DNA of 64,000 nt, taken from NCBI RefSeq assembly GCF_000003815.2, contig NC_049987.1, forward strand, positions 7,115,923 to 7,179,922, in the 5' to 3' direction. Of this stretch, positions 1 to 64,000 are shown piece after piece; within the stretch, counting starts at the first letter, position 1; each line of letters opens with the position of its first letter. This DNA comes from Branchiostoma floridae. Lineage: Eukaryota; Chordata; Leptocardii; Amphioxiformes; Branchiostomatidae. The notes beneath the pieces are model-generated. The model was not told the DNA's origin. It saw nothing but the letters and a program-made list of their open reading frames with translations, and made no database searches. The translations under genes and the position numbers were made by a program.

Positions 1-475
1 AAAAATACAACAAATCCCAAGAATAGAATCTCAGACATTCATCAGAGCTTTCTGCGAGTCTGCTTAAGTTCACTCACGTGTGGGTAATGCTTTGGTATTC
101 AGATATGTTCCAGATACATTTATTTTCCCCTCAGATCTACTTTGTAATGTCTTATAAATATACATGTACACTCTCTCGAGTCTGTCTCTCTCGAGCAATG
201 TCTCTGAACACATTTGTATGGAACACAGATAGCTCTCAAGTTATATTTTCTGCTGGCTCAATTTCACTTCACTTTATTTATGACGAAACCTGGAATAAAT
301 GTTCTTAACCTCCAGTCATTGCACATACATTGTACATGTAGGGACAGAAATGTCAACGTGGTTCAGTCTTGGCGTAATACTGGGTGAAGTTCCTGAGGGA
401 CTTGCCAGGCTGTCTTTGCCTGATGGAGAACCAAGGTCATGAACAGTGTGAATATCACACCCTTATACATTGTAT
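1..475. other. gene-free stretch
   Basis: No coding exon, RNA gene or clear repeat was recognised here on either strand. The short open frames have no splice context and no recognisable protein pattern. Confidence 0.4.
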
Positions 476-687
476 TACTGTAAATGAATTTAAGTTCGTG
501 GGGATTTAATTTCGCGTTAGCGGGAAAATGGACTTTTCGCGGTGGTTTTAAGTTTGCGGTAGCGCCATGCACTGTAGTCTCTTACTGTTATGGAAAAATG
601 TTTGCAGTGGTTTTAAATTCGCGGTGAAGCGGCTACCGCGAAAACCGCGAACATTAATCCACCGCGAACATTTCTGCATTTACAGTA
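476..687. mobile_element. MITE, TACTGTAAATG hairpin family, copy 1
   Basis: A short non-autonomous DNA element bounded by TACTGTAAATG on the left and GCATTTACAGTA on the right. The interior has repeated CGCGGT/ACCGCG motifs such as ttcgcggtggttttaag and the reverse-complement accgcgaaaaccgcg, so the whole copy can fold into one long hairpin. Four more copies lie at about 7117, 11035, 47583 and 57696. The TA at each end fits a TA target duplication as in Tc1/mariner-type MITEs, but the transposase family is inference. Confidence 0.8.
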
Positions 688-1952
688 TTCCAACAAAATG
701 CTTCGGGGTTGGTTGCTGTTTTCTGTGCTGCAGAGATGAACAGCCTGGTACAATCTGAACGTTGGAAAATATCCTTAAGGCTCAAGTAATAATAAGACAG
801 GCTCTGAAGACCCACTTACCTATTTCACCTATCATTTCAATAAGCCCTGTTGCATTCTGTAAGACCTCTCTGATAATGGTCAGTGTATTCCTCTCTCATC
901 TCTACGTATGTTGATACATTTTGTATAAGAAAGAAACTTCGCACACAGTTGGCATATCTATCAAAGGTTCACGAATTACAAACCTTAATCCTTGTCAAGA
1001 GAACAGAGAGAAAATAGATACAAGAAATACCATCCATAACCAAAGCACAATTACCTGGAGAAGATACAGCGCTCCAAATCCAGGCGCGGCCCCGTGCCCT
1101 ACAGGCAGCAAGTGTAGTCAAAACCCCCAAGATAAAAAAACTACATCTGCATACATCGTACGCTCCCGCCCACTTCACCTTTCATGGCCTATTTTCCACG
1201 CGTAATCCCGGGATTTGATCACACAGAGCAACTCCAGTTCTCCATCTCTGCCACAGTGATTGGAGAGGCTTCAAGACAGACAAGAGGGGGCTATCTACCT
1301 TCCACCAGCAGGCCCAGGCTGCATATCTCTCACACGCTAAGCCTCCGTAATACCTTCTCATCATACGAAACATTTACATCACCGCTAACAAATCGTGGCA
1401 CTGCAAAGCCCTGCTTAGTCAAGGTGCAAATCATTTTACATGTATGAAAAGTGATCACTTCTTGCTGTGAAGGTATTTTTGTAATGTATCATCTAATTAC
1501 ACCTACATGGGCTGTATATGATCATAAATTCCTTCTAAAGTCATTTAGTTGGTTACCCTCTCCACTCAATGGACCAGTTTATCTCACTGTAATCCACTAT
1601 TAGATGTAACCCTATATTAACACGTGTGTAAACTTCTGTGACTTAAAAATGCATCCATGTTCCCAGGGTGTGGTGCTCGCATAAATCATTCATGGTTTTC
1701 CACTGTGCAGGCAGCTAAGTCACTTTAACCTTTCAGCATCCAAGGGCATTCAAGAGTATTAGATAACAAAGAAACTAAACATTTTGGGCTACAGCTACAC
1801 TTTTCAAATAAACGGTTCACTTTGCTGATATCCATCATCATCAATCAGGATGGCACGATAGACTTGTAGTTAGGATTGATGGCTCAAAACCTCAAGGTAC
1901 TGAGTTTGAATCACTTATGACTAGGCATGTCCTTGGAAAAAGCACTTAACAC
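688..1952. other. gene-free stretch
   Basis: No gene recognised. The part at about 1080-1330 is richer in G and C than its surroundings, without a convincing open exon or splice sites. It could be regulatory sequence, but nothing specific supports this. Confidence 0.3.
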
Positions 1953-2318
1953 CAGGGTTGTAGCCAGCACCTGTCCTTCAGTCCTTTGAAGGAATTTTGC
2001 AGCTGGGGACTGAAAAAAAATTTGCCCATTCCGTCCTCTGTAATGGACAAAAACTATATGTAAAGTCAGTAAAGATATTAAAAAAAACTGTCTTTTTGTG
2101 TAATTTTTCACCAAAACAGATGAACAGCTTAGTCTACCAGCAAAATCGACACCTCAAAATGCAGGACCTTGGGTTTCAGAGGGTCTAGATTTCAAAATTT
2201 TTCAGGGGAGTATGCCCCCGGATCCCCTTAGGAACGTTATGCCTTCGGCTCGACGTCTCGTTCTTTCTGATTTAAAATCGAGAGGACTGAAAATGATTTC
2301 AGGCTGGCTACAACCCTG
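1953..2318. mobile_element. hAT-type MITE with perfect 8-bp TSD
   Basis: A 366-bp element starting CAGGGTTGTAGCCAGC and ending GCTGGCTACAACCCTG, which are perfect terminal inverted repeats. It is flanked on both sides by CTTAACAC (1945-1952 and 2319-2326), an exact 8-bp target-site duplication. CAGGG ends plus 8-bp duplications are the hallmark of the hAT superfamily. No transposase is encoded. The ends resemble those of the element at 45248-45492, so both probably used the same transposase. Confidence 0.9.
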
Positions 2319-2334
2319 CTTAACACAAATCTCC

Positions 2335-2480
2335 TTACTTGACTCAGGCGTTAATGTATTGAGTAATCTAGCTTTGGCTGCGGAGGTCCCTTGGACAGGA
2401 CTTTAAATGGAGGTCATGTGTTTGAGGACAGCCACACCTCAAGTATATGTTAAAGAACCCACCACACTTATTGAGAATAC
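2335..2480. repeat. dispersed repeat fragment (SINE-like tail)
   Basis: Contains gttaaagaacccaccacact followed by tattgag. A close relative, aaaagaacccatcacacttg, is near 3820 and a third, acccaacacagttattgag, near 43475. Three similar segments in unrelated contexts point to a dispersed retroposon family. No tRNA-like head was identified, so the class is uncertain. Confidence 0.45.
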
Positions 2481-2618
2481 ATGTAATAGTAAATGAATAT
2501 GTACGGATATGATTTTTTATAATACAAATCAGGTGTGTACTACCAGGTAAGAGAGAGGGTACAGTCTACATTTGCCAGCAAATACAATTTTCTTATTCAC
2601 TGGCTTTTTTATACAACT

Positions 2619-2971
2619 CAGGGCTTGAAATACTGGGTGCATGTGCACCCAGGTGCACTCAAAATTGGAGCTGTGCACCCAATTATTTTCTGTTGGTGCA
2701 CAGGGTGCACCCAAATATTTTGTTGCATTTATGTATGTAAAGATATCAAAGTATACTAGTAGTATACATCATATTCTTGACATCTAAGTGTTAGAAAGAT
2801 AATAGAAATGTCTATCATGGTAGGTGTTTAAGAATTTGATAATTTGTAACTAAGTTTTATTATTAGGTTGTTATTTGAATATAAGTGGTGCACCCAAAGT
2901 TTTTGGTGCACCCAATTTTCTAAGCTGGGTGCACCAGTGCACCTAATCCCAAAAATGAATTTCGAGCCCTG
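2619..2971. mobile_element. MITE with CAGGG ends and GTGCACCC arrays, copy 1
   Basis: Bounded by CAGGGCTTGAAAT and ATTTCGAGCCCTG, with CAACT directly on both sides as a probable 5-bp duplication. Near each end are several copies of GTGCACCCA in direct and inverted order, in about 60-80 bp of subterminal sequence. A second copy in the same orientation is at 10239-10599. CAGGG ends suggest a hAT-like origin; the 5-bp duplication is unlike classical 8-bp hAT elements. No coding capacity. Confidence 0.8.
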
Positions 2972-4879
2972 CAACTGAAACCTTCTGTAATTCACAACAT
3001 TAGTCTAAAGATGCATCAGTGTAGACTGATATGATCTAATTTATTACTATATAGCTCAGTAATAACTATTGCAACTTAACTATTAACAATATACTCAAAA
3101 TAGCAATTTCTTAGAAAAAACAGTCAATTGATTTGATGCAGCCCAATCAGGAGTATAACAGAACATGACCAACATCTCATCAAGTCCGCACCACGCAACA
3201 TCAGCAGCAGCAATAAAGCGTTAAACAGAGCATGTACCCTCACAGCTCCGATTGGATGGCACTGATTAGAACATGCTTAATGGCAGACACAACCACAAAC
3301 CCACCGCTATCAACCAACCCCGTACGCCTGCCGGGATTCCATATCCGTCTTTATCCCTGCCTCATCAGGCTACGCCGCGCAATGACGGCAATCAAAATAT
3401 GGCGATTCAATCATGCTGAAAACTAGAAAAAGCACTCAGTTAGCATCAACCTCTTCCAAGGAGGTGCATGTACCACTCTCAAGGGGATTTACAATGTGCT
3501 CTACAGCTATGCCATAATAATAAGAGGAGGCTGAAGTTAGAAAGAAAGCTCCTAGCTAAGGCATTTCTATCCACTGCTGCCTTAGTAATACCTCAAGATG
3601 TACCTAACACAAAGACACAAAACAAAAAGTATGTAATCATAGGGTTTCAGTGCCCGTACACATGTTCTGTAATCAGGGTAGCTCTGCAATATTCCTCCTC
3701 AATTCCACTAAGGGTTTGGACACAACTGGGCAAGAGTTACATTGTTGTTTTGGATGGAGACACAAAGCCATATGACAAGTATATGGGAGCTTTACGCATC
3801 AAGCCTCTGCACCTACATGTAAAAGAACCCATCACACTTGTCGAGAAGTGTAGGGGTGTCCTGTTGTGATCTGCCAAAACCCAAGCCATAACGAAGCCGC
3901 ATTACACTACACTAGCTACTTGAAAAAGCATCAGCTCAGTTAAGAATTATTGCTTTATCTTAGCTAAGTTCCATAATTTACAAGTTTGCTGCTCCATCCT
4001 TCCATCATGTTGCCTGTCTACCCTTTCCCAGGGTGTGCTAAGCGTGGGGTAATGCCACCATCTACTTGCATAGTGATAAGCTGTACCCTGAACAGGAAGG
4101 GCACACGTGGGTGTACATTCACAGAACCATTCTGGTAGATCCTCTTAGATCTTAACGTCAGCATCTCAATTCCGATCTCCAGTCCTGAATAGCATCTATA
4201 ATGCATCACATCCCAAGACGACGTCACATGTGAAGGCAAGGATGTGAAGGTTATGTTCAAGGAATGTTGAAGAATGGAATTATGTATTTTCTTTCTTACC
4301 TCCATCATGTGGAGGTATCGCTTTGGGTGTATCTGTTTGTGTGCATGTCTATCAGTATCTGTCTTTCCTGTGTCTGTTTGTGTCCCAGAAAGCAGCATTA
4401 CAACACATTCTGGATGAATTCTAATACTTGATACTTGGTGTGTGGGTAGGTCTTGGGAAAATGAAGGTCAAGGCCAATTTTGAGCCACATAGTGGCAATC
4501 CTTGGTACTGCAGCAGAACTTACAGTTCACATATCTTTTGTCCTTAACATGCCAAAATTTTTATTTTTTTGTTGGCAGAAAGCTTTCTATATCAGGGAGA
4601 AATGGTGCAACTTTGGGCCCCCTAGTTTAGTAGTGCACAACAAGACATAGTGAGCGACCTTCCCCTTTTCCTAAGACTTATGATCCTAACGTTCCATAAC
4701 TTTGATGCTTTAATAGCTCTTCATAGAATCGTTATGCTTGATATACTACATACTGTCCCACCCATATTCCCATCTCTGTGACACATGCATTATTACACAT
4801 CTTCATGTGGATAATGGGAAATTTCTGTATTCAGATTAAAAGAGCTGGCAAACACCCCCACACCCATCATACTGACAGC
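2972..4879. other. gene-poor stretch with repeat fragments
   Basis: No gene recognised. A relative of the repeat at 2335 is at about 3735-3865. A small hairpin, tacctccatcatgtggaggta, lies at about 4299-4319; comparable acctccatttttgcagaggt-like motifs are near 9001 and 12955. The block at 3210-3420 is locally G+C-rich without a supported exon. Confidence 0.35.
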
Positions 4880-5149
4880 TTAATGTCCTCCTCCAGTCAT
4901 CAGATAGTAGAAGGTATAAACCCAACTTCTGGCTGTGGAGCTGGATGATAAAAGGGTTGAATTTGTGGATTTGGCATTTTTACTGGTCTTGGCCATATTC
5001 ATAACTGTTTTACTGCAGTATATGAGCAAATGGTAAGTGTTCTTTTGACCCAAAAGATGTATCTTGCAGAGTGATCCAGTTTTGTTCTTTTCTGTTGGTT
5101 GAGTAGATATGGGATAGTAGAGAGCAACCCATTGGATGATGCACAGACT

Positions 5150-5300
5150 GCTGTAGAATGGCTTACAGTTGCCAACATCAAAGTGATGGAAGCACAAGCT
5201 CACATCCACTAAAAGTAGAAGTTGTGTCGCTAAATCCTTAAAGCTTCCAAGGCCATACATGTAACAGTAGAGCATACACTTGCAGATTTCAGCATATACA
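5150..5300 (-). repeat. diverged dispersed repeat, copy A
   Basis: Read on the minus strand this segment (ctgaaatctgcaagtgtatg ... ctttgatgttggcaactg) aligns by eye with the plus strand at about 11905-12045 (aatccatctgcaagtatctg ... ctttaaagttggcaacctg). The two are diverged and in opposite orientation. It lies inside a 175-codon minus-strand open frame (4880-5407), which may be chance. Either an old interspersed repeat or remnants of a coding family. Confidence 0.4.
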
Positions 5301-5941
5301 TCAAGTCTCTCGAGGCATTCCAAGAACCGTCGTCCATCCCCGTCACCGAACTGCTGTGCCTCAAAAGCCTCCCGTCCCCCCCATTCCTCCTGCACCCCAG
5401 ATAACACTACATTACCTCCGTGGCCTTTAGGATGTCAGCAGGGGAGCGCATTACGGACAACTGTGAGGCTTGTATATAGGATTAGGAGCCAGCAACAAGC
5501 ATTAGGCGCAACATTACAAGCTTTGGAATTCCACTGGCAGTCAGCCAGCAACAGCATTGATCACATTTGAAACCGAAGTCTCCAAGGTGAGATTTATGTG
5601 TCCACATAGCAGAATGAAGGAGAGAGGTGTGGAAAGAATTACTGGAGACAGGAGTATCTGTGTCAGACTGAGAATATGAGCAAAGGAAAGTCAAGGTGAA
5701 TACCAGAATACAAAACTATATGCAAGAAACTTTGACTGATAAAGTGATAGTGATACATGCCTTTCACGTCCTGACATATAGACACTTCCAGTCAATACAT
5801 AAAACATTACCAAAACAATAAAAAAAAAAACTTAAGACAATCATTTTCTTCTCTTGATGTCTCTCTCTTTCACACCATAAGTTGATCCCAAAGGTAATTT
5901 TGCATAATGAAAAATAACATTGTGCATTGATTTGAATCCTC

Positions 5942-6550
5942 TTCAGCACCAAGGACATGTATCCAGTAGTGCCTTCAAAAATAAAGTGCTGCCTTCAGTT
6001 GTCAGTATCTACAGAAAAAATGTCAAACCAATTTGAAAACCTTTCAGCACCAAGGAGAGGTCTGCATTTTTGTTGTAAGTCAAAAGTTACAACACTTTCA
6101 GACCAAGTCATATTGAAGACATGCATTCAATCACAAAAAACAGGACTATTGCTTTCATATAAAGCACCAATGCCACACTAAGTCCATTTTAAAGTTAATA
6201 TCCATCAATAAAACTGGCAAGCCAACTGGATGGTGTTCAGCACCAAGGCCAGGGACAGCAGAACATCTGTGTTATACAGGGTAATCAATACTATAGATCT
6301 CATACCACAGATACAATCCTTTAACATGGGTTTGCATGCAGGAGATTACAAGTCAGCATTTTAGACAGACACAGTATTAAATTTGAATGTCTAGACCTAT
6401 CAACACCCTAAACCCATTACTGTAGTTACAACAAAGAAAAGTCATTGAACAGCACAACTAAAAACATTTGTCCAGACGTTTACAAAATCAGACCACCTTC
6501 CAATGAGCAAATCTTTACTTGTACTGATCTTCAGCACCAAGGACAGTACC
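5942..6550 (+). promoter_or_regulatory. cluster of four RE1/NRSE-like motifs
   Basis: TTCAGCACCAAGG occurs at 5942, 6043, 6236 and 6530. The 21-mer from 6530 differs from the known REST/NRSF site TTCAGCACCACGGACAGCGCC (remembered consensus) at three positions; those at 6236, 6043 and 5942 differ at about four, five and six. Spacings of 101, 193 and 294 bp are near multiples of 97, and weaker traces occur near 6164 (aaagcaccaatg) and 6448 (aacagcacaact), so the array may come from an old tandem repeat. REST binding is inference. Confidence 0.4.
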
Positions 6551-6661
6551 AAGGACAATAATACTCAGTACTTTCAGTTAGTTCTGGAAATATTGAAAAT
6601 GTAAATTTGATAACAAAATTAATGATACTGATCCATTCCTCAAGAAAGGAATACTTTGCAC

Positions 6662-7095
6662 TAGGGCTGGGTACCGGTACAGAAAATTCAGGTCCAGGTC
6701 CAGTTCAGGTCCAGAGGATCAGGTCCAGGTCCGGACCTGAACCTGGACCTGATTCAGTATGACTCATACCAATGGTCCATTTCACTACAAAGAAATCTGT
6801 TTGGTGGAGTATTAGACATAACACTGGCGTTTTAAAATACTACAACGCTAACTGCACCTGTACGATTGACTGTAAACATTGGTAGAAATTACTATAAACT
6901 CTACTCTACTTCACTCTTGTCATTTTCTTCCAACTGCAAGCGCCAAAACGTATGAATGCCTTATAAAATAATATGTTAATTTTCTAATCGGTCCAACATC
7001 CGGTCCACCTAATTTTTTCAGGTCCGGTTTTTCTGGACCGGTCCAATAAGAACAACCGGTTTTGTACCGGTACGCTGTACCGATACCCAGCCCTA
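6662..7095. mobile_element. hAT-type MITE with perfect 8-bp TSD
   Basis: A 434-bp element starting TAGGGCTGGGTACCGGTAC and ending with its near-perfect complement (GTACCGATACCCAGCCCTA). CTTTGCAC flanks it on both sides (6654-6661 and 7096-7103), an exact 8-bp duplication typical of hAT transposition. Inside the left end, GGTCCAGGTCC-type motifs are tandemly repeated (ggtccaggtccagttcaggt and on), with GGACCGGTCC-type motifs near the right end. No transposase frame. Confidence 0.9.
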
Positions 7096-7116
7096 CTTTG
7101 CACATAACAATTTTTT

Positions 7117-7306
7117 TACTGTAAATGCAGAAATTTTCGCGTTGCAACTTTACAGTGAACTTAAAACCTCCGCGAACAGTTTTCCATGGCAGTGAGAGAC
7201 TACAGTGCATGGTGCTACCGCAAACTTTGAGTTTAAACCACCGCGAACAGTCCTTTTTCCAATACCACAAAATTAAATCCCCACAAACTTAAATGATTTT
7301 ACAGTA
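7117..7306. mobile_element. MITE, TACTGTAAATG hairpin family, copy 2
   Basis: Bounded by TACTGTAAATGCAG and ATGATTTTACAGTA, with internal accgcgaacagt-type motifs shared with the copy at 476-687, but in the opposite orientation. It sits only 21 bp to the right of the hAT-type element ending at 7095. No coding capacity. Confidence 0.8.
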
Positions 7307-9035
7307 TTTGAGCCAGCAATAATTTACACCTTCCAAGCTGTTACAACACAACAAACACAAACCTTCAAACACACACTTATACAAACACAACAGTAAGACA
7401 TTGTAGGAACACAGAACAATAGTTTTACGATAACACCATGAAGTCAAACAAAGATGTCTAATACCGAGACAGACCATCCAAAGTGAAACTTCTAATGTCA
7501 GTTCAATGTCACCAGCCAAGAAACCAATCAGCTATGAAATTTGCAGCTGAATTATAGAAAGTAAAACGGCTCTCATGATGGATAGAAGCTATGGATATTG
7601 CAAGCTGGGTCAAAATGTCACGGGGCAATGCAGCTGATGAAAGGAAAATCTATACATACCTAAATATAGCGGAATCCCCATCAATGGGTGTTAAATCTAG
7701 GAAGAAGCAGGGAGAGAATTGCATGAAAAGTGCTGTATCTGTAATACACTTAATGCGTTATGCATGTCTCTCTCCGGCATATCTTCAACCAGGTTGTTTG
7801 CCTTAAAACTATAAATACTTGTTGCAGGATATTTGCCTGCTACATTTGAATTCAGAATCATTGACACCAAGTTTTCTTGTGTCTGATAATTTTCCACATT
7901 AAAGCTTTGGTATTTTCATATATCAAACATGTAATATCAATGGCATCCTTAGTGTAATCTGTGACTGTCATGACTAAAATCTCCAATCACAGCTGGAAAG
8001 GCAAGGATCAACAATCATCCCCACCAGTGGGTAAGTAGAATTATCCCCGGCCAAGAGGGAAGAGAAGTTCAAGCCCAGGGACTTACGAGTCAAGCCGTCG
8101 GGTCAGGTAATCACAGATCCATCCACAGTCAAGTTCAAACGCGGTGGCTGCGTGCCCAGGGGGTATTGGTCCACAACAGGAGCATGTGTCGTCCCTGTCT
8201 CCTTTAATCATGCCACAGGAAGGCCTCAGCTGCCCAGTGTGACCACAGGGGCGAAACACACCGCATCTATAATCAAATCAAATTGCCGTCCTTACACAGG
8301 AGGCCTCCTACATATCTGTAATCCACATTAAAGTGGGTCATTTTCTTAAGCCAGGGCCGGGGGTCTTATTACCCTTATCATGCCAATAGGAATACAAGCT
8401 CAACTTCCCACCACTTCAATCAAACACTGATAATCACAGCGTACTGATACCTTCATATCACATACAGGATAAGGGGCTCTGCCTGCAGCGGTCCACACTT
8501 GACTCAAATAAGGGCGGCCTTCGGGGGATTAAAGGCTCACACAGGCTTTATCATGCATATGTAACATTGATGGCTTATCGAACAATCCAACTGGTAATGG
8601 CACTGAGGGGAGTCTGACCATGCCCTGCTTCGTACATTGTACAGCTATCCACGGCACCTGATAACAACCTTGTAGCACAGCTAATAACAAGATGTCGAGG
8701 CCATTGACCACTTCTAGGCACTGAACAACGCTCACTGTGGCAGCATCTCTTCTCCCTAAGTCAGAAACCTTACACATCTGTGTAATAATGAAGATAAGAC
8801 TGATATAGCATTTAAATAATTATCTTTCACTAATTCTGTCAATGCCTTTTTTTGACAGCCTGCTGCACCAACTTTAGACCCAACCTTCCCATCCTGCCAG
8901 TCTCCTGTTGCACCATCTTCTGCCTCACATCCTGTCACTTTACAATATTCATATAGCTACGGACACACATCTAGACAAACAAACACACCAACCTAAAGCA
9001 ATACCTCCATTTTTGCAGAGGTAAAGAGCTGCCTC
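7307..9035. other. gene-free stretch with G+C-rich blocks
   Basis: No supported gene. The block at about 8030-8540 is clearly richer in G and C than its neighbours and lacks obvious repeats. On the minus strand about 8860-8930 has a short open frame rich in K, Q and R, but no matching splice phase was found. These blocks could be conserved regulatory DNA, which only cross-species alignment could show. Confidence 0.3.
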
Positions 9036-9475
9036 ACAAAGTTAACTATAGCTATAATCAATAGTACAGTCTAGTAGAGAATAACCTACACTTTAATTCC
9101 AATCAGGAAAAAAAATAATAAATGTACACGTATGCAATGATTTAAAGCTTATATTTAGAAGAATTCTAGCAACGATTTTCCCACCTCATCAAAGTTAACT
9201 ACAGTTATAATCATTAGTACCGACTAGTAGCAAATAATCTACACTTAAATTCCAAGATATCTGGATGCTTGTATTACAAGAATTCTAGCACAGATTTCCC
9301 TTTATGGGATTTAAGTTAACTACACTTACTACATTAGTACAGACTAGTAGCAAATAATTTACGCTTAAATTCCAGGATATTGGAAAAAATCAATAAATGA
9401 TGTATACATACATAATGATTTCAAGTTAAATATACGGTGTATCAGAAGAATTCAAGCACAGATTTCCCCAGTATC
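9036..9475. repeat. diverged tandem repeat, three units of about 130-150 bp
   Basis: Each unit carries agttaactayasttayaatc, then gtacagactagtagcaaata-like sequence, cttaaattccar and finally agaattctagcacagattt. Units begin near 9040, 9193 and 9313. The copies differ by many substitutions and indels, so the duplication is old. No coding frame runs through it. Confidence 0.7.
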
Positions 9476-10238
9476 AGCCATTCTTACCTGACAAGGCGGC
9501 GTGAACGACATGCCTGTATAGTAATGATGAATTACCTCCCTGAAATATTCAGCACCCAAACCGTACGACCTGTCCCCGGCGCCATCCATTAAGGAAGGTC
9601 ACCAAGCACTTCTATCACAGGACAGGAAGAAATTGACACTGCCTCTCACCTGCATTATCCATTCCTCACCTGTGCCCTGCCGGCAAGCCGAGGGTCTCAC
9701 CACCTACTTATCTCCCTAACCCACCTGATGCAACCCACAGTTGCTCGCCTAAATTAAGGCAACAAGGGGCTTAGGAAATGTGAATAATTGATAGGATGTC
9801 TTTGTCCTTTGATAAACTTTGATGTACTTTAAAGACTTTTAATGCTTGACTGCTGCATGATTAGACTTCCCTCTTAAGTCAAATGAGGCCACAGGGAGTT
9901 TAGGCACAGTGGGGGGACGGGACTGATGGAAACCAAGTACTTATACTACTATTGTCAGGAAAAAGGACACTATTGAGCAAATAAAATATTTACAAACACT
10001 AAAAGCTGTTGATGTGAAACGGTTTAAGCTATAGAGTAGGACTGTCTCCAGCTTTACCTTTTCTGTTCCACTCAGTCTTGGAGAGAGCATGATGCTAATT
10101 CGAATTACAGTACTAAATCGGCCATTTCAAGCTTACTAAGATTTTTAAGTGGACGGGGTCAGGGTAAAGAAAAATTCTGTCCCAACAGGAAAAATTTCCA
10201 TCAAGAAATGGGTGCTGTAGATAGCCTGGTTTAACCGG
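9476..10238. other. gene-free stretch
   Basis: Nothing coding was recognised. The part at 9485-9730 is richer in G and C than its surroundings and free of obvious repeats; it includes gtaatgatgaattac, which holds a homeodomain-type ATTA core. That alone does not support a regulatory call. Confidence 0.3.
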
Positions 10239-10599
10239 CAGGGCTCGAAATACTGGGAGCATGTGCACCCAGGTGCACCCAAAATTGGAACTGTGCACCC
10301 AATTTTATTCAGTGGGTGCACAGGGTGCACCAAAATATTTTCTTCGGTTTATGTATGGAAAGATATCAAGCATACTAGTATACATCATATTCTTGACATC
10401 TAAGTGTTAGAAAGATAATAAAAATGTCTGTCATGTTACTTGTTTAAGAATTTCATAGCTTGTAACTAAGTTTTGTTATTAGTTCTTTTTGACATTCTAC
10501 TTAAATTTAAGTGGTGCACCCAAAAATTTTTTGGTGCACCCAATTTTTCAAGCTGGGTGCACCAGTGCACCCAATCCCAAAAATGAATTTCTAGCCCTG
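10239..10599. mobile_element. MITE with CAGGG ends and GTGCACCC arrays, copy 2
   Basis: Second copy of the family at 2619-2971, same orientation, bounded by CAGGGCTCGAAAT and ATTTCTAGCCCTG. The flanks read accgg on the left and ccggt on the right, so CCGG is repeated, or the host site was palindromic. The GTGCACCC clusters near both ends are well kept. No coding capacity. Confidence 0.8.
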
Positions 10600-11034
10600 C
10601 CGGTAAGGTTATTTTTAAGTCAACCTTCCTCACTGAGAAGCATGCAGTCCCAAATGTGACTGATCCACCTCGAGTCACGACTGCTCAGATGAAGGTAGCA
10701 ATGCAACTGTCAAAACATTGGCAAGTAATTACTTACTGGTTGCATACAAAGAACTTTACTACCCAGTGATTTACATGTACCAACCTGATGAAACTATAGC
10801 TCTGATTGACTAATGGCCATATACCAATATCAAGTACATAACGACCCATTCCAATTCCATTCAACCTTGAAGGTACAATGTTTTACAACCTGACCTTTTT
10901 TGCGTCGTGTGCCAATATTCCCACCCTACCATATAATTGATATTGAAAGATTTCTGCGTCCCATCTGCTCCATGTTTACAGTCCAAAATTTTGGATACAG
11001 GGTAATCAACTTCGAAAATGGACAATCTGGCTGT

Positions 11035-11223
11035 TACTGTAAATGCATGTAATTTTGCGTTAGCGGGAAAATGGAGTTTTCGTGGTGGTTCGCGGTAACG
11101 CCATAGACTGTAGTCTAAAACTATAATGGAAAAATGCTCACGGTGGTTTTAAGTACGCAGTGGAGTGGTCATCGCGAAAACCGCAAACAAAAAACCACCG
11201 CGAATATTTCTGCATTTACAGTA
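11035..11223. mobile_element. MITE, TACTGTAAATG hairpin family, copy 3
   Basis: Bounded by TACTGTAAATGCATG and TGCATTTACAGTA with the family interior (gttagcgggaaaatggag, cgcgaaaaccgc). Same orientation as the copy at 476-687. No coding capacity. Confidence 0.8.
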
Positions 11224-11904
11224 TTAAAAATGGTGATTATTAGATATTGTGCACCGCCCGCCAGGGACGACAGATGATGATGATGATGAGAAATAGTACT
11301 CTAAGAGTGTGTTGATGGTACATCCTGCAGGCCTGTCCATTTTTATGGTCAGAACATTTCGGCAAGTGTAATATTGAGAACTTTCTGGAACACAAAATCA
11401 TTTGAGTTCCATGGATGTTCTTTACTTACACAACAGCTTGATTTTATGTTTGAATGTTCAATACCAAAAAATCAAGTCTATTCTGATTTTTAATATGTTA
11501 AAATCCTTTTTTTTTTTTGGCCTGGCCCTACCTAAAACAATGTTGAAATGGAACAACCATAGGTCACTTTCAGACTCAGAGTGGTGTACCCTACAAATGA
11601 CCATTGATCTAGGATGCTGGAAATGGGATTCAAATTGAGTCATTTCCTTCTAAAAGCTTAAGTTGAAAGTGCCTTTGACGGCATTCAAATCTGCCCCTAC
11701 TGGGGGCATCACACATTTACACCGCAATCAGTGACCTCTTCAAAGGTCATTTTGCAAGGGTGCTGCGTTTTCATCAACTTTTATGACCAAAACTTCCTAA
11801 AGACTCACATTTGAGTGATTGACATAGAAATCAGCATAAGCATCATTAAACCTTCTACATATATCCCCATCACATACCAACACCGTGCAAGATAGAAAGG
11901 ATCT

Positions 11905-12050
11905 AGAATCCATCTGCAAGTATCTGCAGGATTATGCCTTTTATGGTGCCGTTCCTCATCCAAGGATTCTGCTTCTTCTGCAGCAAGAGATAGTAGAAGT
12001 AGGATGTGGCAACAAACATCACTTTAAAGTTGGCAACCTGTCATTGTTGC
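11905..12050 (+). repeat. diverged dispersed repeat, copy B
   Basis: Plus-strand partner of the segment at 5150-5300 (minus strand): shared blocks are atctgcaag, ttctgcttcttctg/cttctactttta and catcactttaaagttggcaa. In both copies a reading frame shows ICK followed later by HHF-VGN, so either a coding origin or simple sequence homology is possible. Confidence 0.4.
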
Positions 12051-13570
12051 TGTTATATACCTTCAATGTGTTTTAAAATGACCAAGAGGCTTAAACTATT
12101 GCTTACATCGAACGTTTCTACCAGAATCGACATCAAAATGATATTCATAATGCAAAGACCATAAAATCTTGATATACAACCCTCCATAATGGAATCTGCT
12201 GTAAGACTATTTGAGAATGTAATTTACAGATGTATGCAGACTTATGTGCCTGCTTCTTGGGATCAGTGAAATTCTATTATGGGCCATGCATCAATCGAAT
12301 CATCAATCCATTGTCACAGTTTTACTCAGAGTTTCACAGGTAATGGATCTGTCATAAAATATTGAAGAGCAGCTTACTCTTTCGTGAGGAGAGAGAGGGA
12401 GGCATACATTGTTACGGTGATCAAAACAAAGTTTCCAGAAAAATTCATGTCTACATACAAGAGAGATGAGCTTAAAAGTCTAACGAGGAACAACTGCATA
12501 AAATCAGCACAAAGTCCTTTCAAGTCAAAATGAATGATGATTGTGCTTTTTAAAACAATGACTGACAGAGACATATGGAATGCTATCATCGCTCGAGACC
12601 AGAAGGACTCGTCTTAAGCAAGTAAGCAAGCAAGCAAAACATGCACAGTTTCAGCTCAGCCTACTTTTATCCGGTGAATACAATCCATTTCAAGGTGCAT
12701 TTGCATGCTTCATTATGTACAGGATACACATTTGATGTATTATTAAACACTAGTAATTACTGAAAATTAAAGTTCTACAGCAGTACCAAGGAAAGCTGCC
12801 AGGGGGTTCAAAATCAACTTTGACTTTTGTCATCCCAAGACTTACCATCAGACCAAAAATCATCACAATCCACCTAGAGCTTCTTGAATTTTGCTGACCA
12901 CAAATTTCCTTAAACATAGACAGCCATAAGGACAGTCACATAAACCCTAAACAAAACCTCCATTTTTCATGGGGTTAACATATCTCACAACATTCATGAC
13001 CCTTGCAACGATCGTATTGAGATCACCTGAGTAAGCGCTGAATGGCAGCCACCCCAGACCCTTGCAATTTAGCCCCACCTATTGTAAGTTCCTCACAATT
13101 CAGCCCCTGGCTGCAAAGAGAGAATAGTTGGTCCACCCAATAATAATTCATATCACAACTAAATAACCAAACTCACCCCAACGCCTAGCGCCAGTCCCAG
13201 ACAACCAGCATGCAGATGCGACACACCTACAGACTACCTGCCCTCCCCTGTGACTTCTCCTGGTGGAAAATAGCAGCTCTTTGGCTGCCATCCTGATCCC
13301 ATTATCTGCAACTCTTGACAAATCAATAATGAAGGGAGAGGAAGCTGTCCCTCTACATTGCTATGGATCAGCTGTATCCTGCTTCCCGATTCAAGGCCAT
13401 GGACAGTCAAAGCTAGTAATTTATAAGATGAAAGGAAATGTTTTTGAATACAGTATAAAACATTGAATTGTAATTGATAAGCTCTTTATTAGCATAAATG
13501 TTTAATATGCACAGCAAGCTGCTAGTTTGTCCACCCACATACATTTATTTTTTTGCCTTTTTCTGGAATA
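12051..13570. other. gene-free stretch
   Basis: No gene recognised. About 13020-13330 is a C-rich block without repeats; the short plus-strand frame at 13263-13466 has no supporting splice sites or recognisable motif. Confidence 0.3.
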
Positions 13571-13574
13571 ATGA

Positions 13575-14375
13575 CTGTTTCTCTGTCCCTGGTGGTGACA
13601 TTGTTTCTCTGTCCTTGGGCTGACTTTATTTCCCTGTCTCTGGTGCTGACTGTGTTTCCCTGTCCCTGGTGCTGACTGTGTTTCCCTGTCCCTGGTGCTG
13701 ACTGTGTTTCCCTGTCCCTGGTGCTGACTGTGTTTCCCTATCCCTGACTGTGTTTCCCTGTCCCTAGTGCTGACTGTGTTTCCCTATCCCTGGTGCTGAC
13801 TGTGTTTCCCTGTCCCTGGTGCTGACTATGTTTCCCTGTCCCTGGTGCTGACTGTGTTTCCCTGTCCCTGACTGTGTTTCCCTGTCCCTTACTGTGTTTC
13901 CCTGTCCCTGACTGTGTTTCCCTGTCCCTGGTGCTGACATTGTTTCTCTGTCCTTGGGCTGACTTTGTTTCCCTGTCTCTGGTACTGACTGTGTTTCCCT
14001 GTCCCTGGTGCTGACTGTGTTTCCCTGTCCCTGACTGTGTTTCCCTGTCCCTGGTGCTGACTGTGTTTCCCTGTCCCTAGTGCTGACTGTGTTTCCCTGT
14101 TCCTAGTGCTGACTGTGTTTCCCTGTCCCTGGTGCTGACTGTGTTTCCCTGTCCCTGACTGTGTTTCCCTGTCCCTGGTGCTGACTGTGTTTTCCTGTCC
14201 CTGGTGCTGACTGTGTTTCCCTGTCCCTGGTGCTGACTGTGTTTCCCTGTCCCTGGTGCTGACTGTGTTTCCCTGTCCCTGGTACTGACTGTGTTTCCCT
14301 GTCCTTGGTGCTGACTGTGTTTCCCTGTCCCTGGTGCTGACTGTGTTTCCCTGGTGCTGACTGCATTTCCCTATC
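13575..14375. repeat. 26-bp minisatellite, about 800 bp
   Basis: Tandem array of gtgtttccctgtccctggtg plus ctgact, a 26-bp unit, with interspersed shorter units that lack ggtgct. The edges are more diverged (gacattgtttctctgtcctt) and this variant recurs inside near 13935, so the array has rearranged internally. The unit is not a multiple of three, so the open minus-strand frames through it (HSQHQGQGNTVS-type peptides) come from the repeat and are not evidence of a protein. Confidence 0.95.
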
Positions 14376-17300
14376 CCTGATGAATTTCCCAGCAATATAC
14401 ATATACTATGGTGGCCATACATGTTAAGGTTTACACGCACTTGGTATCAGGGGAGTAGAGGGGAAATGTAGGACAACTGCAACATTGGAAAGAAAATTTC
14501 CCAGATGAGGACTGCAGCAGTAAAATGAGGATTGATGACAAGTGATACATTGTGTTCTAATATTGATGCTTGCAGCAGGAAGGAGTTACCTGGAGGAAGA
14601 CACCTTAATTACAAATTAATCAAGCCTCTGACACCATTCTGTCAAGGATGAGCTGACAAATATGGCTAAGCAGGTACTGGAGAGAAGCATTTAATACTAG
14701 TGCACCACAACATTTTTTGTGAGGAAAGATACCACATCTATCTACACATACAGGTGCCTGTTGAGCAAGTATCCATTTTGAAATCTACCCTATAACATTT
14801 CCTATTTACCTGGTTCAGTATTTAGAAAGGAAAATTTTTGAGACATCAAAACTGTTTTGAAACCTAGAATAAAGTATTGTGTATCACAGTTGTTGGATGA
14901 TAAGATAACCAGTATGAATGTTCCTTCAATAATCAGATACGTGCTGTGATAAGGATGGCTTAAGCTTGTCATTTATAATGAAAAACAAATTGAAACAGTG
15001 TACATATCAATCATCTTTGACATCTCAACAAAAAAGAACCTCCATCAGAATTCCCAAGGGTACTTTTAATTGAAACAAAAGTGCAGAGCAGCCGTCCATG
15101 CCTGCACAGATACTTTCCGATTGCTGATCTGTAAATGGGGATAAAGAGACAAGAGGACCTGCAAAGCATTTCTGTCACTTATCAAATATTCATCAACCTC
15201 TGACTTAACCTCTGGCTTATTATTCATAGACCTGTCAGACAGTCTTTTTTACAGGTTCTGCTCTTTGCTCACATGAATGCTGCCATGCCAGAACTAGTCT
15301 AGTCTTAGATGCATTACCTTAAATTTGGACTGCACGAGTTACCATGCTAAACCATCCACCCAACCAATGAAACACACTGTAATTGCTAAGTGAATGTGAC
15401 AATGTGGAAGAGTGATCAAGCACACAAGTAGGTAGGTATGACCAAAACAATTTATGATTCAGCTCAAAATTGGTCTGCCATCCATTTCTTCCTTATCTTT
15501 CATTACAGTCGAGTAATGAAATCACCCAGCTTATGAAACACAAACACCTGATGAGCAAGCAGCTGTTATAACAGGAGTATAAAAATTGTGATATAGCCTG
15601 TATCTACAATAGGATGTGGTAGCCTGATGTATGTGTTACTTTTTATCTCTTGCAGTACACCTGTAACACAAACAAGGGCTCCCGGGCATACCACAGGAAA
15701 TAGTTAACTCACATTTCACCCCAGGGTTTTATAACAATTTACTTTACAGTATCTTTCAAACAGTGCAGAATTTTACTAAGAACAGCCCTTGGGGTAGAAC
15801 ATTTACAAAAAAATACTGACAAAAATGTGACAAAAGACACATTTTAACAAAAGTGACATATCTCGAACCATCCCCAAAAATCAAGAGTGACCTATAAACA
15901 TGATAGTGGTATAATAGTGTACCAATATCTATTTTCTTTCCTTGCAAAGAACCATGAAAATCAGAGGTACATAAGAAATGCATCGCTTCACCTAACTTTT
16001 CCCCCAGGATGCAGATGTCCATGCATAATGCCAATACTCATTCAGTACACATACATGTACAGCCTATATGGTGTCCTTGCTGTAGTAATCATCATCATAT
16101 TGCAGCCTTTAGTGAAGCATACCAAAATGCCATGTGCACTAGAGGAGTTCATACTAGAATGGCTCCTAAAGGTTAATGAATTTGGATGCCTGATCAGTGT
16201 TATTTGTACAAGTTGTATGTAGGTATAGTGGACATTCAGAAAATCAACCTACAGGACAGAAAGATTTGAAATTCACAATTTCTCCAGTTCTGGCAAATCC
16301 TGATTCTTTAAAAGTAGATTTATTGGTTTTTAAACAGCAGGAACATGGAAATACAGTCTACAGCCCTATTTGACAACTGAGTTGAAGCTATACAGGCATT
16401 ACATTGTACAAATGTATATCAGAGTGCACATCATGAACTAAGTGTAGATTTCAAATAAATTTTAGAAGTAAATTTAAAAAGGAGAGTTTTGCTGTACAGT
16501 ACTTTCAAGTGAGATTAATTTTTTTTCACATTGATGTTATGTCAAATGCAGATAACAAAGTACACAAAACTTAGCAAGTTAAAAAACAATCATATACAAA
16601 TGTATTAGTTCCATCTCTTTTTTAAATCAAAATTACATACAGTGCAAGAATAACTGACTAGATGTTGTGCCAGCTGTAGCTCTAAATATTTTTTCAGAGA
16701 TTATCCCCATGAACAAATCTGGGCTCAAACAACTGCTACTCTGATTTCTACTGCCCAGTGCCATATGGTGCCAGGTTGCACAGGGGCTCAGACCTACTAG
16801 CGCTGATTATTGTCATTCAGCGAACACAGCAGGCCAAGGTAGCAATCTACACTTACATAAGCCTTCGCACAGCCAAGATTACACAGAAACCCTTATTTGA
16901 GTCGAGCAAATCATTGGACTCAAGGTTATTTATTTGTAGTTGCAGGCTATCTATGTTCCAGCCATAAAAGTTAGGCTCAAAGGAAAGGATTCATCAAATT
17001 GCCCTGGGGGAGACCCAGAGAACGACCCTCATCCTACTTTGGCCCCGACGTGCAATTTTCTGGGCTAACTCATCAGCACTGAAGTGAGGCCGGAATCCTG
17101 ATCTATCGTTGGGCAATGTCTCGGTTCAAGTGCACTCCAATTTCTCAGCTACAGAATCAATAGGCCACTTTGAACTCAATCACACTGATGCAGTGCTTTA
17201 TAGACTACGTTTACACCTTGTAACAGAGCGACGCTCGAGGTGTTAGACTCCACTGTTGCAGATCAAGCTTTACTTAACTGCAAACTGCAAGGACACAAGC

Positions 17301-18646
17301 CTTGGAATCCCTTGGAACAAGTCTGTGATCCCAGTCATGATCAGCCAGAAATTTATGTCTGTGTTCTGGTCCAATAATTGGACATTCTAATTTGTATCTA
17401 ATTACCATTTAGTAGGCCACTAAGTACATTCATCACACACATATACATGTGTACATGTACATGTACATGGTCCTGTCCATCCACGAGCACACCACAAGCA
17501 ACAAAACATTTTCAACTTAAATGTGGTTTTACATTTAACTTCCTAAACAAATCATAGTTGGAAGGCTTTTGCATTGTAAAGACTGCAATCAGAAATGATA
17601 ACTGTAAAAAATAGCAAGCTATACACATTTGTAACTCAAAGAGCCAAACAATAAGCCAACATGGTAAATGTGACTATGCTTTCAAACAAATGATCTTGAC
17701 TGCATGTATATAATTTCTTGTCACTGAAGGAAACCTTTATGGCTAAAGGAAGAGAAATCCGGTCTTCTGGCAGAGATTCAAAGCTTTGTTCCTGTGAGAA
17801 GCCCACTTATCTTGTGAGATGCAAATGTATGAAAAGATCAAGAAAAATGCCTGTGTAAGATAGAACGCAGTGCCGATAACTTTGTTGAATAATGAAAGAC
17901 AAAGCTCACACAAACACACAGTCAGCAGTCACAACTGTAGGATAGTGGATGCGATATGATAACAGAGCTTTTTCAGTTTTCAGCGCTGCAGTATGACTCT
18001 ATGACAGAACAGAAAGTACTGTGAAGGACGGTTCTGGCTACACAAATTACATGTCTTTGAAAAGGTATATCCAGCTATATCAAGGCTTAACTTATACATT
18101 TCATTTCATTCATTCAGAACCACAAAATCTACCGATAGAGTGATAATTGACAAATATACAGTTGTTTTTTAATTTAGTTGTTTGCTCGGATATGGCTTTG
18201 TACACATGACGTACATTTATGTATTAAAATTAGATAGAAATCTGAAATCACTTCTGATACAATAAAACTGCAAACATCAATAAACACTAGTCATTTTATA
18301 TCAGTAAAAACAGTTGGTATTTGGAAAATCAACCAAACTTGATGCTCTAGTTTCAAGTGAGATATCAGTGCGTAGCTCTTGGCGTACTGAGTATAGTGAT
18401 ATAAAAATAATTATTCTACAATGTTCACAACGTAAGATATCATTGATGGAAAATGCAAGCTGACCGCGGTCTTTTTGGAGCATCCCGATTATCTTTTAGG
18501 TCTCCCCACGGAGCAAGATTGGGATACTGAAGGGTAAATTTCTTACCCCGTCGGGTCTAAACTCTCAACCCCAGGGAAGACAATGTCAAAAAACATGCTT
18601 TCCCGCGGGAAAATTGCATCCCCGGGGATAGAAATGTCAGGTAAAA
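14376..18646. other. gene-free stretch
   Basis: About 4.3 kb with no recognised exon, RNA gene or complete transposon. The part at 16740-17330 is richer in G and C and repeat-free. A small tacatgtacatgtacatg microsatellite lies near 17450. Confidence 0.3.
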
Positions 18647-18866
18647 GTCTCCCTCACACCTCTCAGAGAGATGTGAGGGAAGGCGTGAAAGGCGTGAATT
18701 GTCATTATGTCGACTGTTCGGGTCATGATTTGGACCGTTCGGGTCCATATCATGGACCGACGGTTTCACAGTCAGAAAGCTCGATTTGGATTGATGATTA
18801 TAAGGCACAATTCAATCCCCTCAGACTGTTGACTGTAAAACAGTCATTGCTTCGGTGGTAGTATTC
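18647..18866 (-). repeat. dispersed repeat with GGACCGTTCGGGTCC motifs, copy 1
   Basis: Inverted relative to a second copy at 24815-25035. Shared landmarks, read on the minus strand, are aatactacc, gaagcaatgactgttttaca, gtctgaggggattgaa, tandem tcatgacccgaacggtccat-type motifs and a hairpin of the form cctcacac...gtgtgagg. Inverted motifs at one end only and no clear terminal repeats leave the class open. Confidence 0.7.
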
Positions 18867-21114
18867 TGAAAATGGTCACCTCTTCACATCCTGAAGCAGC
18901 TTAAATATTAAAAATATGTCCAATAGTCAATGGTGTATCTTCGTCAGCAGACAGCCTAATGGTATCTTTCTCACAAACTCAACATCATCCAGATTTTGTA
19001 CAGCTACTTCGCTGTGAACAGTTTGTGTTCCAAAATCATCAAGCAAATTATAAGGTGTGAATGGACTTTTGTTTTCTACAAGAGTACTAAGTCTTATAAT
19101 GGACTTGTTTTCTGCTCCTTTTTCATTGTGAGGGCCCTGACTTTTAAAATGCTTCGTGATAACCATCATGGAGAACAAATACTCAGTATAGGCTATAAGG
19201 TTCATGTGCCAGTGCTCTCAAATAATCACCATCTGTCAATTATCTATTTAGTGTGAGTGGTCCTTTGTTGTCTGTTGTGTTTCACCTTATGAATACAAAA
19301 GGAGAATTGTTATTTTACTATATACCTTTTACACAGCTGCATGAGTGTCACTGAGCATAACAGTGAGAAATCTTTTTGTGCCTTCTTACAATTGCTACCC
19401 TATATAAACTAATGTCTTTCTGTCTGCCAGCCAAACTGTCTCCAAAAGAGAGTCATGGCACTGCAACCCTCTGCATTGCCCTCATTATGTAAATGACCCA
19501 ATGTGGACTGGAAACTTGTAAAAATGTAGTAGTTAGAGTGATAATTGCCCTGAAATCCCCACCCATTGTTCCTCCCTTTCTTTTGCATTTGTTTACGACC
19601 TAATTTCACACTTCCTCCCCGGCCCTACAGGGGTGACCACTGTTGCAGAGTAATTGCACCAGTAATAAATTTACATGTAATGATATGGGAGAGTGAAAAA
19701 AAGATGATTGTCTCAAGAATTGAAATTTCAGATGGGAAAGTCTTACCGTCAATTACTACTCTGGCCTGGCAACTGTCAAAAGCATTTTCCCACAAATTCT
19801 ATTCCAGACTGGACCTACTCTTCAAACACCCCTACCCAACCAGAGCCCTTGGATTGTTCCTGTATCCAAACAGTTAGCTGACGATCAGTCCACTATAATC
19901 TTTGGGGGCCGAATACCCGAAGTCCCAAGATTGAGAAATGTAGTTTAATTTGAAATAGTTCAACAAGTATAGAGGATAATAATAGACAATGATAACATTA
20001 TTACCTAATGTTAACTGCCCAGATGGCACATAAAATCCCACTAAGAAGCTAGTCTTGTTTGGCTCATCTTCCAATTGGCACAATTGTGCAGGTGGATCAG
20101 ACAATCAGATACTAGTACATGTCTGACCAACCTCCTTGGTCTGACCAAGGAGGTAAAACCTCCTTGCTCTGACACATGAGACATTCACAATACTAGTATA
20201 TCATACACACTTCTTTGCTAAAAAAAAACATGAACACCCGGAGACACCCGATATATTCTTCTGTACAAAGTCACGAGACCGACCTTCATAATTTTGCTAA
20301 TCTTCATCAGATGTTCCAGGAGTCAGACTTACAGTGTATACATAATAACTGTAGACGGCAACCGTCTGTCCTTCAATATGAAATGTGTATTCGGCCATTG
20401 TTGCCGTAACAGACAGAAGACAAACAGGCTTGGCACATTTACTTGGTTGAGAGAAGCTTCCGTTTGAATGGGGATCTTCCCATTCTGCTAAGTGTAAGTG
20501 TAGCACTAAGTGTATAAGAAAGGCATTTTCATCAATTTCGAAGCGATTCGATCGACAGGATTTGCATTATTAAGCCCCAGGTTTCCGACTGATACAAAAT
20601 ATGCAATAAGCTTGACATGTGTATCAAAAAGTTTGCTTCTGAACAAGACTCGAAATATAAAGTACATCCGCTTTGGTGATTGATTGTAGACTCGCGTCTT
20701 CAACGTCTGTCTGGTCATGTATATACAATATCCATTCACTCACCTTGTGCTTGTACAAAAGTAAAAACCTCATTACTTGTAAATAAACCCTAGTACAAAG
20801 TTACGCTGTCTAAGCTTATCTAAATTTTTGTGGAGTTATCTACAAAAAGGGAAGGATTCAGCAAGGATTTCAATCTCCTTGGATTCAACAAGTCTCCATT
20901 CTTATCAATAGTAGTAATCTCCGAGTAGATTCCGCAGTCGGTGTAGTTTTAGGCATTTTTTGCGTTGCTAATGTACGTTTTTCTGGAGTTGCGCGTATTT
21001 AACAGATAGCGACTCCAGGTCAGGGTCACAGAACATGGAATGGTTATAAAACATGCAATGCTCCATTAAAAAGCAGGTTTGCCTCACAGTGTTAGACTAA
21101 GTGTTTCCTATTGT
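18867..21114. other. gene-free stretch
   Basis: No gene recognised. A small local inverted motif built on ctccttggtctgaccaagg lies at about 20130-20155, and cctccttgg recurs near 24800 and, as ccaaggagg, near 33133. Confidence 0.3.
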
Positions 21115-21660
21115 TATTGTGTACTTGTTGTGTCCGCCATATTGAAAACATTGCTTGTTTGGCTTCTAGGTCTGTCATTTTATCTCTGCCCAAATTCAAA
21201 ACCTTTCTTTACCTTTGTACAGATGAAAGCTCATTGTTTTGCTTTGTAGTGTATTGTCTATTTTCCCTATTGTGAATCTTGTGAACAGTGCTGTGTTGTT
21301 GAAGCCAATGCAATTTCCCAACACTGCCTATGGAATATAGTTGATGATAGCTCCTTGCATATAGCTGTAGATTATCATCTCCTTTTCTTTCTCGAGGATT
21401 GTTTTCAAAGCTTTAATTTCAATGACTGTAAGCTATGCATAATTTTGTAGTTGTTGTGTCGGCCATACTGAAGACGTTGTTTAGCTTCTGTCATGTTTTA
21501 TCAAAATTCAAGAGCCTATCTTTACATTAAATTTTGTTTTAAAGAAGCCGAACATCAAGAACTTCATAGTGTGTTTTCGTAATTTGTTTTCGTGTAGGGA
21601 ATTTTGTGAATTTCTGTTTAATTTGTGGACACCAATGCATTTTCCCAAATTGTGGAACAC
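21115..21660. repeat. old tandem duplication, two units of about 330 bp
   Basis: Two diverged units share, in order, ttgttgtgtcsgccata, then cttctrggtctgtca/gcttctgtcatg, caaaattcaa..ccttctttac, a tttt-rich middle with gtgtattgtc/gtgtgttttcg, gaatyttgtgaa, and ccaatgcatttcccaa-type sequence. The first runs about 21115-21340, the second about 21445-21660. The shared gtgtccgccatattg resembles the reverse of the YY1 core ATGGCGG; this is only a resemblance. Confidence 0.65.
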
Positions 21661-23369
21661 ATTATTTTAAAGTTTAACATATAATCGTAGAAGGGGGTTT
21701 TAGGCAGGTATACCGTTTACCCTTCTTGATTCAATGTAATATGTTGAGGTGAGTTTCCATCTCCTAAAATAGTACATGAAAACACCTGCTAAGAATTAGT
21801 TCACTAGTCGTTTACTTCTTTTTGAAAGCTAACATAGCTCTAGATCGTTGACTTTGATTATTTTCTTCTATCAAGAAATAATTCCAAGTGCTGGAGAAAG
21901 GAGGTTAAAGAAGCTCCTTGACTGGACAAAGAAATTACGACCAGACATTTCAGGCCATGAGTAATGAACTGACCAATTAAAGTGTCCCTGACTGCATTCT
22001 ATGCATAATTAAAGATGAATACAGGTAATTACTTTGGGCCAAGGTGCTAAAAACAATTACTATTGATAATAATGGCCATGTCAACATGACAGATTCACAC
22101 GTACAAAAACTACAAAATCCAAGCATGTAAACTTGAAAGGCAAAGACCAGCTTGTATAATAAAAACCTATGATATAATGACATGCAAAGAATACACAACA
22201 AGTGTGTTTGCGTGAATTATTTCTGGAAAATTCATTTTACTATCAGAAAGTTAGATATTGACTGTTGAATTCATACGTACTGCCTAAATTTTATCAAAAT
22301 GGACAAACTTTAAAATTGATTTCAAATAATCTGAAGTGTATTCTTATTAATTTATTTTCTGGAAAGCTTTTCTAAAAAGTAGGCAGTCTTCTCTCAGTCT
22401 TCTGTACATCCTGTAAAAATTTTGTTACTGTTAGCCATCTGCAACAAGCTGGTCTCGGTCATTATTTGTCAAATCTGAAGAGTAAAATGTGTTCATATAT
22501 TGCACAAATATTTTGGTAACTATCATTTAGTCTAGTACATAATTGGAATGAGCAGAATCTCTTCTCTACTTCTGCCAAATTATAACCTACTTGACCTCAC
22601 AAAACTTGAGACACAAATGTCAAATTTGTCTGCCAAACCCACAATAGCATCTTTATGGTCTTAGTCACACTTAAGCAAAACAGAGGTCTGCCAACACTAG
22701 CTTGGATACCTATACTTTACCAATTTGGCCAGCCAGAACCCCCAATTTCCTGGGATGCTTGGTTTGGTGTGTCTGTGTTGTTGTTTATCTTTTTGTTGAA
22801 GATAACATTTAATTTCATGCGAACTACTACTACTACTACTGCCAGTCGAATTTGGGAATTGTCATCATGAACACAAAAGAGGCGTGAATCCAGGTCATAG
22901 TTGGTGGCATCACGGGGGAAAGTGGAATTAGAAGTTTTTAGTTTTGTTTGGGTATTTGCCACGAACTTCAAGGAAAGATCACATTACAAACAAAACCCAT
23001 AAAACAGTTTGGAGTTTTGCAACATGAATGAGGTCTTTGTGATTCTTGGTTAGACAAAAGGGAATCATGATATAAAGTGGTATTCTCACTGATGATCTTT
23101 TCTAAAATCTTGAATTTTTTCTTTAAAGTGCACTTCATATTTTCAAGTCCAGAGTATTATTGAAATACTTGATATGTTTTCGTCAAAAAGGTTGAAACAG
23201 GGACCTCCTTGGTTTTTGAGTAAGAAAAGAGTAAATAATATTAAGACACAGAAAGAACTAATTCAAAATAATTTCCATAGAAAATATTTTGCTTCTACAC
23301 AAACAAATGTTTGGGAAGACAATTTTCCAGACATAACATTATCCCCAATCTTCTATTAAAATGGAATAA
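21661..23369. other. gene-free stretch
   Basis: AT-rich, with no supported gene. A short (ACT) microsatellite lies at about 22824-22842. Confidence 0.3.
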
Positions 23370-23738
23370 GGCCCAATCTATACACAGTTTTTACCGATAT
23401 CGGTGGATGTGTCGGGAGGGATCTGGAACGCTGGCCGCGGGACACCCGTGGCGCTTGCAGTCATAAACAGCTATATAGCCTAATGAGCCCGCGTTGTATG
23501 CTAATGAGCCTTCCCGAAGTCGGGACACATCTACACGCGCGCGGAAGCTGTCGGGGACCCCTGCTAAGCTATCGGGGACCCCTGCTAAGCTTTCGTACGA
23601 ATGGTCCGGACCTTTCGGGAGAAATTTTCCCGATATCGTAATGGCGATATAGCAGTTCCATCTAGACGATGAAAAAAAGCTGTCGGCGAATGGTTGTAGG
23701 CTCGCCGATATCGGGAAAAACTGTGTGTAGATCGTGCC
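23370..23738. mobile_element. PIF/Harbinger-type MITE with TAA TSD
   Basis: A 369-bp element with ends GGCCCAATCTATACACAG and CTGTGTGTAGATCGTGCC, followed inward by ACCGATATCGG and CCGATATCGGG. TAA flanks both sides (23367-23369 and 23739-23741). GG-starting inverted repeats with a 3-bp TWA duplication are typical of PIF/Harbinger. The interior is G+C-rich and contains a short direct duplication of tatcggggacccctgctaag near 23570. No transposase. Confidence 0.8.
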
Positions 23739-24225
23739 TAAGGTGATAGCTTCTGTGCTAATGTCTCCACCTATAGCTAGTACATACATGACAAAAGGGA
23801 GCCAAGAGAGGTGTCAATGCTGGGCAGGCTTTATCATTCAAATTCCTGTTGCACACTTGACAAAACACCTTGACAGAACCAGGAAAAAACTGCCATACAA
23901 CAATAATTACAGTTACAGTAACTCAAGGAGCTTTCATCATTCATTTGTGATGATAGCTGAGCTTGAGTAACCGTAGTGTTATCTCTGTGTGTAAAATGAA
24001 AAACAGTGTTCTACGACAGGCTTTTCCCTGTCTTAAAAAGTTTAAGCCATCAATTCAAGAGTAGGCTAAGTTCAGTGAAAAACAGAACAAACTGGAAAAG
24101 CCAAGAAATACAATTTATTATCATCTTTATTTGTGGCATGCTATCATGACTAGATTCATCCATTATTACTGTATCATCAGTAAGTCTTGGAGTTAACTAA
24201 TGAGGTCAGTGAGGAAAGGTTTAGA

Positions 24226-24437
24226 GAGGGTCTGCATGTTCTTTTTGAAGTTTCGGTAAGGCGTAGGCAGCCTATTGTTATTTCCCATAACTCTAGGGAA
24301 AGCCACCTTATCTACGTACTAGTAATTCGTAGTGAGGCAACCAAATTTATAACTGCCTTCCTTGATTTAGCGTAATACGTAGGGTGTTCTTCTGAATTCA
24401 GCATAACTCGTTGTCACAACCCGCCATGCAGACCCTC
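24226..24437. mobile_element. short MITE with GAGGGTCTGCATG ends
   Basis: A 212-bp element bounded by GAGGGTCTGCATG and CATGCAGACCCTC, with TTTAGA on both sides (24220-24225 and 24438-24443). The duplication could be read as 4 or 6 bp because the end bases are ambiguous. No coding capacity; superfamily not assigned. Confidence 0.65.
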
Positions 24438-24814
24438 TTTAGAGGCACCCGGGGCAGCACATCATTTCTAACTGCAAAACACCGGAATTTGACCAGTGCT
24501 CCACCAGATATGAATATTACTACTTCCAGCAAATAGACAAAGATTAAGATAGTTCCAAGAAATCCATACTCTCCAAGCAGAGGTTATGGCTCTGGCAGTT
24601 TATGGACGATTTTGTTGGGCTTTCTATTTTGTCAGATTTTGTCTCAGTTGCTATATAAATTTGTTGCTAACTTTGGATTGGCGACATAAGGCAAATTATG
24701 ATATACATGACTGTAGTCAGTCACTGAAAGGCAAAAAGGAGACAAAATTGCATGTTGTCATGGCCTTTTCAAGGCTAATACCCCCAGCTGGGTATAAACA
24801 AACCTCCTTGGTCT

Positions 24815-25035
24815 AATACTACCCCAGAAGCAATGACTGTTTTACAGTCAACAGTCTAAGGGGATTGAAGTGTGCCTTATAATCATCAATCCAAATCCTT
24901 TGTGACTGTGAAACCGTCGGTCCATTATATGGACCCGAACGGCCCATATCATGACCCGAACGGTCCATATCATGACAAATTTATACACGCCTTTCGCGCC
25001 TTTCCTCACACCTCTCAGAGAGGTGTGAGGGAGAC
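24815..25035 (+). repeat. dispersed repeat with GGACCGTTCGGGTCC motifs, copy 2
   Basis: Plus-strand copy of the family at 18647-18866, with the same landmarks from aatactacc to gtgagggagac. It carries two to three tandem atcatgacccgaacggtcc units and the hairpin cctcacacctctcagagagg. It ends directly before the LINE fragment that follows. Confidence 0.7.
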
Positions 25036-25084
25036 CTGCAGAGGTCCAACCTTTTCAACCTTTTTGACAAGTTTTTCAAAACAT

Positions 25085-25525
25085 TCTCTTTAATTACTCT
25101 GATTAAATGTTCTTCAAAACCCTCACTAGCCACGGACCACAAAATGTGTACAATTCCTTCAGACCAGTTAAATTAAATTTATCCCACATGTACAACACTA
25201 CATTTTCTGTATCCAACAACTTTCGACTACCCAAACATAAAATTATAAAACGTACCTTCCTGTACCAAGCAATTATACTCTGGGACTCATTGCCATCTGA
25301 CAATAAGTCACTGTGTACATTGTCCAGTTTTAGACAAGCCATCTCAAACATTGTATCTCTAAGAGTAAGACCTTTGACCTGAGACACTGTGCTCTATTGT
25401 AAATACTTTGATTGTTGATTAACAGTTGTACTTTTTAAAATGTATGTTGTATAGTCATGTTGATTGTTTTGAATCTTGGAAGATTAGCCCAAATGGGCTA
25501 AAGGTTAATAAAAATCAAAGCAAAT
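25085..25525 (+). mobile_element. 5'-truncated non-LTR retrotransposon (RT C-terminal end)
   Basis: The plus-strand frame 25107-25385 gives 91 residues that include NFRLPKHKIIKRTFLYQA followed by IILWDSLPSDNK and SFRQAI. This is the pattern of the far C-terminus of reverse transcriptases of CR1/L2/RTE-like LINEs (R.P....Y.R.F.Y.A...WN.LP). The stop is followed by about 130 bp of 3' UTR ending in gggctaaaggttaataaaaa. The catalytic part is absent, so the copy is dead on arrival. Family-level naming is inference. Confidence 0.8.
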
Positions 25526-28500
25526 TAAACTGTCTCAACATCTCCACCCTGATGTCAGGAAAAACTGTACACCAACTGAGCCAACTCAGGCACCTCAATG
25601 TTATGTTACAAACCATGGAGAGAGAATGTAATGGCCAAAGTCTTGTGTGATTGAAAAAACAAAACAAAACAAACACATTTATTGGACCCCGTATAGTGCT
25701 ATCCTTTCAGAGATGACAGAGAAGTCAAGCAATGCCTTCTTTTGAGTCAGCTAGCTCATGATGCAGAAAAAACAGCTTCTGTTGGGGGACAGGTCCCGAG
25801 GATTTCCTGTTCATCCCGTCGGCCTCTCCTAGACATACTGAATTGGTCATACACGTGCTAATTACACAAGCTAACCAGGTGTGATTCTAATTAATTCAGT
25901 GATTTTCATGGTGTTAATTGTATGCGGTCTGCAATCGGGGTAAGCTTTGAAACCCGAAGGAACAACCTGCTCAGTCCCGCGGGAACAAGAATTTCCTGCG
26001 GGAACTTATGTTCAGACCGCGGGAAAAGCAATTTTTAAAGTCAAATATCTCAAGAAATTTGTACGTTAGGACACTAAAAAAGTAGCCTGATACTCAGGAT
26101 AACATGAGCTTTCCAATGGTACGTAAAACTTTGATGTATGTCCAGGAAGAAAAAAGTTGAAAAATTGGATTTCAACATTGGCTGCGATCAAAACGGAAAG
26201 TGTACTTCCGGATTTGAACTGACTGGTGATAATACTGATTGAAAAATCTCTTATTCTCATTTGCTTCATCCTCATAACTTCTTGCCACTGTTGACTGGGC
26301 TTGCAAGGTGACAGCAGAAATAACCGTATATGTTTCTTCATCGTCCCTACTACTATGACAATTGCACGGGATACAAAATCCGGCACTGCACTGATTTTTT
26401 GACAATGATAAATCTGTGCCTTAGATCTTCAGGCAGGAATGGCGACCTTTTGTCGTGTGATCTCGTCTGAAACTAATCTTCGCCATAAAGGAAAGAGTTT
26501 TCAGCGCGAGATCAAGAGTTTCCGCCAGGCATAGATAGCGTTCTGAGTGAAAATGCCATAAAAGGACAGCGTGCATATAGTGCTGCATAAGTCACCTTCA
26601 AGGATGATTTAGAGGGGATCTTTTGACCTTGCACTGTCAAGGGGAATCCCATAGTTCTCCTGAAAAGTTCTACTGCTTCGCTGCCCAGACCAATCAATGT
26701 TTAGCAACACAATATAAACTTTGTAGTCTGTACAACAGTACATACCATCCATACAAAACACATTCTTGCACATATTCCTGACTTATTAGACCATTAAAAT
26801 GCTCCCAGTAAACGGATACAAGGGATTGCTTTGCAAACTACATTCAGTACCTTAAAAAAAGGAGGTTATCTGTCAAACTCTAGGCAAAAAAAGTCTAATC
26901 ATAAAATTTCCATCTGCATCTCTTAATTCAAAGATGATTGATATGCAGAGGTGGTATCGTATATCCATATTCTGCACCATTAACCACAGTTTTGATTAGA
27001 AATATAGTGCTGCCATTAATATATTAACAACTCAGAACCAGTTAAAAGCTTTTAGCGGTAGCTGCAGAATTGTATACATGTCGTACATGTATATGACAAA
27101 TCTTAGTCAGTGATAACTCAAATTTATACTAAAACACATTTCAAAAGTGGCTCGTAGATAGGCAAAAGCCAGCAACAAGGCAGTTGAGTCTACTTCAACT
27201 TTTACCCATCTGAAAAGAAAAGGAAAATCAAATTGTTGCACCTCACAAAGTCGCCAGCTTAATTGACCAACTTCCTTCCCCCTATCATCCTCCAGGGTGT
27301 TCGGGGTGGGTGTACTGTCATCGGGGGAGACCAACAGATTGAGAGCCTTCCGCTAGGCAACATTATTGAACAAATACGCCGGCAACAGGGGAAGTAATCT
27401 GGGGGCCCATAAAGGTGGTTAATCAATACAGGGGAAGTAGAAATGGATTTTCGACACCTGCTACCAGGCGCGTGGGCCTACAAGGCGCAATGTTTTACCG
27501 ATAAAGGTCCATTCATCAGGCCAAATTACCTGCCACTAAGTCGGGAATTATGCTCACTTGTAGGTAAAAACTCCATCGAAGTCTGATTTGCATGCCCTAG
27601 TGCAAACCGATGACTTTATGGAAACATACTTATGACCGTATGGTATGTGATAAGTTGTACGTTTATGTACTGGTAGCTATAATTTGTTAGAGTTGGTAGG
27701 AAACATGTTCCAACTTCAGGATCATGAGAAGAAAGCTGATGCTGAATTCATTAAACAATGTCAACTTTCTGCAGAAAGCAAGATAGCAGCGCTATTTGGA
27801 TCATTTACTCATCCAGATAGTTTTATTCTTTCAATCACTTAAGGAGTCCTAAAATCATAATTCTACATGGCAACAGATTCTGACACATTCAATCCCTACA
27901 TTGCAAGTACACTCAAAATGTGAACTTCATCATCATCATCATCTTCGCCGCATATTAGTTTTGGTTAATACTGAGGCGGGCCGTCATTACATATACATGA
28001 ACTGTAACTAATACGTGTACTGAGATGTACACATAGTGTAAGACAATGACACAAAGGGAGAAAAACATACTGTAGTCAAGATGTTGCTCTCTACTTCTAC
28101 TGACACACATTGTAGGAGTTGGAATCTGCTTGCAGTGCCTGGTCACAAATCTTACATGCGTAGTTGCCCTCGGTTTGTTAAAGGTTAATCCCTGAGTAGA
28201 TCTGAACATTGGTTGATCTGCGCCTTGCACATATCTGCAGGCCAGGCACGGAGACGGCAGGCCAGCGTTAAGAGCCTGGCCAACATCGGCCAACAAATCT
28301 GGGCGAGGAGAGCTGGGAGATGTATTGATCTGAAGCTTTATTCTTCTTGTAGCAATCCCACATTGCAAGTAAAGGGAACTGCTCTTAACAATTACCAGTA
28401 TGCAGCTAATGATAGACACAGGTACATGACTGAGTTATCAGGTATAGAAAGTTTCTCCAACTGCCTGAGTGCAGCTTACCTTTAGTATGGAAGTACATGT

Positions 28501-30378
28501 TCCAGACTTATTAAATCAGCAAAAGACACATTCCTACACCATATGTTCAGACAGGCTATTCAAGCCATTTGAAGCCATACATATCAGCAAAATCAGGTAG
28601 TAAGGGGGTACCTATGGACAGGAAATTAAAAACATTTTTGATATACTCTTAATGTGGATGGGATAGAAGAAAAGCAGAACCAGAGAAAAGAACTTTGCAA
28701 CAGACCTGAATCAGCTTACAGATGTTCCCTAGGTGGCAGAGACTGTCATTTTTGTTTAGGTAACTGTTAAGCCACAGCATAAGCTATAGGGCTGATGTCA
28801 ATTATGATTTTACCTTGGTCAATATTGACTGAATGAGGCCAATAACTGAAAGCCTTTTCTTCCTATTTGACTGTATAACCTTGGAACTGTTTATAATGGG
28901 GGTGGCGAAACACATTCCAGCCACGTGCAGTATACATGAGCTGGGCAAGTCACTGTACAGGTTAAGTATTCCATTTTGGCCGCAACGCACATCGGATAGC
29001 AAAAAATAGATCTAAGCACTCTTAGGGTAAACTTATTTCTGCTTGCTTTGTCTGCTTAAGGATATTATTTTACGTATGATTATTTGTATGCAGACCAGAA
29101 GCATTGGCTACATATATGTAGCCTCAGAATGCTGAGTTCAGCAATAACAGCTTAATTATTCATTTCCACCAAGGCTATGTCATGCATTATTTCAGAGTCT
29201 TTAAGATTTCTTGCTAATTATTAATGCAACTCATACATAGATCTATATATCATACTTAGCCCCCGTGCTGGTATAAACTTGGCTTGAACTTGAACTTGAA
29301 GTAAAGAGAAATATTAATCTAAAACACCTGCATGTTTGAATATGTATGAAAAGTTCTCAATATTTAGGACTACATGACAGTTTCATAACATTATATTACA
29401 TGTAATATATTATCGATATATACAAAATAATAAGATGCCATATTCATGTTATGTAAATCTTTTGATCTCAAATGCTGACATTTTACCACCATATGCATAC
29501 TAGTACTAGTAAGTCAGTCCATTTCATCTTTTTAGCTGCTTGGATCGTCAGCCTCAGTCTGTATTTAGATTCTTCATTCGTACATAACAGCTAATAACAC
29601 AATGTGACCGAATGAATGTACATGACATTGATGTGAAAATAGAACATAATAGATAACAGATCGATACTCCATCAGTCCATAATCCACAATCACAACATTT
29701 ACATTCCCTGTGGTCAAGCTCTGTGTGATACAGACCTACATATGTGACAGCCCACTTACAGAAAGTAAGGGTTATCTGCATAGGGCTGTGACTGTGAGGG
29801 AGAGATAGGTGGAATCCAGGTCAAATCTACATGACCATGTATGTGTACATGTTCCTGATAAGAGGGGCAGACAGATGTTCACTCAGCCCTGATTCTTGAG
29901 ATACTGTCTGCAGTGCTGCATGTAACTATCAGATCCTACTGCCAACCTTAGAACTGTGCATAACATAAGGCTGTTTGGGTACTAGTAGTCAAGTCAAGTC
30001 AAACTAAAAATGTATCTATTTGTAGTGTGAGTTAGTTAAAGTTACATTTATCCATAATGTACTCAGCAGTTTAGGTTTTGAAGCATTTTAATAATCATAA
30101 TCACATATATAGTCCTTACCAGTGCTGACAAGTAGTCCTGTTGCTCAGAGAAAAGTAATTTGTAATTCATGGGCCCTTCATAGTCTGGGGATAAGCATAC
30201 ATTAGGTATGGATGACTGAGTAACTCAGTAAGTACATTTGAAAAGTAAATGTCATTGAAAGAATTTCTCTAAATACCTATGAGAAGAATTTTACAGGTCG
30301 TCATACAATGTGCCTTTGAACCAATTTGATATAACTTTGCACTTACAAATATACCTTTGACTTATTTCCAATATCTGT
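25526..30378. other. gene-free stretch
   Basis: Nearly 4.9 kb without a supported gene. Locally G+C-rich, repeat-free blocks lie at 27235-27560 and 28130-28340. A catcatcatcatcatc microsatellite is at about 27929, and cttgaacttgaacttgaa near 29281 resembles a LINE tail. Confidence 0.3.
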
Positions 30379-30585
30379 NNNNNNNNNNNNNNNNNNNNNN
30401 NNNNNNNNNNNNNNNNNNNNNNNNNNNNNNNNNNNNNNNNNNNNNNNNNNNNNNNNNNNNNNNNNNNNNNNNNNNNNNNNNNNNNNNNNNNNNNNNNNNN
30501 NNNNNNNNNNNNNNNNNNNNNNNNNNNNNNNNNNNNNNNNNNNNNNNNNNNNNNNNNNNNNNNNNNNNNNNNNNNNNNNNNNNNN
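30379..30585. other. assembly gap (207 N)
   Basis: A run of undetermined bases. Open frames drawn across it have no meaning. Confidence 0.99.
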
Positions 30586-32391
30586 TGAATAGAATATGGC
30601 AAACACGACACAAAGTTTCTCATCAGTTTCAGAGGAGTACAAGAACTGACTGAATATTCCCCCTCTGCTGGAGGATATTACCGGAGGCTTGCTGCTGTCA
30701 GATATGATGAAGCACTGTGAGCTAAAATTTGACTCAACTTCCGGGGAAAATCCTGGCCGACCTTTTCAGTGACATTTGTGGAGCGCTGGTGAAGGCGGCT
30801 CCCCACAACAGCCTTGTTTAAATTCATGAAGGTAAAATGACCGTCAACAAGTTTTGCTGGGCTGGCCTTGTTATTGCATGCACCTGGTTCTATGTGTGCA
30901 TTCCTAGTTAGCCAAAGATGTATCAGACACACACACTGATGATAAATCCACCTTTACATATTGAAGGTTGGCATTTATGCTGTCTGGCCATATAGTGGCC
31001 AATCATTGTTGTTCGTCCATCGGGAGTCGATGAGGACCTTGACAATCAACATCTTTTAAAACTACATGTATGCAATATACCAAATACACTACCCAGTATT
31101 TCTTTAACTTTTTTTTAAGGTGCGAAAGTACATTTTGTACATCAAGGAAAGACCAGTCACTAAAAGGGTCAGGATTGCAAATCAGAATCATTACGAAGAA
31201 GTGATTTGCAATTTGTTGATCACAAAAACTAGCTAAATTTTCAACGTAATAAAAGGTCTGACACTTTTTCGTATGCACTTGAATCATCACCACAAAAGTC
31301 AGTTTGATAAAGTTGAGTCACAGAGCCTGTACATGTCAGACAGGAGGATTACTGTGCACAGCCTATGGGTCATTACTCTCTGACAAATGACTTCATAACC
31401 TTCCCTTCACAGCTGACGGCGACCTATATGGTGTAAAAATGGATATTGGGATTGTAAGTGGCATGTGTTCCATCAGCATTCTGCGGCCACCTGACCACCA
31501 TTACCACATCTTAATGGCTAATAAAATGCCACTGTTAACAACACTTGTTTATCACATGGATGGGTGCTTTAGACTGACCACGCACAAGGCTAAGTCAAGT
31601 TTTACAGGTCCAATAAAGGGTCATTAAGGGTATGTACTCCGTGCTAATCTGGGCATTAGCGGACACCCTCCAGAGCTGTGTAAGTAATCCCTGTAAGGAA
31701 TGGTATTTATGGCCAAGGACAATCTACAACGTCACATACTCATGAACTTTTCACACAGTGTGAAGACTTACTGTGAATTGCACTCTCTTTTAATATGGAT
31801 ATGCTATCTTTTAGTAAGGGTGTGGATTGAGGAGAATATTTTTGGACTAACTTTAAGTTTAACCAGTAAAATCATACTATGTCACAAACCTTGCTGAATG
31901 TATTGGTACTGCAGGCCCATGCCACTGCAGACATACTGGCTTATTGCTATGCAATGGCTACATCATAGTACATGCATGTGCATGAGCTTGTCACTGATCC
32001 AGACAATTTGATTTGAGCAAAATGTGTTTTGACAGGCTCAATCCTTACACATCCCAGATGGCGATGTAATGATTTATGGCCTGTTGACAGTAATTGTAGT
32101 TGATATGAAAAAGATACATATATAATTCAACATCCCAAATACCACCACAATGCACAGCACAGTGCCCCGGCCAAAATACTTGGATTGTGCACTTATCTGA
32201 TTGTCAGGCCTTAAACTTCTGATCAATGCCACTCAATGAATATTAAATCAGTGTCAATGACTTGTGACAATAATTGTATATCAGTAAGGAAACTAAGAGT
32301 GATCTTCTCTCTTCCTGCTGCAGATTGTAGCTAGAGAGACATGTACTGTGTTACAATTTCTAGTTGTGTGTCAATACAGGAACATTAGGGG
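30586..32391. other. gene-free stretch
   Basis: No exon or complete transposon recognised on either strand. Confidence 0.3.
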
Positions 32392-32714
32392 CAGGGATAA
32401 ACAAGTCCAGTAGCCCTATTGTCCAGGGCAAGTGAAAGTGCTGTTCGGGCAAGTGCATGTCCTACCCCACTTGTCCGATCGGGCAAGTAAGATTTTTCCA
32501 TTGATTTTAGTGCAATTTTGATATACTTGTTACTTTTTACAGTCATGACATCAAGCAATTGTCTACAGAGAATTCCATTGCTGAAAGTGAAAATGCATAT
32601 ACTAGTAACAGTGACATTTGAATTTTGGGCAAGTGAAAATTTGGTTCGGGCAAGTACATTTTTTATGTGCTTGCCGATAGGACAAGTGGATTTTAGAAAA
32701 CTTGTTCAACCCTG
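32392..32714. mobile_element. MITE with CAGGG ends and GGGCAAGT arrays
   Basis: A 323-bp element starting CAGGGATAAACAAGT and ending ACTTGTTCAACCCTG, with AGGGG on both sides (32387-32391 and 32715-32719). Near both ends GGGCAAGTG occurs in direct and inverted copies. The plan (CAGGG ends, likely 5-bp duplication, subterminal motif arrays) matches the GTGCACCC family at 2619 and 10239, although the motif differs. No coding capacity. Confidence 0.75.
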
Positions 32715-32734
32715 AGGGGTGAGTAGAAACAGTT

Positions 32735-32830
32735 TCCTTGCTTCTGGGATTCGGACCTGTGCCAAACCTGCGCTGCCAGCTCACAAACCCAACGCCACTA
32801 ACCACTATGCCAAAAGGTCACAATTCTCAT
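32735..32830 (-). mobile_element. tRNA-derived SINE head
   Basis: The minus strand reads tggcatagtggttagtgg, resembling a pol III A box, and about 40 bases later ggtccgaatcc, a near match to the B box GGTTCGANTCC. Spacing suits a tRNA. The acceptor stem and anticodon loop are not well formed, so a SINE is more likely than a functional tRNA gene. It lies about 20 bp beyond the end of the MITE at 32714. Confidence 0.6.
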
Positions 32831-33267
32831 ATCCTTTGGTATGTTCGGTTTGGCGGCACTTCAACTCCACTGTTACACTACAGGAGTTTGGTTTTGGCTA
32901 AAAGCGACTAGTAGTACCATGCATAAATACACGAGGACTCAGCCAAGTCTTAGAGCTAAGGAGTATAAAACTTACTGAAACAGGCCCTTGGCAATGTAAC
33001 GTTAAACAGTTTTTCAAAAGGTGTGAGACAGTGTCACACACACACACAAGTGAACACAACTACATATACAATACATTACAGGACTCAAAACTGTACCCAC
33101 CACAGAAAGTACAATGTCTAGGCTTCCTAAGGCCAAGGAGGTTCTGATTTAAACCTCCTTGCTCAGGCTGAGAAGGTCGATGTGGGAAAACACAGTTACA
33201 TAGCTTAGAATAACTTACATACCTGCAGACAATTTGCATTATTGCAGGTAACACAATAAAGTATGTC

Positions 33268-33335
33268 AATGAAGGTTAGACATCCAGGTAATAAGATACA
33301 CCAAAAGCAACTGGATATGATTTTGGAAAATTTGT
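33268..33335 (+). repeat. dispersed repeat fragment, copy 1
   Basis: agacatccaggtaataagat followed by caactggatatgattttgga matches 55786-55850 (gacatccaggtaggaagata, caactggatattgttttgga), which lies in an importin alpha intron. Probably a short piece of one retroposon family. Confidence 0.5.
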
Positions 33336-34087
33336 GTGGTACTAGTCACTTGGTACGACGAGTCACTTAGTAGCCAAAACCAATATCATGTTGCTTTTTG
33401 GCGCAACACAATATTTAAAAAAAAAAAGTATATTGAGCCTACATATATTACACACACCTATTTCTGGTAATTTCAAAACTCTTTTTACAGTCAAAGTAGA
33501 ACGTATGTGTCTGAAACATGAGAACACTTGTTTCTTCATATGACATGGCAACATATCATAATTCACATTTATGTGACCTTATTCGTGACCTTTGCACTTA
33601 CCACAGACTCGAATTTCGTACCGGTAAGGAGACACCACAAGTAAATCTTTGTCCAACCCAATATTTCTGGCATCCAGTAACTTCATATCATTGTAACCGA
33701 CCGTCAAAATATGATGGCGATCAGTTACGCAAACAGAGATGTAACGATACAAGCCGTCTACCAAAACCACAACAAAGAGATCTTACCATATAGCCAAGCA
33801 CACGCTATCTCTGACCGTTACCGAAGCACTGCCGCTGTGAAGGTTGGCCTACACACACGCAGAGCTTCTCGTATTCTGGTGATCGACCCATTTCTCACTC
33901 CTCATGAGTTTTGGCACGTTCCAAGCAACGATAATTTATCGATGGAGCAACGAGAGAACGCACTGAGCCAGTAGATGCTACTCGGAACTCGCCCCTCCTA
34001 CAAAAGTTCGGCAGGACATGACGATGTCGCCATGACGATATGATAGAAGATGGCCAATTCTATGTATAGCGAACAAAGGCAACCTAC

Positions 34088-34188
34088 CTGCTTTCTCTTT
34101 CTTGCTCGATTTGCTGAAGTTTCTCTTGCACGAAGCGCCGAAAAATATCACTCACGTCGGCCGCCATGTTGGATGTGACGTCGCTCAT
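34088..34188 (-). CDS. first coding exon of an unidentified gene
   Basis: On the minus strand an ATG at 34188 opens a frame of 33 codons plus two bases, ending at a good donor (AGCAG then gtaggt at 34087). It starts MSDVTSN, then MAADVSDIFRRFVQEKLQ and QIEQERES; the second Met at 34167 has the better context (AACATGG) and may be the true start. The charged, heptad-like end suggests the beginning of a coiled coil. The ATG at 34167 lies inside CCAACATGGCGGCC, a YY1-type motif often found just after metazoan transcription starts. I do not recognise the family and found no phase-matched next exon at lower coordinates. The gene call rests on start context, frame, donor and promoter-like motif. Confidence 0.5.
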
Positions 34189-35063
34189 TAGGATATTCCA
34201 TAAATGCTGAGGGGTGAGATTAGCTGAAAGTATTGTCTACTAATCGTTCCAAATTTCGCGTACTTTTCCATCTTTAACAACCATTAAAGTATTTTTGACA
34301 ATGCTGTATATCTATCTAATATGGATTATTCGTCTCTATATAATAACTAACTGCACTGTATAACAGAACACCCCTCAGCATTATGAATGGCATAACCTTC
34401 AATTCAATATTTTGTTTCCCAGCACCGCGTGGAACACAATAGTATAAGTCCTCGCAATCAAAAATGAAGATATATATAATGACAATATATCTCAAGATAT
34501 ATTTAATTACCACTCACAGAAATCACGATGACAATGTCCAATTCCTGACCATTGTTGCTCCCTCTTCCCTTTTTTTTCTAATCGTCAAATTATTATTATT
34601 TTTTCTTTACACACAAGCTCAATGATGACATAGATGAGTAACCAAGGGTAACGTTATGTCTTAGCTGTGTGTTCAAGTTTTCTTGGTTGGCACTACACAT
34701 TGTAAGGTCCGAGAAATAAACCTTGACCGCAGTAAGTTTCGGAAAGTCCCTATGACCAGACCCGTAGTAAACTTGACAAACAACTCTGCAGTGTTGTAAA
34801 ATATGTGGCTCACTGCCGGGCTGTTCACAAGGAGATCAGTTTTCCTGAGTCAGTATTTTCGGTGCTCTTTTCTTTGTTAGTGACTGTAATGTACAGGATT
34901 TGTCGTATAAACGATTGAATATTCTTACATGAAACTAGCCACCAGAGTGAACCGGAGGGCTGAATGGCCCTGATCGCTTGCTTGGTCCGTTCCCTCTCCT
35001 ACATACTCCAGGAGGAGTTTGCTTTTCACTTTATAATAGCCCATACGTCATTTGTTGTTAAAC

Positions 35064-35112
35064 ATGGCGGAAAATCCCTTACGTCTTCGTAACTCAGAAA
35101 CGTTTAAAGGTG
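35064..35112 (+). CDS. possible first exon of an unknown gene (weak)
   Basis: ATG at 35064 in the context AAACATGGCGG opens MAENPLRLRNSETFK, and a donor-like site (AAAG then gtgtta) follows; unspliced, the frame continues to a stop after about 45 codons. The YY1-like context ATGGCGG resembles the starts at 34167 and near 48776. No downstream exon was identified. It lies about 0.9 kb from the minus-strand exon at 34188, so a divergent pair is possible. Confidence 0.2.
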
Positions 35113-35189
35113 TTAAAGGTGAATACATTGCACTTGGTCACCCAATCACGTGCCTTGTCAATACAACTCGGAAAGCCCCTGTAACATCA

Positions 35190-38100
35190 TCGACAAGTTG
35201 ACTGGACAGGTAACTTCCTCATAGCTAGTACTGCCACACAACTTGAGTGCGCCAATAGAAACGCATGCAATTTCACATGCAAAGCTACTGTCACAAACAA
35301 GACTGTCAAGAGTAAAATTAGAGCTCTGGTCGTGCGTCGTCAGATTGGCAGACCACTGTGGCCTCGAACGGGCGCCGGTACACACTAAACAGGTGGAACA
35401 AGTGAGTTGTTTTGCATGTTGTTTCCTCAAAAATGTATGTACCACACTCACTTTAAGTGGTTTTTGTTCTGTTATGGTGAAAGCAATATCCAGATTCTAG
35501 GCCAAAGGGCAGGATAAAGACACTTGACAATGCTTCCGTCAGCCTGATCGCGCCAAAGGGCATACCTGAACTAATATAACTACAACCGCCGGTAGTTCAT
35601 AATTCCGGGACCACTTCCTGTGAGTTATGAGCCACTTTGTTTTCGGCAGTGTGTGTTGGCATTGTTCCATATTTACTTGTCCTGTCCTTAAATGATTAGT
35701 GACGGGTATTTTCAAACTTGATTTAGATATATTTGCGCTGCCTCCCAACTGCAGAAGCTGTTAGACACCAATCTCGCTCGTAATAGATTTCCGCGTCGTT
35801 AAATGTCATAATTATCATACCACTGTTCATCTTAGTTTAGTATGTAACGGCATCTAGTTCACTCACATTAGCTGAGAGAGGTATTACTATACGTTTTTAT
35901 TTCAACCACAACAGTGCAGATTGAACTTGCTGAAAGAGCTTAGTCCGATGCGCCCAAGCCCGTTTCGAATGGCCTGCGTACTAGATAGAACTCTCCCTGC
36001 TTTCATGCCTGCAAAGCGAGGCTATAGGAAATTTGTGGCGACAAAAGCCGCGGGTCGGGCGGTCCCCGTTTCTGCACCACCTGTGCAGTGATATTCTGCA
36101 CCGTGCAATGACTGGATGTCCTGCAAAATCACAACCCATTCTCATACGTGGAGCAGACCACGTCTCCAAGAACGCTACGAGTTCTAGTACGCGGCTTCAG
36201 CTCTGCGTAGGAGTATGTCACAGCCACAAGCTGAACTTCTTTAGATTGTAAGTTGTTTAAACTCATGATCAATTTGTTAGTATTTACAACCCTTCAATCA
36301 GACAGTCCTTCTGAACTTCATGTTTTTGTATGAGGCCTTGTGGAATGCTGTTGAACAAAGAATGCTCACCAAGAAGAGGAAGTTTGCGGAGTGCGGTGAA
36401 CCACATCGCTAAGGAACCACCTGTTAAGTAAAGTTTGACCTTTTGTCAGTTTTGGTGCTGACGTCTGACTAATCGTTTGAGTTGGAGCCACACCGTTTAC
36501 GTTAGCAGTTTACCACAAACGCTCCTCTCGGAGTCCCTAGTTTTTTGGGCTCCTGGAGCAGATTTTTCTTGAGATACATCTTATCAGACGGATTTTATAT
36601 CACACAAGTCTTGCATCTGGAGGAAGTGTCTTAAAAATTGTTGAGTCATCATGTGATCATGATGTGTAACATGTGGGCCTTCCCCCGAACACGGAGATCC
36701 CCGATTCCAAAGTTCCTTGAAGGCTTAAGGGCCCGTGCTTGAGACGGACTGCCTCATGCGTCAGGTGGACGTCTCCCCTTACACACGCGGTTTCTTACAT
36801 CTTTTATCTATACACTAAACCTCTTTTCGTATTTACTTAAGCTGTACAAAGGGTCCTTAGCGCTAGCAGAGAAAATGGTGAGTGCGTTATTACTTAATCG
36901 AATTAAGATTTTCGAAATTTATGTTCTTAACTCTTTATAGAAGACGGATGAGTTCCTTTTCTTTAACTCATAACTTGTGTTGAACAAATGGATACGATTG
37001 TATCTATATCTATTTAGCTGGTAGAACAACGGGGCCGTAACACACCAGCTTACTTGTAATTGTCATTCACTAAAGTTATACTTTGTCCCCTTTATTGTTC
37101 CGCCTCGTTTTGCAATCAAGTTCGGGGTCTCTCTTGTGAACAGTACATTGGCTCAAAGATCGTCATCTAATCCTTCCAATTCTGTATATCACCGCTATCA
37201 ACCAAAGTACCTTAAAGTATGTACTCAACTTCCGCAAGAAGAGCATCAACAATGAAATCATAGAAGCTCTAATCAATAGGAAGTTTACATTGACTTTTTT
37301 GCGGTTTACAAAAGAAGAACAGGTGTACAATGTACTAAACAATCTACGTTTGTCCTTAACATAAGTTTTAAAGTACCTCTTCCTGCTCAAGGGCATGACA
37401 TACTATAAGGTCAAGGTGTGGTGTAGTAAAAATATTACAATTTCCCATTTTGTTTAGTCTCCAAACAAATCCTACGGTAGAATAAAATAGTATCAAAAGC
37501 TGCAAGAGGAGTGAAGCCGGCCAAGGAGTGTGTCTACGGTAGGATCTGCTTCGAGAGTACATTTGTGATAATATTGTGAGAATCTTTCCATAGATTTTGT
37601 GACCATCTTGTAGTAGGCTTCGATTGTTGCTTTTTAAATTACGTCGCTTTCAGATTGACGATACTAGTAGTTAGTAGATACATGTATCTTTGTTCACGCG
37701 CCGCGCGCACACACACAATGTGAAAGACAGAGGGGAGAGGCACGTATACGTATGCACGTAAGAACACGTATGCACGAGTTACCACCGTGAGAATTTCCTG
37801 ACAGGCTAGGGTAAAAGAGGAACCGTGTTGCTTAAGGTCCAAGTCAACAGGTACTATTAACGCATTGATAACAGGTACGCACATTGTTGATGTAACCTAT
37901 TTCGCAATCACGGGGATGTCCCAAACTTTCTCTACGAACTTCCTCCTATGTTAGCTTCAAGCTGACAGCGCAGTCCCTGTCACTTTAAAAGCACCTGTTG
38001 ATCTGCACAGTTTAAAGTGGCGTTTAATTCCGCATTATGCTGACAAAATGGTAAGTAGTGCCATCTTATGAAACATGGGTGCCACCCTATATAGTTTACC

Positions 38101-39087
38101 GGACCCCCATACTAACTCGCTTAGGTCAACTAATGAGGGAAGCACACAGAGGGTCGCGCCCAGAGGATGGAACCCAGGCTATTTTCTTTCAAGCCTCGAG
38201 CTCGCATATTCAATATGCACAATGTAAAGGCAGGTGTGCACAAATCAGTGCACTGTTTGTGTACTCGGATAGGTCCCAGGTGCAACAGCATGACAGATTT
38301 CATTTCTACTCGTATATGTTTGTTGTAATATTTTCTTGGGTTTTTGTTGGGGTTTTTTTTTTGGGGGGGGTCTTTATAGTAAGGCACGCTTTCTTGCGGT
38401 TTGCCTCCTGCTATTTTAACTGGTTAGTTGTTATGTTTGTTGTTGGGCATTTGATCTACTTATCCATTCATTGCTGTGAGATCGTTTCTGCGACACCCCC
38501 ACCCCCGATAAATGAACACCGGCGCCTGCAACGGAGGCCAGGGCTGTGGGTGGGATGGCCACTTGGCCTGCGATCCAGTGGTCTTGAAAATAACCTTGAT
38601 TCTTTTCAAGACGTAGATTAAAAGGGAACAGGTGTTTGTTCGTTAGTAGACATCTTATCAAAGGATTGACAACATCAAACATTGGTCCGCAGGAAAGAAA
38701 GTTCCCCTTATTTAGTTCCTTACTGAAAAATGAGTGATTTGAGCAGATGAAGGAAATCAGTTAACTACCTTTATGACTTTTTTTGCGGAACAACTTTTTG
38801 CAGAACATCTTCTTACAACCACGCAGGCCTGCGTCTTTGAAATACCGCCAGTTCCTACCGTGACTTTGTAGCCACACTTGGAGAGCGCGAAAGCGTGCAT
38901 GACGGTTGGGTTGTTGCATGGGTCACCAAGATGTCTTCCACATTTATCTTTCGCTGTGGAGTTTGAGAAGAAGCCTACAGGACCCTTGTCAGTAAGAGTG
39001 CCACGGTTTCTTGACTTAACCAGTGTTGTTTCTTTCCTCTGTGTTCCAGTCTTGTGAGCCCAGCTTGCACCACCAGTTGCATGGGAC
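35190..39087. other. upstream region of the ZU5-UPA gene, no certain exon
   Basis: No coding exon recognised. Two sites read aaaATG directly followed by a strong donor: 36875-36877 (gtgagt) and 38048-38050 (gtaagt). They could be alternative 5' exons. Joined to the acceptor before 39050, an ATG from either would read out of frame with the main protein and meet a stop just after the next junction, so they would be 5' untranslated. Confidence 0.3.
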
Positions 39088-42000
39088 ATGTCTCGTCGGA
39101 AATACAACTTTACCATTGATCACTCTAAGGTAGGACTTCTTAAGAGCTTAAACTTGACTTACGACGTCTTAAGATTGCGAAAAAGTCGACAAGCAGGAAG
39201 AAAGAAAGACACAAAAGACCATGTATCAGGTTCCTTTTGCTTAGAAGCTTACAAAAAACGACAGTAAATTGGAATATCAACCCAGGTAATTTCGAATCAT
39301 GACAGCATTACTACAGAACTTAAGATTTCAATTACAATGTGATTATCATCTTTACTAATCAACCTGGTTCAATTGATTAAGTTTGCACAGCGGCTTATTG
39401 CCTTATCACAAACTTTCCAATAACCTTTCGCCAATGTTAGGGTGTGAAAAGTGGCGCGGTAACATTCATCAAGCATCAGCCGCTCATCATTGTGGACGGC
39501 CCAGGCGAGGATTCCCCGGAGGAAGACTGCCCCCACCACTTGGAGCGGAGTGACTCGGGGGTTTCTGACGTGGCGATGACTGTTAACCGCCTGATGCCGA
39601 CCGAAACAGGAACTCCCTCAGATCCGGAGGGGGCCTGCTCCAACCACCATGACCAGAGAGAGAGTGGAATATTTGAGGGCGACGGAGACTTAGCTCGACC
39701 TGTGAGTTCACAATCATGTTGATATATGTACAGTCAAACCTGACATGTACACGTCACCACCTCACCAATGTAACCACTTGTTGGTCGGCAGGAATTTCTC
39801 CATGCGTGCAGACATACAAATACCTGCGTACAAAATTATTAGGAAGCAACAACACACCCGTTGACTTCATGATTTGGTGACATGAAAATGTCAGTGTTCA
39901 TTATTCCCATATTTACTATGGACAAGTTACCTTCGAATTCACCTGACATTATTTCCTCATTCCGCAACACAGGCGTAAACATGAGTCGACAGTGACTTAT
40001 GAAACTTAAGCTTTGGTACTTATAATGCGGAAGTAACTGCGTATCATTACGTTACATGTATTTGACTTGATATATTTTCTTTATTCTTCAAGCGGCACAT
40101 AAAAATGAACCTAAAGCCGTCTGCAAAGGTACATGTTGACACACATGCATTCCTAAACTAACGTTTCTATCAAGCTTAAGGTTCCTCTTCACAAAAAATT
40201 CTTACGTAACATGGCCAGAAACCCCGACCTTTCTTCGGTGGACGAAGTGAGAATAAACATGGTTGTGATGCAACGTTTGTGGCAAGGAAAACTTCACCGT
40301 ACTCTCGTTTACCGATGATAAAGAAGCCAGCAGGAGTAGCCACTTGAGAAAATGTATTGATCATATAATTTCGTTGATCATGACCTTTAAACTGTACGTG
40401 TACATCGTTCACAGTTTTTGTTATCAACCTTAAAGTTAACTTTCTTCCTTTGTTTAAGGACACGGACTGTAATCGCCTCTCGACTTTGAGTACCGACTCC
40501 GGAAGACCGTCCAGCATGGAAGGAATTCTGGACAACATTTTGCCTCTTCACGAACGTACACATAACGCCACAGAAGAGGAATGGGAAGGAATGGCATTGA
40601 GAACAAGTAAGCAAGGGGAACACGACCGTGACTCAGCAAACAATACCGACGCACCTGCGGCAAAAGGGGAAGCAACAGAACAGATTGCGGAACTGGCGAA
40701 AAAGCCTTGGAGATTTTCAAAACTGGAATGCAGTAGGCCGCGCCGGTACAGTGGCTCTCCAAACCCAAGCCTGCCCCCACTTGACAACGAGTTGAAAGAC
40801 TCTAACTTGGACAACTTGGACCACATGATGCCACGAATCGGTAGCGGCGCGCGTACCAAGGGCCAGGAATGTCTGAAAATACCCCCACAAGACCAGTCTA
40901 GCGACAGTCAGACAGTGCAACAACTGGGTACATCTCTACCGTCGGATGATCTGATGACCGACTGTGCCAGCCCTGGGGTCGACCCCCCATTCGAAGAAAA
41001 CGAGAACATCAACGATGGTCAGGACACGCTGACTACTAGAGATACCATACCAGAACCAGCGACAGGCGATAGTCACGGTACAGAGCATGGCGGTCATGAC
41101 GCTGAAGACATGACCTACGGCCGAATCACAAAGACCTGGGACCATGACGACTCCTGTGTCATCATGCCTGTGTACGACGCACGCGGAAAGTTCTCACACA
41201 CAGGAGGATGTCTTGAGCTGCGGTACGGCCGTACGACCGTGCGTCTGGACGTGCCAGCCGGTGCAGTTCCACGGGGAGAAGCTATGGAGCTCTTCATCCG
41301 AGTTCTGCCTTCAAGGGGCAGGGTCGAACCCACGGCAGTCTTCTGTGGACCGCATGGGACCGTTTTCGAGTAAGGAGATTTTTGTTGCTCCAATATTCCT
41401 AAAACATAGAGGGTTCGAGGGTTCACTTTTGTCAGCCTATACTGAGCAGACTATACACAAATCGGTACAAGAGAAACAAGATTCAGCCGGATGCAAGCAA
41501 TCGCAGATATTTCAGCTGCTTGAGCTTTTGTATCTTCTTTCAGGTGTAAGCAACCACCTGAAAGATACAAAGATCGACACAAACACATCTGCTTGTAGAA
41601 AAGAGTCGAACAGAATTATTTTATCATTATCATTTTTGTCTTCCTTGCTAGAACCCACGTGACCCTGTCCTACAGCACAGACGATGATGGAGGAAAAGCC
41701 GCTGTCCAAGGCTTCGTCACGCCCACAGACTTCGGGGACCCGACCCGCTGGCACGACATTGGTGATGATCCCGACACGAGCTTCAAGGCGGAGGGTAAAT
41801 ATCCACCTATACTAATAGATGATGATAAATCAGTAGTAAATGCATCACTTTGATCGAATTAACTTCAACTTTTGTTTCATTTGTGACAATAATGGTTGAG
41901 ACAAGGACAACGGCTCGACTTTGCCGCTCATGACCTGTCAGTTGCCCATCCTCTCTGATCTAGCTACACACTGTCACTAACTCATAGCCTGGTATGCAGA

Positions 42001-45000
42001 CGTATTATAGTCCTTGAGCCTCTTCTGTCCTCTTTAGGCTGACTCATCACTCACATTCTGGTCACTCACACTCTAACATTCATCTATTCACTATGTCCTT
42101 TCTTAAAAGGTATTAAAAACAAATAACATACCCAGTGATATCCAACCACTTTACATTTAGAAATGCATTTGTTTCACCCAATCAGATGGCATGCATCACT
42201 TCATGCTGAAGCACTTTACTGGGCTCACGAACGGTGCCAATAGCGCCACCAAGCGGACTAATCCCCAACAGCAGGACCACATCATCAAAACATTTCACCT
42301 GTACCATGATTATCAGGTGAGGGAGTTATATGCTTCAAAAGCAATGAAATTCAGAAAAAAATGTGCCTTCAGTTTTTCCCTGTAAATGACAAAATGGTTA
42401 CCTCACTCCAGAAAGATAGTTATGGTCAGCAATTTGATTACAAAAGTACAATGATAAAAATGATTTCTGCACTTCCAGTATTTGTATAACAAACTTTAAC
42501 CAATGCATGTTAACGTTCCAGGTGTTTCAAGCAGATGGGAAAAGGATGACATTTCTCATTCTTCGACTCTACATCGCAGATGAGGACCAGGCAGAGGTAT
42601 AAGAAATCTCAAACAGAATTTTTGATTTGCCAAATTTTTACTTACAACAAGAGCTAATCAAATTGTAAGAAAAAAAACACCATGTCTTTCTTTGCTGTCA
42701 ATCTAGAACATTAAAGCCAGTGAGAAGAACCTTGGGGGCAGGCTATGTGATGCACCCAGGTGCCTGACCTTCACAGTGGACAATGACAACCCACTGCAGA
42801 TCAACCTTACCCATCCCTTTGAGCATGCCTGGAACTTTGTGGGGCCTCACTTGCAGGTAAATGGGACTTAATTAGCATTGTTTACATTGTACTTAAATTT
42901 GATTAATGAAGCTGTCCTTGGTAACCTCTTTATCACAAACATAAAAGCACCACAAAAATACTTCTGTCTTCTAGTTTCACCTGCAGATATACAGGGGGTC
43001 ACCCGAAACCTAGGCCTAGTTTCAACCACAAACTAAAGACCACTGCAAACACTCCATTTAATCCCCAATGCAATATCAAATCACTGCAGACTTAAATGCA
43101 TTTGCAGTACCTCAACAATGTATTAATTTCTATCTTCCTGCAGACCATGGACATCAGGACCATCAGGGGGACCAGACTAACCAGCTGCCAGTTCAGAATG
43201 TCCTCTGCACACAGTGCAGCAGCCCACTGTAATGTGGAGCTGTCCCAGCCAGGCAACAGCAGTGACACCTTGGGGGTAAACATAGTGCCTCCACAGCAAC
43301 TACAGGTTAGTAGGTCTGGTGGTATGGTGGTCTGTGCAGTGCACATCTGGTGCAAGTTCTGTGGAGTCTGGGTTTGCACTGGAAGAGTCGCATCGTCTTT
43401 TAGGATGAAACCTTAAAACCAAGCTTCCCAGTATGAGGAAGCTAATGGTGTAAAACCTCTTCACGTAAAATACCCAACACAGTTATTGAGAGAGTAGAGT
43501 TGTCCTAATGTGCTAGGCCAAATATGCAAGTCTGAGATTGCCTGTTTTAGGCTTAGGGATTTTACCAAGAAACTCTTGTATTTGACTGAATGGCTTATGT
43601 TCCATAAATCAAGTGGAAAATATTAGTAGACCATATTCTATATAATTCACTACTTTTGTCTACATGTTGTACTTAGGCTGCGGCAATGAAAAAACCATGT
43701 CACTCTCTCCTTCTTGCAGTGTTGCTGCCAGGGGAGGCCTAACAGGCAGCTAGAGTATGAAAGGCACTGCCACAACAACACAGGGTACGAAGAGAGCGAT
43801 CCTGAAGATCACCTGCAGGGGGCAGTAGGTGGCTATCTTACAGCTTCCAACCTCCCGGTGAGCCAGTGTGCAGAGGAGACAGGGTCAGTGCAACAGGATG
43901 GGAAGCATCCTGTGGAAGATGCCTGCCCTTGTCAAAACTGTCAAGTGCACATGGAGGGCCAGAGCTGTCCTACTGAAGATACCTATATGGGCTGTCATTT
44001 GTGTACAGAGGAGAGCAGCAGTCAAACTTCTGTGCCAACATACCCTGGTACTGCCAGTGAGGAGCCACACCTAAAGCTGTCCACAGAGGAGAGCAGGAGT
44101 CCAACTCTGATGCCAACACACACTGGTACAACCCCTGGGCAGCCACACACACACCTGTGCACAGAGGAGAGCAGCAGTCCAACTTCGAGGCCAACACAGC
44201 CTGGTACAGCCCCAGAGCAGCCACACACACACCTGTGCACAGAGAGAAGCAGTCCAACTTCGAGGCCAACAAATCCTGGTTCAATCCCAGAGCAGCCACA
44301 TGCACAGCTGTCACAGTCTCACCAGACAGGTCTCTCCACAGAAGTACCTGAACATCACTTGTCAGTGCAACTAGCCAGTACTAATCAACCTGCCCAAGAA
44401 TGCTCTCCACTGGTCCCAATGGCTTCTCATCACCCCTCAGAGCATCCTGAAGGGTCCCAACAGAACAGCCCATGGCAGGGTGCAGTAGCAAATCCCCTTG
44501 TTCCACCACATCAGCCTGGCAACAAGGTTCACAAGTTACTGAAAAAGCTCAACCTTGGAGCAAGGTTTGCCCAAAAGTTGTCAGACACTGTAAGGAAACC
44601 AAAGACGAAATCCAAACCTTCAAAAGAGCAAGCATCACCAGATGTGCTAGAAGCTGGGACAGAGGACGAAACAAAGGGGGCAAACTCGAGGGATACACAC
44701 CTGCCAGACCAAGAGGCCACCCAAGCTACACAGAAGAAGAAGGACAGTGCCTACATCTCAGGTGTGCCTGAAGAATCTGAGGGTGGAGAAAGGTTTGATC
44801 CACCAGAGGACTACCAACATCTCAGGGATTGGCAGAGAGACAGTGGAGTCCATGGTGAGGAAAAACAGAGCCAGGATGAAGGGGAAGCTGAGGATCTTCA
44901 TGGCAGAATTGGGAATTCTCTCAAACCTATTGGTGACATTGACAGTGGCAATCCTTTCCCACTTGAAGAAGTGGGCCATACAAGCAGTGCAGGTGAAGAG

Positions 45001-45108
45001 CAGGCAGTCGTCATCAGGAGAGGCGCTGACACAGAGAAAGGAGAGAGGGAGAGTGGCTACACTTCTGGAGTGCCGTCAATGTGCGCTGATGACCCTGAGG
45101 TCTCCTAA
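39088..45108 (+). CDS. ZU5-UPA domain protein (UNC5/UNC5CL-like, no death domain seen)
   Basis: Nine coding exons: 39088-39129, 39441-39701, 40459-41369, 41652-41794, 42186-42316, 42522-42596, 42707-42856, 43144-43305 and 43720-45108. All junctions are GT-AG and phase-consistent, giving about 1087 residues. Residues 1-350 are acidic and disordered. A ZU5 domain (about 350-450) starts CLELRYGRTTVRLDVPAGAV, with the typical PAGA-P and CGP-G elements. It is followed by a UPA-like region (about 450-615: FHLYHDYQ, LRLYIADEDQ, LTHPFEHAWNF, CQF). The large last exon encodes a low-complexity tail with four repeats of about 27 residues (TEESSSPTSRPTQPGT). No signal peptide, transmembrane segment or death domain is visible, unlike UNC5 (receptor) and UNC5CL (ends in a death domain). 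In relatives ZU5-UPA packs against partner domains; the role here is unknown. Confidence 0.85.
43984..44320 (+). repeat. coding tandem repeat in the ZU5-UPA gene
   Basis: About four in-frame units of roughly 80 bp in the last exon encode variants of HLCTEESSSPTSRPTQPGT followed by APEQPHT. Units differ by substitution and by one-codon indels that keep frame, so selection or recent expansion keeps the tract open. It is rich in Ser, Thr and Pro, and may vary in copy number between individuals. Confidence 0.8.
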
Positions 45109-45247
45109 ACTCACACATGATACACTAAAATTTGGAAGATTGTGGTGATAAACAGTTTTTGTCAGATGACGCCTTTACAAATAGCCATGCTGCTTACCTA
45201 CAGTGTATCAAATTTGAACTAGGCATACTGGTATTATGATCCCTAAC

Positions 45248-45492
45248 CAGGGCTCTAGCCAGCTCAAATTTTTTTTTCCGTCAGCCAATTCCCATTGTCG
45301 CAAAAAACGCGAAAATTAGGTTAGAAAGACGGAACTGAGACCTTGAAAAATGGGTTTTAATGAGATTATCGTATGCAAAAGGGCGCCGACACACTAAGTC
45401 AACAATCATAACAAAAATACAAACACAAATTTCCGTCACACGCAGCAAATTTTCGTCAATTGACGGAAAAACGGACGCTGGCCAGAGCCCTG
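45248..45492. mobile_element. hAT-type MITE with perfect 8-bp TSD
   Basis: A 245-bp element starting CAGGGCTCTAGCCAGC and ending GCTGGCCAGAGCCCTG, flanked by TCCCTAAC on both sides (45240-45247 and 45493-45500). It begins 139 bp after the ZU5-UPA stop codon, so it may be part of that gene's 3' UTR. The ends resemble the element at 1953-2318. Inside each end, ccgtca motifs recur near the right terminus. Confidence 0.9.
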
Positions 45493-45500
45493 TCCCTAAC

Positions 45501-46653
45501 AAACAATGTATAGATATTTTCCCAGCTTGAGTACTCCTCCTTAAATGTACTTAGTCTGGAGAGTCCAGTGTGAGAATCACAAGACTTGGACAACAGAGGG
45601 ACTATAAATCTGGTAATGGTTTGATAACTTTTTACATATATTGTACATGTAGCAACAGATAACACTAATTTTGCATAACATTTTGCATTGTATTTAGATT
45701 TGACAGAAAAACTTAATAGGTACACAGGTATCATAGTCAATACCATTGTAATACCAGAAATAGACTGTTTGGTTAGTATGTGTAAATGTAGTCTATTCAG
45801 AAACATACCACCTGTTTCATTATGGATACTTTTCGTTTTGTCTGTCTTTGGATTGTAATGTTTATACAAACATTAGCGATCATGTCTGTAATGGCCACTG
45901 GTCCCATTGTTTAATTCTTGTGTTGGTGAGGAAAAGAAATGAAATTCAAATCAAGATGTACAAATTATGTAATACTGTTTACACCCAAGCCAGGAGCAAT
46001 AAATAAGTTAGTCAGATTCATATATTGATTTTTAAAAAGTGTGGTACATGTATAAGAAAAACTGATATCCAGGAAAACCAATTTTTGTATATAAATGTAA
46101 TTAAATAGAATAAAATAGAAAATAGAAAGAGTAAAACATTTACTCAGGTGCAACAGACATTGACTTCATTGAACACAAGACATCATACATCATTTCAACT
46201 TTGCCTCTCTGTATCTTGCCTTTGCAAATAAATAACAATTTATGAACCAGATATGACAGAGTGAGTGTGTAAAGACAAATTTCTTACTGCCTTTCAAATA
46301 TAGGCACATGTATGTGTGTATGCTTCAAAACAATTCTTGTGCCCTACTGTTTTGCACTTGTTTCTTTCCAATTGCAGCTACTGCCACCTAGGTTTGTCAC
46401 ACACATGGTCCTGGAAAGGAAATGTATTTTCTGTGCAAAGCATGCTGAGAGAAGCATGCTATCCTGGGAACATGCGTCCCAATCATCCATGATTCCATCT
46501 TTTCTGTTGTGAATATACCCGTGCAATTCTTTTGTGTACCACATTATATTCCTGCATAAAGGCAATTGGCACCTTGGTTCTGGGAGAGGTAAAATTTCCT
46601 GGGGATGACTTGATATTGCATTTCTCCTGAATCCCTTACGCAACCTCTGGCTA
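45501..46653. other. 3' region between convergent genes
   Basis: AT-rich sequence between the ends of the plus-strand ZU5-UPA gene and the minus-strand DGCR6 gene. It presumably contains both 3' UTRs. No further exon was recognised. Confidence 0.4.
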
Positions 46654-48724
46654 TCAGGAGACAGGGATCTCCATTGTACTGAGTCTGGTGATGAACTCCA
46701 GTAGGTACATCTGTAGTCTGACCTCCTCAGGGTCTGTGGTGATGGTGAAACCAGGAATACCACCTTTACTCAGTGTGTTCTGCTGCTCAAGAACTACCTG
46801 GTCCATCTCCAGAATCAGCTCCTTGTCTACCTGGCTCATCTCCTCTTTTAGAAGCTCTTCTAACTCCTACAAGACAATCAAATAACAGCACCAGTTACAT
46901 GTGCAACCAATTTTAAAACACTGACAAATAATGGATATAGGACTCTTAGAAGAATTCTTTTTACACAACCAGCAGGTACTTACATTACTGATTACATCAC
47001 TGATGTTTCTAGAACGTGGCAATCAGAGGTGACAAACTTGCATTGCTTAAAATATATAACTTTTTTTACAGTACATGTATTTAATGTGTGTACCCTTGCA
47101 TTTTGCCTTTGTGCATGAGTCTGTGGATAAAGTTCACAACTATGAAATAATTGTACTGTGGAAAATTAGTCCTCTTTTTTTTTTTAGATAATAGTAGTAG
47201 TATTTGATTATACTGCTGCTGGGGCCCCTGGCACAGGTAGGCAGCAATCTGCTTGCCTTCACACCATGCTTCCAGGTGGCTGAGACTGTCCAGCAAGTTC
47301 ACCCTAGTTATACCAAACATTTTGAATGAATGGCACAGTGACTGCATTAATAAGACTCAAATAAACAGAGAAGCTCTGCACCTCTTTCTCCCTCCTGTTG
47401 GTGGTCTCTACACTCCTCAGCAGGTGTGGGTCCCCCTGGCAGGCTTGGATCACCTCACGGTGCTTTTTAGCCATCTCTAATCTCTTAGCTGAATAAACAC
47501 AAAATTGTTTCAGGTACATGTATATCAAAGCAGGACACAGTTTGCACTACAGAATAAGGTAATTATTGGTAGTGTCTGTATAGTATTATAAAAAGAAATG
47601 TTTGCAGGTATTCTATTTCATGTTAGGGGGAAAATACTTGCCGGGGTTTTAAGTTTGCAATTGAAACAAGGCGGTTAAGGCAGGCATACAAAGTTTTACG
47701 GTAGTTTCAAGTTGGTGGCAAAAAGGTCACTGTGAATACCACCACGAATATGTCCCCTTTTACAGTATTATATTTTACCTTTATGTTTATTGCTGGCCCT
47801 TGTCCTGACGTCCAGCTGGTTCCTCTCCTTGGCCTGCTGAATCTCCTCCAGGTTGCTCACAATGTCGAACACCATCCCGTCCATCAGCGCTGAGGCCAGG
47901 GTGCACAGCAGGGACTCTGGCAGCTTGTTCTGATAGTGCCTGGGTGAAGACATTGATATAACGTCCTTGATTTAACCAACATTTTATATTACATGTAGTC
48001 TAAATTGTAGATAATGAACGCACCTAATGTATGGAAAAACTAAGATTATGGCATTTACCTGGTGGTTTGGCTCCTTGTTTAGCCAGCCAGCTAAAACTAG
48101 TAAAAGCAACATTCCTCAGCAGGAAGCCATGCATGGTAGCCTGAGTATCATCCGTATTCTACCGGGGCTCCTTACACTCGCTACCCCTAAAAAATACTAT
48201 ATTTTTTTTAGGGAAGTGAGTGTAAGGAGCCCCGGTAGAAATAGGATGGTACCCAAGCTAATGCATGGTGCTGATACACCAGATCTTACCCCTATTTTAG
48301 GAACTACAGTGCTGCTCCTACAGTGCTATGTGTTCACAAGGAGGTCATAAGAATGATTTGCTAGTATTCACTGATGGGTAAACAAACCATTTATTGCTGT
48401 GTTATTCTAACTTATCTTATGCTACATAATTTGTAGTTATGAAGGGCCTTATCATTCTGAAACATGAAACTTTATAGGTGACTACTAGCACACTACAACT
48501 CGCTTTTAAACCTGATAGGTGCACATGAAGTTCGGAAAATAATTTTTAGCTGGCTGAAAGTTTTGTATGAAGGGGGAGGGGGGCGCTCACTCGGGTATTT
48601 CCTGCACCATTATCTGTAGCTCCTTCAGCAGAAAATTACGTCTATCCCCTGACTGGTGCGTCGGAATGTCTTCAAAAACCCTAGAAGGGATATACTCCGG
48701 AGTAATGTCCTTATATAAGTTCAT
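46654..48724 (-). CDS. DGCR6: DGCR6 family protein
   Basis: Four coding exons on the minus strand: 48591-48724 (start), 47779-47939, 47382-47488 and 46654-46866 (stop). All junctions are GT-AG and phases fit, giving 204 residues, close to the roughly 220 of vertebrate DGCR6. Diagnostic stretches are LLKELQIMVQEIPE; LASALMDGMVFDIVSNLEEI; and LEMDQVVLEQQNTLSKGGI followed by GFTITTDPEEVRLQMYLLEF, matching the family pattern (LDGTVFEIV, QQSTLEKAGV.GF.VTT.P.E). The centre is rich in E, K, Q and R and likely forms a coiled coil. DGCR6 lies in the DiGeorge region in humans; its biochemical role is poorly known. Intron 2 holds a MITE ending 9 bp from the exon 2 donor, intron 1 another. The gene is head to head with importin alpha. 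Confidence 0.93.
47583..47767. mobile_element. MITE, TACTGTAAATG hairpin family, degenerate copy 4
   Basis: Right end TTTTACAGTA and interior gttagggggaaaatac, gggttttaagtttgca and gaataccaccacgaat match the family at 476, 7117, 11035 and 57696, but the left end is eroded. It lies in DGCR6 intron 2; its right end is 9 bp from the donor dinucleotide of the preceding exon (47777-47778). Confidence 0.65.
48137..48260. mobile_element. 124-bp palindromic MITE with perfect 8-bp TSD
   Basis: Starts TAGCCTGAGTATCATCC and ends GGATGGTACCCAAGCTA; the arms continue inward through ctaccggggctccttacact and its complement, so almost the whole element is one hairpin around an AT-rich loop. ATGCATGG flanks both sides (48129-48136 and 48261-48268). 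It lies in DGCR6 intron 1. The TAGCCTG end is shared with the 86-bp element at 53920-54005. Confidence 0.85.
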
Positions 48725-48777
48725 ATCGAAGTTTTATCGCCAGCTGTCAGAAAATTTTTTTGGACCACCGCCGCCAT
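48721..48777 (-). other. upstream ORF overlapping the DGCR6 start
   Basis: On the minus strand an ATG at 48777 opens 18 codons (MAAVVQKNFLTAGDKTSI) and stops at TGA, 48721-48723. The stop overlaps the DGCR6 start codon (48722-48724) as ATGA. The upstream ATG lies in CCAACATGGCGGCGG, a YY1-type motif. If transcription starts beyond 48777, ribosomes would meet this ORF first and reach DGCR6 by leaky scanning or termination-reinitiation. The start site itself cannot be seen from sequence. Confidence 0.5.
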
Positions 48778-48849
48778 GTTGGATTTTACGGAGTAACATC
48801 TCGCGAGAGTACAGAACGGGAGTTTGTCACTCAAGACCAACGACTGAGT

Positions 48850-49017
48850 TTTTCAATCTGACCAATCAGTGGGGAGATTTGTGAGAATGGTCCAATCGAA
48901 GGGCTTCTTCTTTGATCAGTTCGTCAACTTCGACCAATCAAACATCGTCAACGCGGGATATTTAAAATCAGCTGTCCACGATAGCGTCAGGTCTCGAGCA
49001 GCCACAGAAGAGAGAAG
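48850..49017 (+). promoter_or_regulatory. importin alpha promoter and probable 5' noncoding exon
   Basis: Three CCAAT boxes, all in plus orientation, lie at 48862 (accaatcag), 48892 (tccaatcg) and 48934 (accaatca). A TATA-like gatatttaaaat follows at about 48957-48968. A strong donor (agagaag then gtgcgt) ends a likely 5' noncoding exon at 49017, which joins the acceptor before 49599. Multiple CCAAT boxes bound by NF-Y are common in promoters of proliferation-linked genes, including vertebrate KPNA2; binding here is inference. The minus-strand DGCR6 start codon lies at 48724, so the intervening DNA is probably bidirectional. Confidence 0.6.
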
Positions 49018-49685
49018 GTGCGTGCGTAGGTATTTTGGTGTGATTTTGCCCCTTTTACCCCGTAAATACGTTATTTTTCTGACGAAACATTTCCCTATCT
49101 TTTATGGAAACGTTCCACTACGAAACGTTTTCCGTGTTTGGGGTAGAAATTTGTGAAAAATGTCGGTATTTCGAGGAGAAACGGGACTGCGTGTGTACAG
49201 TATGGGTGACAGAAAATATGTCCTCACTTTGCTGTCAGTTGTTCACACCTTTTCGGCAAAGAAAACACGATATCTTTGGGTAATCTACGGTATTTACAAA
49301 ACAAAAGCTACTTATTGCTCACTCTTGTCCGATAATGTGCTTTGCTGCGTATATTTGACGCCCTTTAATTTGTAACAATGGCGTCATGAATTTGAATCTC
49401 AACGAACACTCGGCCATTTTATTTCTGTCACCGATTTAACTGTTTAGCCGATTGAATGTCCTTGAAAACTAAATCAAAAGTCTGATAGTTGGTATTTACA
49501 ATCCTAAATTCTTCATTCTTGGAAATATCCACGTAAAAAAAGTTGACCATTGTCTATAAAATCGACCTCATGTGTTTGTCATTTACCTTATACTATAGGC
49601 AAGAGCTTCAAGTTCTGACTGAGGAATATCCTATCCTGCCGCTTGCGTTACTGTTGGACATCCTTCTACATAACGATAATCAAAG

Positions 49686-52600
49686 ATGCCGTCTCAGGAA
49701 AACAGACTCAAGTCTTTCAAGAACAAGGGCCGTGATTCTTCGGTGAGAAATTCTTTTGTCTGATCATTTATATAGACTAGTACATCATGCCCAAAGTAAA
49801 TCTTAGGTAAAAATAATGCTATCATAATTCAGGATGACACAGTGTACGGAAGAAGAGGAACAAAATCTTCACGGTTTAACAGAATTATGTCTCAATGACA
49901 ATCTTTTTTTTTACCAGGACTTAGAAAATATTTCAGCAACTCAACATCCTCAGTTGTCCTCACATAACTTATTGAACGTTCTGTTGCAAGCTTAAACTAA
50001 AGTTAAAGCCTTCTACTTACAGAAGTGACCATGAGAGCAGAGTATGGGAATGACCGAGAGAGAGGGGACTAAAGCTAAAATGCTGGTGCCCAGGCTTGTG
50101 AGCTTCTTTGGTTGAAATTCACTATTTCTTTCCTACCCAACACTGCAGGAGTTGCGCAGGAGGAGAAATGAGACGAACGTTGAGCTTCGCAAAGCCAAGA
50201 AGGATGAGTCCTTGCTGAAGCGCAGGAATGTCACCATCACAGAGGATGCCACAAGTCCACTCAAGGATTCAAATTCTCAGGTAACTTATCCTCACATAAA
50301 TGGCCTTTGGTCAGTAGGCCGAGGATGTTGACAAATGTTACACAACATTGTGTGTTCCGAATGGGCTTATCAACAGTCTTTGGCTACTGTTTTTTTAGAA
50401 CAAAAATGCATGGGGGCGCAAGGGAGCAACAGAGTTTTGATGTTTTCTCCCATTTCAATGCATGGAGTTTTAGAGTATTTCAAATGCCTTATCAAGCTAT
50501 GGCACCCCCACCTAACTCCTTCTGCTTTTCCCCCTACCCGTTCACCTTTTCCCCCGCTGTACTTCATCTGTGCCCCCGTCATTCCTCTTTACCCCCGGTG
50601 TAATTCTGCTTTCCCCCCGCCCTTCTGCTTTACCCCCAATGGCCGCCGTCAACCCGAATTTCACGTAGTCGACAAGAAAATCGTTCGGAAAGTAACAATA
50701 ACGGTTGCGCCACGGAACATGAAATAGCCTATGCTCTAGTACACATTCTGGGCCACCTTTCTGCCAAGTGGCGTTTCACAACTCCTTCCCATTCTGAACT
50801 GAAAAGCCATGTGCCGTCAGCAGCGCGTCGTTTATGGCGTTCCACTACTACATGTACTTCCTGGAGGCTGGGTGGTGGAGCGCTTGAGGCCGGGGTTTTG
50901 CGGCGTTTCAGAAAATCATAAGGCTTGGCATCAAATTCAGGATCTTATAATTCTTATAAATGCAATGGTGAAGTGATGGTAACAATATAGTATGGGAATG
51001 AGGTACAAAGAGAGTGCAGAATCAATTCACTAAAGACAGGCACAGAATGCGTACACTATTAAAGGGTCGGAATCGTTCCATGTATACATGTAGCATTTGA
51101 AGTTTTCACTTGATGTAACAGATCTTCATAAAATGTCTGCTGCGGCATCTTTAATACGTCACGTCACGTATGCTGTGGTTTCAGTACCGTGCGTCTCCAT
51201 TTGTGTTTGAAACAGTGTAACTCAAGGAAGGGTGGCTGGATCTCTGGCATGCAGAACGTGCGGGAACAGTCGAAATGCAGCAGGGCGTACAATACATGCG
51301 AGTAACAAGAAATGTATGAAGAGAGCCCATGACATCCTGGTACTAAGGGACTGTAAATGGACACAGCGAGTTTGTAAAAAAAAATAAAGGGTATACATTT
51401 GTATTTGAAATGTACTCTTTCTTTACTAAGCATACCGAGAAGTCACAGTGAGATAAAAAAAAAATAGTTGGGTCCCACTATGCTGGTCAGGCTGAGACGC
51501 ATTGCCTATTCACGGGCGCGACCTTGCTCCTCGGATCGACACGGGGACTTTTACCTGCGTTGTTTCCAACCTGGGTCGATGTGTCCCTCTTGAAACAGAA
51601 CAACCTGTTAGTCCTGGGCTCCTGGGTAACCATATCGGTGCCGAACTTAGTGGGTCCCCGATCGTCATAGCACAGCGCGCCGGCCTCAAGCGCTCCACCA
51701 CCCAGCCTCCAGGAAGTACGTACATGTAGTAGTGGAGCGCCACAAACGACGCGCTGCTGACGGCACATGGCTTTTCAGTTCAGAATGGGAAGGAGTTGTG
51801 AAACGCCACTTGGCAGAAAGGTGGCCCAGAATGTGTACTAGAGCATAGGCTATTTCATGTTCCGTGACGCAACCGTTATTGTTACTTTCCGAACGATTTT
51901 CTTGTCGACTACGTGAAATTCGGGTTGACGGCGGCCATTGGGGGTAAAGCAGAAGGGCGGGGGGAAAGCAGAATTACACCGGGGGTAAAGAGGAATGACG
52001 GGGGCACAGATGAAGTACAGCGGGGGTTAAGGAGAAGTCCGGGGGAAAAGGTGAACGGGTAGGGGGAAAAGCAGAAGGAGTTAGGTGGGGGTGTATGGGG
52101 TATTTGATGGCTTCTTGAGGAAGGAAAGTTACTGGTAGACCAGTCACAGTTGAAGATGGCCACATGTGGGAAATAGCATCCTCAGTTATCCGAATTTATG
52201 CTTGTCAGAGAACCAGCTCCCCTTTGTAAGGGGGCACGTGAGCCCCATGGTTTAGTGCCCGTCTTTGGAGAAAATGTACATCCATCTGATCTGGTCCATC
52301 TAATTTTTCCCACAGGGTCCCAGCTTTATGACTGTAGATGAGATTATCCAGGGTATCAACTCCAACAGTCCCCAGGACCAGCTGTTGGCTGTCCAGGGGG
52401 CCAGGAAGATCCTGTCCAGGGAGCGAAACCCTCCCATTGGCCACATCATCAAGGCCAATGTCATCCCCAAGTTTGTGGAGTTCCTCTCACATGAAGACAA
52501 GTGAGTACTCCAAACTGTTTTATTGATCACAGTGATTAATAAACAGCAAATGTTTGGATGTGTTTGCTGTTGTTTCTCTTTTCATTGAAGCTAATGTTCT

Positions 52601-55600
52601 ACCACCAGAAGTCATTTCTGAATCTGGGTTGGTACTGGGCAAAACTAACCCTTGACTAGGTTAAAGCTATCATACTCAGGTGTAACTGTTGGGAGACCTC
52701 TTCCCTGAACTTTACCTGATCTGATATTTGAGTGGTAGAGAGTTTCAATCCCATTTCCTTTTGTAATCGTAGGCTCATTTTAATAGTCATTCATTTGAAA
52801 CATTCATAGACAATGATAGAATTAACAGAACATTAAGATATCTATACATATATGCCTGAGAAAGCCTCTATGTTGGTGCTAATGTTGAGTTTCTGTACAG
52901 TCCATCCATCCAGTTTGAGGCTGCCTGGGCCCTGACCAACATTGCCTCAGGAACATCGGAGCAGACCCGTGCTGTGGTGGAGGGAGGCGGTGTGCCAGCC
53001 TTCATCAGCCTGCTGTCCTCCCAGCACAAAAATGTGGCGGAGCAGGCCGTCTGGGCACTGGGCAATATTGCAGGCAAGTCCACAGCTGCACACTACTTAA
53101 GAATGATGCAGGGATTTGGGATTAAAAGTTAGATCCAGGCTTGATCTAGTGTCAAAATAGACCCTTTATGTAATTGTGTGTGATAAGTTCCTTTGATTTT
53201 TCGTGTCATTCAAAAACATATTAGTCTGTATGCCAACCTTGTAAGCTTTACATGTGTTCTTACCCAGAATAGCATCATGGCTAAATTATGTGTGTTATAA
53301 TAACAAAAGCATGGAAATGTTTTCCAAAAAATTCACATCTTCAACCTACTTTCTCTCCCCAGGGGACGGATCTGAGTTCCGAGACTACGTGATCCGCTCG
53401 GGCGTGGTGCAGCCTCTGCTGGCGCTCATCAATCCGGGCACGGCCGTCGCCTTCCTGCGTAACCTGACGTGGACGCTGTCCAACCTGTGTCGTAACAAGA
53501 ACCCCCCTCCCCCCGCGGACACGGTCCAGATGATCCTGCCGTGCCTCGCCACGCTCATCAACCATGATGACCGCGAGGTCCTGGCTGACACGTGCTGGGC
53601 TATCTCCTACTTATCTGATGGGGACAACAGTCGCATCCAGGTAACACAATGGTTTTAATGATCATTGATGGTCCATTCCAAGGCTGTCGCCAACTTCAAG
53701 GCACGATCCTTTGTCCCACGATAGCCATTTGCTTTTTGGTACAAACCATTTGAGACCATTTGTCCAAAAATATAAACTGCAAAATTTTGTAAGCTTGAAA
53801 TAACAGATTTAACAAAGAAAATCAGCAACATAGGCTCCCAACCATAATAAACTCCAAAGCTAGAGACAGCCCTCATTTCTTCAGCTTCAAAGTCAAGAGG
53901 TTTCTTCAGTTTCCTTTGTTAGCCTGGTAGTCAGCCGTAATATAGCTCCAGAGTGAAGAGGAGAGAAGAGACTCGGGAGCTATATCACGGCTGGATACCA
54001 GGCTATTCCTTTGTAACATTGCACAAATCACTGACAACCTTGGAATCCTGCCTGCTGTAGTGAACATTACATGTACCTTAGATTTTAAGACTAAAGATTT
54101 TGCCTCTAGCCCAAAAATTATTTAGAGGGATTTGCACATTTAAGTTAGAATAGGTTGGCAGTATTGTCTTTAAAAACTTTGCAAGATTGCAAGATTTATT
54201 TCAATATGAACCTTGTCTTCCCCAGCTTGTGGTGGATGCTGGAGTGGTGTCCAGACTGGTGCTGCTGCTGGGGTGTGGGGAGTTGTCTGTGCAGACGCCC
54301 TGTCTCCGGGCTGTGGGCAACATTGTCACAGGCAATGACATCCAAACTCAGGTATGTTTTTTCTGGATTGTTTTAACACCTAGAAATGCAAGATAGAAAA
54401 AAGATATTCTGTATGTACATCAGATGATCCGATCGCATAATCTTTGTATGTTAGAATTTAGATCATTAACCTATTTTCAATCACTTCATGTATATGATTT
54501 TGTTCACTTGCAATTAGCCCCATGGGAATGAATGTGCAATAAAACCTTTTTATTATAGGTTTTTTTCTACTAGCAGAATGATAGTCAATGCCCAATAGAT
54601 AGGCTAAAGCATGGGAGTATGATTTCTATTTAAGTATATGTATTGAATATTGGCTCTGCACAAAATCATTTTATAAGCAATAGCTGTCCTGTGGGTTTTA
54701 TGAAACAATGTCCTCTTCAGGCATCCATTTTCACTTCATGAACCAATACCTACCATTACCTGAAACTACAGCAGACAGAAACTACAGCAACACTCATATA
54801 AGTGTAGTATAAACATAACAAGATGGTGGCCACCTAAACACAAAGAAGAAGACCGATGTTGTTCCTAATACACACAGAAGAAACTAACCATTTGTTGCTC
54901 CCTGCCAGGCTGTGTTGGACCAGGGTGCCCTGGCCTGTTTCCCTGCGCTGCTGCGGCACCACAAGAACAACATCCAGAAGGAGTCAGCCTGGACCATCTC
55001 CAACATCACTGCAGGAAACACCATCCAGATCCAGGCAGTCATCGATGCAGGGCTCGTCCCTCCCCTCCTGGAGGTGCTACACAAGGTGGGGGAGCAGCTG
55101 GGTAGCATTGTTCAGTTAGATATCCCTCCCGCGCCTATCAGTGTGCAGGGCACATCTCCTCATTTTCTTTACCCCATGTGCCACACAGTTGTGCAAGCTC
55201 TACAACTCGTACATTCTTCTGAGTTTATGCTCAAAAGTGACTGGTCATTATTGAACCTGAAGAGGGCGACGTTGAAATGTTGATTTTTGTACACCTTCAT
55301 GTCGGAAGAAAGCATTGAACTATGATTATTACAACTAACACAGATGAGCTGGTCCACTGGTTTGTGTAGTACTCAAAGAAGCAGATGTAATTTATTCTGA
55401 AACTATTCTTTATAAGACGTAAGACTACTACAATGGACTGGACATTTTTAACACATCAGCAGTGTTTTTGGATGAAATTTCAAACTAAGGAAGTTGTTTC
55501 TGACAGTTGAGTGATGTTTTGTTCCCAGGGAGATTACAAGAGTCAGAAGGAAGCAGTGTGGGCCATCACAAACTTCACCTCAGGGGGCTCCGTGGAGCAG

Positions 55601-56948
55601 ATTTGCCAGTTGGTGAACGCTGGTGTGATCAAGCCGTTGTGTGACATGCTTGTCGTCAGGGAGTCCAAGATTGTCCTGGTCATCCTGGACGCCATTGGAA
55701 ACATCTTCACTGTAAGGGACAGATGCTTTTAGTCTTATCTACATGCAGGTGTAGAAAAGGAAAACTGTTTGTGATATCTTAATGAAAGACATCCAGGTAG
55801 GAAGATATGACAAATTACCCAAGCAACTGGATATTGTTTTGGAAATCATACAGAAAATCCTATCCAGTTGCTTGAGTACCCGGCAACTGCTATTTTGCAT
55901 AGCAAAATTGTAATGCTTCTCAGGTTCACAGTTCAGGGAAGCACCAGGTATTTGTTTCACAGAACTGGGAGCTTGATCTTGACTTCTACGTCTGCTTGAA
56001 GATTAGCTTTGGTTCATGTGTCTGGAAGTCTTTGTAAAGTTGTGTTGACTAAATGCCATCACAAACAGCTACCTTACTGTACCAGCATGTCAGATTTCAA
56101 GTAAGTTTATGGTAATAGATGCATTGGACGTTTTAACCATTTATTGCCTAGAAAAAAAGATCATATCAAAATTAGCAATTGCTTATTAGCAGCATACCAC
56201 CAGCAAAATCTCTGTTTAACTAGTTGCCACCTATGTTGGTTTAATGTTGTATTTTGTTAGAATGCCATCCCTCTGTTAAGTTGGTTCAGTCCAACCACAG
56301 ACTCCTAAAGTCAGTCATGTTGGAAATAAACTCCTCACGTTTGCTGCATTAATGACAATTCCCTTTAACGGTCTCACTACTGAACTAGCAAGTTAAATGT
56401 TTGTGTCCAGGCTGCTGAGCAGCTTGGCCAGTAGCTTGTGCAGCAGGTTGTTTAACCAGTGTTGTTTGTGTCCAGGCTGCTGAGAAGCTTGGCCAGCAGC
56501 ATGTGGAGCAGATCTGTGTGTGGATAGAGGAGTTTGGCGGCATCGAGAAGATCGAGACTCTGCAGAACCATGAGAACGAGAGTGTCTACCAGAGCGCCTT
56601 GCAGCTCATCGAGAAATACTTCTCAGGAGAGGTGGGCAATTTCTTTTTCTGTTCATTTTCTTCTTTTTCTTCTTCATGTTTTGCATACCATACCTAAAAT
56701 TTTAACCACTAGACCTGCCAGCCCTAGCAAATTACATAACAGTAGAATCCGTATCTTTTCTGACAAACTTCTTTTTTTTGACAATGCAGCTTACAATGTA
56801 AACTTTCTCACATGACAGTCAACAATGTAAATGTTGTTTTTATTTCCAGGGAGATGAAGTTGAGAACTTGGCCCCTGAGAGCACCGCAGAAGGCTACAAC
56901 TTCACCCAGTCAGCTGCAGAGGTGCCACAGGGAGGCTTTTCCTTCTGA
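49686..56948 (+). CDS. KPNA2: importin subunit alpha, KPNA2 type
   Basis: Ten coding exons: 49686-49742, 50149-50280, 52316-52500, 52901-53073, 53363-53640, 54226-54351, 54909-55085, 55529-55711, 56476-56631 and 56850-56948. Phases fit throughout, giving 521 residues (human KPNA2 has 529). The N-terminal importin-beta-binding domain shows [17 protein letters not shown] and LLKRRNV. Armadillo repeats carry the W..N pairs that bind nuclear localisation signals: [39 protein letters not shown] and [10 protein letters not shown]. The C-terminal [11 protein letters not shown] and EKYF, with the acidic tail, match the CAS-binding end. It carries cargo into the nucleus with importin beta. The RFKNKG-like start ([10 protein letters not shown]) favours the KPNA2 subfamily over KPNA1/3. 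The 5' leader begins at 49599. AATAAA is at 56964-56969. Intron 4 uses a GC donor. Confidence 0.97.
50503..52093. mobile_element. 1.6-kb fold-back DNA transposon in importin intron 2
   Basis: Two long inverted arms, 50503-50894 and 51680-52093, enclose about 785 bp. The outermost ends are CACCCCCACC and GGTGGGGGTG, and TATGG flanks both sides (50498-50502 and 52094-52098). The outer 130 bp of each arm is a degenerate array of 19-22-bp units ending in a run of five or six C (cttctgctttaccccc, ttcaccttttccccc), inverted in the other arm. The arms are near identical apart from small indels, so insertion is fairly recent. No transposase frame was recognised. Superfamily not assigned. Confidence 0.85.
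53920..54005. mobile_element. 86-bp MITE with 9-bp TSD
   Basis: Starts TAGCCTGGTAGTCAGCCGT and ends with ACGGCTGGATACCAGGCTA; the arms extend through atatagctcc. TTCCTTTGT flanks both sides (53911-53919 and 54006-54014). It lies in the importin alpha intron between 53640 and 54226, and shares its TAGCCTG end with the element at 48137-48260. Confidence 0.85.
55786..55852 (+). repeat. dispersed repeat fragment, copy 2
   Basis: Matches 33268-33335 through gacatccaggta and caactggatat.ttttgga. A partly inverted piece, tatccagttgcttgagtacc, follows directly at about 55860. It lies in an importin alpha intron. Confidence 0.5.
56401..56446 (+). repeat. duplicated splice-acceptor segment (decoy exon end)
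   Basis: ttgtgtccaggctgctgagc at 56401 is repeated at 56466 as ttgtgtccaggctgctgaga, which is the real acceptor and start of importin exon 56476-56631. The duplicate continues agcttggccagtagcttgtg, so in the importin frame it meets TAG after seven codons. The two acceptors are 65 bp apart, which is not a multiple of three. Use of the upstream site would end the protein early. Confidence 0.8.
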
Positions 56949-57695
56949 TCCACCAGACGTGCCAATAAACATGGACCAAAGACACAAACATGCCAAAACA
57001 ATACAACATTTGTGTAAAAAAAAAAAAACCTCCTTCTTGTAATGCAGTATAATGTCCCACAAATCTGGAATGGAATCACGATTGTTCACAAGTCAAAAGG
57101 TACAAACAGGTACATATGATATGATGGGAACAAGAATGGAAATTTTGTCAACATGTGGAAAGGAAATACCAAAAATTTGAAACCTTTGAGGATTTTTACA
57201 CAAACAATATACTAGTACATATTTCGCAGGAAAATTACTTCTCTACATTCCTCAGAAGCAATCTATTTTTGCATGAATGTTATGCCAGAACATACACTCT
57301 GCTATACTGTACATATTTCATAAGATTGTCTGATCTGTGTTGGTGCTCAAAGAGTCAAATTCTGTCCGTGCCTATGCTGTCTCTTCTTCAATCTATGTGA
57401 ATGTGAAATCTTCTTAAACCATACATTGTGAACACAACTAAGCGATTAGATAGAGATGTATTATGAAATAGCAAGAAACTACGTAGCCTTTCTGTACTGT
57501 AAACAAGCACTTACAAAGAGAATTTATATTAAAACACTGTAGAGCAATGGCAATGGGTTTGTGAATTCTTTCTACTTGACATTTAATATATAGCAGTAAA
57601 AGGTTAGCATCTAAATGCTATGGTCTCAAGATACGTTGACATTACCCCATGGTAATGAAAGCTTGCTGGTGCATTGTGTAGGAAACAAAACTGTC
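56949..57695 (+). other. importin alpha 3' UTR and flank
   Basis: AATAAA at 56964 lies only 16 bp after the stop codon, and a short A run follows at about 57017. Further AT-rich sequence has ATTAAA near 57529, a possible distal poly(A) signal. No other exon recognised. Confidence 0.4.
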
Positions 57696-57907
57696 ATATG
57701 TAAATGAATTTAAGTTCAAGGGGATTTAATTTCGCAGTAGCAGGAAAAAGGACTGTTAGTGGTGGTTTTAAGTTAGTGGTAGCACCATGCATTGTACTCA
57801 ATTACTGCCATGGAAAAATATTCACTGTGGTTTTAAGTTCACAGTGAAGAAACCACTGTGAAAACCGCTAACATTAAACCACCGCAAAAATTTCTGCATT
57901 TACAGTA
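57696..57907. mobile_element. MITE, TACTGTAAATG hairpin family, copy 5
   Basis: Interior gtaaatgaatttaagttcaaggggatttaattt closely tracks the copy at 476-687, with right end TGCATTTACAGTA. Here many CG dinucleotides of the other copies appear as CA or TG (cgcagtagcagg against cgcgttagcggg), as expected from methylation-driven decay. Confidence 0.8.
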
Positions 57908-58509
57908 CTGTCCAGTAATGAAAATGCCAGTTTCAAATGTGTGTTGAGGTGGCCATTGCAAGAATTAGAATCACAAACAGAAAACCACTGAATACTTTGA
58001 GAATCATGGTAATTTACCATTGATCCTGAGATTTGGTATTGGTTAATTTTCATACGGACATGTGGCTTCACCATGTTTTGTCACTACTTTTGTTTGTCTT
58101 TCAAATTGTGCTATTTTTAACTGATGAGCTGTTAGACAATACCAATTATCAATCCCAAGGGACCCACATGGAACACCCATAATGGGGATTCACTAGACCT
58201 CTTTTATGGCTGAAGACACGATTGATTGATCAAAAGGGTGAAATTTTTGCCTTTGAAGGTCGACATTTATAAAAGTGAGCATATAAAGTGACACGCCGTC
58301 ACCCATGCACCATAGCATATTCAAATACATAAATAAAGACATTGGGATGGGTGGTACAATAAAATCTGAATCAGAATGGTACTTAACGATCTAATCTATT
58401 TTTAGCGAGGCATTTTATTAGTGGACAGGTTGAACTAGTTGTACCAGTAACTTGCCCGTGGCTCGTGCTTGGTAGCGTTACAGTTTCAAGAAAATGTACT
58501 GCCTGTATC
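57908..58509. other. intergenic stretch before the GPCR gene
   Basis: No gene. The tail gtacaataaaatctgaatca near 58352 resembles the 3' end of a LINE fragment. The promoter of the downstream gene is not obvious. Confidence 0.35.
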
Positions 58510-59751
58510 ATGTTTGTGGGAGCAAGCAACGGCGGTGGTCGTTCCTTCAACGACATAAGTTCTAACACAACGATGTCAGCCATTGCCAGAAGCATGGATT
58601 TTTTTAACGACGTCAGGTCAAGCGATGCTGAAGACAATGGAAAGTTGTGCTGCCAAAATGACACTGTTACAAGCAGTTCGATTGGATACAACAGACACCT
58701 TCTCGAAGCGGTGTTCGTGTCCGCAATAATCGCTGTCTTGGTTAACATTGTCATTATTGTGGCAATTCTGGTGGCCAGCAAACGGGTGAGATGTTCATCA
58801 CGATTTTATTGCCTTTTTACGTTAGTACAAGAGTTCAATTCTTTCTTAAGTTTACAATTTTGGAAAGGGCACGCCGTATAACTTTGCGAAGTGTTAGAAA
58901 GATAGAGATCTCTAAATGCACAACTACATTTTCTGACTTAAATTTCTAAGTTAATTATCGTTAATTTACTTTTTTCCTTCCAGAACCGGTGGAAACCAGT
59001 CTACATCTTGCTTGCTAATCTCGCCATGGCTGATGTCTGTAGGAGCTTATCCATTATCAGCATTTTCGCTACGAACTTGGATGCCACCAGTCGCTTGGAC
59101 ACCTCATGGACAAAAGTGACTGAATTTTTTCTGTTCTTCTCCGCCTCTTTCTCCGTGAACAGCCTTCTCGTCCTGACACTAGAGCGGTACTGGTTTATTC
59201 TTCACGCGTTTTCGTACGAGTCCGTCTTCGCAAATCGCGCTAAGCTAGCTATCTTTGTTCTGTGGACATGGCTATGGAGCGGGGCGTTTTCTGCTGTAGC
59301 ACTCGTCACAGGAAAACCCCGCGTTTCTTCTGATGGACACGTTCTACCTGGCCCCGTATGTCCTCATTTACTAGTGGGATTTTTAGTAATCATTCCAATA
59401 ATCGCTATTCTAAGTTTTAACACAGCGATACTGTGTGTGGTTTGTCGTCATCTTGGGTTCACAACAAGCCACAATGTTGCAAACTCGCCGCCCGGAGTGA
59501 ACAGAAAAACGGTAGTTACGGTCACCATCATCATTGTGGTCGTCCTCTTCTCCTGGGTTCCACAGCTTGTGTCATTAAGCTTGTGCACCATGGGCGATAT
59601 CACCGGCCCGGTGTCGGAGGTCAGCATGCTGTTCCTCACGACCGGCTCCGTCGTGAACCCACTCGTCTATGGGTTGAGATTGAAGAAGATTCGCGAGGCT
59701 GTCATCTGGTTGCTGCCATGCAACCTTCAAAACAAGGTGGACGCGTGGTAG
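58510..59751 (+). CDS. rhodopsin-family (class A) G protein-coupled receptor
   Basis: Two exons, 58510-58785 and 58984-59751, joined in phase 0 just after TM1, give 347 residues. The N-terminus has glycosylation sequons NTT and NDT. TM1 is LLEAVFVSAIIAVLVNIVII; TM2 has LANLAMAD; TM3 ends LLVLTLERYWFI with ERY in place of DRY; TM4 has LWTWLWSG; TM5 has VIIPIIAI; TM6 has LFSWVP; TM7 has SVVNPLVYGLR, followed by an amphipathic helix ending in Cys. The usual Cys at the top of TM3 is missing (WTKVTEFFLFF), while a Cys lies just before TM5 (GPVCPH). Loss of that disulphide is known in the MECA group (melanocortin, EDG, cannabinoid), but the TM5 Pro is retained, so the subfamily is open. The ATG at 58510 is the first in frame; ATGs at 58573 and 58594 are alternatives. 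AATAAA is at 59826. Confidence 0.9.
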
Positions 59752-60294
59752 AGCACCGGGAAATATTGTCAATTCACTCTTTGATTCGTCAATGAATGGT
59801 TTTAACAATATTCTCCATTAATACTAATAAATAGAAAATATTTCCTTGTGATTGTGTGTAGTAAATATTGGACAAATTTATATCATTGTATGTTGTTACA
59901 TACACTAGTACATGTAATTGTTATGTCGAGAAGTCTGTCTAGCTGGTAAGACAGAGGTAAAAAGTGTACGTACATCTATTAAATTAAGTCCATACATTTC
60001 CACACTCTCAAGGTGAAGGGAGACAGAGTGAGCGATGGGATCATCTTAAAGTTGGATTACGTAACTGAACTCTAGAGTTTGTTGGCATGTGCATTTATGC
60101 TCATAAATTTGTAATATATATTTGTAATGGTTCTACCCTTTTGTATACCGTGCTGTACAATGTGTAGATCAAGAAATTATGTAATGTTTATAGCTATTAA
60201 ACTGTGCTTCAGAAACAAACAGTATTTATGATACGTGTGTTCGTCTTCCAGAGCAAGGCTGATCTGCTTGAATGTTTTGATTAATCAAAGCTTA
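59752..60294. other. GPCR 3' UTR and flank
   Basis: AT-rich. AATAAA at 59826-59831 lies 75 bp after the stop codon. No other gene recognised. Confidence 0.4.
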
Positions 60295-60600
60295 GGGCAC
60301 AACCCGCCGTACGTGCAAATACGTGCTGTCTACGTGCCAAAACGTGGGCAATCTTTTCGGATCCGTAAGTGGTAAGTACCGCCTCCGTACGAACTCGTAG
60401 GAAATCCGACGCATTTTGGATCACGCAGACACGCCGTAGAACTTTATGTGCAAGCAAAACTTTGTTTGAGATGATCGGGCTGCGGATTCGCCCCCCGTAC
60501 GTGCCAGTCGTGCCCCACGTTTTCAGAAATACGTGGCGGACGTGACGTGGCCTCCCAAAAAAACGTACGGACAAATTGCACGTACGGCGGGTTGTGCCCC
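60295..60600. mobile_element. MITE with GGGCACAACCCGCCGTACG ends
   Basis: Terminal inverted repeats GGGCACAACCCGCCGTACG and CGTACGGCGGGTTGTGCCC. Flanks are agctta on the left and (c)tagctta on the right, so a TTA/CTA-like 3-bp site or agctta was duplicated. GG-starting ends and the likely 3-bp site suggest PIF/Harbinger, less firmly than for 23370-23738. The interior is unusually CpG-rich and repeats cgtacg and tacgtgc. No transposase. Confidence 0.7.
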
Positions 60601-60792
60601 TAGCTTAAGAAATACAGCAAGCACGCAGAATGTTGTCGCAAGAACCGGTCCGACCGGTAACGGTAATTAAGAATGTATCTATAGCCACTGTGGTAGTCTG
60701 TGCAGACAAAACTGTCTATCCCAGGGGTATTGGGGGCCAAGTGTTGCAAAATTAAACGTATACATAGAACGAATTTTCTCTCACACAGAAGG

Positions 60793-60970
60793 GTTGAAAA
60801 AGGTCTCACACACAGACAGATTTTTCTCTCTCACACAACAGTTGAAAAAGGTCGCACACATTGACAGATTTTTCTCTCCCACACAACCGTTGGAAACGGT
60901 CGCACACATCGACAGATTTTTTTCTCCCACTCCAAAGTTGAAAAACTTCGCACACAGTCACAGATTTTCA
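60793..60970. repeat. 48-bp minisatellite, about 3.7 units
   Basis: Units start at 60793, 60841, 60889 and 60937 with gttgaaaaaggtcgcacaca, followed by gacagatttttctctcccac. Because 48 is a multiple of three, both strands stay open across it. The ctctcacacaca theme is also found in the large satellite that begins about 750 bp later. Confidence 0.9.
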
Positions 60971-61720
60971 AATATTTTCCTATACCATTCTTCACAAATG
61001 TTATAAATGCAAGCATATACAGACGGTTTCTCGGTTCAACATGTACTTTATTCTTCAATATAGAGGCTATTATATTGTTTTAGTGAATACCGTGACCGGT
61101 ATTCAAATCCATTTCTATTTCAGCATTAATGATACAATGGCCAGCATGGCTTTGACTTTTGACCTGTTATATAGCTTATATGATTTGCCTTTTTCCCATA
61201 GAGACACCTCATATAACGTCCTTGATTTGAAATATACCGTAGCTGGAATGTCTCTGGATCCATAGAATGCACGCACACATGTCATATAAGTTGTCCTTCA
61301 CCGACTCAAACTTGCACGCTCGATATCTTTCTTAGATACTCTTTCCGATCGTTCGTGCAGTCATACATAATATCTGTAAAAACAAATATTATCCAAAAAC
61401 TGAGGCTGAATTTTTTTTCACATACACAGCAAGAAGTTTCTGCAAGTCAGTCACCCATGGTAAGAAAGCTTAAGGTGGAAAAAAATCCGTCCCTGAAGAG
61501 AACTGTTTAAAAGATCCTTGTTCGGATGTATAAGTACGACGACTTTAAAGTTTTGGGGGTTGATTGCATTCTTCACATAGTACAGACACCACGAGAATAT
61601 GTCTCGGCAACAAATGTGCAATTTTTTGTCTCAAACACTTGCAGAAATCAACTCTCAAACACATATCGAATTATTCTTTCCAAAGACAAACTATTCTTTG
61701 ATACAGCAGACATTTTTATT
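60971..61720. other. transition zone before the satellite
   Basis: No gene recognised. Fragments such as aaatctgtccctgaag, cacacacagcaagaag and ctcaaacacttgcagaaatc hint at diverged relatives of the satellite theme from about 61570, but no clear unit could be drawn. Confidence 0.35.
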
Positions 61721-64000
61721 CCGACACACAAACACTAGAATTCTCTCTCACACACAGCACAAAAAGTTCTCTCACTTCGCGAGGCTTTCCCTGCCAACCC
61801 GGCTGTAGGAGTGAGCGACTTTTTTCGTCTGAGTGAGTGCGAACTTTTGTCGATGTGAGAGCGCTTTCGGAGTAGTGAAAGAACAACTTCTTTTAGTATT
61901 TTTTACTTAAAACCCAAAATAAACGCAGACATTTTGTTTAGTTTGTAACGATATACACTATACAATACCAATCACTTACACCAAATATTAAAGATATTGT
62001 CTTGACAATCAATCTTTTTCCGACACACAACGCTGAAATTCTCTCTCACACACAGACCAAAAAGTTCTCTCACTTCGGGAACTTCCCCTGCCAACCCGGC
62101 TGTAGGAGTGAGCGCTTTTTTGGGTCTGAGTGAGTGCGAACTTTTGTCGATGTGAGATCGCTTTCGGAATAGTGAAAGAACAACTTCCTTCAGTATTTTT
62201 TACTTAAAACCCAAAATAAACACTGACATTTTGTTTAGTTTGTAACGATATACACTATACAATACCAATCACTTATACCAAATATTAAAGATATTGTCTT
62301 GACAATCAATCTTTTTCCGACACACAACGCTGAAATTCTCTCTCACACATAGACCAAAAAGTTCTCTCACTTCGGTCGGCTTCCTTGCCAACCCGGCTGT
62401 AGGAGTGAGCGCTTTTTTGGGTCTGAGTGAGTGCGAACTTTTGTCGATGTGAGAGCGCTTTTGGAGTAGTGAAAGAACAGCTTCCTTCAGTATTTTTTAC
62501 TTAAAACCCAAAATAAACGCAGACATTTTGTTTAGTTTGTAACGATATACACTATACAATACCAATCACTTATACCAAATATTAAAGATATTGTCTTGAC
62601 AATCAATCTTTTTCCGACACACAACGCTGAATTCTCTCTCACACACAGACCAAAAAGTTCTCTCACTTCGGGAACTTCCCCTGCCAACCCGGCTGTAGGA
62701 GTGAGCGCTTTTTTGGGTCTGAGTGAGTGCGAACTTTTGTCGATGTGAGAGCGCTTTTGGAGTAGTGAAAGAACAGCTTCTTTTAGTATTTTTTAATTAA
62801 AACCCAAAATAAACGCAGACATTTTGTTTTGTTTGTAACGATATACAGTATACAATACCAATCACTTATACCAAATATTAAAGATATTGTCTTGACAATC
62901 AATCTTTTTCCGACACACAACGCTGAAATTCTCTCTCACACACAGACCAAAAAGTTCTCTCACTTCGGTCGGCTTCCTTGCCAACCCGGCTGTAGGAGTG
63001 AGCGCTTTTTTGGGTCTGAGTGAGTGCGAACTTTTGTCGATGTGAGAGCGCTTTCGGAGTAGTGAAAGAACAACTTCTTTTAGTATTTCTCACTTAAAAC
63101 CCAAAATTAACGCAGACATTTTGTTAAGTTTGTAACGATATACACTACACAATACCAATCACTTATACCAAATATTAAAGATATTGTCTTGACAATCAAT
63201 CTCTCTCCGACACACAACGCTGAAATTCTCTCTCACCCACAGAACAAAAAGTTCTCTCACTTCGGGAGGCTTCCCTGCCAACGCGGCTGTAGGAGTGAGC
63301 GCTTTTTTGGGTCTGAGTGAGTGCGAACTTTTGTCGATGTGAGAGCGCTTTCGGAGTAGTGAAAGAACAACTTCCTTCAGTATTTTTTACTTAAAACCCA
63401 AAATAAACACTGACATTTTGTTTAGTTTGTAACGATATACACTATACAATAAAAATCACTTATACCAAATATTAAAGATATTGTCTTGACAATCAATCTT
63501 TTTCCGACACACAACGCTGAATTCTCTCTCACACACAGACCAAAAAGTTCTCTCACTTCGGGAGGCTTCCTTGCCAACCCGGCTGTAGGAGTGATCGCTT
63601 TTTTGGGTCTGAGTGAGTGCGAACTTTTGTCGATGTGAGAGCGCTTTTGGAGTAGTGAAAGAACAACTTCTTTTAGTATTTTTCACTTAAAACCCCAAAT
63701 AAACACTGACATTTTATTCAGTTTGTAACGATATACACTATACAATACCAATCACTTATACCAAATATTAAAGATATTGTCTTGACAATCAATCTTTTTC
63801 CGACACACAACGCTGAAATTCTCTCTCACACACAGACCAAAAAGTTCTCTCACTTCGGGAGGCTTCCTTGCCAACCCGGCTGTAGGAGTGATCGCTTTTT
63901 TGGGTCTGAGTGAGTGCGAACTTTTGTCGATGTGAGATCGCTTTCGGAATAGTGAAAGAACAACTTCCTTCAGTATTTTTTACTTAAAACCCAAAATAAA
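61721..64000. repeat. satellite DNA, 297-bp monomers, at least 7.7 units
   Basis: ccgacacacaacgctgaaat marks monomer starts at 61721 (diverged), 62020, 62317, 62614, 62910, 63207, 63504 and 63800: steps of 299, 297, 297, 296, 297, 297 and 296 bp. Each monomer has a G+C-richer half with an inverted pair, cacacagaccaaaaagttct against gcttttttgggtctgagtga, and an AT-rich half with taacgatatacactatac and ttaaagatattgtcttgaca. The array runs off the right edge. Open frames inside it are by-products of the repeat. Confidence 0.97.

Follow-up and report, generated by a model that had tools for sequence, protein, structure and literature searches.

The amphioxus Branchiostoma floridae has a gene whose protein pairs a ZU5 domain with a UPA domain and has neither a death domain nor a membrane segment, an architecture borne out by the genomic sequence under the exon model given here. 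The gene lies on the plus strand (39088..45108) of the 64,000-nucleotide stretch of DNA that was analysed (the window), which covers positions 7115923-7179922 of contig C9. Homology and intron positions lend strong support to the view that it is a new variant within the ZU5-UPA family, and very probably it descends from a member with the order ZU5-UPA-death domain that lost its death domain. Such a natural ZU5-UPA protein would allow the unit's own role to be asked, be it toward death domains in trans, in UPA oligomerisation or with other partners. In the literature matches listed, no title or abstract opening mentions this gene or a ZU5-UPA protein without a death-fold domain.

Gene structure and domain identity

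The gene model (Table 1) has nine exons, which join into one open frame of 3261 bp that encodes 1087 amino acids without a stop; GT-AG borders are present at all eight introns. The GC content by codon position is 59/47/55%, versus 38% in the introns. The sequence-only reading had described a nine-exon ZU5-UPA gene set between a disordered N-terminus and a low-complexity tail, and the open frame, the splice borders and a profile of paralogues all agree with that description.

Table 1. Positions of the exons and associated features in the window.
Feature	Position	Strand	Remarks
Exon 1	39088..39129	+	Start codon; in-frame TGA at 39055, 33 bases upstream of the ATG
Exon 2	39441..39701	+	Disordered N-terminal region; DSGV and ESGI motifs
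Candidate optional microexon, 36 bp	40093..40128	+	In frame, AG/GT flanks; from genomic sequence alone
Exon 3	40459..41369	+	Remaining N-terminal region and first half of ZU5
ZU5-UPA profile match span	41179..43272	+	Residues 342-614, introns included; coordinates derived by hand from the exon model
Exon 4	41652..41794	+	Second part of ZU5
Exon 5	42186..42316	+	Last part of ZU5, with the HFT site at 42212-42220; UPA begins here
Exon 6	42522..42596	+	UPA; phase-0 donor, at a place corresponding to one in UNC5
Exon 7	42707..42856	+	UPA core (EKNLGGRL...); phase-0 borders on either side, with counterparts in UNC5, L027 and L030
Exon 8	43144..43305	+	End of UPA; phase-0 donor, which leads to a death-domain exon in UNC5, L027 and L030
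Exon 9	43720..45108	+	1389 bp; 462-residue low-complexity tail where relatives have death-domain exons
Tandem repeat, 78 bp (26 codons), 4.1 copies	44000..44316	+	Inside exon 9
Predicted basic amphipathic helix	44521..44592	+	Residues 893-916; single-sequence fold of the tail
Three AATAAA motifs (45998, 46109, 46227)	45998..46232	+	Between the stop and DGCR6; 82 in the window versus a chance mean of 70, not clearly above

A Pfam search of the spliced 1087-residue protein returned ZU5 (residues 343-411, E 0.0013, 19.4 bits, below the cut-off of 21) and UPA (residues 510-564, E 0.019, 15.1 bits, below the cut-off of 27) and no other family, in a search whose HMMER filters drop most weak matches. 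Thus, the HMM search for ZU5, UPA and Death that had been proposed as a check finds the first two and no Death, but both of its scores fall under the Pfam cut-offs. Seven paralogues encoded in this genome, the window gene not among them, were combined into a profile, which gave 94.9 bits over residues 342-614; the best of 999 shuffles reached 8.1 bits. (The TIR-ZU5, L034 and L032 rows were omitted from this profile as partial; the L026 row, also short, was retained.) A UPA-only profile of six paralogue rows scored 30.1 bits over residues 510-605. Among solved structures, a single-sequence search placed the ZU5 domain of ZO-1 best (E 0.003), with UNC5B at E 0.01; a seven-row profile led by the window gene matched the UNC5B structure 3g5b at 1e-48, ZO-1 at 9e-21 and ankyrins at 7e-11 to 9e-7. 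Further, searching the genome with the ZU5-UPA part recovered, after the exons of the gene itself, paralogues that are 26-38% identical. On this homology, the protein has a ZU5 domain with UPA directly after it.

The introns carry a second line of evidence. Phase-0 introns of the window gene follow ..DQAE, ..GPHLQ and ..PQQLQ in UPA. In the gene at L042, identified as UNC5 by a 7e-80 match to the UNC5B structure 3g5b, the introns after ..DELE, ..ANFQ and ..SVSRE are of phase 0, and the first half of the death domain is encoded in the exon that comes next; L027 and L030 likewise have three phase-0 exon ends at corresponding places and then a death-domain exon. Agreement between the window gene and these three is within about two alignment columns, the last intron falling in weakly conserved sequence. 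Within ZU5 and where UPA begins, the window gene has further introns that differ from those of UNC5. The matching UPA introns link the gene with the UNC5-like branch, and by their positions exon 9 occupies the place expected for the death domain.

Death domain, membrane segment and relatives

Pfam is a weak witness for this domain in amphioxus: the death domains of L026, L030 and L032 fall under its cut-off, at E 0.014-0.033, and the first half of that of L027 is missed. A profile of six paralogue death domains (L027, L030, L032, L038, L041 and L042), run without filters, recovers the domain in five ZU5 genes left out of its construction (L026, L034, L035, L036/L037 and L039). Neither the spliced protein nor any of the 2217 frames of at least 20 residues in the window matches it at E<=10. 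Pfam agrees: in the three plus-strand frames of 43306-58202 it lists only armadillo, HEAT and importin-beta-binding matches and no death domain, and in the protein only ZU5 and UPA, so that neither method finds a C-terminal death domain and Pfam finds no C-terminal CARD. A death domain hidden in the tail was also considered and rejected, for want of a profile match and of a helical bundle in a single-sequence model, the latter being weak evidence from a fold made without an alignment. The claim that the protein lacks a death domain therefore stands, and a death-domain exon downstream, which would have told against the original interpretation, was not seen in the window, whose end lies 18.9 kb beyond the stop. 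Two more ZU5 genes, on contig C1 (the second ZU5 gene of L039, minus strand, 7630-8799; L040, minus strand, 5416-6321), gave no death-domain match in sequence that may not span the whole genes. For that reason it is unsure that the window gene is unique, and it may not be the only ZU5 gene here that lacks the domain.

The relatives suggest the direction of the change. Six-frame searches of the 513.4-Mb, 431-contig genome gave 41 ZU5 matches over the Pfam cut-off besides the window gene, which they miss, its ZU5 being interrupted by an intron; a pair of adjacent matches on C3 may belong to a single gene. At least 21 of the 41 have a death domain on the same strand within 15 kb downstream. Pfam Death was scored for this tally on 150 of 588 candidates (part of the 150 rows computed, the rest judged by eye) in DNA around some of the loci only, and two positions (C17 and C2) are approximate. 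The search and the tree agree on L026, L027, L030 and L032 as the nearest relatives, at 32-38% identity. In a ten-row tree, from which the TIR-ZU5 row was omitted, the window gene groups with these four at a support of 93/93, under the 95 mark of treekit, and its very long branch (3.12 changes per column) leaves its exact placement unsure. Each of the other nine rows comes from a gene in which a whole or partial death domain was recognised: by profile in L026 and L034, by a solved-structure match in L042, by Pfam below cut-off in L004, L030 and L032, and by eye with an alignment in L027, L038 and L041. Loss in the window gene is thus the simpler reading. In L026, L027 and L030, two exons together encode the death domain. 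L026 and L027 are closely related ZU5-UPA-death-domain genes that stand head to head on contig C10, and about 8 kb separates their ZU5 parts. The window gene also shows how the ZU5-UPA module recombines in a genome where ZU5 has at least 41 further matches.

No membrane segment was found in the spliced protein, whose highest 19-residue Kyte-Doolittle mean is 0.78, and the absence claimed by the sequence-only reading is borne out for the protein as modelled. Whether an anchor was lost is a separate matter. A membrane segment shares the open frame of ZU5 in four of the 16 ZU5 readings checked (L002, L003, L004 and L027), so that its absence from that frame is common, and among the four nearest relatives it is clear in L027 only. 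Loss of an anchor, first counted from three of those four, was set aside: hydrophobic frames upstream of ZU5 number 1/32 in L026, 1/28 in L030 and 0/24 in L032, and those of L026 and L030 occur at the rate of control DNA (2/87). Because just one of the four has a firm membrane segment, anchor loss is not established. In L002:1-2220 and L003:1-2100, on contig C4, a hydrophobic segment, a TIR domain and ZU5 are encoded in a single open frame, an arrangement that resembles a Toll-type receptor carrying a ZU5 tail.

Upstream of the gene, Pfam found no Ig, TSP1 or other family at E<=0.1 in the three plus-strand frames of 24100-39089, save ET at 0.099, far under its cut-off, in a search without a positive control for short ectodomain exons. 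Three AG dinucleotides lie between the in-frame TGA and the ATG and could accept a splice from a coding exon further upstream. An ectodomain exon upstream, an outcome that would have told against the original interpretation, is therefore countered only in part by the TGA and by the lack of any Pfam family over cut-off in three plus-strand frames of the 15 kb upstream. A hydrophobic, T-rich frame occupies 38055-38618; as an upstream membrane exon it was rejected, because the single donor-like site tried in it is of phase 1 and misfits exon 2. Hydrophobic frames are equally common on the opposite strand of this upstream stretch (2/87 versus 2/94).

Comparison with known systems and rival explanations

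The window protein has the ZU5-then-UPA order of the UNC5 netrin receptors (UNC5B, L042), together with their corresponding UPA introns and the strong profile match already given; unlike them, it has a long low-complexity tail, and neither an Ig/TSP ectodomain nor a membrane segment nor a death domain was seen in it. It shares UPA exon ends with L027 and L030, but it differs from them, and from L026 and L032, in lacking a death domain, and from L027 also in lacking a clear membrane segment. Ankyrins carry ankyrin repeats, more than one ZU5 and a death domain. The window protein resembles them in having ZU5 and UPA, but has a single ZU5, no ankyrin repeats by Pfam and no death domain. The C-terminal ZU5 of ZO-1 (TJP1) also stands without a death domain; ZO-1 has no UPA, and has PDZ, SH3 and GUK domains. 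NLRP1 and CARD8, in their FIIND, and PIDD1 have a ZU5-UPA unit whose ZU5 closes, as here, on an HF(S/T)-type site, but those proteins end in a CARD or a death domain (passages of PMC3210808), and their cleavage is proven whereas the site here is putative. Like the window gene, the C. elegans UNC-5B short isoform is an UNC5-family product without a death domain; UPA and most of ZU5 are missing from it as well, and the missing part is cytoplasmic, so that it is still a receptor (passages of PMC10464613).

The ends of the protein bear on its possible role. Folded alone, without an alignment, the tail exon had a mean pLDDT of 42, no residue at 70 or above and one long helix, whose moment was reached by 21 of 5000 shuffles of the helix (residues 893-916). 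Four [DE]SG[VILYFCM] motifs lie outside ZU5-UPA, at residues 52, 88, 999 and 1069, a number that none of 20,000 shuffles reached, for a motif that was picked after inspection. The motif was also seen in five of seven paralogue stretches examined, and linkers of L027, L030 and L032 carry [DE]SG. The beta-TrCP-type degron form, DSGx(2-4)[ST], is not enriched (two seen, and 1708 of 20,000 shuffles reach that number), and we do not claim a degron.

These features could belong to a scaffold unrelated to death-domain signalling, in which ZU5-UPA binds some other partner and the tail is a multivalent phosphorylation platform. The ZU5 domains of ZO-1 and ankyrins do bind partners outside death-domain signalling, and the ZO-1 match among single-sequence hits, the four motifs and the predicted helix all favour such a role; the post hoc choice of motif, the lack of enrichment of its DSGx(2-4)[ST] form and the intron places, which were compared with UNC5 and the paralogues and link the gene to the UNC5-like branch, make us doubt it. 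A decaying gene, in which the remainder drifts under weak constraint after loss of the death domain, might explain the long branch and the weak Pfam scores, but it is very unlikely in view of an open frame kept over nine exons with every splice border in place, a codon-position GC pattern set well above that of the introns, and a tail repeat that retains its 26-codon period. We regard with equal skepticism the prospect that the gene model itself errs, some transcripts skipping exon 9 or exon 1 to take in a death domain or an anchor encoded elsewhere. The exon model comes from genomic sequence alone, and the T-rich hydrophobic frame and the possible acceptors ahead of the ATG leave some room for such transcripts. 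Against them stand the lack of a death domain in the window frames and in the Pfam search of 43306-58202, the converging DGCR6 gene, from about 46.67 kb, and the match to importin alpha that begins at about 50.15 kb, as well as the phase of the donor-like site tried and the equal richness of the opposite strand in hydrophobic frames.

Autoproteolysis of the FIIND kind deserves separate attention. A putative cut between F463 and T464 would free UPA and the tail as one fragment, which would oligomerise yet carry no death-fold effector. PIDD has HFS at the corresponding site. The HFT of the window protein (residues 462-464) falls where CARD8 and NLRP1 have SFS; H439 stands 24 residues before F463, much as H270, which CARD8 needs, stands 26 before F296; and reactions of this kind can use Ser, Thr or Cys as nucleophile (passages of PMC3210808). 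HF[ST], however, is present in 10 of 11 aligned amphioxus rows and so may be structural, and it is too common among the paralogues for self-cleavage to serve as the main reading. We know of no ZU5 domain that cleaves with Thr at an HF/T-type site, and we judge this explanation improbable.

Possible mode of action and neighbouring features

Given the probable loss of the death domain, the ZU5-UPA unit could act in trans as a cytosolic scaffold or competitor, a proposal that we hold tentatively, at somewhat less than even chances; we lowered our estimate slightly because loss of an anchor is less supported. A closed state, with ZU5 packed on UPA and the death domain, was proposed for UNC5B from its structure (passages of PMC8358048). 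In NLRP1 and CARD8, UPA oligomerisation promotes assembly, and the fragment before the cleavage site restrains UPA-CARD (passages of PMC7794386). From these precedents we infer that an orphan ZU5-UPA unit could bind the death or UPA domains of its sister proteins in trans. Such a cytosolic unit would dock on those domains and either keep the sisters closed or compete with their assembly, and the disordered ends, with their [DE]SG motifs, and the basic amphipathic helix might recruit partners or the membrane. In UNC5B and CARD8, a glutamate makes a salt bridge with the death-fold domain and a histidine positions it (passages of PMC3210808). By counting, the window protein has a counterpart of the glutamate (E452, 11 residues before F463) and none of the histidine; a conserved death-domain docking pair was rejected, as mapping on UNC5B leaves only the glutamate.

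A bolder version would have the death-domain exons replaced by a phospho-motif tail and the orphan ZU5-UPA unit, perhaps self-cleaved at HF/T, capping or sequestering the death domains and UPA surfaces of its sisters. The protein would then be a dedicated brake on the amphioxus ZU5-UPA-death-domain repertoire, a receptor-family gene turned soluble antagonist. This seems rather improbable to us, and slightly more so now that anchor loss is no longer well supported.

Other features of the window are as follows. A DGCR6 homologue on the minus strand (46669-47950, with matches at about 47.95-47.78 and 46.87-46.67 kb) converges on the ZU5-UPA gene. On the plus strand lie an importin-alpha-like gene at 50146-56631, with IBB, Arm and Arm_3 matches, and a rhodopsin-type 7TM receptor frame at 58942-59748. 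A run of N occupies 30379-30585. Tandem arrays are found at 13576-14379, with a 26-bp unit, and at 61719-64000, with a 297-bp unit that continues up to the end of the window.
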